Shown here: one piece after another, positions 1-64,000 of the stretch | Position numbering within the stretch: the first letter of the stretch is position 1 | Layout: every line of letters begins with the position of its first letter | From: Cyanobacteria bacterium FACHB-471 | GTDB taxonomy: Bacteria > Cyanobacteriota > Cyanobacteriia > Elainellales > Elainellaceae | Reading direction: 5' to 3' | Length of the DNA: 64,000 bases | NCBI GenBank assembly: GCA_014695345.1 | Contig: JACJOC010000084.1 | Coordinates: 124,001-188,000 of the forward strand | The notes under the pieces: generated by a model | Told to the model about the DNA's origin: nothing | The model's input: only the letters and a program-made list of their open reading frames with translations | The model's database searches: none | Made by a program: the position numbers and the translations under genes

Positions 1-84
1 CGCCCTGATCGCCTTCTCGCAGAAGCCTTGGAAGATGAGCTAGAAATTGATATTCCTTCCGCTTCTACTTCATCAAAACCTTAA
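1..84 (+). CDS. C-terminal tail of an upstream gene, probably a PatA/HmpA-like response regulator (partial)
   Basis: Frame 1 is open from the window edge and ends at TAA (82-84). It encodes 27 residues ending in a Ser/Thr-rich tail (IPSASTSSKP). The tail is too short to identify by itself. The assignment is by context: the genes that follow are CheY, CheW, MCP and CheA, and the second operon at 35-44 kb has the same order preceded by a PatA-type regulator. In Nostoc hmpABCDE and Synechocystis pilGHIJ-type operons this first position is a PatA-like protein (DUF4388 plus receiver). Confidence 0.5.
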   Translation, partial: RPDRLLAEALEDELEIDIPSASTSSKP

Positions 85-195
85 GATTAAATCCAGTTAA
101 TTATGATAAAGAGTACTTTACTTAGTTTGATTAGACTCCAAGGTAGATTACAGTAGTTCTTTCCGTTGGCGATCGCGGTGAGCAGGTGGGAAGTT

Positions 196-561
196 ATGAG
201 TACAGTTCTAGTGGTAGAAGACAGTGTGACGCAGCGGGAGATGATTACAGATTTGCTCAAAGGCAGCGGATTAGACGTAACGGTCGCCAGCGACGGAGTC
301 GAGGCACTAGAGCAAATTCAGGGAAAATGTCCTGATTTAGTTGTGCTAGACATTGTGATGCCACGCATGAACGGATATGAAGTTTGCCGCAGGCTTAAAG
401 CTGATCCAAAAACTCAAAATGTTCCTGTGGTAATGTGTTCCTCCAAAGGCGAAGAATTCGACCGCTATTGGGGAATGAAACAAGGAGCCGACGCGTACAT
501 TGCCAAACCTTTTCAACCGACAGAGTTAGTAGGTACGGTTAAACAATTGTTACGAGGGTAG
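196..561 (+). CDS. CheY-type single-domain response regulator (PilH/HmpB-like)
   Basis: A stand-alone receiver domain of 121 residues. The acidic pocket is in VVEDSVTQ near the N-terminus, the phospho-acceptor Asp is in VVLDIVMPRMNGYE, the switch Ser is in VVMCSSKG, and the conserved Lys is in YIAKPFQP. There is no output domain, so it should act by protein-protein contact or as a phosphate sink for the CheA encoded downstream. ATG 196 is chosen over the in-frame start at 166 because it begins the canonical receiver fold and is preceded by a purine-rich GGTGGGAAG. It is second gene of the five-gene chemosensory operon, and a paralogue sits at 42394-42759. In filamentous cyanobacteria such systems control hormogonium motility through type IV pili; that role is inferred. 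Confidence 0.93.
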   Translation: MSTVLVVEDSVTQREMITDLLKGSGLDVTVASDGVEALEQIQGKCPDLVVLDIVMPRMNGYEVCRRLKADPKTQNVPVVMCSSKGEEFDRYWGMKQGADAYIAKPFQPTELVGTVKQLLRG

Positions 562-602
562 AATTATTGCGATAAAAGCCGTTTCAAAAAATAGCAGGTG
601 TG

Positions 603-1133
603 ATGATAGGCAACTCAGATTTCTTAACAGGTAGAGGTCAAGACCAAGTTCCAGAATTTCAGGAATTAGAGAGTCCTGAGGGTGAACTGCATCTGAGGTT
701 TTTTGTGCCTTCAGGAGATGAATTTGCCTTACCTGCAACTGGAATTCGCGAAGTCATCTCATCTTCTTCCGACCGAATTACTCCCATCCCGAATGTTTCT
801 CCCTTATTGTTAGGTACACTAAACGTTCGTGGAAGAGTAATCTGGGTCGCGGATCTCGGTCAATTTTTAGGAGATCCAACTCCTTTAAGCACAGATAGGC
901 AAGACATTTCAGTGATCGCCGTCGAAGATCAAGACGCTATGCTAGGCTTAGCAGTTGACCGGATTTTAGGAATGGACTGGTTGGATATTGATGAAATTCA
1001 AATACCAACCAACGTCCCAGATGGGATGGCTCCTTTTCTTCGGGGAGAGTGGTCAATAGAGAAGGAATCTAACCGATTTCTTAGACTGCTCGATCAGATA
1101 GCAATTCTTCGATCAGCACGGTGGGCAGCATGA
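603..1133 (+). CDS. CheW-type adaptor protein (PilI/HmpC-like)
   Basis: A CheW domain protein of 176 residues that links the receptor (next gene) to the CheA kinase. The core is visible as FFVPSGDEFALPATGIREVI, ITPIPNVSPLLLGTLNVRGRVIWVADL split over two strands, and LGLAVDRILGM. About 20 residues precede the domain. GTG 600 directly precedes ATG 603. I prefer ATG because AGCAGG at 593-598 is better spaced for it. It lies 41 bases after the CheY gene and 42 before the MCP gene, consistent with one transcript. Confidence 0.9.
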   Translation: MIGNSDFLTGRGQDQVPEFQELESPEGELHLRFFVPSGDEFALPATGIREVISSSSDRITPIPNVSPLLLGTLNVRGRVIWVADLGQFLGDPTPLSTDRQDISVIAVEDQDAMLGLAVDRILGMDWLDIDEIQIPTNVPDGMAPFLRGEWSIEKESNRFLRLLDQIAILRSARWAA

Positions 1134-1175
1134 ACTTTTAGCATAAGCGGGTATTGCACGGGCAGGAGAAGGCAA

Positions 1176-3998
1176 ATGGGATCAGGCACGGAGTACGCAC
1201 AGGAATATCAACAGGCTGAGAAAGCCTACATGCAGGGCAGCTATGAAGAGGCCGCTGCCATTGTCGATCGCCTGGTTGAAGATTACCCAGAAGACCCAAA
1301 CGTGCGTCTTTTACGGGGGCACATCTACTGCTATGGCTTACAGCAATACGAGGTGGCACTGGAGCAATATCAGTCGGTATTGGGACTCACCTCAGATGCA
1401 GAATACCTTGACTATGCCAATAACGGCATGGCTTATGCAGGGCAGTTCATCGGTGCTGGAGATCTCGATGAGGACGACATCGATGACTTTGCTGCCGATG
1501 GATTTACAGATATTGATGAAGACTTCGACAGCACCATGGAGTCTCAAGCGGCGTTTAATTCCGCTAACTTTGGTGCGCCTGCTGACAACTGGCAAGATTC
1601 GCCCGACCAAAATTTTGGCAGTGACTTTGACTTTGCTAGCCTTGATGTAGATAGCTCCGATGACATTCCGGTAAGTTCTGGCTATGCCGCTACTAGCAGT
1701 GCCTCTCCGTTTGACGACCCCTTTGCTAGTGGCGGAACAAGCCATGTAGCGGGTGAAGCCGAAGCCGAAACCTTTGACGATTTCGGTGATCCCTTTACAG
1801 TAGACGAAGACTCTTTTGACTTCTCAGGCAATTCGGACAGTGTTGCTCCAGATGCAGCAGATATGCCCAGCATCTACACCAGCAGTTCGGGTTATGCCAG
1901 CGATTCAGGCTTTTCGACTGGCAGTAAGTTTGCTCCTCCCAGCGACTTTGATGAATCTGACTATATGCCGCCTGATTTTCAGGATTCATCTGGGTTGAAC
2001 ACGCGTCCACCCACCGATGAAGAGACTCTGTTTATGGCTGCGGAAGAATCTGCGGCGACCTTTAAGCAAGAAGAAACGTTTGGTTACGCTGATCCAGACT
2101 CAGGCGAGTACAACGGTAGTTTCTATGACGATGACGATCGCACCTTTGTCTCTTCAGAAGGAAACGGCTATTCAGAAGGTTTCGATGAAAGTGACTTTGC
2201 CACCAACGAAGAGGTCGCGTTTGTCAGCGATTCCTCCGCAGGTGTAGGCAGTCGCAGCAATGTAGACTTTCTCGACGAATTTGACGAGTTTGATGACTTA
2301 GGCAGCATTTCCGACTTTGATTTGTCTGATAACTCTGCTGGCTTTGCTAGCCCCAACATCAGCTCTGGCTTTGGCAGTTCTAACAACAGCGATGGTGGCT
2401 TTGACTTTGGTGACAGTAGCGATCACTCGGTCATCCGCGAGGATGAGATCTTTAGTATCTCTGGTAGCTCCGAGCAGTTGCCAACGTTTGCCCATTCTGA
2501 TAATCAAAGCTTAGATACCGAGGTCAATGTTGAACAGGGCGCTCTCAGTTTCCTGGAAAACACACCACTGGGTGGGAAGAAGCTGGTGGTGGCGATCGCC
2601 ACCGGTGTCGTTTCCCTCTTAACCGTAGCCTTTATCCACTACGGCTTTAGACTCGTTACAACGAGAAATCAAAGCCTTGCTCAGGAAACCCGCGTCCAGA
2701 TTGCTTCACAGCTTGATCGGGCAGCCCTGGCAGCGAGCCTGGCTGCTGGATTGGTCGGTGGCACAACTGCCTTTATCCTCGCTGGAGCAACCAACAAGCA
2801 AATCAAGCGCACAGCCGACGATTTACAGGCTCAGTTTGAAGCCGTATCCCACGGCGATTTGAGTGCGCGAGCAACAGTCTATTCTAAGGACGAATTTGGT
2901 CAACTTGCCGCTGGGTTTAACCAAATGGCGCGGGTAATTTTAACCACTACCAGCGAAGCGCAGCGCAAGGCAGAAGAGCAAGAACAGGCTAAAGAAGACT
3001 TGCAGCGTCAGGTGATTCGCCTGCTGGACGACGTAGAAGGCGCAGCTAGAGGCGACTTGACCGTACAGGCAGAGGTGACTGCTGACGTGCTGGGCGCGGT
3101 AGCGGATTCCTTTAACCTAACCATTCAGAACCTGCGAGACATCGTACAACAGGTGAAGATTGCGGCACGTCAGGTTAATAAAGGTGCAACGGAAAACGAA
3201 ATTTTTGCGCGATCGCTTTCCTCTGACGCTTTGCGACAGGCAGAAGAGCTAGCCGTGACGCTAAATTCTGTGCAGGTGATGACCGACTCGATTCAGCGGG
3301 TAGCCGAAAGTGCCCGTGAAGCCGAGGAAGTGGCGCGTTCAGCATCGGCAACCGCCCTTAAGGGCGGGGAAGCGGTAGAACGCACCGTATCCGGTATTCT
3401 CGAAATTCGAGAAACGGTTGCAGAAACCACTCGTAAAGTGAAGCGACTGGCAGAATCTTCCCAGGAAATTTCCAAGATTGTGGCGTTGATTTCTCAAATC
3501 GCTTCTCGCACCAACCTGCTGGCACTGAACGCCAGTATTGAGGCGGCGAGAGCCGGAGAAGCGGGACGAGGCTTTGCGATCGTGGCAGACGAAGTGCGAC
3601 AGTTGGCTGACCGAGCCGCAAAAGCCTCTAAGGAAATTGAGCAAATTGTCCTGCAAATCCAGAGTGAGACGGGTTCTGTCATGACTGCGATGGAAGAAGG
3701 CACGCAGCAGGTGATCGAGGGTACTCGACTGGCAGAGCAAGCCAAGCGATCGCTCGAAGACATCATTCAGGTGTCAAACCGAATCGATGTACTGGTGCGA
3801 TCCATCACCGCCGACACCGTTGAGCAGACCGAAACCTCCCGCAACGTGGCACAAGTCATGCAGTCGGTCGAATTGACGGCTCAAGAAACCTCTCAAGAAG
3901 CGCAGCGGGTGTCTGGTTCTTTGCAAAGCCTAGTTGGCGTTGCGCGAGATCTGCTCACGTCGGTGGAGCGATTCCGAGTAGAGGCAGATCCCAAATAA
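1176..3998 (+). CDS. Methyl-accepting chemotaxis protein with TPR-like N-terminus and long acidic region (PilJ/HmpD-like)
   Basis: A 940-residue chemoreceptor. Residues about 5-72 form TPR-like helices ([18 protein letters not shown]). Residues about 75-465 are Asp/Ser/Phe-rich low complexity with recurring FDDFD and FDFGD motifs. Two membrane segments follow closely (about 468-490 and 515-535), leaving almost no periplasmic domain. Two HAMP-like units follow ([12 protein letters not shown] at about 560 and [12 protein letters not shown] at about 625). The C-terminal signalling hairpin has the conserved tip near residue 780 ([18 protein letters not shown]). A GGAGAAGG sequence precedes the ATG. 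With no external sensor, the input is probably intracellular or through the N-terminal region. The layout matches HmpD/PilJ receptors, although the acidic region is unusually long. Confidence 0.92.
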
Positions 3999-4234
3999 GC
4001 CACTGTTTAGGAGTAACCCAAAACCCTAGATATTAAGATTCAGGTAGTGCAAGAGTAGATTTACTTAGCTTTGATGTCGATTTAAATAGAATCGGGTAAA
4101 GTTAATCAAACAAAGACTGAATTTGAAGCTCAGTTAAAACTGGGGGCACACCACACCTGAGGTCGTCGCTTTGTCCCCGTTGAAATGCACTTTAGCCGAG
4201 GGGCTTTGCCCAGATTAATCAGAGGGACACTGCT

Positions 4235-7200
4235 ATGCTGTCTGAACAACAACAGCGGATTATGGGGTACTTCATTGAGGAGGCGAAAGACCACCTCAAT
4301 ACGATTGAGCAGGGTTTGCTGAATCTGCAAAGTACGATCGCTGACCCAGAAATGGTCAATGAGATGTTCCGAGCGGCACATTCCGTCAAGGGTGGGGCAG
4401 CCATGCTGGGGCTAAACGGAATCCAGCAAACCTCTCATCGCCTGGAAGATTATTTCAAAGTCTTAAAAGAATGCCCTATTCAGGTTGACCAAAAGTTAGA
4501 AACTCTGTTTTTGCGGGTGTTTGATACGCTTCAGGAATTGCTTGAACACCTGCAAGGACCGTTTGGCTTAACCGATGACAAAGCTGAAGAGGTGATGTCG
4601 GACGTGATGCCCGTATTCACAGCACTCAACGAACATCTGGGTCGGCTTGTTAGCCAATGTGGATCGGTGCCCCCCGAAGATGTCGATCTGGGGCTGGAAC
4701 AACCTGTCGCTGCTGCTCCTGCTGCCCCCACAAGGATGCAACCTGTTTCTGAGGAAAGCGCTCTGAGACTAGTATTTCAGAGTGATGTTCCGGCTCAGTT
4801 GCGAGAGATGTTGGGACTGTTTAAGCAAGCAGACCAGCCTGTTAGTCGTGAACAGCTTCAGTTTGTATGCCGTAATCTGGCCCAAGCGGGAGAACAGTTT
4901 GAGTTAGCTCAATGGTGTGAACTGCTGGAACTTGCTCGGCGGGCGATCGCCCACTCCGACAACAGCTACCGCACCCTCGCGCCAACCGTTATCAAAGACA
5001 TTAAGCAAGCCCAAGAGCTTGTTCTGTCTGGTCGTTCTGCCGAAATTTGCTGTAGCGAAAGCCTTAGAGCCTTATTGCCCGCTGAACCTGAACCCGCAGA
5101 AGGTCTGGACGACTTTGCAGACCTGTTGTCTTCAGTAGACTTTGACCGCAGCGACAGCGAACTGGAGCTACCCGACTTCGCGCTTGACACGGATGACGAG
5201 CCACTGACCGCTGCAGAATCTACCGAGCAAGACAATCTGTTTGACCAGGATGATAGCTGGTTCACCGAATCAACTTTCGTTGATGAATCAACTTCTGCTC
5301 AACAAGAGAGCAATTTCTCGGAAGCTGACCTTGGGTTTAGGGAACCCGCTCCAGAGTACAACGATCCAGGTACAGATCTGAATCTAGGGCAACCTTCCAG
5401 TCCATCACGATTCGCAGATCATACGGGTCCAGAAGTCGGGGCGGCTGAGCTAAACAGTTTAGCTGACCTGTTTGAAGGGGAAGTTCCCGATTTGGGAATG
5501 ACCTGGCAGGAGGAAGTCGTGATTGTAGATGCATCTGGGGATTTCTCAGATGCGCTTGATGCAGATGCTTCTAGCGACTTTTCAGACCTGCTGTTTGACC
5601 AGGATGCTCTGGACGACGACCTGTCGCTGCAAACCGAAATTCAGGACGATGACGACCTGTCAGGGCTGCTAAACAGCAGTGAACTCTTTGGCGATAGTTC
5701 TGGAATGAGTCAGTCGTCAGCCTTGGACGATCTAGGCGACTTGATGAACGAAATGCCTGACCAGCCAGAGGGCGATCTAATCGCGAACCTCAATGTTGAA
5801 GCCATAGTTGAAGTCACAGACGAACTGTCTCTGGATTTCTTGGAAAGCGAATTTGAAAGTTCGGATCTGTCCGATCCCTTTGCCGATGTGGAAGTAGACG
5901 AACCAGACACCCAAAGTAGTCTGCCCAAAGCAAGCGGTGACCTGGAAAACCTCACGGATCTGTTTGCCGATCTGGATGAGGATTTCACGGCAGCAGCTTC
6001 TGACCCTTTCTCGTTAAATCATTTAGATCAGGCGTTTACGGCAGAAGAACCTGAACTAGAGCAACCAGATCAAGCTCCTGAACCGTTTGCTGAGCTCCCG
6101 TTTGGTGAACTCCCTGATCCTTTCTCAGACGAAGACGAACTTTCAGAAACCCTGTCTACTAATCAGACAGATCAGGCAGATGATCTGGTTCTGGAGTTGG
6201 ACGACGTTGACCTAAGCAGCTTTGAGACAGATGATTTCTCGATAGACGCAATGGAAATGGAGGGCGACCCCTTGCGGGTATCTCTCGGAGATCGCCCTTC
6301 CTCCGACTCCCTCGAATCTGCTGATGCCGCTCAAGACTGGGAAGTATTGCAAGACTCGAGTGGTGACGATTCTCTCATTGATGCCTTCTTACACGACGAT
6401 GCACCCGTTACTGCAGCAGCTCAACCTGCAGAGGATCTGCTAATTGAAGAAGATTTACCTCTGGAAGAGGAACTGCTGGTAGACACAGAAACGCCGATCG
6501 AAACCTTAGCCGATGATGCATCGCTATTCGTCTCAGAGCCGGATGATGTGTCGCTGTTTGTCTCAGAGCCCGAGGCTCCGCCTGCCGCAGATATACCCAG
6601 CGCAGAGCAAACAGCTTCTTCCGTATTTGATCCTTGGGACGAGGAATTTGAGGAATTTACTCAAACTCAGGGACAACCTTCCTCAATTCACGATTTCGAT
6701 GCGGACGACGACTTTTTTGACTCATTCTCAGGAGTCTCTGTCACTCAAAGCTCGAAAAAGAATCAGGCAGATGCAGATTTGTTTGCCGATCCATTTGACG
6801 ACCCTATTCCGGCTCAACCCGTAACGTCGTCCCAACAGGTCGTGCCGGCCGTACCGCAAGCAGAACCAGAACTTGATTACACTACAGAAGATGAGGCAAC
6901 CTCTGAGGCTTTTAATGACGAAGTACTCGAATCAATGGCCGCAACAGATGCCGCTGCCTTAGGAGGGGTTGTTGTAGAGGAGCTATTTGTAGAGGGCTTC
7001 GTCATAGACCTATCCGAGTCTAAGGACGAACCTGTTTCAGAGCCATCGGAGCCATCTAACTTTGTGGAAGGATTTACTTCCGACTCGTCTGACTTTGTAG
7101 AAGGATTTGTCTTTGACTCGTTTGACACAGAGGAAACTGAATCTGAAGCAGAGTTTGACGGACTGTTTGAACCTGAAGCCAACTTTGCAGCAGAATCACT

Positions 7201-10200
7201 GGATCTCACAGCCAACCCGTCTGACCTAGAAGAAACAGGGGAAGACCTGGAAGGACTTTTTGGAGAAGGGGAAGCAGCGATCGCTCCCTCTCCAACATCC
7301 GATCTTTCAGACGATCCTTTAGACAGCGATACTGGCTTTGACAGCTTGTTTGAGCCAGAGATCACTGAATCGCTTGAGCCAGTTGCTCTCGACCTTTCCT
7401 CAGAAGAAGATACAGAGTTTTCTAGCCTGTTTGGCGAGACGGACGATGAAGCCGATTTGAGCGACTTATCTGCTCCAGATTCATCTGGAACTGACGATGC
7501 CCTTTTCGACCTTGGCACCGTCGAAGACTCAACAGAACCTCAAGGTTTCTCAGAAAACTTATTTGATCTGGAAGACACTACGGGACTAAATCTAGATCTG
7601 ACGGAATCTGCCGCCGATTTAGACTTTGACCTGGGCACAGAAACGGCTGAAACAACAAACTTCAACCTGGATGCCGAAGAAACCGAAGATTTAGGCTTCA
7701 ACTTGGATGCTGATAGTGCGTCGGATCTGGATTTCAACCTGGATACCGATGATACTTCGGATCTAGACTTCAACCTGGATGCTGAAGAAACCGAGGATTT
7801 GGACTTTAGTCTAGATGCTGAAGGAACTGAAGATTTAGGCTTCAACCTAAATGCTGATAGTACTTCGGATCTAGATCTCAACTTAGATGCTGAAGAAACT
7901 GAAGATTTAGGCTTTAACCTGGATGCTGATAGTGCTTCGGATCTGGATTTCAACCTGGATGCTGAGGATGCTGAAGAAACCGAGGATTTGAGCTTTAGTC
8001 TAGATGCTGAAGAAACTGAAGATTTAGGCTTCAACCTGGATGCTGATAGTACTTCGGATCTAGATCTCAACTTGGATGCTGAAGAAACTGAAGATTTAGG
8101 CTTTAACCTGGATGCTGATAGTGCTTCGGATCTGGATTTCAACTTGGATGTTGAGAGCACTGAAGATTTAGGCTTCAACCTGGATACCGAAGGAACTGGG
8201 GATTTGAGCTTTGATCTGGATGCTGATAGTAATTCGGACCTAGACTTCAACCTGGATACTGATAGCACTGAAAGTTTAGAAGCATTGGATGAAGCAATGC
8301 TGAGTCTTGATGACGGTGCAGATGAGCAGGAACAGGATTTTTCAGCCATGTTCGGTGAAGAATCTGGGTTAGATTTCGAAACCGAACTCTCTGCGGCGCA
8401 GGACGTAGAGACTGATGAGGCGTTTAGTTTTGATGAGATGAATGTCGGCGAAGACGCAGGCATTCTAAACGAGGAAACTTTTGACTTTGACCTGTTTGGC
8501 GCAGACGAGGAATTGAGTGAGGAAGCGATCATCTCCAACGATGCGATCGCCTTTGATGAGCTAACAGACACTCCCACCACTGATGCCAACGACCTCGACC
8601 TTGGCGACCTGTCCTTTGGTTCAGAAACCGATCTGGAAGAAATTACAGGCGTTCCAGAAATCAGCGAAATGACTAAAGTAGAAGTTTTGCCTGACCTTTC
8701 GGACTCCAGCCCGGAAGCAGTCGGGATTACTGAAGCGGACGACTTTACTGATTTGGATGCGCTGCTGGGTGATGCTGATGAAGTGGATGAGGCGATCTCG
8801 GAGAGATACCCGCAGGGGGTCGCCCTTGATGCTGAACTCGATGCGATCGAGTCTGATGACTTCGCCGATTTAGATGCCCTGCTGGAAGAATCTACTGCAT
8901 CCACCGCCTCGGTTACAGAATCAGTCGCACCTCTGCAAGACGATTTCGCCGACCTGGATACGTTGCTTGAAGATCAAGTAGCTGAACCCATCTCCCTCGA
9001 TTTTGATGCTTCATCTTCAGAGGCGGTAGACGATTTCGCCGATTTGGACGCACTGTTGGGTGATGATTTTTCAGCCATATCGCCATCTACCCATTCAGCG
9101 AACCCGGCAGTAGAAGCCGTTGACGAATTCGACGACCTGGAAAAGCTGCTGGAAGATGCCGATCAAACTCTGGGCGGTTCACCGACTAGCAAGAACGCCC
9201 GCCGTCCTGCGCTCGCGCCCAATCGCCGCAATACTCGCCGAGGCGGCGGAGTTCTTAGCGACCAGACGATGAGAGTTTCGGTGAAAAACCTGGACAACCT
9301 TAACAACCTGGTTGGGGAACTCGTCGTTAACCGTAACAGCTTGGAGCAAGGACAGGAACGCCTAAGACAGTTTCTGGATAATCTGCTCTACCAGGTGCAG
9401 CAATTGAGCGATGTAGGGCAACGGATGCGCGATTTGTATGAGCGATCGCTCTTAGAAAGCTCCCTGCTCTCCAACCGTAAAAGTTATCAGCTTTCCTCTC
9501 CTGGCAACGGCGGCGGCTCCGCCATAACCCAAAACAGCCACTCCACAGGCTTAAGCTTTGATGCCCTGGAGATGGACCGCTTCACCGGCTTCCATACCCT
9601 TTCCCAGGAAATGATCGAACTGATTGTTAGAGTTAGGGAATCTGCCTCTGACATCGATTTCGTCGTCGATGAAACTGACCAGGTAACGCGCATGTTCCGT
9701 CAGGTCACGACACAGCTTCAGGAAGGCTTAACCCGTTCTCGCATGGTGCCCTTCGCTCAGACAGCCGATCGCCTTCCCAGAGCCGTACGCGACATTTCCC
9801 TTAAGTGCGGCAAACAAGCTGAGCTAACCGTCGAAGGACGGGAAACCCTGATCGACAAAATGATTTTGGAACAGCTTTACGATCCAATGACCCATCTGGT
9901 CAACAACGCCATTACTCATGGCATTGAAACCCCAGAAGAAAGGATCGCAGCCCGCAAGCCGCCGGTTGGACGAATCACCGTTCGCACCTTCCATCAGGGT
10001 AACCAAACTGTCATTTCGGTCACCGACGATGGCGCTGGCATCAATCCCCAGAAGGTCAAAGCCAAAGCGCTGGAAAAAGGCTTAATTACACCAGCCGAAT
10101 CCAGAGAAATGACCGAATTAGATGTCTATGACCTGCTGTTTCATCACGGCTTCTCCACGAAGGACAAAGCAGATGATTTGTCCGGTCGCGGAATCGGTAT

Positions 10201-11212
10201 GGACGTTGTACGTACCAGCTTGAATGAAATTCGCGGTGTAATTAACATTGATTCCACTGTCGGTAAAGGCACCACCTTCACCGTTCGGCTACCGCTCACT
10301 CTCAGCATCTCTAAAGCGCTCTGCTGCATCAGCAACCGTGCTCGCATTGCCTTCCCCATGGACGGGGTAGAGGACATGCTAGACGTACCCAAAGAGCGCA
10401 TTCAAACTGACAGCGAAGGACGCTCCTGCATCCTCTGGCGCGATACGTTGCTGCCCTTCCAGCCGCTATCAGAATTGCTGAAATACAACCGCAGTTTGGG
10501 TCGTGGCAGTGTGTACGGCGGCAACCAGGAAGAAGACATTGTTTCAGTGGTCGTGTTACGCAGCGCAGGCAATTTCCTTGCCCTCCAGGTTGATCAAGTG
10601 CTAGGCGAACAGGAAATTGTAATCAAGCAGCTAGAAGGACCAGTGCCTAAGCCCGTCGGTGTTGCAGGTGCCACCGTGCTAGGGGATGGGCGAATCATGC
10701 CGATCGCCGATGTGCTAGAGCTAATTGACCTCTCTGTCGGTCGGATTCGTCGTGAGGCAGGCAATGCCCTCTGGGAGAAAGAGCAAGAGCCACCCGCCGA
10801 ACCGCCAGTCATCAAGACCGACCCAACGGTGCTGATTGTAGACGACTCCATCACCGTTCGCGAATTGCTCTCAATGACCTTCAACAAAGTGGGCTACCGA
10901 GTCGAGCAAGCGCGTGATGGTCAGGAAGCCTGGGAAAAACTCCGTTCTGGACTGCCCTGCGACCTGGTCTTCTGCGACATCGAGATGCCGCGCATGGACG
11001 GTCTAGAATTGCTCTCACGTATTCAGAAAGACCCTAACTTGGCGCATCTGCCGATCGCAATGCTCACCTCCAGAGGAGCCGATCGCCATCGCCAAATGGC
11101 CGTTCAACTAGGTGCCAAAGGCTACTTCACGAAGCCTTACCTGGAAGAAGCGCTGCTAGATGCTGCTCAACGGATGCTTAAGGGCGAGGTACTCGTTAGC
11201 GGGGATAGTTAG
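4235..11212 (+). CDS. Giant CheA-type hybrid histidine kinase (Hpt-linker-kinase-CheW-receiver)
   Basis: This 2325-residue kinase receives signals from the MCP through CheW. An N-terminal Hpt domain carries the phospho-acceptor His49 in FRAAHSVKGGAAM. Residues about 280-1640 are a very acidic Asp/Glu/Ser/Leu/Phe linker containing seventeen 12-residue repeats (about 1143-1349). Dimerisation and kinase core begin near 1678 (VKNLDNLNNLVGELVVNRNS). The ATPase N box is LVNNAITHGIE near 1890, with later VTDDGAGI and GRGIGMDVV boxes. A CheW-like domain follows (about 2020-2170), then a receiver with Asp in FCDIEMPRMDG and Lys in YFTKPYL. CheA/PilL homologues are usually much shorter; the excess is all linker. 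The linker also contains two translated copies of a 36-bp palindromic element. AGAGGGA precedes the start. No cheR or cheB is adjacent. Confidence 0.95.
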   Translation: MLSEQQQRIMGYFIEEAKDHLNTIEQGLLNLQSTIADPEMVNEMFRAAHSVKGGAAMLGLNGIQQTSHRLEDYFKVLKECPIQVDQKLETLFLRVFDTLQELLEHLQGPFGLTDDKAEEVMSDVMPVFTALNEHLGRLVSQCGSVPPEDVDLGLEQPVAAAPAAPTRMQPVSEESALRLVFQSDVPAQLREMLGLFKQADQPVSREQLQFVCRNLAQAGEQFELAQWCELLELARRAIAHSDNSYRTLAPTVIKDIKQAQELVLSGRSAEICCSESLRALLPAEPEPAEGLDDFADLLSSVDFDRSDSELELPDFALDTDDEPLTAAESTEQDNLFDQDDSWFTESTFVDESTSAQQESNFSEADLGFREPAPEYNDPGTDLNLGQPSSPSRFADHTGPEVGAAELNSLADLFEGEVPDLGMTWQEEVVIVDASGDFSDALDADASSDFSDLLFDQDALDDDLSLQTEIQDDDDLSGLLNSSELFGDSSGMSQSSALDDLGDLMNEMPDQPEGDLIANLNVEAIVEVTDELSLDFLESEFESSDLSDPFADVEVDEPDTQSSLPKASGDLENLTDLFADLDEDFTAAASDPFSLNHLDQAFTAEEPELEQPDQAPEPFAELPFGELPDPFSDEDELSETLSTNQTDQADDLVLELDDVDLSSFETDDFSIDAMEMEGDPLRVSLGDRPSSDSLESADAAQDWEVLQDSSGDDSLIDAFLHDDAPVTAAAQPAEDLLIEEDLPLEEELLVDTETPIETLADDASLFVSEPDDVSLFVSEPEAPPAADIPSAEQTASSVFDPWDEEFEEFTQTQGQPSSIHDFDADDDFFDSFSGVSVTQSSKKNQADADLFADPFDDPIPAQPVTSSQQVVPAVPQAEPELDYTTEDEATSEAFNDEVLESMAATDAAALGGVVVEELFVEGFVIDLSESKDEPVSEPSEPSNFVEGFTSDSSDFVEGFVFDSFDTEETESEAEFDGLFEPEANFAAESLDLTANPSDLEETGEDLEGLFGEGEAAIAPSPTSDLSDDPLDSDTGFDSLFEPEITESLEPVALDLSSEEDTEFSSLFGETDDEADLSDLSAPDSSGTDDALFDLGTVEDSTEPQGFSENLFDLEDTTGLNLDLTESAADLDFDLGTETAETTNFNLDAEETEDLGFNLDADSASDLDFNLDTDDTSDLDFNLDAEETEDLDFSLDAEGTEDLGFNLNADSTSDLDLNLDAEETEDLGFNLDADSASDLDFNLDAEDAEETEDLSFSLDAEETEDLGFNLDADSTSDLDLNLDAEETEDLGFNLDADSASDLDFNLDVESTEDLGFNLDTEGTGDLSFDLDADSNSDLDFNLDTDSTESLEALDEAMLSLDDGADEQEQDFSAMFGEESGLDFETELSAAQDVETDEAFSFDEMNVGEDAGILNEETFDFDLFGADEELSEEAIISNDAIAFDELTDTPTTDANDLDLGDLSFGSETDLEEITGVPEISEMTKVEVLPDLSDSSPEAVGITEADDFTDLDALLGDADEVDEAISERYPQGVALDAELDAIESDDFADLDALLEESTASTASVTESVAPLQDDFADLDTLLEDQVAEPISLDFDASSSEAVDDFADLDALLGDDFSAISPSTHSANPAVEAVDEFDDLEKLLEDADQTLGGSPTSKNARRPALAPNRRNTRRGGGVLSDQTMRVSVKNLDNLNNLVGELVVNRNSLEQGQERLRQFLDNLLYQVQQLSDVGQRMRDLYERSLLESSLLSNRKSYQLSSPGNGGGSAITQNSHSTGLSFDALEMDRFTGFHTLSQEMIELIVRVRESASDIDFVVDETDQVTRMFRQVTTQLQEGLTRSRMVPFAQTADRLPRAVRDISLKCGKQAELTVEGRETLIDKMILEQLYDPMTHLVNNAITHGIETPEERIAARKPPVGRITVRTFHQGNQTVISVTDDGAGINPQKVKAKALEKGLITPAESREMTELDVYDLLFHHGFSTKDKADDLSGRGIGMDVVRTSLNEIRGVINIDSTVGKGTTFTVRLPLTLSISKALCCISNRARIAFPMDGVEDMLDVPKERIQTDSEGRSCILWRDTLLPFQPLSELLKYNRSLGRGSVYGGNQEEDIVSVVVLRSAGNFLALQVDQVLGEQEIVIKQLEGPVPKPVGVAGATVLGDGRIMPIADVLELIDLSVGRIRREAGNALWEKEQEPPAEPPVIKTDPTVLIVDDSITVRELLSMTFNKVGYRVEQARDGQEAWEKLRSGLPCDLVFCDIEMPRMDGLELLSRIQKDPNLAHLPIAMLTSRGADRHRQMAVQLGAKGYFTKPYLEEALLDAAQRMLKGEVLVSGDS
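6262..6297 (+). repeat. 36-bp palindromic element, copy A, translated inside cheA
   Basis: An element with inverted ends (GGGCGA...TCGCCC) and a shared interior containing GCGGGTATCTCTC. It recurs inverted at 8791-8825 and directly at 17771-17806. Here it encodes roughly residues 676-688 (GDPLRVSLGDRP) and its 36-bp length keeps the frame. The encoded basic/Pro-containing segment interrupts an otherwise acidic linker. Confidence 0.8.
7661..8281 (+). repeat. 36-bp tandem repeats encoding 17 acidic 12-residue units in CheA
   Basis: Units follow the pattern FNLDAEETEDLG or FNLDADSASDLD, alternating in places, with one unit lengthened by three residues. They span residues about 1143-1349. Several neighbouring units are nearly identical at DNA level, which suggests recent expansion by slippage or unequal recombination. 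Confidence 0.92.
8791..8825 (-). repeat. 36-bp palindromic element, copy B, inverted and translated inside cheA
   Basis: Same element as 6262-6297 in the opposite orientation, with only a few substitutions. It encodes AISERYPQGVA near residue 1519, again in frame and again unlike the surrounding acidic sequence. Confidence 0.8.
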
Positions 11213-11296
11213 TTTCATGTTGCCTGATTAATAAGTTTAAGGGTGGGGCGATCGCTCCCCCTAAAGACACATTCACAAAAGGACATCCATAATTCC

Positions 11297-11408
11297 TAGT
11301 TCCCAAGCTCCAGCCTGAGAATTGCCTAAAGAAGCTCTAGCTTTCTCCGAATTTAGAAGGAAGTTGGAGCTTCAGTTCAGCATTACCAAGCTTCAGCTTG
11401 GCAACGAG
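11297..11408. repeat. Cluster of AAGCTC/AAGCTT inverted motifs (interspersed-repeat relic)
   Basis: The 295-base gap between cheA and hslO contains repeated short inverted units such as CCCAAGCTCCAGC, GAAGCTCTAGC, TTGGAGCTTC and the hairpin CCAAGCTTCAGCTTGG (11386-11401), followed by CAACGAG. Motifs of the type CCAAGCT...AGCTTGG-AACGAG are common interspersed palindromes in cyanobacteria. No gene is seen in this gap. Confidence 0.5.
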
Positions 11409-11507
11409 TAAACGGATATCCACCCGCACGTAGTCCGTCTGACTTCGGCTATTAAACAGACACCGTAGAATGGAATAAGGGACTATTAAGAAGTATTTAG
11501 GATTTTC

Positions 11508-12416
11508 ATGGCGGATCAGTTAGTTCGAGCGACGGCAGCAGATGGAGGAATTCGCACCGTCGGCGTAATTACCACACGTCTTACAGAAGAAGCCAGACAG
11601 CGCCACAACCTTTCCTACGTTGCGACTGCAGCACTAGGGCGAACCATGTCAGCAGGGCTTCTGCTTGCCTCCAGCATGAAGCGACCCGAATCACGAGTGA
11701 ACATTCGGATCAATGGTGACGGTCCGTTAGGTGGCATCCTAGTTGATGCCGGATTAGATGGAACCGTGCGTGGCTACGTCGATAACCCAACCGTAGAACT
11801 TCCTCCTAGCCCAATTGGCAAGCTGGATGTGGGTGCGGCTGTAGGTCATAACGGCTACCTATATGTCGTTAGAGATGTGGGCTACGGCTATCCTTACTCC
11901 AGTACGGTAGAGCTGGTTTCTGGAGAAATTGGGGACGATGTCACTCACTATCTCGTTAGCTCTGAGCAAACTCCCTCAGCTCTCGTTTTGGGCGTGTTTG
12001 TCAGTGCTGAAGGGGTAACGGCATCGGGTGGGCTACTTGTGCAGGTAATGCCCAAAGCTGCCAGAGATGAAGCCCTAGTGCAACTGTTAGAATCTCGCGT
12101 TGCTTCTCTAGCTGGGTTTACCCCATTACTCAAAGAGGGTAAATCGCTGCAACAGATGTTTGAGCAACTGTTGGGCGATATGAATCTGGAAATTTTTCCA
12201 GAAACTCAGATGTTGCGCTTCCACTGCGGTTGTTCCTTCGATCGCGTCTTAGGAGCCTTGAAGATGTTGGGCAAGGACGAGCTGCGAGACATGATCGAAA
12301 AAGACGACGGAGCCGAAGCTACCTGCCATTTCTGCAACGAAGTATATCAGGCTAGCAGCGATGAGCTGGAACAGTTGATTCGAGATTTGCAGGCAGAAGC
12401 AGGGGCTAGGGGGTAA
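11508..12416 (+). CDS. hslO: Hsp33 redox-regulated chaperone
   Basis: A cytosolic holdase chaperone activated by oxidation. Length 302 residues fits the family. The N-terminal core starts ADQLVRATAADGGIR and includes the substrate-binding region. The C-terminal zinc redox switch has all four cysteines as CGCSFDR (CxC) and CHFCNE (CxxC). It follows the chemosensory operon after a 295-base gap with repeats and probably has its own promoter. Its last codons and TAA fall inside a heptamer array (12403-12444), so the terminal GARG is repeat-encoded. Confidence 0.96.
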   Translation: MADQLVRATAADGGIRTVGVITTRLTEEARQRHNLSYVATAALGRTMSAGLLLASSMKRPESRVNIRINGDGPLGGILVDAGLDGTVRGYVDNPTVELPPSPIGKLDVGAAVGHNGYLYVVRDVGYGYPYSSTVELVSGEIGDDVTHYLVSSEQTPSALVLGVFVSAEGVTASGGLLVQVMPKAARDEALVQLLESRVASLAGFTPLLKEGKSLQQMFEQLLGDMNLEIFPETQMLRFHCGCSFDRVLGALKMLGKDELRDMIEKDDGAEATCHFCNEVYQASSDELEQLIRDLQAEAGARG

Positions 12417-12444
12417 AGGGGGTAAGAGACCAGGAACTAGGGGG
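12403..12444. repeat. Degenerate heptamer (STRR-like) array at the hslO stop codon
   Basis: Six consecutive 7-mers in phase: GGGCTAG, GGGGTAA, AGGGGGT, AAGAGAC, CAGGAAC, TAGGGGG. Short tandemly repeated heptamers (STRR) are a known cyanobacterial repeat class. The hslO stop codon TAA (12414-12416) is part of unit two. Confidence 0.6.
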
Positions 12445-12493
12445 ATGCAGGAGCTTCGCTCTGCTAATGTCTGGGGACATTCAATCTTCCATT

Positions 12494-12528
12494 CTCTAGC
12501 CCCCAGCCTCTAGTCTCTAGCCCCCAGA
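12494..12528. repeat. Heptamer (STRR-like) array
   Basis: Five in-phase 7-mers: CTCTAGC, CCCCAGC, CTCTAGT, CTCTAGC, CCCCAGA. It lies in the gap between hslO and the helical-repeat gene, and is roughly complementary in character to the G-rich array at 12403-12444, so the two could pair in RNA. Confidence 0.65.
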
Positions 12529-12623
12529 AAGTGGCGTTTTCCTCCATTGAGGAGTAGGATTGCAACTATTGCGTACTGCTGCTCGACGATCTAGGTTGCT
12601 GCGCCATTGTTGTGGGCTGGGAT

Positions 12624-14720
12624 ATGAGTAAAGATTGGGGAACACCGGAGCATCGTCCAGATTTGGGGCGAGCACATCGAATTCCTAAAAAGCTGCCTAA
12701 AGTACCTGCGTCTCGCAAACGTCCGTTGCCTCGGCAGGGTCCACCTATGCCAAAGTTGCCTGCGCCTGAGTCTTCTTTGTTGCGTCCAACTGTCCAACCG
12801 ATGCCGGGAGGGCAACGATCGCCCCGTCCGATTCCACCCGCTGAGCAGTTGCCCTACGCCCAGCTTACGACAGCGCAATCGCCTCATCTTCCTGGTGCAG
12901 ACTATCCAGAAGACCCTCAACAGGCAAGACAGCATAGATTACAGTTGCCCAAGCTGCGAGTTCCAACCAGTCTCAAGTTTTGGGCGATCGCTTCTGTAGT
13001 TACGCTGACTGGAGTTAGCATCGTTTCGGTTGCGCTATTGCTGAAGCTGCCTGCGGTACCAAACTGTCCGTCGATTTTCTGGCCGACTGCATCAGCATCT
13101 TTGCGGCTGTATTGCGCTCAACTGGCAGCAAACAAGCAAACGGCAAATGACTTGCTGGAGGCGATTGAGCTAATCAACAGTCTGCCTGCCGACCATCCCC
13201 TACGTCCAGAAATCAACCGCCACATTGAGGACTGGTCGCAACAAGTTTTGGACTTGGCAGAGGAAGCCTTTGATCAGGGTAAGTTTTCAGAAGCATTGGA
13301 TATTGCCAACAAAATTCCTGCTGACACCTCTGCTCGTGCCCAAGTACAGGAACGGGTCGATCGCTGGAACGGAATTTGGGCAGAAGCGGAGAAGATTTAC
13401 AAAGACGCAGAAGCCGCCCTTCGGCAGCAGGATTTGCGAAAGGCATTTGATATTGCGGTTGGGTTGTTGTCCGTCGATAACACTTACTGGAAGACTACTA
13501 AATATGACGAGTTGAACGGGTTGATTAATGCGACTCGTGAGGATGCAGCGAAACTCGCTGAGGCAAGACGGTTTATCGATCGAGGAGGTCTGTCCAACCT
13601 GAGCGAGGCAGTCAAGCTGGCAGAAGAAATTGGTGATGGCAGCTATGCCTATGGTGAAGCCCAAAAGGTAATCACTGAAGCGGGCAAAGGAATGCTGGAG
13701 CTAGCAGAATCAGCGTTAAATCGTCAGGATGCAGATGAGGCGATCGCCATTTTGCGTCGCATTCCCGAACGCGCCAACTTGGAGGCAGAAGCTCAAGATT
13801 TGACTCATTTAGCATCCGCTTATTCCCAATCGTGGGGCGGTACGGTTGCCGATCTGGAAGCTGCAATCGTTCAAGCACAGCGACTGCGGCAGGGTCGTCC
13901 ACTTTATGGCAGAGCACAGGAATTAATCACCCAGTGGCAGGCAGAAATACAAGACATCATGCGGCTGGAAACGGCAAGACAGTTAGCGCAACCTGGCTCT
14001 GTGGGAGATTTGCGAGCGGCGATCGCCGAGGCAGAGCAAATTCCGCGTGGCAATCCACGTCGGGCTGAGGCGCGAGAGGCGATCGCCGGCTGGACTCGTG
14101 AAGCTGAGACGATGGAAGACAGACCCATCCTAGATACAGCCGATCGGTTTGCTAATAGCGGTGATCTGACATCAGCCATTGAGCAGGCTAATCGAATTGG
14201 GTCGGGTCGTGCCCTGTCTGATGAGGCGCGTCAGCGGGTGCGAGATTGGACAGATCAAATTCAGCGCACTCAAGACCAGCCTTATCTAGACCGGGCGAGA
14301 GAACTAGCTGCCCTGGGCAACTTACCAGAAGCGATTGCCCTGGCAGAGCAAATTGGTCAGGGACGCGCCCTCTACGACGAGGCGCAGGCAGATATTCGTA
14401 CCTGGCGTAACCAGACTCTGGGGCAAGAGCGAATGCAGCAGGCCTACGAGGCAGCTGGCATTAGCACAACGACTGGGTTGCTTGCAGCAATTCGCACGGC
14501 CGAGCAAGTTCCTGAGGACAGCCCAACTCGCCCAGAAGCTGAACAGATGATCAACCTCTGGAGTCAGCAGATTTTGCAGGCCGCCCAGCAGCAGGCTGGA
14601 TACGATTTGGAGGGAGCGATCGCCACTGCTGAGAGCATTCCACCTCGTACTGAAGCTTATGACGCTGCCCAGCTCCAGGCCCAAACCTGGCGACAGCAGC
14701 TAACGGGTGAAGAGCTTTAG
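12624..14720 (+). CDS. Membrane-anchored TPR-like helical-repeat protein of unknown function
   Basis: I do not recognise a characterised family. Of 698 residues, the first ~110 are Pro/Arg/Gln-rich and probably unstructured. One membrane segment follows (LKFWAIASVVTLTGVSIVSV, about residues 115-140), then about 550 residues of repeated helical hairpins. The repeat is recognisable as LxEAIxLAEQIxxGxxxYxEAQxxIxxWxxQ (for example LPEAIALAEQIGQGRALYDE), an amphipathic unit of about 55 residues that resembles TPR/SEL1-like solenoids. Orientation is probably N-terminus inside and solenoid outside or in the periplasm. ATG 12624 is preferred to the GTG at 12612. It could be a scaffold for envelope or pilus proteins; that is a guess. 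Confidence 0.75.
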   Translation: MSKDWGTPEHRPDLGRAHRIPKKLPKVPASRKRPLPRQGPPMPKLPAPESSLLRPTVQPMPGGQRSPRPIPPAEQLPYAQLTTAQSPHLPGADYPEDPQQARQHRLQLPKLRVPTSLKFWAIASVVTLTGVSIVSVALLLKLPAVPNCPSIFWPTASASLRLYCAQLAANKQTANDLLEAIELINSLPADHPLRPEINRHIEDWSQQVLDLAEEAFDQGKFSEALDIANKIPADTSARAQVQERVDRWNGIWAEAEKIYKDAEAALRQQDLRKAFDIAVGLLSVDNTYWKTTKYDELNGLINATREDAAKLAEARRFIDRGGLSNLSEAVKLAEEIGDGSYAYGEAQKVITEAGKGMLELAESALNRQDADEAIAILRRIPERANLEAEAQDLTHLASAYSQSWGGTVADLEAAIVQAQRLRQGRPLYGRAQELITQWQAEIQDIMRLETARQLAQPGSVGDLRAAIAEAEQIPRGNPRRAEAREAIAGWTREAETMEDRPILDTADRFANSGDLTSAIEQANRIGSGRALSDEARQRVRDWTDQIQRTQDQPYLDRARELAALGNLPEAIALAEQIGQGRALYDEAQADIRTWRNQTLGQERMQQAYEAAGISTTTGLLAAIRTAEQVPEDSPTRPEAEQMINLWSQQILQAAQQQAGYDLEGAIATAESIPPRTEAYDAAQLQAQTWRQQLTGEEL

Positions 14721-14904
14721 GTCGGGATAGTTTGTGCTTGGCACTTACCTTGGCACTACCCTTTGTGTTTAACACTACATAGAGGCGAGGCATTTTGTCT
14801 CTGTGAGGAATACCCATTGGGTTTCCTTGAGACAGATGGCAAAGTTTTGTGTCGTAGACTAAACCTTTAAAAGAGGCGCATTTACAAGTCTCTTAAAGCA
14901 TTTT

Positions 14905-15639
14905 ATGAAGGCATGGTTACGTCAAAGAAAGTCTCTACTGCTGGTTTTGCTTGGAGTACTAGTTGCGATACTCGTAGCGACAAGTGCGCTACCGCTAAAG
15001 GAATGGTCAGTTGGGCTAAATGAGTGGCTGCGCTCGCTCGGCTGGTGGGCAATTCCCGCATTTATTGTGATTTACGTGCTGGTAAGTGTTGCAGGCTTGC
15101 CCAACATTGCGTTGATTTTAGTTGCAGGAACCGTTTTTGGTTTAGTCGTAGGCATTGCGTCTGCGTCCGTTGCCGATACGTTGGGTGCCGTTGTTTGTTT
15201 TGGTCTGGGTCGAACAGTTGCCCGCAAACGGGTGAAGAAACTGATGCAGCGCTATCCTACCTTTGGGCAGCTTGATCAGGCGATCGCCAAAAAAGGCTGG
15301 AAAATTCTACTCCTCAGTCGCCTTTCGCCGATCATTCCCTCCAACGTGCTGAACTATGGCTTTAGCTGCACCAAAGTCAATTTCTGGCAGTACTTCTTCT
15401 TTACCTGGCTGGGAATGATTCCGGTGATCGCGCTGTATGTCTACATCGGCTATTTCGGCACATCCATCATCGGTGGCGACAATTCTCCTCGCTCCCTGAT
15501 TCTCCAAGGTGGAGGGCTACTAGCAACAGCAGGGGTCGCTATCTACACCACGCGACTAGCAAAAACAGCACTCTCACAGCCAGACGAGCAAAAGGAGGGA
15601 GAGAATGAGAAGAATGAGGATAAGAAAGATGAGGGATAA
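14905..15639 (+). CDS. TVP38/TMEM64 (DedA-superfamily) membrane protein
   Basis: A polytopic inner-membrane protein of 244 residues. The first segment is LLLVLLGVLVAILVATSALP. The family core contains AGTVFGLVVGIASASVADTLGAV (split) and the motif FGLGRTVAR, followed by LLLSRLSPIIPSNVLNYGFS, which carries the conserved Arg and Pro-Asn of SNARE-associated/DedA proteins. These proteins are linked to lipid or proton-coupled transport. The last ~17 residues are charged (Glu/Lys/Asp) and appear to be encoded by purine-rich heptamer-like sequence, so the native C-terminus has probably been extended by a repeat. Confidence 0.88.
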   Translation: MKAWLRQRKSLLLVLLGVLVAILVATSALPLKEWSVGLNEWLRSLGWWAIPAFIVIYVLVSVAGLPNIALILVAGTVFGLVVGIASASVADTLGAVVCFGLGRTVARKRVKKLMQRYPTFGQLDQAIAKKGWKILLLSRLSPIIPSNVLNYGFSCTKVNFWQYFFFTWLGMIPVIALYVYIGYFGTSIIGGDNSPRSLILQGGGLLATAGVAIYTTRLAKTALSQPDEQKEGENEKNEDKKDEG

Positions 15640-15653
15640 GGAATGACAACTTC

Positions 15654-15681
15654 CTGCCCTAACCCCTAGCTCCTAGTCTCT
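15654..15681. repeat. Heptamer array in a convergent gene junction
   Basis: Four in-phase 7-mers: CTGCCCT, AACCCCT, AGCTCCT, AGTCTCT. It fills most of the 33-base gap between the TVP38-family gene (+) and the TIR-WD40 gene (-) and contributes the stop codon of the latter (15673-15675). Confidence 0.55.
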
Positions 15682-17664
15682 TCCACAAAGCTGGCGATCG
15701 CTCTCATCAATCGCAGGATTAGTGTTCAAGTAGTCTTTTAGCCAATCGCATCCTTGCTGTAGAAAGGTGGTTAGGTCGGTATTAGAGAGCGATCGCACCG
15801 AGTCATCTTGATTCCCCATTACGCTTTCATTAGCCCTTGATATAACGCTTAGTTCCTCCTGCTCCACTTCAAGTCCTGAAGCTTGGCGGCTAGAATCCCA
15901 CAATCGCACAGTGCCATCCTCTCCTGCTGTCGCAAGCTGCTTTCCGTCAGGGCTAAATCGCACGACATTTACACCGCTTTGATGTCCTATGAATTTGGCT
16001 AATTGCTGTCCAGAGAGATCCCAGAGCTTAATTCTGCCATCTTCTCCGGCTGTCGCAAGCTGGGTTCCATCAGAGCTGAACTGAATACTCGTAACTTCAA
16101 CCGGGTGAGCTTTGAATTCTCCAATCTTTTCACCAGAAATATTCCAAAGCCAGACCGTGCCATCTTCTCCTGCTGCTGCAAGTTGTGTTCCGTCTGAGTG
16201 AAAATCGACACTGCTAAACTCACTTCCATCTCCTCTAAACTCAACAGGTGGCTTTCCTGACAAATCCCAGAGCCGTATCGTGTCATCTCTCCCAGAGGAA
16301 GCAATCTGAGTACCGTCAGGGCTGAAGCTGATACTGCTGACTTCTCCTGTATGTCCTTGAAACTGTCGGGACTGACCTGAAAAGCTCCACAATCTAACGA
16401 TCCCATCTTCTCCGGCTGTAGCCACTTGTCTACCACCGGGACTGAAACTGACATCAGTAAGTCCGGTTGGGTAAATTCTAAGGGCAACCAGTTGTTGCTC
16501 AGCCAGATCCCAAAGCTGTAACATTCCATTTTCTCCGGCGATCGCAAGCTGCATCCCGTCAGGGCTAAAACTAATGTTGCTGACTTCATCTGGGTGTCCG
16601 GCAATCTCGGCTAGCTTTTCTCCTGTCAAACTCCAGATCCGGGTCACGCCATCCTCTCCGGCCGTAGCAATTTGACCCCCATTAGGATTAAAACTGATGC
16701 CATTCACCTCACCGGGATGGGCTGGAATTCGATTCTGTTCTTGAATATTTTGCAGAATGGTTTGCAGAGCCAGCACAGGACTGAGTGTTGGATATTGCTC
16801 AACAGAACGATTCTCCACCATCGACTGCAAATATCGTCCAGCTTTGATTGCTTTCAACAGACCATCTAATTGAGATGAGTCAAATTGCTCCAACGCATCG
16901 TCTGTTTCTTGCTCCAATCGGTTGACTATCTTGGTATGGAGCTGTTGTTGAAACGCCTGAACCGTGACAACTGTTGCCGCCGCTAAAGTCACTAGAGCAA
17001 TGCCCATGACCAGGGTGGCAATTCGGAGTCTACGCTTTGCTGTCTCATTTGCCTGAGCAATTCGCTCACTAAAATCTTCTGCCTCTCGACTTTTGCTAAT
17101 GTAGTTTTTTTGCTGCTCAGTTGGCTGAGGATCTTTATTGGCACTCTGTTGCAACCATTGCTCTGCATCTTTTAGGTTGCTGCCGCGCAATAAAAAGCTG
17201 TCGTTGCGACCCTTGTCTTCCCATTCCAAAGTGCGAACGAGAATTTGAGTGTGAGTATGCAAATGCTCCAGGTCAGTATCGATCGCCTTGATTAAAGCTT
17301 GAAAGGCAGTATCAAAGTCATCATTCTCTCGAAAAAATAACCAGTTGTGACTCGCTAACGCAGGATGCAGCAAGGCTTGATTCAATTCTTCTCGATGCAC
17401 AATCGGCACTAAACGCTTGTTGTGCAGCACTGCGTGCTCAACTTCCCGCCGACAAACAGAAGAAGTAATGGAATCTGGGCTGATGATAAAGACAAAAGTA
17501 TTTGCCCCTTCGATACCGCGTTTGATCTCTTGCCACCAGTCGGCAGTGAGGGGAATGTCCTGCCAATCAATCCAGGCTTCTCGTCCTGTAGCTTCTAGCG
17601 CAGCATGAAGTAATTGGGTAAAGACTTTATCCTTGCGGGAGTAAGAAATGAAGATGTCGGTCAT
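15673..17664 (-). CDS. TIR domain - transmembrane - WD40 repeat protein
   Basis: A 663-residue signalling protein. An N-terminal TIR domain (about 1-140) starts DIFISYSRKDKVFTQ, with IDWQDIPLTADWWQEI and FIISPDSITSSVCRREVEHA; the Glu in CRREVEHA is at the position of the catalytic Glu of NAD-consuming TIRs (family knowledge, alignment by eye). A linker and one membrane segment (ATLVMGIALVTLAAATVV, about 213-238) follow, then seven WD40 repeats (about 318-591), each ending like GEDGTVRLWD, which should close one propeller. ATG 17664 is chosen over an upstream in-frame start at 17694 because AGGGGCAGC precedes it and the TIR fold begins there. It stands alone between convergent and tandem neighbours. 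A sensor-effector role in defence or cell death is inference. Confidence 0.88.
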   Translation of the reverse strand: MTDIFISYSRKDKVFTQLLHAALEATGREAWIDWQDIPLTADWWQEIKRGIEGANTFVFIISPDSITSSVCRREVEHAVLHNKRLVPIVHREELNQALLHPALASHNWLFFRENDDFDTAFQALIKAIDTDLEHLHTHTQILVRTLEWEDKGRNDSFLLRGSNLKDAEQWLQQSANKDPQPTEQQKNYISKSREAEDFSERIAQANETAKRRLRIATLVMGIALVTLAAATVVTVQAFQQQLHTKIVNRLEQETDDALEQFDSSQLDGLLKAIKAGRYLQSMVENRSVEQYPTLSPVLALQTILQNIQEQNRIPAHPGEVNGISFNPNGGQIATAGEDGVTRIWSLTGEKLAEIAGHPDEVSNISFSPDGMQLAIAGENGMLQLWDLAEQQLVALRIYPTGLTDVSFSPGGRQVATAGEDGIVRLWSFSGQSRQFQGHTGEVSSISFSPDGTQIASSGRDDTIRLWDLSGKPPVEFRGDGSEFSSVDFHSDGTQLAAAGEDGTVWLWNISGEKIGEFKAHPVEVTSIQFSSDGTQLATAGEDGRIKLWDLSGQQLAKFIGHQSGVNVVRFSPDGKQLATAGEDGTVRLWDSSRQASGLEVEQEELSVISRANESVMGNQDDSVRSLSNTDLTTFLQQGCDWLKDYLNTNPAIDESDRQLCGRD

Positions 17665-17770
17665 GCTGCCCCTGCTAAAGCGAGATCTGAACACAAGATA
17701 CCTGTGCTTTGAGAAAAATTGCAGAGGAGTTTACTAAATTTCTTGAGCAGATGAACAGGGTGAGCAGAGA

Positions 17771-17806
17771 GGCGCCCCCCTGCGGGTATCTCTCCGAGAT
17801 CGCCCC
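17771..17806 (+). repeat. 36-bp palindromic element, copy C, intergenic
   Basis: Third copy of the element found at 6262-6297 and 8791-8825, with the shared core TGCGGGTATCTCTC and GATCGCCCC end. It abuts the stop codon of the Uma2 gene at 17807 on the opposite strand and could form a hairpin in its transcript. Confidence 0.8.
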
Positions 17807-18475
17807 TTATTCTTCTGGCTCAATGCCAGCGGCGCGTAGCTGTGCTGCCAGTCGCTCTGCCCGTTGACGCTCCTGTTCTGCTCGTTGGCGTTCTTGCTTC
17901 AGCGCCTGTGCCAATTCTTCGGAGACTAGTAGCTTTTCACCCGTGTCTTCGCGATAAAAATTAAGTAGCTGTGCTTCAACCTGCAAGCGCAGGGCTAACG
18001 GCTCACTACGCCCATCAGTAATTGATTCATAAATCTCACCCCGGAGGCGATATCCTTGCAACTGCCCCTCAATCCATTCACCTTTGGGGTCAAACAGCCA
18101 ATATTCTCGTACCCCCATCTGTTCATACAGAGTTTTCCTATGGACCTTGTCCTGCTCACGGGTGCCTTCTGATGTGATTTCAAAGATGACGGCAGGCACC
18201 TGACCTTCCTCCCACGCTTTATAGTTGTCGCGGGGTCCAGGCACTACATCAAATATCACCATGACATCAGGAGCAACGCGCAGCCGGGGAAATCCTTCAG
18301 CAAAATAAAAAAACTGGTTGCTCAACACGATGGCTTGCTGACCTTCCAGATAAAGGCGCAGAGCAGTGATAATCGCAATGATTGCATCTACATGAATTGA
18401 AGTCTCTGCCAAGGGTTCACCGTCAGAACTGGGGTAGATGATTGTAGTTGGCTCAGTCGGGACGTAGGCAGTCAT
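17807..18475 (-). CDS. Uma2 family protein (DUF820, PD-(D/E)XK nuclease-like)
   Basis: A 222-residue member of the family expanded in cyanobacteria. The nuclease-like core is visible as RVAPDVMVIFDV (catalytic Asp), VIFEITSEGT (Glu in the ExK-like strand) and KRKTLYE-type helix followed by MGVREYWLFDPKG. Residues about 185-220 form a Glu/Arg/Gln coiled coil (LAQALKQERQRAEQERQRAE). The biological role is not established; some members are thought to be mobile-element or restriction related. It is monocistronic, with the next upstream gene (crtD) 151 bases away across a heptamer array. Confidence 0.88.
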   Translation of the reverse strand: MTAYVPTEPTTIIYPSSDGEPLAETSIHVDAIIAIITALRLYLEGQQAIVLSNQFFYFAEGFPRLRVAPDVMVIFDVVPGPRDNYKAWEEGQVPAVIFEITSEGTREQDKVHRKTLYEQMGVREYWLFDPKGEWIEGQLQGYRLRGEIYESITDGRSEPLALRLQVEAQLLNFYREDTGEKLLVSEELAQALKQERQRAEQERQRAERLAAQLRAAGIEPEE

Positions 18476-18513
18476 AAGAATTGCCGATTCTTAGAATTAG
18501 GGCTGGTAGTTAA

Positions 18514-18562
18514 TCATTAGTCACTGATCATTGTCGTTGACCACTGGCTATTAGTCGTTAGG
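18514..18562. repeat. Degenerate heptamer (TCATTAG-like) array
   Basis: Seven in-phase 7-mers: TCATTAG, TCACTGA, TCATTGT, CGTTGAC, CACTGGC, TATTAGT, CGTTAGG. It lies between the Uma2 gene and crtD and is related to the arrays at 23742 and 42792. Confidence 0.55.
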
Positions 18563-18626
18563 TGTTGGCTTACATGAATGACTAATAGCTAATGACCTTA
18601 ATCTTATTTTGCCTTCATCAGATGTC

Positions 18627-20150
18627 CTATGCCTCAATCTGCCGAACAACGGTAAGAGCAGAATAGCTTACCCCTGCGGTGCCTTCACCGGGATGAGTAG
18701 AGTCTCCAACCAGCCAAAGGTGCTTGACTGGCGTACGATTGGCAAATCCAAACGGGCCAAAGGTGGGGATGCGTTGACCAATGCCGCCGACAATGCCGCG
18801 ATCGCGCCCTGTAAAGTGAGCAAAGGTGCGTGGCGTTGCCGCTTCAGTATGAACCAGGGTTTCAGGAGTGAGGTGAAAGAATTGGGATAAGCGGGCGATC
18901 GCCTCTTCCGTATACTGCTGCTTCAATGACTCATAGTTGTCGCAGTGTGACCAGATTGTTGGATCAGTGAATGAGGAAGCAATTACCGTAGCCTTGCCCT
19001 CTGGTGCACGCCCATCTCCAGGATGGCTAACCGAGACAAATAAAGAATTGTTTTCACCAATTGGTCCGTCGTAGTCGTAGAGAAACTGAAGATGTGGTGG
19101 ACAATCAGCAGGAATAGCAGATTGGTCAACACCCAGATACACCACAAATGCGCCCGATGCTGAAGGCAATTTTTCTACTCGTCGCTCATAGCCTTTGGGA
19201 GCTTCTGTGCCCAATAGCTGCATCAAATTTTGCACAGTGACGTTAGCGACGATGTGGTCAGCGGTTTCTGTCCAGATTTCGCCTGTTTTTTGGTTGCGAA
19301 TGGCGATCGCCTTTGCCTGCCCATTCTCTGTATAGATCTGCTCAACGGTGTGACGCATCAGCAGTTTGCCGCCATCCCGCTCTAGAGATGCGACGAGGCG
19401 ATCGCTCAATACCTGCATACTGCCCTGCAAATGATAAAGTCCCTGTGGCTCCTGAGAAACCCCTAGCGCAGTTGCTGCATAGAGCAGCGCCGTGTCTTCT
19501 GCATCAACTTGAGAATAAAGCTTGAGCTGAAGGTCAAGAAATGTTTTGAGACGGCGATCGCTCCCCAACCCATACCAGCGCAATACCTGACCCACCGTTG
19601 AGAAAGTATGTGGCAGAGTAAACAGCGTTCCTGGACGAACTGCCTGAACAAGCTGCCCAAAATCCCACAGGTTACGGGGCGGCAACACCGGATCGCGGGA
19701 CTGAAATGCCCAGCTATAGCGAAACAAGTCTGCCATCAGTTGCCAAAATGGTTCACTGCCTGGGAACTGCCGCTGTCGCTCAGCCTGCCAGCGATCGGGG
19801 TCACGCCAAACGCTGATCGGTTGAGTTTCTCCTGGCAAATACACTGCACAAGCCGGATCGCAAGGAGTTGCTTCTGGCAAATCAATGTCTAATTCTGCAA
19901 AGATCCGATGGTGAATTCCTCCGGGTTCTAACCCTGCAACTTGAGTCGCACCAACATCAAACGTAAACCCGCGTCGCTTAAACGTCGAAGCACACCCACC
20001 CGGCACCAGCGCCTGGTCTAGCACCAACACCTGATAACCCCGATGCGCTAATAGCGCCGCTGCGGTCAGTCCCCCAATACCCGCCCCAATCACGACTACT
20101 CGTTTAGCTTTGGAATAGGTACGACTCGACATTGGAAACCTGCCAACCAT
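18627..20150 (-). CDS. crtD: CrtD-like carotenoid desaturase (C-3',4' desaturase, FAD-dependent)
   Basis: A 507-residue flavoprotein of the phytoene desaturase/isomerase family. An N-terminal FAD-binding motif reads VVIGAGIGGLTAAALLAHRG, followed by VPGGCASTFKRRGFTFDVGA. The C-terminal FAD contact is LWLVGDSTHPGEGTAGVSYS. Sequence features such as TQVAGLEPGGIHHRIFAEL match cyanobacterial CrtD, which desaturates myxol-type carotenoids during myxoxanthophyll synthesis; CrtH/CrtO are the alternatives. ATG 20150 is kept because AAGGA lies 9 bases upstream; ATG 20132 is another possibility. No other carotenoid genes are nearby. Confidence 0.8.
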   Translation of the reverse strand: MVGRFPMSSRTYSKAKRVVVIGAGIGGLTAAALLAHRGYQVLVLDQALVPGGCASTFKRRGFTFDVGATQVAGLEPGGIHHRIFAELDIDLPEATPCDPACAVYLPGETQPISVWRDPDRWQAERQRQFPGSEPFWQLMADLFRYSWAFQSRDPVLPPRNLWDFGQLVQAVRPGTLFTLPHTFSTVGQVLRWYGLGSDRRLKTFLDLQLKLYSQVDAEDTALLYAATALGVSQEPQGLYHLQGSMQVLSDRLVASLERDGGKLLMRHTVEQIYTENGQAKAIAIRNQKTGEIWTETADHIVANVTVQNLMQLLGTEAPKGYERRVEKLPSASGAFVVYLGVDQSAIPADCPPHLQFLYDYDGPIGENNSLFVSVSHPGDGRAPEGKATVIASSFTDPTIWSHCDNYESLKQQYTEEAIARLSQFFHLTPETLVHTEAATPRTFAHFTGRDRGIVGGIGQRIPTFGPFGFANRTPVKHLWLVGDSTHPGEGTAGVSYSALTVVRQIEA

Positions 20151-20390
20151 GATTTACATTCCTTAATACTCTTATCATATTTCACCCTTAGAACTTTTGC
20201 TTGATAAGGTAAGAGTAAGCAAAACCTTGGTACTGCTATTTCAATTTGAGCTTGAGTACAGCGTGAAGATAGTAGGCAGCTTGTTCAAATCTCGCTTCTC
20301 CAATTACCCAGAATTAGAGCCACTGTGTACTAGAAGAAGAGAAAGGTGAAATTAACTCAGATGACATATGACTAGGTTTACTGACACTTA

Positions 20391-20483
20391 AAGCCATTTT
20401 TGGATGAGTAAGCCATAGCGTAGGGGCAGTTCGCGAACTGCCCCTACAGGGACTTGTGGTTTATCTAAGTGGAGATTGCTGTA
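20391..20483. repeat. MITE-like palindromic element, copy 1
   Basis: It carries a perfect 26-bp palindrome at 20421-20446 (arms TAGGGGCAGTTCG/CGAACTGCCCCTA). About 30 bases on each side are shared with copy 2 (42291-42385): AAGCCATAGCG on the left and ACAGGGACTTGTGGTT on the right. It lies in the 429-base gap between crtD and the Uma2 gene. The rest of that gap shows no gene. Confidence 0.8.
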
Positions 20484-20579
20484 TGCTCTATTTTTCGAAA
20501 AGGCTGTGATAAAAAGGTAGTCCATCACCCAAATCAGAAATCCCGAGTTAAACCGGATTCATCAAGACTAGAGAATGTT

Positions 20580-21176
20580 ATGACCCAAGCAATCATTGCT
20601 CCCACTAAAAAGGAAGAACCTCTGCTGTTTGAGCCACTGACTTGGAGGGAGTTCAAAGCTGTTGAGCAGTTGTTAGACCGTCCTGGCTACCGACTGTCGT
20701 TTTTAGATGGAATATTGGAGATCAGACGGATGCCAGGAGAACCGCATGAAACAATTAAAAAAAGAATTGCAGCCTTGGTAGAACTTTACCTACTGATGGC
20801 AGGATACGATTTCATCCCAACGGGGTCAATGACAATAGAAAATGAAGCGACTGCCGTTAAACGCGAAGCAGATGAGTCTTATAAACTGTCTCCCGACCGA
20901 TCGCGCCCTGACTTAGTGATCGAAGTTGTGTTTACCAGTGGAGGCATTAACAAACTAGAGGCATACAAGCGGCTGAAGATTCCTGAAGTGTGGTTTTGGG
21001 AGGACGGTGTGTTACAGGTTTATCACCTGCGACCAGAAGAGGATAGGCTTCGCTATGAGAAGATTTCCAGCAGTGAGGAATTGAAAGGAATTGATCTGGA
21101 TTTGTTGATACGTTGCATCGGTATGACAAATCACGTTGAAGCGGTGAAGACATTTCAGCAGTCACTTCAGAAATAG
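20580..21176 (+). CDS. Uma2 family protein (DUF820)
   Basis: A 198-residue nuclease-fold protein. Visible motifs are FEPLTWREFKAVEQLL, YRLSFLDGILEIRRMPG, RPDLVIEVVFTSGG (catalytic Asp and Glu) and YKRLKIPEVWFWEDGVLQVY. An upstream in-frame GTG at 20469 lies inside the palindromic repeat and would add 37 unconserved-looking residues; ATG 20580 fits the family start better. It is divergent from crtD and stands alone. The function is unknown in detail. Confidence 0.88.
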   Translation: MTQAIIAPTKKEEPLLFEPLTWREFKAVEQLLDRPGYRLSFLDGILEIRRMPGEPHETIKKRIAALVELYLLMAGYDFIPTGSMTIENEATAVKREADESYKLSPDRSRPDLVIEVVFTSGGINKLEAYKRLKIPEVWFWEDGVLQVYHLRPEEDRLRYEKISSSEELKGIDLDLLIRCIGMTNHVEAVKTFQQSLQK

Positions 21177-21313
21177 CTGAGAATTGGCGATTGCCCTCTA
21201 TCTCTCGCTACACTTCAACACTCAAGACTAGTAGGGTGAAGGCAAACGAAGCTTCATAAGTTAACTTTCGGACTATAGAGAGTTAAATAGTACCAACAAA
21301 TAGCTTCTAGCAA

Positions 21314-22222
21314 ATGCGTCAACCCCATAAGAATCAAGGAAGCCAAAGTTTTTACCAGATAAACCGTTCCTTTTCAGGACTACTATCAACCCGATTGAAG
21401 CGTAGAAAGTTTTTAGCGGGTGCAGGAGTTTTACTTGGTTTAGGCACTGCTCGACAACAGGGCTGGGCAACTCCTAACTCAAATTTGATATGGCGATCGC
21501 CCTCAGAACTGGTCGCCGTTGGGTTTGAGCGATCGCCCGTTGTGATGATGAACGAAGCCCACAACGGAGCTACTAGAAACATTCGCAGCCGTGAAATTGG
21601 ACGACAAATTCTACCTGTTGCTCATGCGGCAGGAGTTCGCTATCTGGCGATGGAAGCGTTAACACAATCTGTCGCAACCGAGGCAAACCAAACTCGACAG
21701 TTGCCCAGACTACCAGAAGATGAAGCAAACTACCTGACTCATCCTGAAATGAGAGCCTTTGTTCAAGCAGCTTTGAGTTTAGGTTGGACGCTAATTCCTT
21801 ACGAAATTGATTTTGAGGAATATCCCTCGTCTGACACGCTTTCGCTAGAATTTACAAACTTACGGGAGAGAGTTCAGGCAGAGAATCTAGTCAACGGCTT
21901 ACAAAATCTGCCCACTAGTGCCAAACTGCTGGTCTGGTGTGGCAACAGCCATCACATCAAAATCACAACTGATGAATGGACTCCAATGGGTTATCACTTT
22001 GTCCAACTCAGCGGAATTGAACACTTTGCGATTGATCAGTCAATCACAGTCAACTGGGACGACAATCCAGAACGGCTACGCCGATTAGGTGAGTTTATGT
22101 CTGATTTGGTGAAGCAGGGCGGCACGGCTGGTTTTCTAATTGAAGAAGCGCCAAGCAGCTTACTCCTCCAAGAGAGCGGCATAGATGCAGTCATTCTTTC
22201 AACGCAAAACAAACTAGAGTAA
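21314..22222 (+). CDS. Twin-arginine-signal protein of the ChaN-like/TraB-type fold
   Basis: A 302-residue putative exported protein. The Tat-like leader reads LKRRKFLAGAGVLLGLGTA (about residues 28-46). The mature part starts with a ChaN/TIKI-like pattern: VVMMNEAHNG, where Glu-x-His replaces the usual GExH, followed by helices and GVRYLAMEAL. A later LLVWCGNSHHIK segment supplies a probable second metal- or substrate-contact His pair. ChaN-type proteins bind haem or act as metallohydrolases; the substrate here is unknown. It is convergent with glpK, 28 bases apart, sharing a small TAAAGC...GCTTTA inverted repeat across the stop codons. Confidence 0.6.
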   Translation: MRQPHKNQGSQSFYQINRSFSGLLSTRLKRRKFLAGAGVLLGLGTARQQGWATPNSNLIWRSPSELVAVGFERSPVVMMNEAHNGATRNIRSREIGRQILPVAHAAGVRYLAMEALTQSVATEANQTRQLPRLPEDEANYLTHPEMRAFVQAALSLGWTLIPYEIDFEEYPSSDTLSLEFTNLRERVQAENLVNGLQNLPTSAKLLVWCGNSHHIKITTDEWTPMGYHFVQLSGIEHFAIDQSITVNWDDNPERLRRLGEFMSDLVKQGGTAGFLIEEAPSSLLLQESGIDAVILSTQNKLE

Positions 22223-22250
22223 CCCCGTTTCTACATAAAGCTCTAAAGCT

Positions 22251-23747
22251 TTACGAAGCAGGGCTTTGCCAGCGGGCACGGTCAACCGCTTGATGCCATG
22301 AGGCGAGTAGCGTATGTCGTTGGTCATCACTCATGTTGGGTTCAAATCGACGTTCGACCTGCCACTGCTGAGCAATTTCTGCTTGATCTTGCCAGTAGCC
22401 AACTGCCAGACCTGCCAGGTAAGCGGCTCCCAAAGCCGTTGTCTCAGTAATTTTGGGACGCACCACCGGAACACCTAGCACGTCTGCCTGAAACTGCATT
22501 AGCAAGTCGTTTCGGGACGCGCCGCCGTCCACCCGCAGTTCTGAAAGCTCCAGGTTAGAGTCTTGTCGCATGGCAGTGAGTACGTCTGCCGTCTGGTAGG
22601 CGATGCTTTCCAAGGCGGCACGGGCGATGTGGGCGCTGGTGGAGCCACGAGTTAGCCCGACGATGGTACCGCGAGCGTAGCTGTCCCAGTGGGGCGCACC
22701 CAGGCCCACAAAGGCAGGCACCAGGTAAACGTCGCCATTATCGGGAACACTCATTGCCAGCGATTCCACTTCTGCACTGTTGCGAATGATGCCGAGTCCA
22801 TCACGCAGCCATTGCACAACGGCACCCGCAACAAAAATGCTGCCTTCTAGAGCGTAGTTGATTCGGTGGTTCAGTTTCCAGGCGATGGTGGTGAGCAGTT
22901 TGTAACGAGAGAGAACGGGTTCCTCGCCAATGTTGAGTAGCACAAAGCAGCCTGTGCCATAGGTGTTTTTAGCCATGCCGCGATCGCCACAGACCTGCCC
23001 AAAAGTCGCCGCCTGCTGGTCACCCGCAATGCCTGCGATCGCCACTCTTGCGCCCAAGATTCCTTCTGCGGTGTGTCCATATACTTCTGACGAGGAGCGA
23101 ACCTCTGGCAACACCGAACGGGGAATATCTAAAATCTTTAGCAATTCATCATCCCACTCATAGGTGTGAATGTTAAAGAGCAAAGTACGGCAAGCATTTG
23201 TCGCATCAGTGATGTGAAGTTCTCCATCGGTTAGTTTCCAAACTAACCAGGAGTCAATCGTGCCAAAAGCGAGTTCACCCCGTTCGGCTCTCTGTCGGGC
23301 ATCAGGAACATGATCAAGCAGCCACTTTAGTTTTGTGCCACTAAAGTAGGAATCAATAATCAACCCCGCTTTTTGCTGAAAAGTTGATTCATGACCCGCT
23401 GCTTTTAGAGCGTCACAATGTTTGGCAGTACGACGATCTTGCCAGACGATCGCATTGTAAATTGGCTGTCCGGTTTTCCTATCCCAAACTAGAGTCGTTT
23501 CTCGTTGATTGGTGATGCCGATCGCCGCAATATCTCTAGCACGAATGCCAATGTGGGCGATCGCCTCATTTGCAACTCCAAGTTGAGACGACCATATTTC
23601 ATTTGCATCATGCTCAACCCAGCCCGGTTGCGGAAAAATTTGGCGAAACTCCTTCTGGGCAATGGAGAGAATATCGCCACTGGGGTTAAACACAATTGCC
23701 CGTGAACTGGTTGTGCCTTGATCAAAGGCGAGGATGTATTGGGTCAT
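22251..23747 (-). CDS. glpK: Glycerol kinase
   Basis: ATP-dependent phosphorylation of glycerol to glycerol 3-phosphate in the cytosol. The 498-residue length is typical. The FGGY-kinase start is [14 protein letters not shown], with [23 protein letters not shown] (substrate-contact Arg-Glu), [28 protein letters not shown] and C-terminal [12 protein letters not shown] and [15 protein letters not shown]. No glpF or glpD is adjacent. The start codon is embedded in a heptamer array (23742-23776), which also places an out-of-frame ATG just upstream and leaves no clear Shine-Dalgarno. Confidence 0.97.
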
Positions 23748-23776
23748 TGGTCATGGGTCACTAGTCACTGGTCATC
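23742..23776. repeat. Heptamer array overlapping the glpK start
   Basis: Five perfect-phase 7-mers on the + strand: GGTCATT, GGTCATG, GGTCACT, AGTCACT, GGTCATC. Read on the minus strand they form the glpK start codon and its ribosome-binding region. Confidence 0.8.
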
Positions 23777-23797
23777 ACCTTACAATAGACCTTCTGT

Positions 23798-23834
23798 GTG
23801 AACGGTAGCGCCGCCCTGCCACGCTACCGTTCAC
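23798..23834. repeat. Inverted repeat with 13-bp perfect arms
   Basis: Arms GTGAACGGTAGCG (23798-23810) and CGCTACCGTTCAC (23822-23834) with an 11-base loop. It lies between pyrF-pyrE and glpK, both on the minus strand. No T-tract follows, so it resembles a REP-type element more than a terminator, although it could attenuate read-through. Confidence 0.7.
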
Positions 23835-23866
23835 GCTTCAAAAAAGTGATTGATGGCAGTCTAATG

Positions 23867-23908
23867 AATGATGAACAACAAATGACGAATGATGAGTAAC
23901 CAATAACA
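23867..23908. repeat. AATGATG-like heptamer array
   Basis: Six in-phase 7-mers: AATGATG, AACAACA, AATGACG, AATGATG, AGTAACC, AATAACA. It ends five bases before the pyrF-pyrE stop codon region (minus strand). Confidence 0.65.
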
Positions 23909-23912
23909 AAAA

Positions 23913-25442
23913 TTAAGAGGCCTCGGCTTCTGCCAATGCCTCAAACTGCTTTTGACTGATGCGCCCTGATTGATAGAGTGCCTCAGTCACTTCCGATAGC
24001 GTGAGTACCGAGTGGGCCGTGTACCCATTACTCCGCAATCTATCTTTTACGCCACCTTCGTGATCCAAAAACACAACGATGTCGCGGACCTCTAACCCAG
24101 CGGATTGCAGCTTTGCGGCTCCTTCCATAGCACTGTTACCGCTGATCAAAATATCATCAACGACGACTACCGTTTCTCCAGGCTCAAAATTGCCTTCGAT
24201 CAGACGACGAGTGCCATGCGCTTTTACTTCTTTGCGAGGAAAAATCATGGGACGGTTTAGCCGCAGGGATAGCCCTGTTGCGGTTGGCAAGGAACCGTAG
24301 GGAATGCCTGCAATCCGGTCAAAATCAAGCGTTGTGAGAATATCTGCGTAAGCATTTAGAATCCGGTGAAAGATCTGGGGATTTGAGATGATCTTACGCA
24401 GATCAATGTAGTAAGGAAAAGTTTCGCCCGACGCCTGAACAAACTCGCCAAACAGGATGCAGCCAATATCGTAAAGCTGCAAGATGAGTTCCAGGTGGGG
24501 CTGTTGCTCCAGGGTGCAAACATCGGATACCCAGAGGTCACAGGTTGCTCCTTCACGCACAGCTTTGGCTCTGGCTAAATTAACCTGATCTCGCAGCGAT
24601 CGCACCGCTGTAGACAAATCAGTCTGACCCAGCCAGTCTTGAGGGATAGGAATCAGTAATCCCTCCCCATTTACATCTAGACCTGCCGCTAGCATTTGGG
24701 AGAGATCTACCCCCTCCTGCCAGATGCTTCGTGCCAGAATTAAGCGCTCTGGGGCGATCGCCCGCACACTGCTCAAGACAGAGGGAAGTGTAGTTCCCAC
24801 TTCTAATCCCAACTGTTCTGGTGTTCCCCAGTTTCTCGATTCCTTGGCAACCTGGAGGTAGAGTGGCAAACCTAGATTGGGCTGAGTTTGCACAGTTTGG
24901 ATTTGTGCAGTTTGGACTTGGATAGACTCTTGCACCGCCAAAGCAGATGGATTAGACGTACAGCAAAGCAAAAACACTGCCTTGCCGGGATACACCAAAA
25001 AAGGAGCAACTAGATCTTGCCCAACATAAGGGTTGAGCGTCACAGCATCGACCCGCCACTGTTCAAACAGACTACGGGCAAAGGGAGTGCTGGTGTTTAA
25101 GTCTCCATGCTTGGCATCTAAAATAACCGGAATGTGAGATGGAATTGCTTGCAAAACTCGCTGCAACAGTTCCATTCCGGGGACACCTAATGCCTGATAA
25201 AAGCCCAACGTTGGCTTGTAGGCACAGACCAATTCACTCGTTTCGGCAATGATGAACTGTAACCATTGCCATAACCCTTCAATGAGAGTATCGCCAGGGT
25301 AAGGGCTATCAGTCCAGCGATACTCTGATGTTGTGGCTCTGTTAAATTGAGCGGGCAACAGTTCTGGGTTTGGGTCAAGTCCGACGATCAGCAAACTGGA
25401 ATGGTGTGCGATCGCAGACTCTAACTTATTAAAAAAATGCAT
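23913..25442 (-). CDS. pyrF-pyrE: Bifunctional orotidine-5'-phosphate decarboxylase / orotate phosphoribosyltransferase
   Basis: A fusion of the last two steps of UMP synthesis (509 residues). The N-terminal half is OMP decarboxylase of the subfamily 2 type: LLIVGLDPNPELLP, and the catalytic VILDAKHGDLNTST. The C-terminal half (from about residue 310) is orotate phosphoribosyltransferase with the PRPP-binding motif VVVVDDILISGNSAM and the preceding PRKEVKAHGTRRLIEG. The order PyrF then PyrE is the reverse of eukaryotic UMP synthase and is known in cyanobacteria. A TTG at 25448 also opens this frame; ATG 25442 is preferred. It lies 57 bases after the basic-linker gene and may be co-transcribed with it. 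Confidence 0.94.
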   Translation of the reverse strand: MHFFNKLESAIAHHSSLLIVGLDPNPELLPAQFNRATTSEYRWTDSPYPGDTLIEGLWQWLQFIIAETSELVCAYKPTLGFYQALGVPGMELLQRVLQAIPSHIPVILDAKHGDLNTSTPFARSLFEQWRVDAVTLNPYVGQDLVAPFLVYPGKAVFLLCCTSNPSALAVQESIQVQTAQIQTVQTQPNLGLPLYLQVAKESRNWGTPEQLGLEVGTTLPSVLSSVRAIAPERLILARSIWQEGVDLSQMLAAGLDVNGEGLLIPIPQDWLGQTDLSTAVRSLRDQVNLARAKAVREGATCDLWVSDVCTLEQQPHLELILQLYDIGCILFGEFVQASGETFPYYIDLRKIISNPQIFHRILNAYADILTTLDFDRIAGIPYGSLPTATGLSLRLNRPMIFPRKEVKAHGTRRLIEGNFEPGETVVVVDDILISGNSAMEGAAKLQSAGLEVRDIVVFLDHEGGVKDRLRSNGYTAHSVLTLSEVTEALYQSGRISQKQFEALAEAEAS

Positions 25443-25499
25443 GGGCAAATGCAGGGAGACTTCCCAATAGCGTAAATCACCATTGGGTAAATCACCAGG

Positions 25500-26159
25500 T
25501 TAAGAAGCTAGATCAGCATTTGCGGCTTCTTTGGAGAGGCTGTAGTGTCCAGTTTTACCCCGATACCACTTATTGCTTTTCAAACCGGTTGAGAGAATGT
25601 TAGCAATCCGGGTGCTAGCTTTGCTCCGCATTTCTCTTGGCGTTTCATAAACAAAGATAGAGCCAATTACTTCTGGAATGCTTACCACTCCATCTTTTTG
25701 TCCTTCCAATACAGTTAGAACGGCCTGTGTGAGAGATGAACCACCAAACTCCGATCGCATGTAATTCTGCAAATCTTGTCCTCTACGAGAACCTTTGCGA
25801 GGCGCGGCAGCCTTTGCTTGAGTTGCACGAGGGCGACGAGCTTTTTTAGTTTTTTCTGCGGGGGCTGCTCCATTTGAACCGTTTGATTCAGAAGAAGCGA
25901 CAGCAGTTTGAACAGCAGAAGTGAGCAATTCGAGATCAGGTTCAGCCTGCTTAGCAGCAGATTTTTTATTGGCAGTGTCGGAACTGTTTGCTGGAGCTGA
26001 ATCTGGTGAAAAGATGTTGATCACAGATTGCAAGCTGCCACGCTTTTCACGAATCGTTTCAAGTTGAGCAAATAGTTGCGCTTCTTGAGCTGCCAGATCG
26101 GATTCAACCTCCATTAACTTAGACAGGGTTGGATCATCGACACGGTTTGTCTTCGGCAT
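25500..26159 (-). CDS. Conserved-looking protein with coiled-coil N-terminus, basic Ala/Lys linker and winged-helix-like C-terminus
   Basis: I do not recognise a named family. Of 219 residues, about 10-50 form a coiled coil (KLMEVESDLAAQEAQLFAQL). About 55-130 is Ala/Ser/Lys/Arg-rich low complexity with histone H1-like KKARRPRATQAKAAAP. The last ~85 residues look like a compact helical/winged domain (LTQAVLTVLEGQKDGVVSI, then RSKASTRIANILSTG and KWYRGKTGHYSLS). The start at 26159 has AAGGA nine bases upstream. The composition suggests nucleic-acid binding, perhaps nucleoid-associated; this is inferred from composition alone. Confidence 0.65.
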   Translation of the reverse strand: MPKTNRVDDPTLSKLMEVESDLAAQEAQLFAQLETIREKRGSLQSVINIFSPDSAPANSSDTANKKSAAKQAEPDLELLTSAVQTAVASSESNGSNGAAPAEKTKKARRPRATQAKAAAPRKGSRRGQDLQNYMRSEFGGSSLTQAVLTVLEGQKDGVVSIPEVIGSIFVYETPREMRSKASTRIANILSTGLKSNKWYRGKTGHYSLSKEAANADLAS

Positions 26160-26464
26160 TGTTAGAGATTCCTTGATTGACTGTAGCTTTAAGACTGAAA
26201 TTGGAAGGTTGAAAGTTTCATGCAGGGCTGGTTTCACAGAAAAAAAGAACCTGCAGTTACCGCACTGTTGCTTACTCTTTCAATCCTTTCTTTCTCTATT
26301 AAAGTGCGAATTGGATAATTTATCACACTTGTCACATACAAATGTATATCAATATTTGGTGATTTGTGCAAAAAAGGGAAATGTTAGTCACTTAAGTTAG
26401 CCAAAAAAGAGTGGCAGGACTGAGTATTGCTACCTTTTTTGGCTACAACTATAGAGATGATTGA
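26160..26464. other. AT-rich intergenic region between two minus-strand genes
   Basis: About 305 bases with the ribosome-binding site and probable promoter of the basic-linker gene. I see A/T-rich runs around 26290-26360, but no gene, tRNA or strong hairpin. Confidence 0.6.
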
Positions 26465-27394
26465 TTATCCAAATAGATTAAGCTGTAATTCTTTTGATAA
26501 AGCTTCGATGAAGGCAAGACCTGCAACAGAATTTCCTACACTGTCCAAAGCGGGACCGTAGCAGGCGATCGCCCCTTGTCCGGGTACGACTGCCAGCAGC
26601 GCTCCACTAATTCCTGACTTCATCGGCAGTCCTATCCGAATGGCAAAACGACTGGATGCTTCGTATAAACCACAAGTCAGCATGACTGCATTCACGATCT
26701 GGCGATGGAGCGGCTTTAGCCAATCACTTTCAATCGCTAGCAGTTTACCCAAGCGCGCCAGGTCTCTCACTTGACCTGACAAACAGCAAATCTGTTCATA
26801 AGCATCAAGTGCCATTTCCAAATTTTCTAAATATCCTGCTTCTGATAGGTAACGAGCAAGGGATTGATTGACTTCTCTGCCTGCCAAACGAACTGAGGCA
26901 AGCATTTCCTCATCTAGCCACAGTTGAGCACCCGATCGCTCGTTTAACCAGTCGCATAGGTTCTGGCAGCGCTGACTAGCGCTGTCTCCAGGTAACTTTT
27001 CGGTGAGGGCGATCGCCCCACTGTTAATCATTGGGTTACGAGGGCGACCCCGATCGACAATCAGTTGCTTTAAAGAATTGAAGGGAGCATCAGAGGGTTG
27101 AACCCCAATCTGTTGAAAGACCTCCTGTTCTCCCCAGCGCTCCAACAGATAGAGCAGCAGAAATGGCTTGATCGTGCTCATCAGCGGAAAAGTCAGCGTT
27201 GTGTTGCCACAGCAGTAACTATTGCCCAGCCCAACCTCAATCTGAACGGCAAACCAGCGCGTATCGGCTTGAGCCAATTGATCAATACGCTCGATGACTC
27301 GCCCGTGAACTGCCCTCTTTTGGGCACTCTCTGCCCATCTGATCAGCTGATTTTGGGTTAATCGAGCTAGTCCTGTTGTCATGCCGGTTGTCAT
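26465..27394 (-). CDS. glsA: Glutaminase A
   Basis: Hydrolyses L-glutamine to glutamate and ammonia. The 309 residues match the serine-dependent beta-lactamase-like glutaminase family. The catalytic Ser-x-x-Lys is STIK in FPLMSTIKPFLLLYLLE. The substrate pocket includes RGRPRNPMINSGAIAL (Asn/Glu contacts), and the C-terminus has MKSGISGALLAVVPGQGAIA and LDSVGNSVAGLAF. ATGs at 27394 and 27382 are both possible; neither has a clear Shine-Dalgarno. It is 31 bases from the ppk stop, on the same strand, so possibly co-transcribed. Confidence 0.95.
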   Translation of the reverse strand: MTTGMTTGLARLTQNQLIRWAESAQKRAVHGRVIERIDQLAQADTRWFAVQIEVGLGNSYCCGNTTLTFPLMSTIKPFLLLYLLERWGEQEVFQQIGVQPSDAPFNSLKQLIVDRGRPRNPMINSGAIALTEKLPGDSASQRCQNLCDWLNERSGAQLWLDEEMLASVRLAGREVNQSLARYLSEAGYLENLEMALDAYEQICCLSGQVRDLARLGKLLAIESDWLKPLHRQIVNAVMLTCGLYEASSRFAIRIGLPMKSGISGALLAVVPGQGAIACYGPALDSVGNSVAGLAFIEALSKELQLNLFG

Positions 27395-27425
27395 GATTGA
27401 GGGTTGGGCGATCGCAATATCCTAA

Positions 27426-29618
27426 TTACACTGATTTCAATGTTCCTACCGATTGCAATGTTTTTTCCATCAAGATAGTTTGAGCGTTGCACTCAGGCTC
27501 ATTTTTGGTAGGGCGGCGCTGCACATATTCACCGCTAGGCTGAAGTTCCCAAGCTTGACGGTTATCAGATAAGAAAATATCCAATAATTCCTTTAACGTT
27601 TTGGCAATCTCTGGATCATCGATTGGGGTAACGGCTTCTACGCGGCGATCGAGGTTGCGGGGCATCCAGTCAGCGCTACCGATAAACGTCTCCGGCTGAC
27701 CATTATTGTGAAAGTAGAAGATACGCGAGTGCTCTAAATAGCGCCCCACAACACTGATAACCCGAATATTCTCACTCATGCCTTTCACGCCTGGGCGCAG
27801 ACAGCACATGCCGCGCACAACGACATCGATCTCTACCCCTGCCTGAGAGGCTTCATATAAAGCGGCAATAATTTGCGGATCGACCAGGGAATTCATCTTG
27901 GCGGTGATGCGTCCCTGATCTCCGTTGCGGCTATGTTGGGTTTCGCGGCGAATCAATTCAGTCATGCGATGACGCAAATTGACTGGAGCTACCAGTAGCT
28001 TACGATAAGCGCTCTGCCGAGAACAGCCTGTAAGGTAATTAAACAAATCGGTCAAATCTGCGCCTAACTCTTCTCGGCAGCTTAACAAACCTAGATCGGT
28101 GTAGAGTCTGGCAGTTTTGGGGTTGTAGTTGCCCGTGCCAACGTGAACATAGCGACGAATGCGCGGGGCTATGCTATTCCCTTTGGGATCGCCCTCCTGC
28201 CGCACTACCAGCACCACTTTGGTATGCGTTTTTAGCCCTACCAGCCCATACACCACATGCACGCCGGTACTTTCTAACCGCCGTGCCCAGAGAATGTTGT
28301 TCTCCTCATCAAAGCGGGCTTTTAGCTCCACTAAGGCAACCACCTGTTTACCATTTTCAGCCGCAGCAATCAGGGCTTTGACAATTGGGGAGTCTCCTGA
28401 AGTGCGGTAGAGGGTCATCTTGATCGCCAGTACGTTCGGGTCAGCCGCCGCCTGCGTGATAAATTGCTGTACCGATGCTGAAAAAGATTCATAGGGATGG
28501 TGTACCAGCAAATCGCGTTGGCGAATCACCGAGAAAAAATCTTCGTGAGGTTCCTGGCTGAGCAGGTCATCGTGGGAGGCGATCGCCGCCTGCAAGCGAG
28601 GTGGGGCAACGGGAGCCCAGGGTTTGTCCTTTAGCTCAGGCAACGGTAACCCCATGAGAGCCATCAAATCTTTTAGATTGAGCAGCCCGTCTACCTCATA
28701 CACATCATTCTCAGCCAAATCCATTTCTCGCATCAGTGTTCGTCGCACCCAGCCAGGCGTGGAGGTTTGGATCTCTAATCGCACCACAAATCCGCCCATT
28801 CGCCGCCTGCGGAGCCCCTGTTCGATCGCCAGCAGCAGGTCATCTGCCTCATCCTCCTGCACCGCGATATCGGCATCTCGCGTCACCCGAAACAGATAAT
28901 ATTCCTGGATATTCATCCCCGCAAACAAAAACTCCAGGTTGTGGGCAATCACCTGTTCTAACGGTACGCCTGCCCAAACGGTGTGCTGTCCGTTTTGCCG
29001 CTGCAACTCCTCCGGCAACACCACAAATCGCGGCAAAATATTTGGCACCTTTACTCTGGCAAAATGTTCGGTTCCCGTTTCTGGATCTTTTGCCACCACG
29101 GCTAAGTTCAAACTGAGATTAGAAATATGGGGAAACGGATGCCCCGGATCGACTGCTAGCGGCGTTAATACCGGAAAAATTCGCTCTTCAAAAAAGTGCC
29201 GCAGGTAAAGCCGCTGCTCTTGAGTCAAATCCATATAGTTCAGAATATGGATACCTTTCTCCGCTAGTTTTGGACGCAGTTCTTGCTCAAAGTGACGGTG
29301 TTGCTGAGTCACCATTGGACGCAGATGCGGACAAATCAGATCAAGCTGTTCCTGGGGAGTGAGTCCATCGGGGGTCAATTTACTGACCTGAGCTTCAATC
29401 TGTTCTTTGATTGCAGCTACCCGCACCATAAAAAACTCATCCAGGTTCGTGCTAAAAATAGCAACAAATTTGAGTCGCTCCAGTAGGGGAACGCGAGAAT
29501 CTAATGCCTCATGCAGCACCCGCTTGTTAAACTCCAGCCAACTCAGTTCCCGATTCAGATAACGCTGAGATAGGTCGCTCAAGTTCACTTCTGGAGTAAT
29601 ATTCTTCGCGGTAGTCAT
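27426..29618 (-). CDS. ppk1: Polyphosphate kinase 1
   Basis: Reversible synthesis of inorganic polyphosphate from ATP. The 730 residues fit the PPK1 family. The N-domain starts RYLNRELSWLEFNKRVLHEA. The catalytic region has MTLYRTSGDSPIVKALI, VALVELKARFDEENN, GLKTHTKVVLVVRQ (His) and YVHVGTGNYNPKTARLYTD (the second conserved His is in this block). The C-terminal PLD-like half has IDVVVRGMCCLRPG and FIGSADWMPRNLDRRVE. It leads a possible ppk-glsA unit. Polyphosphate is a phosphate and energy store in cyanobacteria. Confidence 0.97.
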   Translation of the reverse strand: MTTAKNITPEVNLSDLSQRYLNRELSWLEFNKRVLHEALDSRVPLLERLKFVAIFSTNLDEFFMVRVAAIKEQIEAQVSKLTPDGLTPQEQLDLICPHLRPMVTQQHRHFEQELRPKLAEKGIHILNYMDLTQEQRLYLRHFFEERIFPVLTPLAVDPGHPFPHISNLSLNLAVVAKDPETGTEHFARVKVPNILPRFVVLPEELQRQNGQHTVWAGVPLEQVIAHNLEFLFAGMNIQEYYLFRVTRDADIAVQEDEADDLLLAIEQGLRRRRMGGFVVRLEIQTSTPGWVRRTLMREMDLAENDVYEVDGLLNLKDLMALMGLPLPELKDKPWAPVAPPRLQAAIASHDDLLSQEPHEDFFSVIRQRDLLVHHPYESFSASVQQFITQAAADPNVLAIKMTLYRTSGDSPIVKALIAAAENGKQVVALVELKARFDEENNILWARRLESTGVHVVYGLVGLKTHTKVVLVVRQEGDPKGNSIAPRIRRYVHVGTGNYNPKTARLYTDLGLLSCREELGADLTDLFNYLTGCSRQSAYRKLLVAPVNLRHRMTELIRRETQHSRNGDQGRITAKMNSLVDPQIIAALYEASQAGVEIDVVVRGMCCLRPGVKGMSENIRVISVVGRYLEHSRIFYFHNNGQPETFIGSADWMPRNLDRRVEAVTPIDDPEIAKTLKELLDIFLSDNRQAWELQPSGEYVQRRPTKNEPECNAQTILMEKTLQSVGTLKSV

Positions 29619-29750
29619 AGCTCTGCCTGAGAAAAGTTATTTAGGATACTCCCAGAAATAACCCTAAAGCGAAAGTCTTCCTGCAAACATCTGACGCAAT
29701 CAGCAATAGGGTGCTGGTCCTTTTTTAATCTACATGCTGCTGCAATATTG

Positions 29751-30059
29751 CTAGAGAATCGTGCTGGCGATCGGCAATTTTCGGAGGTAGTGGCTAAACA
29801 CAAAACACAGGGGTACCCCAATCAGGGTCACTCCAAAAAATTTAAGCAACGGTGGAATTGGCAGCGGGGCAAACCCAACTTGTAGTCCAATTACAATCAC
29901 GACGTGAATGAGATAAACCACGTAAGCGTTATCAGACAACCATTGTTCCCACTTGCCTTGCTTGTTGAGGTATTCACGGAACAGCACCAAGATGCCAATA
30001 CACAAGCCAATGCAAATGGTGGTTTCCCAAATACTCCAAACGAGCGATCGCCCAAAAAA
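29751..30059 (-). pseudogene. C-terminal remnant of an acyltransferase 3 family membrane protein
   Basis: A 103-codon open stretch after an in-frame TGA (30060-30062) reads as the last third of an acyltransferase_3 protein. It shows GRSLVWSIWETTICIGLCIG, then LSDNAYVVYLIHVVIVIGLQ and a final FSHYLRKLPIAS, giving about three membrane helices. The N-terminal two thirds, including the catalytic His region, are absent, and the sequence upstream is the terminator of the PEP-CTERM gene. No good start codon is present. I read it as a decayed gene cut by rearrangement. Confidence 0.75.
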
Positions 30060-30089
30060 TCAAAATCCTCAAATTCCAAGAATCTGAGG
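30053..30089 (-). terminator. Rho-independent terminator of the PEP-CTERM gene
   Basis: On the minus strand CCTCAGATTC and GAATTTGAGG form a 10-bp stem (one G-T pair) around a 3-base loop, followed by a T-rich run (complement of 30055-30066). It lies about 60 bases after the PEP-CTERM stop codon. Confidence 0.7.
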
Positions 30090-30149
30090 ACTTTAAACTT
30101 TCGTTTCTACTTATTCAAGGGATACACGACTAACACGCAAGCTTTCCGA

Positions 30150-30878
30150 CTATGCTTGGCACAGCTTGCGACGACGGGTTGCAAATACACCACCAATCAA
30201 GCTTAAGCCGAGGACAGTAGCAGGCTCAGGAACCGTTACCTCATCCTCACCCGGCGTTCCACCAAGCAGCTTATCGCTCCCTTCTCCTGCATTCACTTGC
30301 TGGAAGCGAGCTGCGATGTCAATTCCATCTTTGGAATTAGAGTAGGCAGCAAGAAAATCTGCTTCCAATTCTGCTGCTGTCTTTCCGGGAGTAAAGCCAG
30401 CTACCACAAAGCTAATTTGAGATGTTGCTCCTTGAGGTAAGGCAGCATTGGCATTGCCGGCTTCAAAGTTGTTGTTGTCAGCAATTCCAATGCTGAAGTT
30501 GTCCGCAGAGTTGCTGAAAGGAGTGAAGTTGACATTAGTTAGGAAGGTATCAAGATACTGGTCGCCTACGAATGAACTAGCGGTCAGACCAGGCAATAGA
30601 TCGAGAGCGATTCCGGTCAGCTTTGAAGAGGTTGCGCCAGCCCCAAAAATTGAGTCGCCTGTCGTATTTTCAATCTTGAGGTCAACTTTGATTGCATTGG
30701 AGTTGCCAACTACCTCGCTAAAGTCGAAAGTCAGTAGGGCTGAAGCACCTGTTGTCTGAGGGTTAGAAGATTGGCTGCTTGAGCCAAATGAAAAGGTAAA
30801 TGCTTGAGCTGGAAGTGAAGCGGAGAGAGCGATCGCCAAAGCACCTACAGCAGTAGGCAGAAATGCAGTCATTTTCAT
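30150..30878 (-). CDS. PEP-CTERM sorting-domain exported protein
   Basis: A secreted protein of 242 residues. The signal peptide starts at MKMTAFLPTAVGALAIA and is probably cleaved after LPAQA. The mature part is Ser/Asn/Phe-rich with beta character (FTFSFGSSSQSSNPQ; LLTFDFSEVVGNSNAIKVDL). The C-terminus is a canonical PEP-CTERM: VPEPATVLGLSLIGG, a short membrane span, then RRRK. PEP-CTERM proteins are thought to be processed by exosortase and placed at the cell surface or in extracellular polysaccharide. No exosortase is in the window. An upstream in-frame ATG at 30920 would put 14 extra residues before the signal and is less likely. Confidence 0.88.
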   Translation of the reverse strand: MKMTAFLPTAVGALAIALSASLPAQAFTFSFGSSSQSSNPQTTGASALLTFDFSEVVGNSNAIKVDLKIENTTGDSIFGAGATSSKLTGIALDLLPGLTASSFVGDQYLDTFLTNVNFTPFSNSADNFSIGIADNNNFEAGNANAALPQGATSQISFVVAGFTPGKTAAELEADFLAAYSNSKDGIDIAARFQQVNAGEGSDKLLGGTPGEDEVTVPEPATVLGLSLIGGVFATRRRKLCQA

Positions 30879-31235
30879 GTTTAGAGCTTTCTTTTGAAGA
30901 AGCGGCGAGAGGTTGTTCACCTGTTACCTCTTCAGTATGTAGCATTCGCTACGTACTGTGCAGCACTTCACGCAGACTTTAGCAAAAGAGTAGCAGACTT
31001 TACCTTTCATTAAGAAATAATAGGCTTTACCTCTGTGAATTTATTGGGCAGTGCTGAAAAATAAACATTTTAGAAAACCTGAAAACTCATGCTAATACTA
31101 GCTTTTGCCTAAAAAATGATGTCTCTCAAGAGAGCTAATCAATCCTAACTTCGTCTTCTCTAAGAACCGATACATCGTGTCCGTACAATCTGATTGTGGC
31201 TCAGTATTTTTTCGGAGGATGGGCTCTATGACCAA
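30879..31235. other. Intergenic region upstream of the PEP-CTERM gene
   Basis: About 357 bases between two minus-strand genes. It should contain the PEP-CTERM promoter and the 3' end of the DNA ligase operon. I see AT-rich tracts but no gene, repeat or convincing terminator. Confidence 0.5.
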
Positions 31236-32852
31236 TTAATTAGATTGCTCTATCGTTTTAAGCAGTTCAAAGGCAGTCTGGAGCGTGTCTATTTCTTCAA
31301 CGGGCTTATCTTTACGCCAGCGCAGAATTCGCGGAAATCTAACCGAAATACCCGATTTATGACGCTTTGACTCGGTGATTCCTTCAAATCCAATCTCGAA
31401 GACCTGGATCGGCTCAACCGAGCGAACCGGACCAAACTTTTCAATGGTATGTCTGCGAATCCATTTGTCTAGCTCGTTAATTTCGTCATTGTCTAACCCT
31501 GAGTAGGCTTTGGCGAAGGAAACGAGTTCTCCGTTGTGCCAGAGGGCAAAAGTGTAGTCCGTAAACAGGTTTGCTCGTTTGCCCGTGCCTGCCTGAGCAT
31601 AAATCAGGACTGCATCTAACGACATTGGATTGACTTTGTATTTCCACCAGTAGCCGCGCTTGCGCCCAACCAGGTAGGGACTGTCTTTGGCTTTGATCAC
31701 TAGCCCTTCTGCCCCTTGCTGGCGCGATCGCTCCCTTAACTCCTGCAAATCCGCAAAAGACGAAAAGCTTAGTGAAGTGGAAACGGTTGTCAGACTAGTA
31801 GAAAGGGACGTTAACAGCTCAACCAAAAGGTTTCGCCGTTCGAGCAAAGGTTTTTCTCGAATATCCTGACTGTTGTGTTCCAGCAAATCATAGGCGACAA
31901 AGTGAACTGGGTTTTCTGCCAGCAGTTTTTTGGTGACTGATTTTCGCCCCAGTCGCTTTTGCAGAGCATTGAAATTCATAGGACGGTCGCCCTCCCAGCA
32001 CAAAATTTCCCCATCCACTACATGCCCATTGGGAAGTAGCTGGAACCCCTCCACCAATTCTGGAAACTGCTGAGTAATTAGATCTTCTCCGCGTGACCAG
32101 ATAAATACCTCATCCGCTCGTTTAATAATCTGGGCGCGCATGCCATCCCACTTCCACTCGGCTTGCCATCTAGCGGGTTCTTCTTCCTGAAAACGATCTT
32201 CATCCAATGGAGAAGCTAGGAAGAAAGGGTAAGGCTGACTGGGGGCAATTTCCTCATTGTCTGTTTGAATCAGTTGACGATAGAAGCCTATTGATGGCTC
32301 AAAGTCACCCATCAGCCGATGGGCCAAAACCGATTCGGCTAAGTTGTACTCTGCTGATAATGCCTTCACTAATAGCTTCTCGGACACGCCAACCCGAAAT
32401 GCACCCGTCAAAATTTTGTTTAAGACAAAAATTTCTGTGTCTTCTAGTGAAGCCCACCAGGACACCACTAAATCCCGCAGTTCCCCCTCAGATTGAACTG
32501 CTTTAACCTGGGGAATTACCTTTTCCATCCACTCGTGTAAGGGGCGATCCACTTTTTCCTGAGCCTCCAAGGGGCTGTGGCGCAGCAATAGAGCGATCGT
32601 TTCGGCTGAATCTCCTACATGGGCGTAGCAATCTTCAAACAACCACTCTGGAATATTAGATATTTGTAGGAAAACATCCCTCAAAACTCTGGAGGTAATT
32701 AGCCGCTTGCGAGTTTTGCCCAAAAACAAATAGATTGCCCAAACTGCATTCTCAGGAATTTCATCATAGAAATATTGCCGCAACGCTCTTACTTTTTCAT
32801 TCGTCGAGGTGGTTGCGTCAACCTGCTGAAACAGTTGAGAAAACCGTTTCAT
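31236..32852 (-). CDS. ATP-dependent DNA ligase
   Basis: Seals nicks in duplex DNA using ATP. The 538-residue protein has an N-terminal helical domain, then the nucleotidyltransferase core with adenylation Lys in EWKWDGMRAQII, motif III-like HVVDGEILCWEG, motif IV LVIKAKDSPY and motif V YWWKYKV. The C-terminal OB domain ends with SGISVRFPRILRWRKDKP (motif VI). Its start codon overlaps the stop of the upstream exonuclease gene by one base (TAATG), so the two are translationally coupled. This pairing is the bacterial ligase plus ligase-associated exonuclease repair cassette; the helicase and phosphoesterase often found with it are not adjacent here. Confidence 0.93.
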   Translation of the reverse strand: MKRFSQLFQQVDATTSTNEKVRALRQYFYDEIPENAVWAIYLFLGKTRKRLITSRVLRDVFLQISNIPEWLFEDCYAHVGDSAETIALLLRHSPLEAQEKVDRPLHEWMEKVIPQVKAVQSEGELRDLVVSWWASLEDTEIFVLNKILTGAFRVGVSEKLLVKALSAEYNLAESVLAHRLMGDFEPSIGFYRQLIQTDNEEIAPSQPYPFFLASPLDEDRFQEEEPARWQAEWKWDGMRAQIIKRADEVFIWSRGEDLITQQFPELVEGFQLLPNGHVVDGEILCWEGDRPMNFNALQKRLGRKSVTKKLLAENPVHFVAYDLLEHNSQDIREKPLLERRNLLVELLTSLSTSLTTVSTSLSFSSFADLQELRERSRQQGAEGLVIKAKDSPYLVGRKRGYWWKYKVNPMSLDAVLIYAQAGTGKRANLFTDYTFALWHNGELVSFAKAYSGLDNDEINELDKWIRRHTIEKFGPVRSVEPIQVFEIGFEGITESKRHKSGISVRFPRILRWRKDKPVEEIDTLQTAFELLKTIEQSN

Positions 32853-33844
32853 TAAATATCTCCTTCCCCTTCAAACAACGTCTTTAAGGGCTGTGCATTC
32901 AAGTCATAGGTTTCATGTAAGTAACGGGAAAGGACTTCGGACTGCCCATGAGTCACGTACACCGTTTTAGCACCCGTTTGCGAAATCGTATTGACTAAAC
33001 CTGACCAGTCCGCGTGGTCAGACAGCACAAATCCACGCTCATAACCCCGTCTGCGTCGGGCACCTCGAACCGCCATCCAGCCTGATGCAAAAGCGGTTTG
33101 GGGCTGCACAAAGCGTTTCATCCAGGTGGAACGGTGCGCCGAGGGAGGTGCTAACACCAAGTCACCAGTGTATTTGTGGCTGCGAGGCATCTCAGTAGTG
33201 GAAATGGTTTCTAGCATTTTCACGCCGACCTGTCTGTAGATTTCGGTCAAGACGTGAACTGCACCATGCACGTATACGGGGCGATCGCTAAATTTGCACA
33301 ACTCACCCAATATCCGTTGTGCTTTCCCAAAAGAGTAGCAAAACAGTAACGAAGGTCGTTCTAAATCACTTTGCCACCACTGGTAAATCTGGCGGCAGGT
33401 TTCCTCTCCCGTATCCCACTCATAAATGGGTAAACCAAAGGTTGCTTCGGTGATAAACACATCACAGGGAATAACTTCAAACGGGGCACAAGTCGGGTCT
33501 GCACATCGCTTGTAGTCTCCTGACACCACCCAAACCTGATCGCCACATTCCACTCTAATTTGAGCTGAGCCAAGCACATGACCGGCAGAGTGAAAGGAAA
33601 CCCAGGTATTCCCTAACTTTAGTTTTTCACCATATTCAACTCCCTGAAGATTGATCTCATTGCCCAGACGTTTCCTCAAAATCCCTTCGGAGATGTGAGT
33701 AGCAATGTATTGATTTGCGCCAGAGCGGGCGTGGTCAGAGTGAGCGTGCGTAATTAGGGCGCAGTCTACCGATCGCCAGGGGTCAATATAAAACCCTCCC
33801 TGCTCACAGTACAACCCTTCCTGACGCACAGTAATCAGTGACAT
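32852..33844 (-). CDS. Ligase-associated MBL-fold DNA exonuclease
   Basis: A metallo-beta-lactamase-fold nuclease (330 residues) of the SNM1/CPSF-like branch. The metal-binding motif is THAHSDHARSG. Others are FHSAGHVLGSAQI (His), VVSGDYKR (Asp) and a C-terminal YVTHGQSEVLSRYL with SDHADW, matching beta-CASP-type motifs. It trims DNA ends together with the coupled ATP-dependent ligase downstream. The gene is divergent from the MarR gene, with 131 bases between them containing a palindromic operator candidate. Confidence 0.9.
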   Translation of the reverse strand: MSLITVRQEGLYCEQGGFYIDPWRSVDCALITHAHSDHARSGANQYIATHISEGILRKRLGNEINLQGVEYGEKLKLGNTWVSFHSAGHVLGSAQIRVECGDQVWVVSGDYKRCADPTCAPFEVIPCDVFITEATFGLPIYEWDTGEETCRQIYQWWQSDLERPSLLFCYSFGKAQRILGELCKFSDRPVYVHGAVHVLTEIYRQVGVKMLETISTTEMPRSHKYTGDLVLAPPSAHRSTWMKRFVQPQTAFASGWMAVRGARRRRGYERGFVLSDHADWSGLVNTISQTGAKTVYVTHGQSEVLSRYLHETYDLNAQPLKTLFEGEGDI

Positions 33845-33939
33845 GGAGCCAATGACTCTTTACTAAGACGAACAGTTTTAGCTTAGCGTTTACCTCCTAG
33901 ACATGAGCCAAAACTTCTCCTTTACATTCAGCTCTTAAA

Positions 33940-33954
33940 TATGCATAATGCATA
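33940..33954. promoter_or_regulatory. Perfect palindrome TATGCAT-A-ATGCATA, candidate MarR operator
   Basis: Two 7-base arms around a single A, about 22 bases upstream of the marR-like start codon and in the divergent promoter region. Its position fits autorepression. Binding is not shown. Confidence 0.5.
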
Positions 33955-33975
33955 CATACCTAAGAGATTCCACCT

Positions 33976-34497
33976 ATGGATCAAGAGCGAACCCTGAACC
34001 TTTTGGGTGCTATGGCGTTGAGCATTGTTGATGGCTTGAGTGCTGCAGTTGAGGAAAATGCCGGACATGGCGGCGAAACGCCTGCTGCACTGGTCACTTT
34101 AGGTGTAGAACCTGGACTTTCAATCAATGCGCTGCGGCAAATTCTAGACCTTTCTCATCCTGGAACGGTTCGTTTGATCGATCGACTAGAGACGCAGGGG
34201 CTAGTTGAGCGCAGGGCTGGTGCAGATGGTCGAACGCTTGCCTTATTTCTCACAGATACAGGACATGAAAGGCGCAAAACAATTCTGGCTGAGCGGCGAA
34301 AACCGTTGCAAGCTGCGGTTAATTCGCTTACGGCTGATGAATCTGCACAGTTAACTCAGCTTTTGGAAAAAATGCTTTCTGCAATGACAACGAGCGAGTT
34401 ACGCGCTTTTGCGATTTGTCGTTTGTGTGAGGAAGAAGTGTGTCCGGGCGATCGCTGCCCCGTGGAACAGCAATATTGCCGGATGATAAACCCATGA
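33976..34497 (+). CDS. MarR-family transcriptional regulator with Cys-rich C-terminus
   Basis: A 173-residue winged-helix regulator. Recognition helix and wing are visible in LSINALRQILDLSHPGTVRL, IDRLETQGLVERR and DGRTLALFLTDTG. The C-terminal tail has five cysteines (CRLCEEEVCPGDRCPVEQQY and a last Cys), an arrangement that could bind a metal or sense redox state. It overlaps the next gene, an EamA transporter, by four bases (ATGA), so regulator and exporter are translationally coupled. MarR proteins usually repress an adjacent exporter and are released by a small ligand or oxidation. A palindrome at 33940-33954 is a likely operator. Confidence 0.88.
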   Translation: MDQERTLNLLGAMALSIVDGLSAAVEENAGHGGETPAALVTLGVEPGLSINALRQILDLSHPGTVRLIDRLETQGLVERRAGADGRTLALFLTDTGHERRKTILAERRKPLQAAVNSLTADESAQLTQLLEKMLSAMTTSELRAFAICRLCEEEVCPGDRCPVEQQYCRMINP

Positions 34498-35372
34498 ACC
34501 CAATTATCACTGCTCTAAGTTACGCCTTTTGTTGGGGAGTGGGGCTAACACTAACCAAAATTGCCCTCTCAGAAATTAGACCTGCTACGCTGCTAGTTAT
34601 TCAACTGCTTGCCAGTGTGAGTTTTTTGGCGATCGCCTGCTATTGCCAAAATCGCCAACTGCCGTTTTCCTGGAGCAACCTTAAACAAGGTTTTGCAGGA
34701 ATTTTTGAACCGGCTCTTGCTTACATGATCGGAACCTTTGGCGTAGAAATGACCACTGCCAGCAAAGCAACATTAATTGGCTCTTCTGAAGTGATTCTGA
34801 CAGTTTTGTTTGCCGCAGTCTTCCTAGGTGAGAAACTCACTCGGATAAAATTTTTGCTAGCTGGGATTAGCTTTGTAGGCGTATGCCTGCTGCTGTTGAG
34901 GGATGAAGGCACAAACTATGCCTCATTTAGCGGCGATTTGCTCGTGCTGCTTGGCACTCTCTTTGCGGTATTTTATGTGATTTTGAGCAAGCAACAGATT
35001 GCTAACTCAGATCCATTACAGCTTACTGCTTCCCAGCAGTTTGTCGGTTTAATGGTAACGGTGCTATGTTTTAGTGCTTTGTCAGTTCTAAATTCAAACT
35101 ATGAAGTGAATGCCGCCCATATTTCACTTCCCTTTTGGCTGCTTGCAGTCGGGTCAGGCGTTATGCAGTATGCTTTGGCGTTCTTGCTCTATTTAACTGC
35201 CTTGCAAAATCTGCCAGTCAGCCACGCTGCTTTTTACGTCGCGCTCATTCCGGTCTTTGGTGTAACCAGTGCGATTTTGATCCTCGGTGAACGACCCAGT
35301 TTAATTCAGTGGGTAGGAGCCGGATTGATTATTGCATCGTCCTATTTTGCCAACAAGCTTCAGACAGTGTAA
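34494..35372 (+). CDS. EamA/DMT-superfamily transporter
   Basis: A 292-residue inner-membrane protein with about ten membrane segments in two EamA repeats. Repeat one begins ALSYAFCWGVGLTLTKIAL, with VILTVLFAAVFLGEKL closing it. Repeat two includes SGDLLVLLGTLFAVFYVILS and ends with LIPVFGVTSAILILGERPS and AGLIIASSYFA. These proteins export amino acids, nucleosides or drugs; the substrate is unknown. ATG 34494 overlaps the MarR stop codon, so expression is tied to the regulator. Confidence 0.9.
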   Translation: MNPIITALSYAFCWGVGLTLTKIALSEIRPATLLVIQLLASVSFLAIACYCQNRQLPFSWSNLKQGFAGIFEPALAYMIGTFGVEMTTASKATLIGSSEVILTVLFAAVFLGEKLTRIKFLLAGISFVGVCLLLLRDEGTNYASFSGDLLVLLGTLFAVFYVILSKQQIANSDPLQLTASQQFVGLMVTVLCFSALSVLNSNYEVNAAHISLPFWLLAVGSGVMQYALAFLLYLTALQNLPVSHAAFYVALIPVFGVTSAILILGERPSLIQWVGAGLIIASSYFANKLQTV

Positions 35373-35412
35373 TCGACATGAGCAATGCCAAGCGAGTTTA
35401 AGCCCAGAAGTA

Positions 35413-38400
35413 TTAAGTGGATTGGGCGATCGCAGCTAGCGCCTTACCCGGCACATCCAGCATATTTTTCAGAGTGGTAATAAATTCCTGTTCTAGATAG
35501 GGCTTTGTGAAATAGGCGCTAGCTCCTAGCTGGTTGGCAAGCCAGCGATGTTTTTCATTGCTCCGAGAGGTAAGCATGACGATGGGAATAGCCGCCAATT
35601 TTGGGTCTTTGCGGCGCTGACTCAGAAACTCAAAGCCATTCATGTTGGGCATCTCAATATCACACACGATGATCTGCACCGTGGCATGTTGCAACTGGGC
35701 GATCGCCTCTCGTCCATCTCTTGCCTGCGTTACCCGAAAGCCTGCCCTTTCTAAAGAGATTGCCGCTGTTCGCCGCAGCGTTACAGAGTCGTCAATGATC
35801 AAAACCGTTGGGCTTTGAGCCGTTTTAATCACGGGCAGTTTTTTGGCAGGAGATAATGCCTGCGGCTGTATAGTAGGCATTGGCTCATATTCTTCTGTGA
35901 TCAACGTTGCGGTTGTCGGTTGATTGAGGCTCAGCGCCAGGAGCGCTGCCCCGTCGATCACAGGAATCAGGCTACCATCCCCTAAAATGGTGCAACCGTA
36001 AGCATAGTTGGGAGGGGCGATCGCCAATCCAAAGGGTTTAATCACGAGTTCTTGCTCTGTCACCAGGCGATCGACTTCCAATGCAAAGATTTGCTGCTCT
36101 TGGCGCAACACTAGCATCGGCAGCGACCAATCTTTGGGCAATGAAATAGTGGACAAAGCCTTGCTGGGCGGATTTTCGGGCAACGGGCAACTGTAGCTGA
36201 GTAAGTCTACTAAACGATAAGTGGGAATAATTTGTTCTCGCCAATTCAGGTAGCGCTGCGTGCCTGACCGTCGCACTTGTCCCGGTTGCGGATTCAGAAT
36301 TTCTTCGATGCTGTCAGCGGGTAACGCCACGGCAGTGGAGCCGATCAGACAAATCACCAGTTTGGCAATGGTTAAGGTAAGGGGTAGATATAGAGTGAAA
36401 ATGGTGCCTCGTCCAGGCGTAGAGGTAACAGTGACCGTGCCTTTGATCAATCGCAGTTGCGATCGCACCACATCTAACCCTACGCCTCGCCCCGATAGCT
36501 CTGTCACTTGGCGGGCAGTGGAAAATCCTGGTTCAAAGATGAGTTCGTACAGTTGAGCAGGGTCTAGGGTTGCAGCCTGTTCTGCGTCTATCCAACCCAG
36601 GGCGATCGCTCGACTCCGAATCCGATTTAAATCTAGCCCCTGACCATCGTCCCTGACCTGAATAATTGTTTGATTGCCTTTGTGATAAGCCCGTATCTCA
36701 ATTTGTCCTTGTTCTGGTTTGCCTCGCTGCTGTCTTACGTTGACAGGCTCAATTCCGTGGTCAAATGCATTTCGGAGTAAATGCAGCAACGGATCAAACA
36801 GTCTCTCTAGAATCGCTTTATCCACTAGCACCCCTGCTCCCGACAGCTTCAGTGCGACGGGTTTGTGATAGGTCGTGGACAAGTCACGAATCATTCGAGG
36901 AAAGCGATTGATCACCTCGCCCAGCGGAAACATCCTGGCCCAGATCAACTCATCTCGAAGCTGAGTCAACATGCTTCGCTGTTGATCCAAAGTTTGGTTA
37001 GATTGTCCAGCAAATAAAGAAACGTCGTCTACGGTTTCTTCAAGCTGTGCGATATCTTCTAAAATTTCCTGGATTTGAGTATGTAAAGCCCCATAGCTAT
37101 CCATCTCTAGCGGGTCAAACTCTGCCAGGGCAGAAGTGACAGACGTAGCCGGAACAGGGTTAAACGCACGAGTTGGAAACTTTTCTGTTGGTTCTGTATT
37201 GGTTTGGCTGGCTGACAACAATTCCCAGCGAGAGCTGCGGCGCTCTGGCTCCACCAACATTTGGTCAGACAATTCTCGCAGATGACTCACGGTATCTCGA
37301 AATCGAGCAAAGCGGCTTAGCAATTCCTTGAGAGAGGTCTGAAGCTGCTCATTTTGTAGGGAAAGACCATCTCGGTTGATTGCCAGTTCACCGACCAAGT
37401 TGTTCATTCGTTCAAGTCGTTCTGAGCCAACTCGAACGGTGAGATTTGGCGTGATCACCGCTTCCCCTTGCTGAATAGGGGGGTGGGGTCTTTTGCTGAG
37501 GTTGGTGGCGATCGCCGTTCGCCGATCAGCAGATTTATTGGGAGCGATCGCGCTACTTTGATGGGGCTGAATTTGACTCGGTTGAATTGCCCCAGGGGGA
37601 TCTACTGGTGAACGAACTTGCAGTGCATTCGTTGAGGAATTAGAAGCTGGCTCTGGCAAAGATTGCTCAGAGGACTGCATCTGGGGAAAACGATCGAAGA
37701 TCTGTTCAATCGATTGAATAGCAGACTCTATATTTTCAGGTACATTATCAGAGATATCACTCCGGAGTAGATCAACATTCTGTAGCTCTGGCAGGATAGA
37801 AGTATTGACAAAACTCTCGGTTGAAGCCTCTTCAGATGCGGTTTCCGTCGGCGTGAGTACGTCAGAAGAAGCCAGCGTTTTTGCTGACTCTGATAAATAA
37901 GCAACCCACTCAACATTCAACGGTTCCTCAAGGTTCATGGGGTTGGGGATACTGCGGGTTACCAGTTCCGCTTCACCCATTAACAGATCGACTTCGCAAA
38001 TTGTTTCGTAGACTGCTATTGGATCTATCTCTAAATCAAGCTGATCATCGGTTTGAGTAATATCTAAGCGATCGCCAATAGCCTCCTGATTTGTATCTTG
38101 TGACTGGATAGGCAGATCAAACGGGCTAACTCCATCGCCAAAAATATCTTGGAGTAAGGGGATTGCCGCATCAATGGTGAGAGATTCAGTGGTGGAGACG
38201 GATGACGCAACTGGCGCAGCAGGCACCGTCAGCGCTATCAAAGCTTCAGAGGGAGCGCCTTGACCCAACTCCAACTGATTTACTCCGCCCGCCAACACGG
38301 CTTGTCTACTGCGTTCAAAGTCAGCCATTGCTAGTTTGGTGATTTCTAGCACTCGGTCAGGGTTAGCATTTAAAGCTGTTTTTACTGTTTCAGCGATCGC

Positions 38401-39018
38401 CTCAAATTCCGACAGATTCATCAACTCAGCGAAACCCGCAAAAACTTCTACCTGAGCGCGCAATTCACCTGCGACTTCATAGTTTTGGGGATTGGCGACA
38501 ACTGCGGCAAGCCGCTCTAATCCTTGCGCTACATCGACTTCTAGAATTGAGGAAATCATATCAACCCCCAAATCAGAAGAACTAGGAATGTAGTTTTCCG
38601 TTTGGGTGAGGGCATCGCCAAAGCGTTCCTCAATTTGACTAAAAACGGGTTCAGCGATCGCCAGGGCTTGCTCAGCATCAAAGGAACCCATCGTAATCCG
38701 CAACATCAGGGGCAATCGTAGGCAATCGTAAGCCTGGAGCAACTGGTCTTCTAGCTCAGCATCAACGATTAGGCTGTCGCTGTAGAGCGCTTTAAAAATG
38801 TTTTCTAGACGATGAGCCAGGGTGGCGATCGCTTCCAAGCCCACGCTAGCAGCACCTCCCTTGATCGAGTGGGCGGCCCGCATTAAATTATGAACTATGG
38901 TTGTATTGCGCTCCTGCTGCAACGTCAGCAACCCAGATTCAATCACCTGCAACAGTTCAGGAGCCTCTTGAATAAAAAATTGATAGGCTTGGTCGCGGAT
39001 ATCAGGGTTGATTGCCAT
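35413..39018 (-). CDS. CheA-type hybrid histidine kinase of the second chemosensory operon
   Basis: A 1201-residue kinase. The Hpt domain has phospho-acceptor His50 in MRAAHSIKGGAAS. A linker of about 400 residues lacks the repeats of the first CheA. The dimerisation helix starts near 523 (SERLERMNNLVGELAINRDG). The ATPase boxes are LLHLLRNAFDHGIEP (about 743), VRDDGQGLDL and GRGVGLDVV (about 839). A CheW-like domain spans about 875-1040. The C-terminal receiver has VLIIDDSVTLRR, Asp in IVCDIEMPNMNGFE and Lys in YFTKPYLE. ATG 39018 starts the Hpt domain; an upstream in-frame start would add 20 unrelated residues. It is last gene of the operon that runs from 44181. Confidence 0.94.
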   Translation of the reverse strand: MAINPDIRDQAYQFFIQEAPELLQVIESGLLTLQQERNTTIVHNLMRAAHSIKGGAASVGLEAIATLAHRLENIFKALYSDSLIVDAELEDQLLQAYDCLRLPLMLRITMGSFDAEQALAIAEPVFSQIEERFGDALTQTENYIPSSSDLGVDMISSILEVDVAQGLERLAAVVANPQNYEVAGELRAQVEVFAGFAELMNLSEFEAIAETVKTALNANPDRVLEITKLAMADFERSRQAVLAGGVNQLELGQGAPSEALIALTVPAAPVASSVSTTESLTIDAAIPLLQDIFGDGVSPFDLPIQSQDTNQEAIGDRLDITQTDDQLDLEIDPIAVYETICEVDLLMGEAELVTRSIPNPMNLEEPLNVEWVAYLSESAKTLASSDVLTPTETASEEASTESFVNTSILPELQNVDLLRSDISDNVPENIESAIQSIEQIFDRFPQMQSSEQSLPEPASNSSTNALQVRSPVDPPGAIQPSQIQPHQSSAIAPNKSADRRTAIATNLSKRPHPPIQQGEAVITPNLTVRVGSERLERMNNLVGELAINRDGLSLQNEQLQTSLKELLSRFARFRDTVSHLRELSDQMLVEPERRSSRWELLSASQTNTEPTEKFPTRAFNPVPATSVTSALAEFDPLEMDSYGALHTQIQEILEDIAQLEETVDDVSLFAGQSNQTLDQQRSMLTQLRDELIWARMFPLGEVINRFPRMIRDLSTTYHKPVALKLSGAGVLVDKAILERLFDPLLHLLRNAFDHGIEPVNVRQQRGKPEQGQIEIRAYHKGNQTIIQVRDDGQGLDLNRIRSRAIALGWIDAEQAATLDPAQLYELIFEPGFSTARQVTELSGRGVGLDVVRSQLRLIKGTVTVTSTPGRGTIFTLYLPLTLTIAKLVICLIGSTAVALPADSIEEILNPQPGQVRRSGTQRYLNWREQIIPTYRLVDLLSYSCPLPENPPSKALSTISLPKDWSLPMLVLRQEQQIFALEVDRLVTEQELVIKPFGLAIAPPNYAYGCTILGDGSLIPVIDGAALLALSLNQPTTATLITEEYEPMPTIQPQALSPAKKLPVIKTAQSPTVLIIDDSVTLRRTAAISLERAGFRVTQARDGREAIAQLQHATVQIIVCDIEMPNMNGFEFLSQRRKDPKLAAIPIVMLTSRSNEKHRWLANQLGASAYFTKPYLEQEFITTLKNMLDVPGKALAAIAQST

Positions 39019-39089
39019 GATGCAGGGTTGAGAATTGGGGATTGGAAAGTAGGTTGGGTGAAGCAAAGCGAAACCCAACAGAATGAGGA

Positions 39090-41603
39090 TTAGCTAACTC
39101 TGAACTGACTCACTTCAATCTGGAGATCCTGAGCCACCTGCCGCAGTTGCTCAAACGAAGCAGCCACCTGAGCCGCTTCCTCTGAAGTACGGTTGGCAAT
39201 CAGCACCACCCCTTGCATTGTTTGCGTCACCGTTTTAGATGCTTCCGTTTGCATCGTTGCCGCTTGTGCAATTGCTTTCACCTGGCGACTAATTTGAGCC
39301 GTGGCAGCCGTAATCTTGTTCAAGCTCTGTCGCGTTTCATCCACTAGTCGGGTTCCACTGACAACCTGCTCGGTGCCCGACTCCATCGTCGCGACCACTT
39401 CATTCGTCTCTGCTTGAATGCTCGCGACCAGCTTCCTGATTTCTTCGGTTGCTTCTGCTGATTGTCTGGCGAGCACTCGCACTTCTGCGGCAACAACGGC
39501 AAAGCCGCGTCCTTCTTCTCCGGCACGAGAGGCTTCAATCGATGCATTGAGCGCGAGCATGTTTGTCTGAGCGGCAAAGCTGCTAATCAACTCCACCACT
39601 GCTGAGATACGTTGCGACGACTCCCCCAGGTGCTTTACCTTCTTGGCAGTTTCAGCGACAGTGGCTCGAATTGCTTGAATTCCATCAACGGTGCGGTTCA
39701 TTGCTGCATCGCCTTCATCCACCGTTTGAGCAGCTTGTTGAGCAGCAGCTTCGGCTTGTTCGGCACTGATGGCGACGGCTTGCACCACTTCGGACATTTC
39801 TTCAATGCGATCGAGGGCGGTGCTAATTTCAGCGGATTGCCGCAATGCTTCTTCTGAGAGATTTTGCACCGAGGCTTCGTTGTCGCGTGTTGCCTGGTCT
39901 ACTTGAGTGGCAGCGGCTTGCACCTGTGCCACAATCTTCTGCAAGCTTTCCACTGTCGCGTTGTAAGAGTCAGCAACAGTACCAATCTCGTCAGCAGTGA
40001 CACGAGCGCGAACGGTCAGGTCGCCGTGTCGAATCGGGTCTACTTCTTGCAACAGTTGCAAGGCGCGTTGCTGTAGCTCTTCTTTGGTTTGTTCGGAGAG
40101 TTCTTTGGCTTGGTCGGCAGTTTCTCTGGCTTGCTGCAGTTCGACGGTGCGTTGGACAACTCGTGCTTCCAGGGCTTGGTTGGTTTCTTCTAGGGCTTGA
40201 TTAGTTTCTTCTAGCGTGCTGAAGGAGTTTCGCAGTTGCGCTGTCATTTGGTTGAAGGAGTGGGCTAACTTGCTCAGTTCATCCACGCCTTTTACCTGCA
40301 CAACCTGGTCTAGATCTCCTTGCGCGATCGCCCTTGATGCCTGGTTTAGTTCCTCAATCGGTCGCGTAATCCACCGCGAGGTAGCAAGACTAACGGCGAT
40401 CGCCACCCCCAGCGCAGCCAGAGAAAGCAGTACCGTAGTACGGGTATTAGCATCAATTTGAGCGGTAAAGTCGGACTGGGGCAGAACAACTACAATCAGC
40501 CAGTCCAGTCCGCGTTCATCTTTAAAGGGCGTGACCTGGAGGAAGTGGCGATCGCCATCCACCTCAAAGCTGCTTTGCGTCTCTGCCTCAACCTTAGCTA
40601 GCTCACCAAACATCTCACTTAAATAAGTCGCACTAGCGCGAATTAGCGGCACCTCACTCTCCACTGCTGGAAGCCGCAGAACTTCTTCACCCTCATTGCT
40701 CACCCGAAATGGCTCTTCCTCGGTTGAAGAAGCCACAATGTCTCCAGAGCGTTCCACGATAAACGCCAGCCCAGACTTACCCACTTCAATTTCCTGCAAA
40801 AACTGATTCAGCGAAGAAAGCGTCAGGTCATTTCCCAACACGCCCACCAGTTGACCGTTCGCCCCGTAGTAGGGCTGCACCGCAGTAATCACCAGCTTGG
40901 GCGACGCAAAATAAGAATAAATTTCACTCCAGGTTGGCTCACCTGCCTCCACCGAAGCGGTATACCAGGGGCGCACCCGTGGGTCGTGACTGCCGCTTTC
41001 ATTTAACAAATTTGCCGAATTGCCCTGAGCATCCGTCGCATAAGTGCGGTAGTTAAACCCAGTAGATTCGTTGCTCAAATCTAGCCGCAAACTTCCATCT
41101 GCCAATCGCTCAAGACCGACAAATTCCCGTTGTTCTGAGCCGAACTGAATATAGCCAATCGAGTCAAACAGTTGAATCTGCTTCGAAAAATGCCGCCCCA
41201 CAGCTGCCGGATCTTGTACATTCAACCAACCTGCTCGAATCGCGTCCGCATTCACCTGGTTAATCAAATGCGGCGTTTCCACATAATTCAAGAGGTTCTG
41301 CTCAATCCGGCTGCTGACCTCATTCTCAAGCTGTCCAGCCAGGTCATTCACTGCTTGCTGTCCATTTCGATAGGAGAGATAGCCCACTAACCCCACCGCA
41401 CCGAAGATTTGCAGCACAACAGGCACAACCAGGAGCAGACGCAGCGAAATCCGACGCTTCCTTTCCAGTGGTGAGGGTTGGGATGGAACCTGATCGCCTT
41501 TAAAGTCAGGAGTTGCCCCCTGCTCAACCTGAGTTTCCTCAAGCACCGGAGTATGGACTTGGGTAGCATTCTGCCAACTGGACTGAGAAGGAGTCGGAGT
41601 CAT
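39090..41603 (-). CDS. Methyl-accepting chemotaxis protein with periplasmic Cache-type sensor
   Basis: An 837-residue receptor. A cytosolic Pro/Gln-rich start is followed by membrane helix 1 ([20 protein letters not shown], about 53-75). A periplasmic dCache-like domain occupies about 76-375 ([30 protein letters not shown]). Helix 2 is near 385-405 ([17 protein letters not shown]). HAMP follows, with a Gln/Glu coiled coil, a second HAMP-like unit ([11 protein letters not shown]) and the signalling hairpin ([20 protein letters not shown]). Unlike the receptor of the first operon it has an extracytoplasmic sensor. It retains the Arg-x-Trp-Tyr and distal Asp of amino-acid-binding dCache domains, but a Tyr replaces the expected intermediate Asp, so the ligand is uncertain. 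Confidence 0.93.
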
Positions 41604-41656
41604 GGTATCAACCTTGTCATCAAGAGAGCTTGGGAATTAGGAACTGAGTCCTGTTG

Positions 41657-42241
41657 CTAAGACTGAGGCATCGCCCGAATGATGGCTTCCCCATCCAAAA
41701 CCGCCAACATATCGCCACCTGACTCCCACCAGTAGCCTCGCAAAAAAGGCGCTAGCTGCGGCGAGACAGCCGTGTGAGGTAGGGGCTGAATCATTTCTCG
41801 GTCGCACCACTCAATGTCTTCGACTCGATTAACAACTAGACCTAGCATTTGGTTTCGAGCAGAGCCTGCTTTGTGGTTTCGAACCTGAAGGATTACAGCA
41901 GGAAAGGCTGAAACATTAGTTGCTTGCTGGTACCAGGGCATAAAGCCACACAGGTGCCCCAAGTCCACCGTCCATAAGATCTCACCTCGCCAGTTGTAAA
42001 CTCCCATCACCCAGTCCGGCATGTGCGGAATGGGGGTAACTCGTTCTGTTGGCAAGGTCAGCACTTCCGACAATTGCTGAATGGGCAAAAGAACGGTGGC
42101 ATTTGGAAAAAGATATAGCCGCAAGAACTGCTCACTTGCGCCGGAACTAGCAGAAACAATATCTTGCGCTGGCGCAGATGATGCAAGCTGCAAATGAGCA
42201 GACGGTGACCCGGAATCTGAAACTGACAGAAAGTTAGACAT
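41657..42241 (-). CDS. CheW-type adaptor protein of the second chemosensory operon
   Basis: A 194-residue CheW-domain protein. About 40 Ser/Ala-rich residues precede the core (LRLYLFPNATVLLPIQQLSE, VTPIPHMPDWVMGVYNWRGE, WTVDLGHLCG, MLGLVVNRVEDIEW). It couples the MCP (53 bases downstream) to the CheA at the end of the operon. The 152-base gap to the preceding CheY gene is largely filled by a copy of the palindromic element at 42291-42385. Confidence 0.9.
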   Translation of the reverse strand: MSNFLSVSDSGSPSAHLQLASSAPAQDIVSASSGASEQFLRLYLFPNATVLLPIQQLSEVLTLPTERVTPIPHMPDWVMGVYNWRGEILWTVDLGHLCGFMPWYQQATNVSAFPAVILQVRNHKAGSARNQMLGLVVNRVEDIEWCDREMIQPLPHTAVSPQLAPFLRGYWWESGGDMLAVLDGEAIIRAMPQS

Positions 42242-42290
42242 TAATTTGTCCAGAATTCGTTCAAAGTTTGTTCAGAACTGAGCCAGGAAT

Positions 42291-42385
42291 TACAGCCATT
42301 TTCGGATGGGTAAGCCATAGCGTAGGGGCAGTTCGCAAACTGCCCCTACAGGGACTTGTGGTTGATCGAAGTGGAAACTGCTGTA
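42291..42385. repeat. MITE-like palindromic element, copy 2
   Basis: A 95-bp element with imperfect terminal inverted repeats (TACAGCCATTTTC and, reversed, TACAGCAGTTTCC). The central palindrome at 42323-42348 has one central mismatch relative to copy 1. It is nearly identical to 20391-20483 over its length. It sits inside the second chemosensory operon between the cheY and cheW genes. Confidence 0.85.
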
Positions 42386-42393
42386 AGTTGCGA

Positions 42394-42759
42394 TTAGGGT
42401 TTGATCAGTTGCTTGACTGTGCGTAAAAACTCTTCTTGATCAATAGGTTTGGATAGGTAGGCGGCAGCTCCCTGCTTCATGCCCCAAAACTTATCCATTG
42501 CACTGCCTTTGGTCGAGCAAATAATCACAGGAATATCGCTGGTGTCGGCTCTTTCTTTTAATTCTCGACAAACCTCAAAGCCGCTGCGTCCTGGCAGCAC
42601 AACGTCTAAAACCACAACATCAGGTTTTTGTTTGGTAATTGTTGCTAAGGCTTCTTCTCCACTTTGAGCAACTAAGACATTTACCCCGCCCTGCTGCAAA
42701 CAGTGAATCAAAATCTGCATGTCTGTTAGCGAGTCATCCACAACTAGCGCCGTACCCAT
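42394..42759 (-). CDS. CheY-type single-domain response regulator of the second chemosensory operon
   Basis: A 121-residue receiver. Acidic pocket in LVVDDSLTD, phospho-acceptor Asp in VVLDVVLPGRSGFE, switch Ser/Thr in VIICSTKG, Lys in YLSKPIDQ. ATG 42759 is chosen because GAGGTGA lies six bases upstream; an earlier in-frame start at 42783 would include that ribosome-binding site. It is a paralogue of 196-561 and shares the FWGMKQGA signature (YWGMKQGA there). Confidence 0.93.
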   Translation of the reverse strand: MGTALVVDDSLTDMQILIHCLQQGGVNVLVAQSGEEALATITKQKPDVVVLDVVLPGRSGFEVCRELKERADTSDIPVIICSTKGSAMDKFWGMKQGAAAYLSKPIDQEEFLRTVKQLIKP

Positions 42760-42791
42760 TGCATTCACCTCAAAATAAGTCACAGAACTGT

Positions 42792-42826
42792 TAGTGTCAG
42801 TGGTCTAGTGTCAGTGGTCAGTAGCC
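42792..42826. repeat. Heptamer array at the 3' end of the PatA-like gene
   Basis: Five in-phase 7-mers: TAGTGTC, AGTGGTC, TAGTGTC, AGTGGTC, AGTAGCC (a 14-bp unit twice plus one). The stop codon and last residues of the PatA-like gene lie inside it. Confidence 0.75.
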
Positions 42827-44181
42827 ACAGAAAAGCGGGCTGTATTGGGGTCACTAGATGCAGATCCACTGACTGGATTTTCCCTGGATGCGCCCCGGTC
42901 GGTGGGTGCATGGTTATTGGCTATACCCTGATTTAAGTGCTTACGAACTGCACCCAGCACTGCTTCAGCTTCTAAGGGTTTAGTGAGGAAGTCAGTCGCT
43001 CCAGCGGAGCTAGAGCGGAGACGGCTCACAAATCCGTCATTCCCAGTCAAGATCACAATCGGGGTGTCTCGAAAACAGGAAATTTTGCGCAACTTTTCGC
43101 AGATTTCGTAGCCATTCGCCGTTGGCATGACCAGATCTAGAAAAATCAGGTCAGGCTTGCGAGAGAGCAAAATGCTAATGGCTCTTAAAGGATCGTTGAC
43201 CCCCACAAACTGATAACCAGCAGATGCAATAATTTTTTCCATCATGTTGCAAACCCAGAAGCTGTCGTCAATGCAAGCGATTAGTGGACTTGCTACTGGT
43301 TCTTCTACAGGTTTTTTAGGAATTGCTGGAGCTAGTGCTTTGGGAGGCTGTTTCTGCAAAACAGGGGTAGGCAGGTCAGCGATGCTGATGAACCCAACCC
43401 ATCCCATCTGGACAAAGGGCAGCAGCGAGGTCGCGATCGCCGCCACGTCTCGCTGCATCTTGACTGACAGGTCGCGCAGGGTTTGCTGTCCGTCCAGGAG
43501 TTCGACCAGATTTTCGTAAAAGCGGGCTGAACTGAGTTTTCGCAACTGTTCCTGCTGTTTGATCACGGGTGCTTTGTTGGGCGAATAGTCGCCGAGCTTC
43601 GCGTCTTGCCAGGTGCGCTGGAGTCTCTCAACCTGGGCGATCGCCCCTCCCACATCAACCAAACCCAGGTGTGCAAACGTGGACAAAGAACGGTCTTGAT
43701 TAACCTGGTCAGTCAAATCTACTGCCTGAGTCACATCAAACAGCACCTCGATCACAATGTCTCGAATTACTCGTGCAGCCTGCTCGCGGGTAATTTTTTG
43801 TTGAGTCACCCAAAGCTTTAACAGCGCATATTCCCAGCCAATCGTCAGATCAGCACTGCTGCGATCGAATTCTGCATCGGGTGCAATATCGCGATCGCTA
43901 ATCCAGGGACAGTGAATCGCCAAATTTCTGCGCCATCGCCTGACCGGATGAGTGCCGCCCGTGGCATACACAATAGAGCCTTGAGACAGATAAAAAGTCC
44001 ACTGCTGACCTGCTGGCTCTACATGTACCAGTTGACCGCTAAAGTGAAGCTGCTGCAAATTTTTGAGAAACCAAATCGTATGTCTCAAAGCACTAAACCT
44101 CCGCTTAGACGGGAGGGAAAATTTGTTTATTTCAGGAAAGCCACGGCTGACAAAAAAGCTTGACCTGCTAAGTGCAGACAA
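42811..44181 (-). CDS. PatA-like response regulator (DUF4388 plus receiver), first gene of the second chemosensory operon
   Basis: A protein of about 456 residues. The N-terminal PatA/DUF4388-type domain has LQQLHFSGQLVHVEPAGQQW, FYLSQGSIVYATGGTHPVRR and a helical middle (VIRDIVIEVLFDVTQAVDL). The C-terminal receiver has ACIDDSFWVCNMMEKI, Asp in LIFLDLVMPTANGYE, Thr in IVILTGNDG and Lys in FLTKPLEAE. Homologues are the first gene of pilG/hmpA-type operons; in Synechocystis and Nostoc they help link chemosensory output to pilus motors. The start is uncertain: no ATG fits, and a TTG at 44181 opens the frame, with another TTG near the LRHTIWF segment. Confidence 0.88.
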   Translation of the reverse strand: MSALSRSSFFVSRGFPEINKFSLPSKRRFSALRHTIWFLKNLQQLHFSGQLVHVEPAGQQWTFYLSQGSIVYATGGTHPVRRWRRNLAIHCPWISDRDIAPDAEFDRSSADLTIGWEYALLKLWVTQQKITREQAARVIRDIVIEVLFDVTQAVDLTDQVNQDRSLSTFAHLGLVDVGGAIAQVERLQRTWQDAKLGDYSPNKAPVIKQQEQLRKLSSARFYENLVELLDGQQTLRDLSVKMQRDVAAIATSLLPFVQMGWVGFISIADLPTPVLQKQPPKALAPAIPKKPVEEPVASPLIACIDDSFWVCNMMEKIIASAGYQFVGVNDPLRAISILLSRKPDLIFLDLVMPTANGYEICEKLRKISCFRDTPIVILTGNDGFVSRLRSSSAGATDFLTKPLEAEAVLGAVRKHLNQGIANNHAPTDRGASRENPVSGSASSDPNTARFSVATDH

Positions 44182-45032
44182 GAATCTGAAATCACATCCA
44201 AAAAGCGGCGATCAATCCTTTAACCCGGTAAATTGCTAGCCCTGTTTGTGGAGGTAGATGAATTGTGATTTCTGCTACAGAAAATTGCTAATCTTGCAAC
44301 TGGTAGTGCAACTGTTACAGTCTGACTTTGTTTGAAAATGATAGCCTGGAAATAAGCGATTTGGTAGGGCTTTGTGAGAGCCAAGTTGAAACCCAAACAC
44401 CCCTTGCCTACATTGCTTGTGTTGCACCCAAATCTGCGTATCATACGTGCATTACATAATCTTATACTCAATTAGGTTTTTGCAAGGCATAAAAGCAGAG
44501 TTAATAGAATCTTCAAAAATGTTATCGCAATGATTCATAGTGTAAGTTGATGCATTAATCTACTCAATTCTTGCGCGTTAAACGTGCGGATAAATCCGAC
44601 TGAAATGATTTTGATAATTTACCTATTAACCAATAGCTATAGCAATCCCAAAGCTTTTAAGAGCCTAACTTTGAAGGAGAGCACTTCTGACAATCCAATC
44701 GTCTCATGACTCAATTTAGACCTACTTGTTTAGCCTTTTTTAGCTAGAAATGTAATGCACTAGGACGTTAATTGTGTTTCTGCATACTGGATAGATTTCT
44801 TTTTTTAACAGACGTTTTGGACACCAAATGAGTTAAAACTGAGTAAACAAAGGAACAAAGGAACAGCTTAAATTAAAGGAGAATACAAATAACAGCAGAC
44901 GCTCAGAGAAACGCTAAAACTTGCTGTTCAATGCACTCGTGACTCAAGTACAAATTTTGTAGGGGTGTTGAACGACGCAATTTTCATCCCCGTTAAAATG
45001 AGCAGCAAGAAGCAGTAGCTTACTATACCGTC
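44182..45032. other. 851-base intergenic region upstream of the second chemosensory operon
   Basis: A divergent gap between the PatA-like gene (-) and the YdeI-like gene (+). It is AT-rich from about 44450 to 44900. A purine-rich AAAGGAGAATACAAAT near 44876 looks like a ribosome-binding site but has no usable start after it. I see no gene, tRNA or strong hairpin. It probably holds the operon promoter and possibly a long leader. Confidence 0.5.
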
Positions 45033-45614
45033 ATGACTGAAGTGCCAGCTAACTCGACCCATCCTAAAACACGGTCAGAATGGCGTACTTGGTTAGAACA
45101 ACATCACACACGTGACAAAGGGATTTGGCTCATCAGCTACAAAAAAGCAACGGGAAAGCCGCGATTTGACTATGAGGAAGCGGTAGAAGAGGCATTGTGC
45201 TTTGGCTGGATTGACAATAAGGGCAACAAGCTGGATGAGGAGCGATCGCTTCTCTGGTTTGCTCCCCGAAAACCTGGTACTGGCTGGTCAAAGCTAAACA
45301 AAGAACGAGTTGAGCGATTAATTGCACAGAATATGATGATGCCTGCGGGACTGGCAAAAGTTGAAGCTGCCAAGCAAGATGGTTCCTGGAATGCCCTGGA
45401 TGCGATCGAGGCGCTAGAAATTCCGCCTGATTTAGAAACAGCCTTGGCTAGCTATGGCGAGGCAAAACAGAATTTTGAAGCATTCCCACGCTCGGTTAAA
45501 CGAGGCATTTTAGAATGGATTGCTTCGGCTAAAAGACCTGAAACCCGGGCGAAACGAGTGAATGAGACAGCCCAACTCGCCTCTCAAAATCTGCGGGCAA
45601 ATCAATGGCGATAG
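45033..45614 (+). CDS. YdeI/OmpD-associated family protein
   Basis: A 193-residue protein. The family pattern is clear: SEWRTWLEQHHTRDKGIWL, YEEAVEEALCFGWIDNKGNK, FAPRKPGTGWSKLNKERVER, and a C-terminal FEAFPRSVKRGILEWIASAK with KRPETRAKRV. Members have been annotated as bacteriocin-protection or OmpD-associated proteins, but the molecular function is not established. It appears monocistronic. Confidence 0.9.
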   Translation: MTEVPANSTHPKTRSEWRTWLEQHHTRDKGIWLISYKKATGKPRFDYEEAVEEALCFGWIDNKGNKLDEERSLLWFAPRKPGTGWSKLNKERVERLIAQNMMMPAGLAKVEAAKQDGSWNALDAIEALEIPPDLETALASYGEAKQNFEAFPRSVKRGILEWIASAKRPETRAKRVNETAQLASQNLRANQWR

Positions 45615-45718
45615 TTCCTCAGTGCCAATTGGAGAGACGTTAATTGGGCAATTCCTACGCGAACAAGAGCTTTACCCCCTTGTCTTCAGGAATGGGATTT
45701 CCATTAAACAGGACACCT

Positions 45719-45784
45719 GTAAGGGCAGGTTTAGCATTAAAGCTGTCGCTCAACTGCAAAGATTCCGGCAAAACCTGCCCCTAC
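45719..45784. repeat. Inverted repeat with GTAGGGGCAGGTTT arms
   Basis: Left arm GTAAGGGCAGGTTT (45719-45732) and right arm AAACCTGCCCCTAC (45771-45784) match at 13 of 14 positions around a 38-base spacer. It lies downstream of the YdeI-like gene and ends 42 bases from the stop of the convergent hydrolase gene. Confidence 0.75.
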
Positions 45785-45826
45785 CCAAGGGTAAACTTTT
45801 TCTTAGAGATCTCTTAAGCAATACTT

Positions 45827-46807
45827 CTACTTGCATTCAAAGGAGGCAACTAAAGAGTTGTTGGATAACAGTTGCTTGAGAGTCTCAATGGCTGGTGCTT
45901 GAGAACGAACATGAGCATCAATAAATAAACCGATCGCTTCTGCCATTAAATCTCGCAGTTGCGCTTCCGGTTGGGTTGCTGGCAAGTCTAGAAACGGTCT
46001 ACCTGTGGTGAAATCAAACGGATCAGCGATTGAAAAATGATTGGCTCCTTCCAACAGCAGCAAGTAACTATCGTTTCTGCCTCCTGCGATCGCCTCCTGG
46101 AAAGTTCGTTGAACTGGTGTTGTAGGCTGTTCCCAAGTGACTCCATAGCGATCGCTACTATTCGCAATCACTCCATCACAAGTTCCTCCAATTAATAGGA
46201 GAGGTAAGGCATCAGGCAAGGAAAGGATTGTACTGGGTGCATAACCGAGTTGGACAATTGCCGCCGTGTGAGCACCGTAAGCAAAAGCAGCCGCAACTTG
46301 TGGAAAAAACTGTGGCTCTGCACTCTCAATCGCAACCCTCCCTCCAGCAGAATGCCCACCTAAAACGATATGGTCTAGGTCGAGTAAACCAGCCAACACT
46401 CCTTCTGCTTGTAAACGCTCTAATGCAGTCAGTAGTGTGGGCAAAGCAGAAGCCGTTGGCCCTTTGCCATACATGTTGGGTGTCAACATCTTGACGTTAA
46501 CCCCTGGAGTAAGCCCTACCATTCCAGGTAAATCTTCAGCAATCCAGGAGAAGGTAACCGCTACAAGTCCACGTTCTGCTAACTTGACGGCTAACCATTG
46601 ATATACTTCAGGTCCGCAGTTAATTCCGTTGAAAAGAATGACGACCTTAAACGGAGCCTGTTGAGAATCGGCAGGAACAACTCCAAAATTTTGCTCTTGT
46701 TCGCTACCCGACATCTGGGCAGGGTAAAAAACCTTTAACTGAATCGTGTTATAGGGGGAAGAAGCATTTTCAACGGTAGCAGCTCGAAAAATTGCTCTTA
46801 TGTCCAT
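45827..46807 (-). CDS. Alpha/beta hydrolase (chlorophyllase/dienelactone-hydrolase-like)
   Basis: A 326-residue hydrolase with no signal peptide. The nucleophile elbow is GGHSAGGR in IVLGGHSAGGRVAIESA. An oxyanion-hole candidate lies in VVILFNGINCGPEVYQWLA, an acid in LLLIGGTCDGVIANSSDRYG and the catalytic His in LLLEGANHFSIADPF. The overall pattern resembles chlorophyllase/PET-hydrolase-like lipases found in cyanobacteria. The substrate is unknown. Confidence 0.78.
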   Translation of the reverse strand: MDIRAIFRAATVENASSPYNTIQLKVFYPAQMSGSEQEQNFGVVPADSQQAPFKVVILFNGINCGPEVYQWLAVKLAERGLVAVTFSWIAEDLPGMVGLTPGVNVKMLTPNMYGKGPTASALPTLLTALERLQAEGVLAGLLDLDHIVLGGHSAGGRVAIESAEPQFFPQVAAAFAYGAHTAAIVQLGYAPSTILSLPDALPLLLIGGTCDGVIANSSDRYGVTWEQPTTPVQRTFQEAIAGGRNDSYLLLLEGANHFSIADPFDFTTGRPFLDLPATQPEAQLRDLMAEAIGLFIDAHVRSQAPAIETLKQLLSNNSLVASFECK

Positions 46808-46886
46808 AATATGAGACTAGAATCCACAGCTAGAATCCATAGTAAGGATTATAGGAAGGATTGAGCAAAGGCAATGAGGTAAGTTC

Positions 46887-47504
46887 ATGATCCAGGTATT
46901 GCAGCAGCCAATCACATTTGATGAATTTGTCGAGTGGCTACCTGAAACTTCTGAATGCCGCTACGAGTTGCATCGTGGAACTGTTGTAGAGATGCCAAAA
47001 CCAACGGGCAAACATTCAAAAGTAGCGGGTAATTTAGCTTATGAGGTAGGCGCTGCAATTCGTCAGGCAAACTTGCCCTATTTCATCCCTAAAGAATGCA
47101 TTGTCCGTTCGGTAGATGGTAATTCTGGATATAAACCGGATGTCATTGTTTTAGATGAATCTGCGCTGATAGATGAACCTCTATGGGAAAGTGGTTCTAT
47201 CATCACGCTGGGCAAATCGATCAAAGTCATTGTGGAAGTCGTTTCAACCAATTGGCGAGATGATTACTTTTTGAAGCTTGGGGAGTATGAAGCATTAGGT
47301 ATCCAGGAATATTGGATTGTGGATTACGACGCATTGGGTGGGCGACGTTTCATGGGCAATCCCAAACACCCAACGATTACGGTTTGTCAATGGGTGGATG
47401 GGGAATATGAGTTGCAGCAATTTCGAGCAGGCGATCGCCTCAGTTCACCCACCTTTCCCACCCTGAAACTAACGGTTGATCAGATTTTTGCGGCAGGACA
47501 ATAG
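46887..47504 (+). CDS. Uma2 family protein (DUF820)
   Basis: A 205-residue nuclease-fold protein. Motifs are ITFDEFVEWLPETSECRYEL, GYKPDVIVLDES (Asp), IKVIVEVVSTNWRDDYFLK (Glu-x-Val plus Lys) and LGIQEYWIVDYDALGG. GAGGT is well placed before ATG 46887. It is the third Uma2 gene in the window and the one closest to typical family length. No partner gene is evident. Confidence 0.9.
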   Translation: MIQVLQQPITFDEFVEWLPETSECRYELHRGTVVEMPKPTGKHSKVAGNLAYEVGAAIRQANLPYFIPKECIVRSVDGNSGYKPDVIVLDESALIDEPLWESGSIITLGKSIKVIVEVVSTNWRDDYFLKLGEYEALGIQEYWIVDYDALGGRRFMGNPKHPTITVCQWVDGEYELQQFRAGDRLSSPTFPTLKLTVDQIFAAGQ

Positions 47505-47557
47505 AGGGCGATCGCTCCCTCTCCTCAAGAGCGATCGCTTTTCCCTTTTTAGTTTCC

Positions 47558-47806
47558 TTATCCTTCTCGTCTGCGATCGCGAGTCAAGATACTCATCACT
47601 TCACCCGAACTGGGCGCAGGCAAAAGCGGACTCCAGGCACTTACTTCGGCAAAACCGCGTCGATACAGGTCGTGAATCGTTTCAATTACACCATCGCGAG
47701 AGCCGATCACTAAAATTCGTAACCGTTCACGATCTGGACTTTGGAGAGCGGCAATTTCTCTCTCAACGGGTGGTGCGCTGGGAGATTCTAAAAAACAGTG
47801 AGACAT
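47558..47806 (-). CDS. Small conserved cyanobacterial protein of unknown function
   Basis: An 82-residue protein. AAGGAGT lies eight bases before the ATG, which supports a real gene. The sequence is balanced rather than low complexity, with RLRILVIGSRDGVIETIHDL followed by RRGFAEVSAWSPLLPA and a basic end. It resembles a small protein widespread in filamentous cyanobacteria; I do not know its function. Two hairpins lie in its leader (47821-47892), so expression may be controlled after transcription. Confidence 0.75.
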   Translation of the reverse strand: MSHCFLESPSAPPVEREIAALQSPDRERLRILVIGSRDGVIETIHDLYRRGFAEVSAWSPLLPAPSSGEVMSILTRDRRREG

Positions 47807-47820
47807 GAGTTGTGACTCCT

Positions 47821-47892
47821 TAGGTTTTTTGAGGAAACCCCAAAAACCTAGCCACCCCGCACTTTTTCTGACACGACAAGTCGGGGTGGCTA
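47821..47892 (-). promoter_or_regulatory. Two adjacent inverted repeats in the leader of the 82-residue protein gene
   Basis: The outer hairpin has 11-bp arms (TAGCCACCCCG 47849-47859 and CGGGGTGGCTA 47882-47892). The second has 9-bp arms (TAGGTTTTT 47821-47829 and AAAAACCTA 47842-47850). On the minus-strand transcript the second hairpin ends directly at the AAGGAGT ribosome-binding site, and the two stems share bases 47849-47850, so they may compete. Confidence 0.5.
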
Positions 47893-48067
47893 AGGAGTGT
47901 TAAAATTCACCGTTAGCCGCCAGACTGCTTCTACCAGTTTGGGGGTCAGTCGCTCATTGCTGCTGGTAACAGCTTTGAGCGACGCTAGATTTTTGGGTAG
48001 CGTGCGGTTGTCTTATGCGATAAAAACAACCTTAACGTGAGAGCATATCTGGGATGATGTCTCCTCG

Positions 48068-48436
48068 TCAAGATGCTGGGGCAATAGTTTTGCTGACAGC
48101 AGTACGCGATCGCCGACGATCTGATTTGCGCGTTCCGCCTGCCATTTCATACTCATTGCTATTTTTGCCATATCGAGAGGCAACATTCAACAGCATGTGT
48201 TCAGAGTAATCGTTTAATGCCCGCTCTGCTTCGAGCAAGTCATTTTGAGTTTTATCCACCAGCGATCGCGCCTGGTTATGGGCAGCTAGCTTTTCTTTCA
48301 CGTCCTGCAACCTTTCGTTGTAGATGACAAGAGAAAATCCATTCTCAAAGTTAAGGGTGGGGCTAATTGTTTCCATTCCCTCAATCCGGCGTTCTGCTTT
48401 GGTCTGTGCTAACGAGTTTCTTCTCTTTTGCGGCAT
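48068..48436 (-). CDS. Small conserved cyanobacterial protein of unknown function
   Basis: A 122-residue, basic, mostly helical protein. It begins MPQKRRNSLAQTKAERRIEG, has a central coiled coil (LQDVKEKLAAHNQARSLVDK, LLEAERALNDYSEHM) and ends with YEMAGGTRKSDRRRSR. I recall similar proteins in many filamentous cyanobacteria but no function. ATG 48436 has AAGGA nine bases upstream; the longer reading from 48514 is less likely. Confidence 0.7.
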   Translation of the reverse strand: MPQKRRNSLAQTKAERRIEGMETISPTLNFENGFSLVIYNERLQDVKEKLAAHNQARSLVDKTQNDLLEAERALNDYSEHMLLNVASRYGKNSNEYEMAGGTRKSDRRRSRTAVSKTIAPAS

Positions 48437-48618
48437 TACACAATCCTTTAACAGTGAGTAGAGCAACCTGAAATCACTTGACATCGGTTGAATTGACCCC
48501 ATCAAAATACGCAATTCGCAAAAGTACCAGGTTCAGTAAAGCCACAGAACTTTCGAGAGCAACAAAATTGGCGATCGCCCTTCACGCCCGTATTTTTGCT
48601 GGAAATTGTAAACAAAAA

Positions 48619-48793
48619 CAGGTTTAAGAGTTTAAAACCTGATCTTTAAATTCAAAACAAGGTTTTGTGAGTTTGAAATCAGGTTTTGTAAGTTAAAAAC
48701 AAGGTTTAAGAGTTTAAAACCTGATTTTTAAATTCAAAACAAGGTTTTGCGAGTTTGAAATCAGGTTTAAGAGTTTGAAATCAGGTTTTGGGA
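48619..48793. repeat. AT-rich tandem array, about 20-bp units in an 82-bp higher-order repeat
   Basis: About 8.6 units, for example CAGGTTTAAGAGTTTAAAAC, CTGATTTTTAAATTCAAAAC and AAGGTTTTGCGAGTTTGAAAT less its last base. Units 1-4 and 5-8 form two copies of a larger period. Many units are themselves imperfect palindromes (AGGTTT...AAACCT). There are no spacers, so it is not a CRISPR array. Confidence 0.85.
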
Positions 48794-48864
48794 GGGGCGA
48801 TCGCTTTGAGCGATGGCTTAGCTCAGCCAGGAGATTTGAGAAATCTAGTTTTTGCCTAAACAGC

Positions 48865-48936
48865 GTAGGGGCTTAGCATTCGGCAGATAGATCCCGCAAT
48901 AGACCCAAAATCCTCGCCCGAATGCTAAGCCCTTAC
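48865..48936. repeat. Inverted repeat with GTAGGGGCTTAGCATTCGG arms
   Basis: Arms at 48865-48883 and 48918-48936 match at 18 of 19 positions around a 34-base spacer. It shares the GTAGGGGC end with the elements at 20421, 42323, 45719 and 58233. It is 3' of the DUF4278 gene (minus strand). Confidence 0.8.
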
Positions 48937-49009
48937 AGGAGACGTGCGCCACTTTTCAAATACCTTATAGATCTGTATCTAGCGATCGCACTCCAACAAG
49001 CAACCCCGA

Positions 49010-49279
49010 TTAGGACTGCTTAAGATAGCAACAGCCGCGATAACGTAAAACCACCGTTGCGTCTGGAACCCAGGATTGGGGTTGAGAATGCCAAGTGCCT
49101 CCGCGATAGGTTCCATTGGCAGCAAATGATACGTTTTCAGATGTTGTAGGACGGCGATAGGAAATACCGCGATAGGTGAGGCGATCGCCCAAAACTTCTT
49201 CACTGGCTGCGATCGGACCTGCCTCGAAACCTTGGTCAAGAATAGCTTGAAACAGGCTGAAATGATGAGAAAACAGCAT
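49010..49279 (-). CDS. DUF4278 domain protein
   Basis: An 89-residue protein. Two YRG motifs typical of the cyanobacterial DUF4278 family are present: RLTYRGISYRR and VLRYRGCCY at the C-terminus, with NGTYRGGTWH between. AAGGAGA lies eight bases before ATG 49279. The family function is unknown. The upstream 205 bases before the LRR-Roc gene hold the divergent promoters. Confidence 0.8.
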   Translation of the reverse strand: MLFSHHFSLFQAILDQGFEAGPIAASEEVLGDRLTYRGISYRRPTTSENVSFAANGTYRGGTWHSQPQSWVPDATVVLRYRGCCYLKQS

Positions 49280-49484
49280 GAGATTATTCTCCTTGGGAGT
49301 TCTTGAAGAGATATACAAATGATGTAATGCCTGGCGCAGGTGTAATCTTTGGCGTGATTTCCCTGCGCTATATGTTTAAGTTAAGGTTGCCGCTGAGATT
49401 TGTCGGTATGAAAAGGTCAGGGAAAGTCAGCAGTGATAGACAGATTTGTGGCTACAGTATTGGGTAATGATTTAGTGATTACCG

Positions 49485-52400
49485 ATGACTCAGGAAGAAC
49501 TGCTGCAAGTAATCGAACAGGCAGCAAGAGATGGGAGGAGAACGCTTGACCTCGCTGGAGAGGGATTAACAGCTTTACCACCTGAAATCGGTAAGCTAAC
49601 TCAGCTTAAACACCTGATTCTCGGTAAGTGGTACTACAACCATGAGGAAAGACGTGGCGAGTACATTGGCAACAATTTGAAAGCTTTGCCGCCAGAAATC
49701 GGACAGCTTATCAATCTCAAAAAACTTTGGGCTTCTGCTAATCAACTAAGCAACCTGCCTGCTGAAATCGGTCAACTCACCAGTCTGCGATCGCTCAAGC
49801 TCGACGAAAATCAATTGAGCAGCCTGCCTGCTGAAATTACTCAACTGACAAACTTGCGATCGCTCAGCCTTAGCGATAATCAACTGAGCAGCCTACCTGC
49901 TGAAATTGGGAAACTCATCAATCTGCAATCACTTGACCTCACCGGTAATCAACTAATCAATTTGCCTGTTGAGATCGTTCAACTTGCCAGTTTGCGATCG
50001 CTCCACCTCACCGGCACCGAATTGAGCAGTCTACCTGCTCAATTCGGTCAACTCACTAGTCTGCGATCGCTTGACCTCATCTTCAATCAACTGAGCAGCC
50101 TACCTGCTGAAATTGGGAAACTCATCAATCTGCAATCACTCGACCTCACCGGTAATCAACTAATCAACCTGCCTGTTGAGATCGTTCAACTTGCCAGTTT
50201 GCGATCGCTCCACCTCGGGTTCAATCAACTGACTAGTCTACCTGCTGAGATTGTTCAACTCATCAATCTGCAATCACTTGACCTCCGCGAAAACCAACTG
50301 ACTAGTCTACCTGCTGAGATTGTTCAGCTCATCAATTTGCGGTCGCTCAACCTCAGCAACAATCAATTGAGTAGCCTACCTGTAGAGATCAAGCAAATCC
50401 CTCAACTTACACGACTAGAGTTGCAGGGCAATCCGCTTCCCATTCCTCCCGAAATTCTGGGGAGTTCCCGGAACAGTCTGGGCAAACCTACCAATACTTT
50501 AAAGTCCTACTTTCATGTCCAAGACTCAGACGAAACTGAAGCGCTCTGCAGGGTGAAGTTCTTGATTTTAGGGGAGGGAGGAGTGGGCAAAACGTCTTTA
50601 GAAAGAAGGATTGCCGACGAAGCTGAAGCTTACGAACAAACTAAATCTATTGACATTTTAAGGTTCTACTTTCAAGTCCAAAAGCCAGAAGAAACTGAGT
50701 TGATCTATGAAGCAAAGCTCTTGATTTTAGGGGAGGGAGGAGTAGGCAAAACGTCTTTAGCAAAAAAAATTGCCGACGAAGCTCACGAACTACAAGACGA
50801 AAACACCACCCAAGGTATTGATGTGATTCGTTGGCAGTTTGAACTGCCGAACGGTCAACATTTTCGCGTCAATATTTGGGACTTTGGTGGACAGGAAATC
50901 TATCATCAAACTCACCAGTTTTTTCTCACTGAGCGTTCCCTCTATCTTCTAGTTGCCGATACACGCAAGGAAAATACCGATTTTTATTACTGGCTCAGCG
51001 TAGTGGAACTGTTGAGCAACAACAGCCCCATTTTGATCATCAAGAATGAGAAACAGAACCGCCGGTGCGAAATCAATGATCGCCAATTCCGAGGAGAATT
51101 TAACAACCTTAAAGAAACCTTGGCTACAAACCTTGCTGACAACCGAGGCTTGCAAGAAATCAAAGATGCAATTCAGCTTTATATCAGCAGACTGCCTCAT
51201 ATGGGTACTCGCTTACCTAAAGTATGGGCGAAAGTTCGATCTGTTCTAGAAAGCTATACTCGCAACAACTACATCAGCCTCGATGAATACTACCGGCTAT
51301 GTCGACTCGACGGCTTAACCGATCAGCAAGAGATGCTATCGCTAATTCGCTATCTTCACGACATCGGCGTTTGTCTACATTTTCACACCGATCCACTGCT
51401 CAAAAAGACTGTCATCCTCAAGCCAGAGTGGGGCACTGCTGCCGTCTATAAAGTGCTGGATAATGAAACTGTTATAAACAACCTCGGCTATTTCACCCAG
51501 GATGAGCTTGCCGACATCTGGAGCAATGCTGAGTACGCCGATATGCGAGATGAGTTGCTGCACCTGATGATGCGGTTCAAGCTTTGCTACGAAATTCCGG
51601 GTCGTCCCCACACCTACATCGCGCCCAACCTGCTCTCCGTCAACCAGCCCGACTATGACTGGGATGAGACCGATAACCTGAGCCTGCGCTATGAATATGA
51701 GTTCATGCCCAAAGGCATCCTCACCCGCCTGATTGTGGAAATGCATCCCTGGATTGAGCAGCAGCTAGTCTGGAAAAACGGCGTGGTTCTACACAAAGAC
51801 CAGACTCGCGCCGAAGTGATTGAGCATTACAACCAGCGAGAAATCAGAATTCGCGTCACCGGAAGCCGCAAAAAAGAACTGCTGGCAGTCGTCACCTACG
51901 AACTCGCAAAGATTCACCAGTCTTACGAACGCTTGCAGTATCAAACCCTGGTTCCCTGCAACTGTGAGAGGAAATGTAAGAACAGCCAAACGCCCTATTC
52001 CTACCCGCTAGAAACGCTACATGAGTTTTTGGATGACCAGGCATACCTCATCCAATGTCAAAAAAGTCGGCAAATGGTAGATGTTCGCAGACTAATTGAT
52101 GATGTTTTGTCCCAAGAAATTGAAACAGAGCAAAAGCATCTCCTCAGACCAGACCGTCCGCCCACGCCAGCAGAATCTCTCCAGCAAGAACTGGAGCAAG
52201 CGCGCGAGAAGTCACTCAATCGTCAATCGAGGCAAACATCTATGACGGAAGCTAGCCGCAACCAGGTTTTTGTCAGCTATAGCCATCAAGATCAGAACTG
52301 GCTAAAACAGCTTCAAACTCACCTCAAGCCGATGATTCGCAACCAAACGCTAGACGTGTGGGACGATACCCGCATTCAACCCGGTGCAGAATGGCGAAAA

Positions 52401-52700
52401 GACATCGAGACAGCTTTATCGGCAGCAAAGGTTGCAGTCCTGCTAGTTAGCCCTGACTTTTTGGCATCCGATTTCATTGCAGATCAGGAATTGCCCCCAC
52501 TTTTGAATGCGGCTGAGCAAGAAGGATTGACCGTATTTTGGATACCGATCAGCTACAGTTCCTATGAGGAAACCGAGATTGCAAAATATCAGTCAGCTCA
52601 TCCTCCTCAGAAACCTTTGGATAGCCTCTCTCCACCCGACCTAAACTTTGCCCTGGTAAACATCTGCAAGAAACTTAAAGCAGCATTTGTAGGAACGTAG
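49485..52700 (+). CDS. LRR - Roc GTPase (duplicated P-loop) - COR - TIR protein
   Basis: A 1071-residue multidomain signalling protein. Twelve or so 23-residue leucine-rich repeats (LPAEIGQLTSLRSLKLDENQ type) span about 20-315. Two copies of a P-loop module follow, GEGGVGKTSL near 363 and near 416, within a 53-residue tandem duplication; only the second is followed by G3 (NIWDFGGQEIYH, about 466) and the G4-like IIKNEKQ. A COR-like region occupies about 560-800 (WGTAAVYKVLDN; HLMMRFKLCYEIPG), then a Cys motif CNCERKC. The C-terminal TIR (about 925-1070) has QVFVSYSHQDQNWLKQ, LDVWDDTRIQPGAEWRKDIE and VLLVSPDFLASDFIADQE. This resembles ROCO/NLR-like sensors; a defence or death role is inferred. 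Confidence 0.92.
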   Translation: MTQEELLQVIEQAARDGRRTLDLAGEGLTALPPEIGKLTQLKHLILGKWYYNHEERRGEYIGNNLKALPPEIGQLINLKKLWASANQLSNLPAEIGQLTSLRSLKLDENQLSSLPAEITQLTNLRSLSLSDNQLSSLPAEIGKLINLQSLDLTGNQLINLPVEIVQLASLRSLHLTGTELSSLPAQFGQLTSLRSLDLIFNQLSSLPAEIGKLINLQSLDLTGNQLINLPVEIVQLASLRSLHLGFNQLTSLPAEIVQLINLQSLDLRENQLTSLPAEIVQLINLRSLNLSNNQLSSLPVEIKQIPQLTRLELQGNPLPIPPEILGSSRNSLGKPTNTLKSYFHVQDSDETEALCRVKFLILGEGGVGKTSLERRIADEAEAYEQTKSIDILRFYFQVQKPEETELIYEAKLLILGEGGVGKTSLAKKIADEAHELQDENTTQGIDVIRWQFELPNGQHFRVNIWDFGGQEIYHQTHQFFLTERSLYLLVADTRKENTDFYYWLSVVELLSNNSPILIIKNEKQNRRCEINDRQFRGEFNNLKETLATNLADNRGLQEIKDAIQLYISRLPHMGTRLPKVWAKVRSVLESYTRNNYISLDEYYRLCRLDGLTDQQEMLSLIRYLHDIGVCLHFHTDPLLKKTVILKPEWGTAAVYKVLDNETVINNLGYFTQDELADIWSNAEYADMRDELLHLMMRFKLCYEIPGRPHTYIAPNLLSVNQPDYDWDETDNLSLRYEYEFMPKGILTRLIVEMHPWIEQQLVWKNGVVLHKDQTRAEVIEHYNQREIRIRVTGSRKKELLAVVTYELAKIHQSYERLQYQTLVPCNCERKCKNSQTPYSYPLETLHEFLDDQAYLIQCQKSRQMVDVRRLIDDVLSQEIETEQKHLLRPDRPPTPAESLQQELEQAREKSLNRQSRQTSMTEASRNQVFVSYSHQDQNWLKQLQTHLKPMIRNQTLDVWDDTRIQPGAEWRKDIETALSAAKVAVLLVSPDFLASDFIADQELPPLLNAAEQEGLTVFWIPISYSSYEETEIAKYQSAHPPQKPLDSLSPPDLNFALVNICKKLKAAFVGT
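49881..50216 (+). repeat. Recent duplication of a three-LRR block
   Basis: Segments 49881-50009 and 50088-50216 (offset 207 bp = 69 residues = three 23-residue LRRs) differ at only a few bases, including silent changes. This points to recent unequal recombination within the sensor region. Confidence 0.85.
50507..50824 (+). repeat. 159-bp in-frame tandem duplication containing the Roc P-loop
   Basis: Copy 1 is 50507-50665 and copy 2 is 50666-50824. The bases around both P-loops (from 50562 and 50721) are almost identical over about 40 positions, while flanks have diverged (CRVKFLILGEGGVGKTSLER versus YEAKLLILGEGGVGKTSLAK). Confidence 0.88.
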
Positions 52701-52807
52701 ACGAGCAAAGAGCAATCGCTCGTCCCCATTTAATCACTTATGTCCATCTGCTTGATTCGGGAGGAGTATGGGCTAATGGACTAGCTTTGCCCATCCCACG
52801 TTCAATG

Positions 52808-53329
52808 CTAGAGAGCGTTAAGTTCATTTTGAAGATTGGGAATTAACTCTTCAATCTCCTTGTCTGAAAGATGCTCCAGGATTTCAGACTTCCAAGTTCT
52901 TACAGAATCCTTGCAATTAAGCTCATAAATTAATATGCGTGCGCGCTCATAAGGACTAACGTATCTTGATTGTGCAACAAGATCTGCATAATCTTCCCAT
53001 GTAGGGTGAGGCTCCCAGCGTTCAACCAACGCTTTAATGAAGCATTTAGTAGCATGGATTTCACTATTAAAGCGATCGCCGCAATGGGCTAACCACCCTG
53101 CATACCCAATTAGAGCTCTACATGCTGTTTCTAAATGATTTACATGTCCTTCGATCGCTTGTTGTAACGGAAGATAGTTTAAATCAACACCCATCACAAT
53201 TAACTTATCTAAATAAAGTAGAAGCACTTCCAGGAGTTCTTCGTCCACATCAAGAGAAGATAAACTCTGCAAACTACTTTCCTTTCTCATAGCCCTTTGA
53301 TCAATGCGTACAAACTTGGAAAACACCAT
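52808..53329 (-). CDS. Hypothetical helical protein
   Basis: A 173-residue acidic, mostly helical protein that I do not recognise. It has ELLEVLLLYLDKLIVMGVDL, a Trp/Cys-containing ALIGYAGWLAHCGDRFNSE and a C-terminus with SDKEIEELIPNLQNELN. There are no membrane segments or signal. It is convergent with the LRR-Roc-TIR gene (107 bases between stops), so a functional link is possible but not shown. A start at 53287 (MRKESS) is an alternative. Confidence 0.6.
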   Translation of the reverse strand: MVFSKFVRIDQRAMRKESSLQSLSSLDVDEELLEVLLLYLDKLIVMGVDLNYLPLQQAIEGHVNHLETACRALIGYAGWLAHCGDRFNSEIHATKCFIKALVERWEPHPTWEDYADLVAQSRYVSPYERARILIYELNCKDSVRTWKSEILEHLSDKEIEELIPNLQNELNAL

Positions 53330-53866
53330 CTTCTCTAGAAGAGGGGCGCTTGTAAGGATAGTAACAGATACATTTTAGGCGTGATCAAGTACCAGAATGC
53401 GATCGCCTGCATTAAACAGATATAAACACCTCATTTCTATTCATTAAATAGAGGTACATTTGTCAAGCAATAGATTGAATTATTAACTACTAAATTTATT
53501 CAATAATGTTAACTTTTCTAAACGATTGGATTAAAAATATATCGACGGACAGGGGTGTCACACCAGTTAAAGTGTTACACAAGAAACAGACAAAAAATTG
53601 CTCCAAAAAGCAAAGATTAAAAGCGGTGGGAAGCTTGCAGCGCAGGCAGCCCCAATTTCTATTAGTAGACCGCGTTTTAGATCGAGTGAAGTGCGCTCGC
53701 GTCAAAGTTACCGTTTCTTTATCTATTTCGTTTGCTCAAAATAAGCAACCTTTTGTCTGACTTGTTGCCTCGAAGCTGGAAGTTTGATCAACTCGCTGAC
53801 CTCACTATCTTCGCTTGTCATCTTCGCCCGACAATTTCCGACAATTTATGAATTACCTTAACAGAT
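53330..53866. other. 537-base region upstream of the sugar ABC operon
   Basis: It contains two short palindromes of the form GTGT-N-ACAC, at 53554-53562 and 53572-53580, spaced 18 bases apart, and a direct repeat CGACAATTT near 53830-53850 just before the operon. A short open frame (53506-53760) lacks a ribosome-binding site and recognisable sequence; I do not call it. No RNA gene is seen. Confidence 0.45.
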
Positions 53867-55207
53867 ATGAATGTTAATCAGCAGATTCGCAGACTCAAAC
53901 ACTTTCTGCAAACACACCTTCTGCAAACGCTGTCATCCCGCCGTCTGCGCCTGTGGGGGATAGCGATCGCCGCTTTTTTAGGGGTGATTTTTTATGGGGT
54001 TGTGGTGTTAAGCCAGCAGCCCGTTACCATTAGTTTTTTAGTGAGTGCCCTGGAAGCAGAACAGTTTCAGCCACTAGTTGAGCAGTTTGAATCAGAAAAC
54101 CCAAACATTCGGATTCAAATTGCTCCCGCTCCCAACGCCTCTGATGCAGTTGAAGGACTGTACACCTCATCATTTTTGTTGGGCGACTCGCCCTATGATT
54201 TGGTGCTAGCTGACATTACCTGGATTCCTAAATTTGCGGCTGCAAACTGGCTGCTTCCACTTTCCGACCGGATCTCTGAAGAAGAGTTATCGGCTTTCCT
54301 CCCGGCCGATATTGAAGGTAGCCGCTACGAAGGTGAGCTATATCGGGTGCCAATGCGCTCCGACGTTGGCGTACTTTACTACCGCACTGACTTACTAGAA
54401 GAAGCAGGTTTGGAGCCACCAGACACCTTTGAGGAGTTGATTGAAGTTTCCCAACAGCTAAAACAAGGCGATATAGATTGGGGCTATGTCTGGCAAGGCG
54501 CGCAATACGAAGGACTATCGGCAGACTTTGTCGAAGTGCTAGCCGGGTTTGGCGGCTTTTGGGTTAATCCTGAAACGCAAGAAGTGGGTCTTGACCAACC
54601 TGAGGCGATCGCCGCCGCTGAGTTTTTGCGTAACACCGTGACCGAGCATGTTTCACCCCCTGGCGTGACTAACTATCAAGAGGTTGAAACACTGCGAGTA
54701 TTCCAAAACGGCAATTCCGCTTTTATGCGAAATTGGCCCTATGCTTTCCCTGAAGTCAACCAGGAAGGTTCTCCTATTAATGGAAACGTGGGCATCAAGC
54801 CAATGGTTTCCAGTGCTGAAGGCGAAGGCGGTGCCTGCTTAGGCGGATGGGGATTTGGCATTTCCGCCAGTTCTCCCCACCCTGAGGAAGCCTGGAGAGT
54901 GGTCGAGTTCATGACCAGTGAGGAAGCCCAAAAACTGTTTGTGATGGAGTATGGCTATGTGCCTAGCCGCGTCAATCTGTTCACCGATCCTGAAATTGTA
55001 GGTCGATATGGTCACTATCCACAGTTGTTAGAGATTGCGGAGCAGGCTGTGTTGCGTCCACCCGTGCCACAGTATACGCAGGTATCCGATATTCTTCAGC
55101 GCTACCTGAGTTCGGCGATTTCTGGACAAATCTCTCCAGAACGGGCAATGGAACGGGCAGCAGGTGAAACCCGCCGATTGCTCGGCAGATATAACAACAA
55201 CGCATAG
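53867..55207 (+). CDS. Carbohydrate ABC transporter substrate-binding protein
   Basis: A 446-residue family 1 solute-binding protein. An uncleaved-looking anchor (RLWGIAIAAFLGVIFYGVVV, about 25-47) precedes the mature fold: VTISFLVSALEAEQFQPLVE, FESENPNIRIQIAPAP, YDLVLADITWIPKFAAANWL, GELYRVPMRSDVGVLYYRTD and GGACLGGWGFGISASSPHPE. This is the binding component of the MalEFGK-type importer with the three genes that follow. No lipobox Cys is evident, so it is probably membrane-tethered through the N-terminal helix. The ligand (a di- or oligosaccharide or a polyol glycoside) is not predictable. Confidence 0.9.
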   Translation: MNVNQQIRRLKHFLQTHLLQTLSSRRLRLWGIAIAAFLGVIFYGVVVLSQQPVTISFLVSALEAEQFQPLVEQFESENPNIRIQIAPAPNASDAVEGLYTSSFLLGDSPYDLVLADITWIPKFAAANWLLPLSDRISEEELSAFLPADIEGSRYEGELYRVPMRSDVGVLYYRTDLLEEAGLEPPDTFEELIEVSQQLKQGDIDWGYVWQGAQYEGLSADFVEVLAGFGGFWVNPETQEVGLDQPEAIAAAEFLRNTVTEHVSPPGVTNYQEVETLRVFQNGNSAFMRNWPYAFPEVNQEGSPINGNVGIKPMVSSAEGEGGACLGGWGFGISASSPHPEEAWRVVEFMTSEEAQKLFVMEYGYVPSRVNLFTDPEIVGRYGHYPQLLEIAEQAVLRPPVPQYTQVSDILQRYLSSAISGQISPERAMERAAGETRRLLGRYNNNA

Positions 55208-55219
55208 GGAGGCGATCGA

Positions 55220-56134
55220 ATGACCACAACAACGGACCCAATTCGCGCCAGAGAGCAACGCACCGGCTGGTTGCTGCTTGCACCAGCCGCTCTCATTCTG
55301 CTAGCGATTTACGCCTATCCAATTGGTCGAGCCTTCGTACTCAGCTTCTTCACCGAAAACTTGGGTACGGGCTTAGAACCTGTTTTTTCAGGTGTTGATA
55401 ATTATGTACGAATGGCTTTGGATGGGCGGTTTTGGCTCAGTATTTGGAATTCAACCATTTTCACGGTTGTCTCCCTCATTTTGGAACTGATTTTAGGCAT
55501 GGCATTTGCCCTGATTCTGGATCAAGCCTTTCGTGGCAGAGGCATCGTCAGAACGATCGCCATCTTGCCTTGGGCCCTACCCACTGCCATCATCGCCTTG
55601 GCATGGCGCTGGATTTTCAATGACCAATATGGCGTGTGGAATGACATGCTGGTGAATTGGTTCCACATTCTGGAAAATCCCGTGAACTGGCTAGGAAATC
55701 CCACCTGGGCAATGATCTGCGTAATTGCGGCAGACGTTTGGAAAACCACTTCTTTTGTCAGCATTTTGCTGTTGGCAGGCTTGCAGTCGATCTCTCAAGA
55801 CCTGTATGAGGCTCATTCAATTGACGGTGCAACGCCCTGGCAAAGCTTCCGCCAAATCACGCTGCCGCTGCTGATGCCGCAAATTTTGATTGCTAGCTTA
55901 TTCCGCTTTGCTCAAGCCTTTGGTATTTTCGACTTGCCTCAGGTCATGACGGGTGGCGGTCCTGGTGGCGCAACGGAGATGGTTTCTCTCTACATCTACG
56001 CAACGGTGATGAACTATCTAGACTTTGGCTATGGGGCAGCACTAGTAGTTATCACATTCCTGGTGTTAGTTGCTGTAGTAGCGTTGTCTACTTTCTTCTT
56101 ATCTAAAGTTCGTAACGCAACAGGAGTTCAGTAA
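55220..56134 (+). CDS. Sugar ABC transporter permease (MalF/UgpA type)
   Basis: A 304-residue inner-membrane permease with six helices, beginning GWLLLAPAALILLAIYAYP. The cytoplasmic EAA loop that docks the ATPase is YEAHSIDGATPWQSFRQITL followed by PLLMPQI. The start has GGAGG correctly placed, and only 12 bases separate it from the binding-protein stop. It pairs with the next permease. Confidence 0.94.
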   Translation: MTTTTDPIRAREQRTGWLLLAPAALILLAIYAYPIGRAFVLSFFTENLGTGLEPVFSGVDNYVRMALDGRFWLSIWNSTIFTVVSLILELILGMAFALILDQAFRGRGIVRTIAILPWALPTAIIALAWRWIFNDQYGVWNDMLVNWFHILENPVNWLGNPTWAMICVIAADVWKTTSFVSILLLAGLQSISQDLYEAHSIDGATPWQSFRQITLPLLMPQILIASLFRFAQAFGIFDLPQVMTGGGPGGATEMVSLYIYATVMNYLDFGYGAALVVITFLVLVAVVALSTFFLSKVRNATGVQ

Positions 56135-56137
56135 ACC

Positions 56138-57043
56138 ATGACCACTACAGCCCATGATACTCCTCGCCAAACTCCACCTGCGGGTCATGCTACACCTGGA
56201 GCACAGAGTTTTCCGCTAAAAAAAGTGTTGCTTTGGGTTGCCATCATTGCCGTTGTCCTGTTTAGCTTAGGGCCCGTGCTGTGGCAATGGTTAACCTCAA
56301 TCAAAACCAATGATGCGATTACAGAATTGCCTGTAGTCTACTTTCCGGCTCCCAATCAGTACACTTTGCAACATTACATTGAGCTGTTCACACGGGAACG
56401 GTTTGGCGCTTACATTTTCAACAGTGCGTTTGTGGCAATCACATCTACCCTGTTGTGTTTGGCGATCGGGTCGCCTGCGGCTTACGCACTGGCACGACTG
56501 CGGCTACCAGGAGAGCAATTCATTCTAGCAGCCGTGTTAATCGTCACACTGTTTCCTTACATTTTGCTGTTTTTAGGATTGCTGGAAATTGTTCGAGTAA
56601 CGGGACTTGCCAACAATTATTTAGCGCTGATCATTCCCTACACGGCGATCAACTTACCTTTAACCATTCTGGTGATGCGAAGTTTCTTCCAACAGTTGCC
56701 TCGCGATCTGGAAGATTCTGCCAAGGTGGATGGATACAACACAGTGCAGATGTTGACTCAAATTGTTCTACCCATGACGCTCCCCGCATTGGTGACAACA
56801 GGAATTCTGGCTTTCATCTTTGCCTGGAACGAGTACATTTTTGCACTCACTTTCATGACCCGTGAGAACCTGAAAACGATTCCTGTTGCAGCAGCTCAGT
56901 TGGGTGGCACCACGTTATTTGATGTTCCGTTTGGTCCTCTAGCGGCTGCAACAATTGTGGGCACGCTGCCGCTGATCCTTTTGGTGCTGTTCTTCCAGCG
57001 CAAGATTGTTCAAGGTTTAACATCTGGTGCGGTGAAAGGATAG
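56138..57043 (+). CDS. Sugar ABC transporter permease (MalG/UgpE type)
   Basis: A 301-residue permease with six helices. An N-terminal Pro/Thr/His-rich stretch of about 30 residues precedes VLLWVAIIAVVLFSLGPVLW. The EAA loop is LEDSAKVDGYNTVQMLTQIV followed by LPMTLPAL. It starts three bases after the first permease stop, so translation is probably coupled. Confidence 0.94.
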   Translation: MTTTAHDTPRQTPPAGHATPGAQSFPLKKVLLWVAIIAVVLFSLGPVLWQWLTSIKTNDAITELPVVYFPAPNQYTLQHYIELFTRERFGAYIFNSAFVAITSTLLCLAIGSPAAYALARLRLPGEQFILAAVLIVTLFPYILLFLGLLEIVRVTGLANNYLALIIPYTAINLPLTILVMRSFFQQLPRDLEDSAKVDGYNTVQMLTQIVLPMTLPALVTTGILAFIFAWNEYIFALTFMTRENLKTIPVAAAQLGGTTLFDVPFGPLAAATIVGTLPLILLVLFFQRKIVQGLTSGAVKG

Positions 57044-57088
57044 GAAAAACCTTTCGACATTGTCAACTGCTATCTCTATTTAAAAGTC

Positions 57089-58204
57089 ATGGCTAAACTT
57101 GAATTAAGACATTTAAACAAGACCTACAGCCCGAAGATTGTTCCTGTGAAGGATTTGAGCTTGGCAGTAGAAGATGGAGAGTTTCTCACATTTGTGGGGC
57201 CTTCAGGATGCGGGAAGTCTACTACGCTACGAATGATTGCTGGATTGGAGCAGCCAACCAAGGGCGAAGTGCGAATTGGCGATCGCAATGTCAACGCAAA
57301 AGCACCGGGCGATCGCAACATTGCAATGGTGTTTCAGAGCTACGCGCTCTATCCGCACATGACCGTGCATGACAACATTGCTTCAGGTTTAAAGTTGCAA
57401 AAAGTTCCTTCCAATGAAATCCGGCACCGAGTTGCCGAAACAGGGCATATCTTGGGTTTAGAAGAACTGATGGATCGTAAACCCGCCAAACTATCAGGCG
57501 GACAACGGCAGCGGGTTGCCTTAGCTCGGGCGCTAGTGCGTCGCCCCGATGTATTTTTGTTAGATGAACCGCTGAGTAACCTGGATGCGTTGCTGCGAGA
57601 ACAGGTGCGGGCAGAATTAAAGCAAATCTTTGATGCTCAAAGCACACCTGTGGTTTATGTGACCCACGACCAAACCGAAGCGATGACCCTTTCTACAAAA
57701 GTGGCCGTCCTCAACAATGGTTATTTGCAGCAGCTAGACGCGCCGCACGAAATTTACAACAAACCTGCAAACCAGTTTGTAGCTGGATTTATTGGCAGCC
57801 CACAAATGAACCTGTTGACGCTTAAGTGTCAGAGCAATAACGCGATTCTAGGTGATTACAGGATCCCGATTCCAGGTGGATTCGCACCGCCACCCGAAAT
57901 TGTGTTGGGCATTCGTCCTGAACACGTTCGTCTAGCTCGACCCGATGAGCGGCAAACAATCCAGGGTCAAGTCTTCCTGGTTGAAAACCTGGGTATGAGC
58001 TACCTGCTTAGCGTTCGGGTAAAAGGCGCAGAAAATGTCACCGTTCGGGCACTGCTTTCAGCAGATCAGCGTTGGAATAACGAAGACCTTACCTTGGCAT
58101 TACCATTAGAGTCAATTCACTGGTTTAATGCTCAAAATGGCGATCGCCTCCCCACCACCCACGAGGAAGCTCGCCTAGACCAGGGTATCCCGGTTAAGCG
58201 TTAA
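57089..58204 (+). CDS. Sugar ABC transporter ATP-binding protein (MalK/UgpC/MsmK type)
   Basis: A 371-residue ATPase. Walker A is GPSGCGKST, the Q-loop lies in VFQSYALYPHMTV, the signature is LSGGQRQR, Walker B is VFLLDEPLSNLDA, and the switch His is in YVTHDQTEAM. The C-terminal ~130 residues form the TOBE/OB-type regulatory domain (GIRPEHVRLARPDE). It completes the importer operon that starts at 53867. A perfect 62-bp palindrome begins ten bases after its stop codon. Confidence 0.95.
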   Translation: MAKLELRHLNKTYSPKIVPVKDLSLAVEDGEFLTFVGPSGCGKSTTLRMIAGLEQPTKGEVRIGDRNVNAKAPGDRNIAMVFQSYALYPHMTVHDNIASGLKLQKVPSNEIRHRVAETGHILGLEELMDRKPAKLSGGQRQRVALARALVRRPDVFLLDEPLSNLDALLREQVRAELKQIFDAQSTPVVYVTHDQTEAMTLSTKVAVLNNGYLQQLDAPHEIYNKPANQFVAGFIGSPQMNLLTLKCQSNNAILGDYRIPIPGGFAPPPEIVLGIRPEHVRLARPDERQTIQGQVFLVENLGMSYLLSVRVKGAENVTVRALLSADQRWNNEDLTLALPLESIHWFNAQNGDRLPTTHEEARLDQGIPVKR

Positions 58205-58214
58205 GTCCTTTATA

Positions 58215-58276
58215 GTAAACCACAAATCCCTGTAGGGGCAGTTCGCGAACTGCCCCTACAGGGATTTGTGGTTTAC
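58215..58276. repeat. Perfect 62-bp palindrome with GTAGGGGCAGTTCG core (copy 3)
   Basis: Arms 58215-58245 and 58246-58276 are exact reverse complements with no loop. The centre is the same palindrome as 20421-20446. The outer part (GTAAACCACAAATCCCT) corresponds to the right flank of copies 1 and 2, present here on both sides. It lies between convergent genes and would form a very strong RNA hairpin for either transcript, so it probably also ends transcription. Confidence 0.92.
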
Positions 58277-58301
58277 CCAAGCAGAAATGTAACGAGCTTT
58301 C

Positions 58302-58814
58302 TTATTGAGGATTTACATCTTCAACGGTTGCATCCCCTACACCTAGCAGTACTTCCAGAGAGTGTCCATCCTGACGAGCTCTAACTGCTTTACGATAAAC
58401 AGAGTGATCGGTTGGCAATGTTCGAGTTTGTCCGTCAGTCGTGTAGGTCAATGAGTATTCCACGGTTTTGAGCAGTTCTGGAGTGCCGATTTGTTCCAGC
58501 GATCGCTTTCTGCCCTCCAGCTCCTCTGCCGTTGGGCGCGGCGGCAACTCCGCCCACCATAGTCCCTGATCATCTGGACCAGTCACCGCACCATCAGGCT
58601 GTTCACCATTTTGATTGAGCAGTGAGGTCGAGGCAAATTCCTCGGTGCGAGTGCGGCGGCGATCGCTTGGATCAGTCGTATACTCAACTCGCCAAGTATA
58701 AGTCGTTAAAGCGGTTGCCTCATATTGGGTCGTTGCAACTGTCGTACAGCTTGAAACAATGCATCCTAAAGTAACTCCAGCTGCACCCACTAAAAACCGA
58801 TGAATTGAACTCAT
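58302..58814 (-). CDS. Putative lipoprotein of unknown function
   Basis: A 170-residue protein with a lipoprotein signal: basic start (SSIHRF), hydrophobic LVGAAGVTLGCIV, and a VSSC lipobox with the modified Cys at about residue 23. The mature part has a Thr-rich start (ATALTTYTWRVEYTTDPSDR) and no recognised domain. It is convergent with the ABC operon and 39 bases from the kinase gene stop on the same strand. I recall similar cyanobacterial proteins but no function. Confidence 0.75.
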   Translation of the reverse strand: MSSIHRFLVGAAGVTLGCIVSSCTTVATTQYEATALTTYTWRVEYTTDPSDRRRTRTEEFASTSLLNQNGEQPDGAVTGPDDQGLWWAELPPRPTAEELEGRKRSLEQIGTPELLKTVEYSLTYTTDGQTRTLPTDHSVYRKAVRARQDGHSLEVLLGVGDATVEDVNPQ

Positions 58815-58853
58815 AACAATTGAGCAATTTTTACTTCAATCCTAAAGTCGTTC

Positions 58854-59786
58854 CTACAGTTTGGCAGCTTTGAGCATGTGATAGGTAATTAAAAGCTGCG
58901 TTAGGGCCAGCGGATGACTTTGCAAAATCTCACCCGTCGTGCCAACGACTTTACCAATAGCTTGATTTCCATTCAAGCTACAAAACTGCCCCAGGTAAGG
59001 AACCTCATTACAGAGAATTCGTTCTAGCTCCCTAACCTGTTCCACAGTCGCGTGACCATCGATTCCTAAAACGTCTACAGGCTTACCCATATCTCGATCT
59101 AGCTCCAACCGAATGGCTGAACCCAAATGATTGCCATCCGGCTTGAGAACGTGAACCAAATCAGGGTGCGGAATCGTAGGTCGCAACACCAAGTGCACAT
59201 TCAGCAGCAGATCGTCCTGCGATTCTTCGCTAGAAGGATAAAAGGTGACTATCACATCTGCCCACTGGCGCTGAGGTCGAATAAACGCTTCTGAATCAGG
59301 TTCCCGCTTTTGTAATTGCTCCAAAACCTGCTCGCTGTTATAACCCCGCTTGGCGGTATCTCGCTTAATTTTCCAGGTTGCTCGCAATGGTTCTGGCGGT
59401 GCTAGATAAACTTTGACATCATAGCTGTCTCGCATTCCACGAGTTGAGTAACCCAGCAAACCCTCAACAATTACATATTTGCTGGGTTTGATGTAAACAG
59501 GCGGGTCAAAAGTACCCGTCTTATGGTTATAAATCGGCTTTAGAATTGGCTGCCCAGCGCGAAGAAGCACTAAGTGTTGTTGAATAATATCGAGATAGTT
59601 GCAGTCTGGATGCAGGGCTGAAATTCCCATTTCGGCTCTCTGCTGGCGATCGTAACGATGATAGTCATCGGTGCAAATCACCGTAACGTCTTCTTCTCCT
59701 AAGACTTGAGCAATACCTTTCGTCAGAGTCGTTTTACCAGCCGCGCTGTCGCCAACAATACCAAGGATAATAGGGCGATCAGTCAT
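58854..59786 (-). CDS. Phosphoribulokinase/uridine kinase-family P-loop kinase
   Basis: A 311-residue kinase. Walker A is GDSAAGKTT (residues 12-20), then VICTDDYHRYDRQQRAEMG, LKPIYNHKTGTFDPP and YVIVEGLLGYST (Walker B-like), which are PRK-family motifs. The second half (KIKRDTAKRGYNSEQVLEQL, RPQRQWADVIV) also follows PRK, but the C-terminal region (DVLGIDGHATVEQVRELERI) differs from Calvin-cycle PRK, so I read it as a divergent PRK paralogue. The substrate is uncertain. AGGAGGAAG lies just before ATG 59786. Confidence 0.8.
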   Translation of the reverse strand: MTDRPIILGIVGDSAAGKTTLTKGIAQVLGEEDVTVICTDDYHRYDRQQRAEMGISALHPDCNYLDIIQQHLVLLRAGQPILKPIYNHKTGTFDPPVYIKPSKYVIVEGLLGYSTRGMRDSYDVKVYLAPPEPLRATWKIKRDTAKRGYNSEQVLEQLQKREPDSEAFIRPQRQWADVIVTFYPSSEESQDDLLLNVHLVLRPTIPHPDLVHVLKPDGNHLGSAIRLELDRDMGKPVDVLGIDGHATVEQVRELERILCNEVPYLGQFCSLNGNQAIGKVVGTTGEILQSHPLALTQLLITYHMLKAAKL

Positions 59787-59951
59787 GGCTTCCTCCTGTT
59801 CAGGGATAAGGACAACGTCAATCAAAGATTGAATGCAATAATTTTAAGGTTAATTGGGGACAGCAATTCTTTTACTTAACATCAGTTCGATTTAGGGTGA
59901 GCAACCGTAGCCGTTCTTATTCTGTCTTAGCCCAACTAATCAGAGCGATCG

Positions 59952-59990
59952 CCCAAATATAAAAGCGGTGTAGGCACAGCCCACACCGCT
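59952..59990 (-). terminator. Rho-independent terminator downstream of clpC
   Basis: On the minus strand AGCGGTGTGGGC pairs with GCCTACACCGCT (12 bp, one G-T) around a 3-base loop, followed by TTTATATTT. It lies about 40 bases after the clpC stop codon. Confidence 0.8.
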
Positions 59991-60028
59991 ATAAACCCAT
60001 AATAGGTTTTCAAACTTTACTGTCGTGA

Positions 60029-62506
60029 CTAGTCAACAGCTTGAGGTAACAACTCTCGCTTCTCACCTTGAAGTACCTGCACCTGCCCGTCATCGTTTAC
60101 GTCAACGATAGCGGTATCCCCTTCTTTGACGCGTCCAGAGAGGATTTCCTCAGCCAGACTATCTTCCAAGAGGCGCATAATCGCTCGGCGCAGAGGTCTT
60201 GCACCGTAAGAAGGATTGTAACCTTCTTCCACCAGACGATCTTTGAAGCGCTCTGTGACTTCCAGGATAATTCCCTGTTCTCTCAGGCGACCAAAGACTT
60301 CGTTCAACAGAATGTCGGAGATTTCCTTGACTTCGTCCTTCGAGAGTTGACGGAAGACAATGATCTCGTCGAGACGGTTGAGGAACTCTGGGCGGAAGTA
60401 CTGCTTCAGTTCTTCGTTTACCAGAGAGCGGATTCGAGTGTACTGGGCATCTGCTTGATTTTCCGAGGAAACCTCGAAGCCCAAACTGTTTCCACCCTTC
60501 TCAATCACCTTAGAACCGATGTTAGATGTCATGATCAACAGCGTGTTCTTGAAGTCCACTGTGCGTCCTTTGGCGTCGGTCAAGCGACCGTCCTCCAGGA
60601 TTTGCAGCAACATGTTGAACACATCTGGGTGCGCTTTCTCAATCTCATCGAACAACACAACAGTGTATGGACGACGACGCACTGCTTCAGTAAGCTGACC
60701 CCCTTCGTTGTAACCGACATAACCGGGAGGCGAACCAATCAGTTTAGAAACTGTATGGCGCTCCATAAACTCGGACATGTCAAGGCGGATCATTGCTTCT
60801 TCAGAACCAAAGAAGTAAGAAGCCAGAGACTTAGCAAGCTCTGTCTTACCTACCCCGGTTGGTCCGGAGAAGATAAAGCTAGCGATGGGTCGGTTGGGGT
60901 TCTTCAATCCAACACGGGCGCGGCGAATCGCACGAGAAATCGCTCTAACGGCTTCTTCCTGACCAACAAGGCGCTGGTGCAGGGTGTCTTCCATGTGCAG
61001 TAGTTTCTCAGACTCGGATTCGGTCAGCTTATTAACCGGAACACCTGTCCAAGAAGCAACGATTTGAGCAATATCCTCTTCGTCCACAATCGGGGAAGTG
61101 TCTTCACCGTCTGCGGATTCTGTGGTTTTCTTGCTCTGAGCGATCGCCCGAATCTCAGCCTTGATCTCCATTTCGCGATCGCGCAGCTCTCCAGCCCGAT
61201 CGAAGTCTTGAGAACGAACCGCATCGTCTTTATCCTTAAGGACTTGACGCAGTTCCTTATCTAGCTCCTTAGCGGCAGGAGGAAGCTGAGAATTGATCAA
61301 GCGAACGCGAGAACCTGCTTCATCAACCAGGTCAATTGCTTTGTCAGGTAGGTAGCGGTCTGAAATATAGCGGTCGGAGAGCTTAGCGGCTGCTTCGAGG
61401 GCGGCATCAGAGATTTTCAGCTTGTGATGCTGCTCATAACGCTCTCGTAAACCGTGTAGGATCTCGATTGTCTCAGGTACGGTGGGTTCACCTACCATGA
61501 CAGGCTGGAAGCGGCGCTCTAGAGCGGCATCTCGCTCGATGTGCTTGCGATATTCATCCAGCGTCGTTGCACCGATGCACTGAAGTTCACCCCGCGCCAA
61601 GGCTGGCTTGAGGATGTTAGCAGCATCGATCGCCCCTTCTGCGGCACCTGCACCGATTAGGGTATGAACTTCGTCAATTACCAGGATGACGTTCCCAGCT
61701 TGACGAATCTCATCCATAATCTTCTTCAGGCGCTCTTCAAATTCACCTCGATATTTGGTGCCTGCCACCAGCAGACCAATATCTAAAGTGACAACGCGCT
61801 TTTCTTCTAGGATGTCAGGGACATCGTTGTTAGAAATGCGCTGAGCCAAACCTTCAGCGATCGCGGTTTTACCTACTCCAGGTTCACCGATTAGAACAGG
61901 GTTGTTCTTTGTACGGCGACCTAGAATTTGAATAACTCGCTCAATTTCTTTTTGACGACCAACAACGGGGTCAAGCTTGCCCTCAGCGGCCATCTGGGTC
62001 AGGTTAGCCCCAAATTCGTCCAGGGTTGGAGTTTTGGTACGACCTTGACTGCCACCAGCAGAAACCTCTGCGGTTTCTCCTAGCATCCGAATGACTTGGG
62101 TTCGAACTTTGGAAAGGTCAACTCCCAAGTTCTCCAGAACCCGTGCGGCGACTCCTTCCCCCTCTCGGATTAAACCCAAGAGTAAGTGTTCAGTCCCAAT
62201 GTAGTTATGCCCCAGTTGACGAGCCTCTTCAAGCGACAGTTCTAGGACGCGCTTGGCTCGTGGTGTGAATGGGATTTCAACGGCGACGAAGCCAGAGCCT
62301 CGGCCGATGATTTTTTCGACTTCAATCCGAGCGTCTTTGAGATTGACGCCCATTGATTTCAGCACTTTGGCGGCGACGCCGGTCCCTTCTCCAATCAGAC
62401 CCAGGAGGATCTGCTCTGTACCCACGAAGTTATGTCCCAGGCGACGTGCTTCTTCCTGGGCAAGCATAATCACCTTAATGGCTTTTTCTGTGAAGCGTTC
62501 AAACAT
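60029..62506 (-). CDS. clpC: ClpC, ATP-dependent Clp protease ATPase subunit
   Basis: Hsp100 unfoldase that feeds the ClpP/R protease. The 825 residues are typical. Two Clp-N repeats ([40 protein letters not shown]) are followed by AAA1 with [15 protein letters not shown] and [20 protein letters not shown], a UVR-containing middle domain ([20 protein letters not shown]), and AAA2 with [14 protein letters not shown] and [16 protein letters not shown]. The hydrophobic ClpP-contact loop and the C-terminal arginine finger region ([10 protein letters not shown]) are present. It is monocistronic with its own terminator. Confidence 0.98.
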
Positions 62507-62703
62507 GGCGTTTTTCCATCACCTGCTGCGTGCCGGTACTGCTGATTCTAGCATAGGGAAACGGACTGGTTGCCACCTGTACAACAACCAGCCCATAGTA
62601 GTAGTTATCAAAGCTTCAGCAGATTAATTAGCTAGGAATTTTTGCCTAGAGAATGTCGATTTTACTTCCCGAAAAGAAATCACATCATGAAGGTGTTCCC
62701 AAG

Positions 62704-63393
62704 TCAAGGGATCTTTCGGGTTGGATATAAACTTTCATCAGTTACGGGCAAACTCCATCCGGACTGGCATAAGCGATCCAAGATCTGACTTTGCCAAATC
62801 TTTAGAGTTTGCTGAAACTCAGGACGCTGTAAGCCATTGTGCCAGAGGATCAGGGCATCTTCCCCAGTGTCTTGATAGTAGCGTCGTCGTCTTCCCACCT
62901 CGCTGAAGCCAAATTTTTGATAGAGGGCGATCGCCGCTCGATTAGAAACCCGCACTTCTAAAGTTGCCCATTCTAAACCCCGTTTCCAAGCCGACTGCAG
63001 CAGTGCCCAGAGTAAAATTTGCCCTAGCCCCTGTCGCTGATAGTCAGGATGAACTGCAAGGATAGTAATATGCGCTTCTTCTAGAATTGCCCAAAGGCAG
63101 GCGATTCCTAAGAGAGGAAGTGTGGAAGGTTCAGGAGAAGTAGGTTGACTATTCCAGTCTTCCGTCTCCAATCTTTGCTCCTGTGCTTCCGACTCTTCTT
63201 GCCCCCGCCCCCCGCCTTTAGCCCCTAACCCCTCTTCCCCCAAATTTTCTAGTACTAGTAAATCACTATTGGGGCTGTCAAGTTCTCGCTTATAACCATC
63301 TAGTGTCCACAGACCTCCTAGAGCAAGCTGATCTAGCTCTACGGCAGCGGCGAGTTGGTCTGAAGTTAGAGACGCTATTTTGAGGAATTTCAA
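62704..63393 (-). CDS. rimI: Ribosomal protein alanine N-acetyltransferase (RimI-type GNAT) with a repeat-encoded insertion
   Basis: A GNAT acetyltransferase (229 residues). The acetyl-CoA site is ILAVHPDYQRQGLGQILLWA, with LEVRVSNRAAIALYQKFGF and a YYQDTGEDALIL end typical of RimI. Residues about 51-92 (Gly/Glu/Gln/Ser-rich, for example GAKGGGRGQEESEAQEQR) interrupt the central sheet region and are encoded by a heptamer array (63159-63242); without them the protein would match the usual size better. Whether the enzyme tolerates the loop is unknown, but the catalytic half is intact. Confidence 0.85.
   Translation of the reverse strand: MKFLKIASLTSDQLAAAVELDQLALGGLWTLDGYKRELDSPNSDLLVLENLGEEGLGAKGGGRGQEESEAQEQRLETEDWNSQPTSPEPSTLPLLGIACLWAILEEAHITILAVHPDYQRQGLGQILLWALLQSAWKRGLEWATLEVRVSNRAAIALYQKFGFSEVGRRRRYYQDTGEDALILWHNGLQRPEFQQTLKIWQSQILDRLCQSGWSLPVTDESLYPTRKIP
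63159..63242. repeat. Heptamer (STRR-like) array inserted in the rimI coding region
   Basis: Twelve in-phase 7-mers on the + strand, ending GCCCCCG, CCCCCCG, CCTTTAG, CCCCTAA, CCCCTCT, TCCCCCA. The total of 84 bp is a multiple of 21 and keeps the rimI frame open. Confidence 0.7.
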
Positions 63394-63494
63394 ACAAACC
63401 TTGAAGGAATGACTTAAGGATGCACAGCCCTCAATTGTACACTAGGTAATAGAACGCAATAATTACTAATTTTCTTAAGGACATCGCAAACGCA

Positions 63495-64000
63495 ATGGTA
63501 TCGACTCCCGCTGTGGGGACAAATTCTGGTTGCCAGTATTTACCACATCCCACGACTGCTCAGCCTTCGCCCAATCAGTATTTGCTGCCGCTGACTGCTC
63601 AAGTTAATTCGCAAGACCATTTGCAGATTGGTGGCTGCGATGTGCCTGCACTAGTTCGGCAATTTGGTTCACCACTCTACGTTTTGGATGAGCAGACGTT
63701 GCGAACGGCTTGCCGTCAGTACCGCGATGCCTTCAAGCGCTACTATCCGGCTGAGTCGCTGGTGATTTACGCCTCAAAAGCCTGGAACTGTTTAGCAGTT
63801 TGTGCGATCGCCGCGAGTGAAGGGCTAGGCATCGACGTCGTTTCTGGGGGCGAACTCTACACAGCGCTACAGGCTGGCGTTGATCCCGAACTACTTTATC
63901 TACACGGCAACAATAAATCGTTAGAAGAATTGCAGTTAGCGATCGCTTCGGGCTGCACGATTGTGGTGGACAACTGGTTTGAGCTACAAACACTGGCAGA
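63495..64000 (+). CDS. lysA: Diaminopimelate decarboxylase (5' part, runs off the window)
   Basis: Open from ATG 63495 to the window edge (168 codons seen). It encodes the last step of lysine synthesis, PLP-dependent. The start has about 45 residues of extension, as in other cyanobacterial LysA, then FGSPLYVLDEQTLRTACRQY, the PLP-binding Lys in VIYASKAWNC, LGIDVVSGGELYTALQAG and YLHGNNKSLEELQLAI. The N-terminal barrel is intact as far as visible. It is divergent from rimI with 101 bases between. Confidence 0.95.
   Translation, partial: MVSTPAVGTNSGCQYLPHPTTAQPSPNQYLLPLTAQVNSQDHLQIGGCDVPALVRQFGSPLYVLDEQTLRTACRQYRDAFKRYYPAESLVIYASKAWNCLAVCAIAASEGLGIDVVSGGELYTALQAGVDPELLYLHGNNKSLEELQLAIASGCTIVVDNWFELQTLA

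Follow-up and report, generated by a model that had tools for sequence, protein, structure and literature searches.

Very small repeats, probably of the SDR5 type, at HIP1 octamers within and outside a cheA-like gene of a cyanobacterium

Three nearly identical short sequences lie in a 64,000-nt stretch of the genome of Cyanobacteria bacterium FACHB-471 (hereafter the window), and two of them are translated within a single cheA-like gene. An earlier note described them as a mobile palindrome of 36 bp that tolerates insertion into coding DNA and behaves like the Rickettsia palindromic elements (RPEs). This raises the question of what the mobile unit is, where it inserts and how it can reside in a reading frame without breaking it. 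Comparison with related genomes leads us to conclude that the repeats are very probably a very small mobile element of the SDR5 type, a 24-nt module inserted into HIP1 (GCGATCGC), an octamer that abounds in cyanobacteria.

Copies in the window and their host gene

The 34-nt core GGCGACCCCCTGCGGGTATCTCTCCGAGATCGCC had three matches in the window, compared with a mean of 0.00 in 100 dinucleotide shuffles, and the claim of three near-identical copies was thereby borne out. The 35–36 bp given for them earlier include, besides this core, a neighbouring base at one end or at both. The features discussed below are as follows.

4235..11212, + strand: open reading frame (ORF) of a cheA-like hybrid histidine kinase, 2,325 aa, host of copies 1 and 2
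6263..6296, + strand: copy 1, two mismatches to the core, in cheA; HIP1 part GGCG, 24-nt module, HIP1 part ATCGCC
6267..6290, + strand: 24-nt module of copy 1, written at GCG^ATCGC, from the sequence and the comparison with congener G002
8791..8824, − strand: copy 2, no mismatches to the core, inverted, in cheA
8797..8820, − strand: 24-nt module of copy 2, from the sequence and the comparison with G002
12612–14720: ORF containing site A
12806..12826, + strand: site A, empty here (GGGCAACGATCGCCCC) and filled in both congeners (L021, L047)
17771..17804, + strand: copy 3, one mismatch to the core, in intergenic DNA 2 bp past the uma2 stop codon
17807–18475, − strand: Uma2-family ORF, adjoining copy 3

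The cheA ORF encodes Hpt, H-kinase_dim, HATPase_c, CheW and Response_reg domains. By coordinates, the copies fall at about residues 677–688 and 1519–1530, in acidic sequence between Hpt and H-kinase_dim. At each site the module contributes eight in-frame codons; the reading frame stays intact, as the earlier note had stated. Copy 1 encodes GDPLRVSLGDRP (GDRP without the module) and copy 2 encodes EAISERYPQGVA (EAIA without it). The octapeptides are probably neutral in this acidic linker sequence. A conserved peptide or convergence as the source of the likeness was ruled out, as the copies agree at the DNA level across opposite orientations and an intergenic place, and the orthologue is empty.

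Filled and empty sites at HIP1

In this genus, the module has the consensus ACCCCTTGCGGGTATCTCTTCGAG and is found in both orientations at the insertion point GCG^ATCGC, the placements GC^ and GCGA^ being equivalent. The mobile unit is 24 nt long, and the apparent inverted ends of the copies are the two halves of HIP1, the target. HIP1 halves form the ends of what we call type I copies; HIP1 itself is the target and lies outside the mobile unit. The earlier description as a 36-bp mobile palindrome therefore holds for mobility but not for the unit, since the inverted ends belong to HIP1. As regards a miniature inverted-repeat transposable element (MITE), the inverted ends are those of HIP1, and the sequence is compatible with a target-site duplication of at most 2 nt (GA).

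We compared filled and empty alleles at ten type I sites. Seven empty alleles read exactly GCGATCGC (cheA copy 1, cheA copy 2, site C, L087/L202, L092:11438/L198, L096:14914/L217 and L226:9459/L278), and three were near-HIP1 words, one of them a single base off (ACGATCGC) and two reading GCAATTGC. Because HIP1 occurs only about once per 680 bp in this genome (10,461 occurrences in 7.15 Mb), its presence at the empty alleles is far beyond chance. Only a small fraction of HIP1 sites is occupied by the module. The filled and empty alleles differed in length by exactly 24 nt at six of the ten sites (B, D, L087, L092, L096 and L226), where the spacing between flanks was 10 when empty and 34 when filled. 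The difference was 21 nt at site A and 27 nt at site C, with other changes nearby. Of 11 type I comparisons, with site B compared in two genomes, 10 gave a better alignment for joined flanks than for flanks bearing the module.

Empty sites in orthologous cheA genes, which the earlier note proposed to look for, were found in G002, where plain HIP1 stands at both places (GAGGCGATCGCCC at that of copy 2); this orthologue has neither of the translated segments. For copy 2, the alignment to G002 scored 103 with joined flanks and 76 with the module, the length difference being confounded by other gaps, while for copy 1 the scores were 78 joined and 80 with the module, and only the HIP1 is clear there. 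The segment around copy 3 was unaligned in both G001 and G002. The ten sites exclude paralogous comparisons of site B, where words other than HIP1 stand at the position, two pairs in which both members are filled (L034/L156 and L005/L143), L233/L271 (spacing 25), L230/L249 (123), L215/L096 (57), L187 against itself and L228:4291, which with 12 mismatches was not accepted as a copy. These comparisons record filled and empty states in related genomes, from which movement is deduced.

Among indels of 15–70 bp, 24 was the most frequent length (7/33 and 6/20). Three and four of these 24-bp indels were the module, two more belonged to a sister family described below and 4 of the 13 were unrelated. 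A script flagged 4 of the 53 long indels at HIP1, two of which were the module and two (18 and 27 bp) were not; alignment sliding hid further elements from this flagging.

The copies belong to a family present in this genome, two congeners and some other cyanobacteria. At up to three mismatches there are 12 copies in this genome (G000, 7.15 Mb) and 16 and 20 in its congeners, so the further genomic copies that the earlier note proposed to search for do exist. Module matches were found in 25 of 388 genomes with a patchy distribution; 16 genomes of one other family (f16) match the module at E ≤ 1e-6. The most model matches occur in genome G020 (82 at E ≤ 1, many of them weak). In 200 kb of a plasmid of Nostoc sp. 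C052 there was one match, with a loop 13 nt longer, and 34-mer searches of plasmids and phages gave no convincing relative. Six stretches in the viral_contigs set contain the exact 21-mer; two come from one contig and share flanks with G020 copies, and these two are uninformative about viruses. Matches in Chroococcidiopsis were rejected, since they are part of the normal sequence of a conserved gene for a multicopper oxidase. An Rfam search of window positions 4000–20000 (E ≤ 1) returned nothing at the elements and two sub-threshold matches elsewhere.

Fold of the unit and a sister family

As a single DNA strand, the module with its HIP1 halves folds as a three-way junction, with an outer stem made of the HIP1 halves and two short hairpins, so that 'palindromic' is a loose term. 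The predicted DNA folds have energies of −8.8 and −9.2 kcal/mol (z −2.34 and −1.98). For RNA, z was −1.61 and −2.14, and one strand favours a different fold. Covariation support for the fold is thin, and weak in the first family: an initial set of 33 sequences gave no covariation, and in a set of 73 sequences a slid control had more double-change cells (15 versus 11). In favour of the fold, the first family's covariation score was reached by 8 of 500 shuffles.

The sister family, with the unit ACCCTTGCGGTATCTGCGAAGCAG, has a different sequence but the same net 24 nt and a HIP1 or near-HIP1 target. It leaves CG where HIP1 reads AT, while its empty sites have AT there, and joined flanks aligned better than module-bearing flanks in all three comparisons. 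In 6 of 22 distinct sequences one stem pair reads GC instead of UA, and none of 500 shuffles reached the covariation score; this is the only doubly changed pair, a count matched by 481 of 500 shuffles, and the shuffles disregard the relatedness of the sequences. Alignment A5 contains all but two (L186 and L272:808) of the 29 sister-family sequences.

We also considered GCGNNCGC as a general target of copies ending in CG or CA. This was rejected, as the availability of such words fails to explain these copies (in 795 kb of G020, non-HIP1 words are a rarity among those fitting GCGNNCGC, with 86 of 1,348) and the sister-family empty sites have AT. The comparisons made revealed no empty site for CG/CA-ended copies of the first family. 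Perhaps a host-encoded activity uses HIP1 sites as landing places and inserts there any stem-loop whose fold and length are suitable, although we hold this only tentatively. On that equally tentative reading, fold, length and target would be conserved and sequence would not.

Route of insertion and relation to known repeats

We propose that gain of the module would be the usual direction. The moving form of the unit may be single-stranded, either RNA or ssDNA, and folded into two hairpins; closure by the HIP1 halves would turn these into the three-way junction, and a putative enzyme would join the unit to HIP1 where that site is cut or gapped. The Y1 transposase domain PF01797 was found in 25 of the 36 genomes searched, this one included, but had no match in G020 (30 contigs, 100% complete); the congener G028 lay outside this search. 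Reverse transcriptase (PF00078) was found in 24 of 36, in 23 of them over the Pfam cut-off, with none in G011 and a single match below the cut-off in G020. No enzyme of either class was thus common to the carrier genomes searched.

These results bear on two other routes. At HIP1, template switching during replication, or repair, could copy the module from another HIP1-flanked copy without a dedicated enzyme. This is unlikely, though the likeliest of the rival routes: thousands of HIP1 sites offer the same short arms in their halves, and carriers share neither a Y1 transposase nor an above-cut-off reverse transcriptase, yet arms of 3–5 nt can hardly account for a net 24 nt shared by two families that differ in sequence. 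In passages of PMC3116915 and PMC6006769, REP/REPIN sequences, served by RAYT (TnpA-REP), are scattered repeats that form short hairpins and carry no gene. The module likewise is a short dispersed hairpin repeat with a fixed short target and no gene of its own, and PF01797 is widespread among these genomes. Movement of single-stranded hairpins by a Y1 HuH transposase of the RAYT or IS200 type is nevertheless very improbable, given the lack of a PF01797 match in the genome with the most model matches, the HIP1 target and the mainly intragenic (31/37) and not, as for REP sequences, extragenic copies.

Precise excision, in which an ancestral module was lost from the empty genomes and HIP1 restored, is improbable too. 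At site D the module is present in G000 and G002 but missing from G001, although at another locus the closer pair seems to be G001 and G002 (93.8%, against 72–73% with G000); one precise loss would fit this, as would two gains. However, site B is filled in one of three genomes and the compared paralogous domain is empty in all three, simple slippage would not restore HIP1 because its halves are inverted and not direct repeats, and the patchy distribution favours gain. Retention for an encoded peptide has next to no claim. RPEs, according to passages of PMC10969869, are repeats of about 150 bp whose encoded peptide is conserved and which enter ORFs in frame. The module too is a small dispersed repeat inside ORFs that it does not break, in frame at both cheA sites, and counting coding copies and their phase, as had been proposed, placed 31 of the 37 distinct sites of the genus in long ORFs (frames of at least 150 codons). 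This share equals that of HIP1 sites and of random positions, so the module neither prefers nor avoids genes, and the 31 coding sites use all six frames (9, 8, 7, 3, 3 and 1). With its 24 nt and HIP1 target it differs further from RPEs; of the likeness drawn earlier, dispersal and in-frame residence in cheA stand; the module is neither enriched in genes nor restricted to a single frame, and SDR5 fits better.

SDR5 is a small dispersed repeat of cyanobacteria, reported by Elhai et al. in 2008 (Genome Res 18:1484) to be a folded unit of 21–27 nt. Its secondary structure is reportedly backed by compensatory changes, and it reportedly occurs in Nostoc punctiforme and relatives. The module resembles it in being cyanobacterial, folded and, at 24 nt, within this range. 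A passage of PMC4390886 places the SDR5 insertion precisely inside HIP1, between nucleotides 3 and 4, which matches GCG^ATCGC, one of our three equivalent placements, and suggests that cutting at HIP1 may partly explain it. The likeness, as described, concerns target and length; a literature text search with part of the module returned other topics only. Differences are that carriers here include congeners labelled Leptolyngbyaceae, that there are in-frame insertions in cheA and that the sister family leaves CG for HIP1's AT. By description, the element fits a known kind, very small HIP1-inserted repeats like SDR5.

The case bears on the abundance of HIP1 and on the movement of the smallest mobile repeats. 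It supplies ten sites seen both filled and empty among related genomes, a well-defined target word and another family that shares the net length and the target, and adds a negative result for Y1 transposase in the genome with the most copies. It also shows that a mobile unit can lengthen proteins by eight residues with the reading frame undamaged.

Copies in the window and their fold

The three near-identical copies that the earlier note had described as a 36-bp mobile palindrome are real: the 64-kb window holds three matches at ≤3 mismatches, against a dinucleotide-shuffle mean of 0.00. Each is a 24-nt module lying within the octamer HIP1.

Copies of the element in the window
6263-6296, + strand: copy 1, within a single 2,325-aa cheA-like ORF, between Hpt and H-kinase_dim
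8791-8824, - strand: copy 2, same ORF, between Hpt and H-kinase_dim
17771-17804, + strand: copy 3, 2 bp past the stop codon of a Uma2-family ORF

The 2,325-aa ORF encodes Hpt, H-kinase_dim, HATPase_c, CheW and Response_reg domains, and coding tandem repeats at 7580-8334, with a period of 36 bp, lie in its CheA linker. Copy 3 lies with the Uma2 ORF and a WD40-repeat ORF in a stretch of ~3.6 kb (about 15066-18627) that is unaligned in otherwise collinear contigs of two congeners (G001:C88 and G002:C380). Dispersed over the window is a repeat that surrounds the palindrome GTAGGGGCAGTTCGCGAACTGCCCCTAC (20388-20483, 42290-42385 and 58200-58295; at 58215-58276 its two 31-bp arms are perfectly inverted copies of each other). 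The window also carries direct repeats at 41-bp spacing (48614-48797) and a segment of ~120 bp (11291-11414) with many partial matches on both strands in both congeners.

Folding of the element as single-stranded DNA gave a three-way junction in both orientations (z -2.34 and -1.98), with an outer stem GGGCG/CGCCC and hairpins ACCC(5)GGGT and ATCTC(3)GAGAT. As RNA, one strand preferred a different structure. Covariation support for the structure is thin: there was none in 33 sequences, and in 73 it was weak, with 8/500 shuffles reaching the score and more doubly changed cells in the slid control.

A fixed-length unit is gained or lost at HIP1 or near-HIP1 words

We compared copy flanks between related genomes and found empty alleles for 10 type I sites, at which the ends of the copy are the HIP1 halves. 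At seven of these the empty allele was exactly HIP1 (GCGATCGC).

Empty alleles at type I sites
Both cheA copies: empty in congener G002 (L140); exactly HIP1
Site C: empty in the source genome (L003); exactly HIP1
Second genus, L087/L202, L092:11438/L198, L096:14914/L217 and L226:9459/L278: exactly HIP1
Site A (window 12806-12826): empty in the source genome; ACGATCGC, HIP1 with one base changed (1/10 sites)
Sites B (empty in G001 and G002) and D (empty in G001): GCAATTGC (2/10 sites)

Such agreement is far beyond chance, because the 7.15-Mb source genome contains only 10,461 HIP1 sites (the reversed word occurs 129 times). Filled and empty alleles differed by exactly 24 nt at six of the 10 sites (B, D, L087, L092, L096 and L226), where flank-to-flank spacing was 10 when empty and 34 when filled. 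The difference was 21 at site A and 27 at site C; it was masked by additional gaps at cheA copy 2, and copy 1 gave no usable value. Joined flanks aligned to the empty allele better than flanks plus module in 10 of 11 comparisons (site B counted in two genomes), the sole exception being cheA copy 1 (78 joined, 80 with module). The length differences and alignments therefore define an insertion of 24 nt at GCG^ATCGC, for which two further placements are equivalent.

Among all indels of 15-70 bp (an unbiased list), 24 was the commonest length in both comparisons: 6/20 in the genus of the source genome (four element, two other) and 7/33 between G020 and G028 of the second genus (three element, two sister unit, two other). 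The compared loci contain 29 copies of the sister unit, GCGACCCTTGCGGTATCTGCGAAGCAGCGCGC, when up to 8 mismatches are allowed. Its empty alleles at three sites read GCGATCGC, ACGATCGC and GCAATCGC (the last in the orientation of the element); joined flanks aligned better in all three comparisons, the net gain was again 24 nt, and HIP1's AT is replaced by CG beside the unit. In the second hairpin of this unit, one pair is GC in place of UA in 6/22 distinct sequences; the covariation score was reached by 0/500 shuffles, with doubly changed pairs not above shuffle level. Thus a unit of fixed length is gained or lost at HIP1 or near-HIP1 words, in both orientations and in two families of different sequence. 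Many first-family copies in G020 and G028 end in CG or CA, not AT, and no empty site was found for these.

Other insertions were also seen. Relative to the window, both congeners carry at HIP1 (GGCGAT^CGC; L035:7345 and L047:4585) a 27-bp insertion, TAGCGCTCCGCGCAACGCCGCAGGAAC, unlike the element in sequence and with one other match (7 mismatches) in the compared loci. Related stretches in G001 and three genomes of family f16 (L147, L177, L179 and L185) hold units of both families in differing places, with some copies empty and open frames of variable length. G020 holds several tens of copies of a MITE-like repeat of ~160 bp (L092:5867-6027) at 91-98% identity; the G028 copies are more diverged.

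Location in genes and distribution among genomes

The genus contains 57 copies at ≤9 mismatches, representing 37 distinct sites, of which 31 lie in stop-free frames of ≥150 codons, three in frames of 80-149 codons and three in shorter ones. With locus ends excluded, the long-frame share was 30/35 for the element, 446/521 for HIP1 sites (678 before exclusion) and 2,027/2,373 for random 34-mers (3,000 drawn), a rule that counts shadow frames equally in element and controls. The 31 long-frame sites use the six frames 9, 8, 7, 3, 3 and 1 times, and the consensus, read off the sequence, has stop codons in none of six. Given equal shares in the controls and mixed frames, the element neither prefers nor avoids genes, and no frame is conserved.

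At ≤3 mismatches to the 24-nt core, the source genome has 12 copies and its congeners, the MAGs Leptolyngbyaceae cyanobacterium RM1_406_9 and SM1_4_3, have 16 and 20. The core matched two of 57 further genomes (one and three matches, every one at 3 mismatches). A covariance-model search of 40 genomes gave 82 matches in G020 and 22 in G011, from other genera of the family, at E≤1, many of them weak. Among 388 genomes of the class, the element was found at E≤1e-6 in 25 (eight of its own family, 16 of one other family, f16, and one of a third); with at most 18 candidates scored per genome, per-genome counts are lower bounds.

Movement and relation to known elements

The unit may move as a folded single strand. 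The changes are probably mainly gains, judging from the patchy distribution and from site B, which is filled in one of three genomes while the paralogous domain compared in each of the three is empty; the pattern at site D requires one precise loss or two gains. Against a Y1 HuH transposase as the agent, none was detectable in G020. A dedicated reverse transcriptase is likewise disfavoured: PF00078 had no match in G011 and a single one below cut-off in G020. An RNA intermediate might still be copied by some other enzyme. The 2008 paper on small dispersed repeats (SDRs) reportedly proposed RNA intermediates; it is said to distinguish eight families, 21-27 nt long, in Nostoc punctiforme and its relatives, with a fold shared by some of them.

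The earlier note had likened the element to Rickettsia palindromic elements. As described in PMC10969869, these come nearest to it in behaviour, and the analogy is fair on that point only, as they differ in size, frame use and target. The element shares the HIP1 target of SDR5, which is inserted between HIP1 nucleotides 3 and 4 according to PMC4390886. Its length falls within the range given for the SDR families. The coding insertions and the sister family may already be in the literature. The small mobile element itself is real, and it most likely belongs to the SDR5 type.
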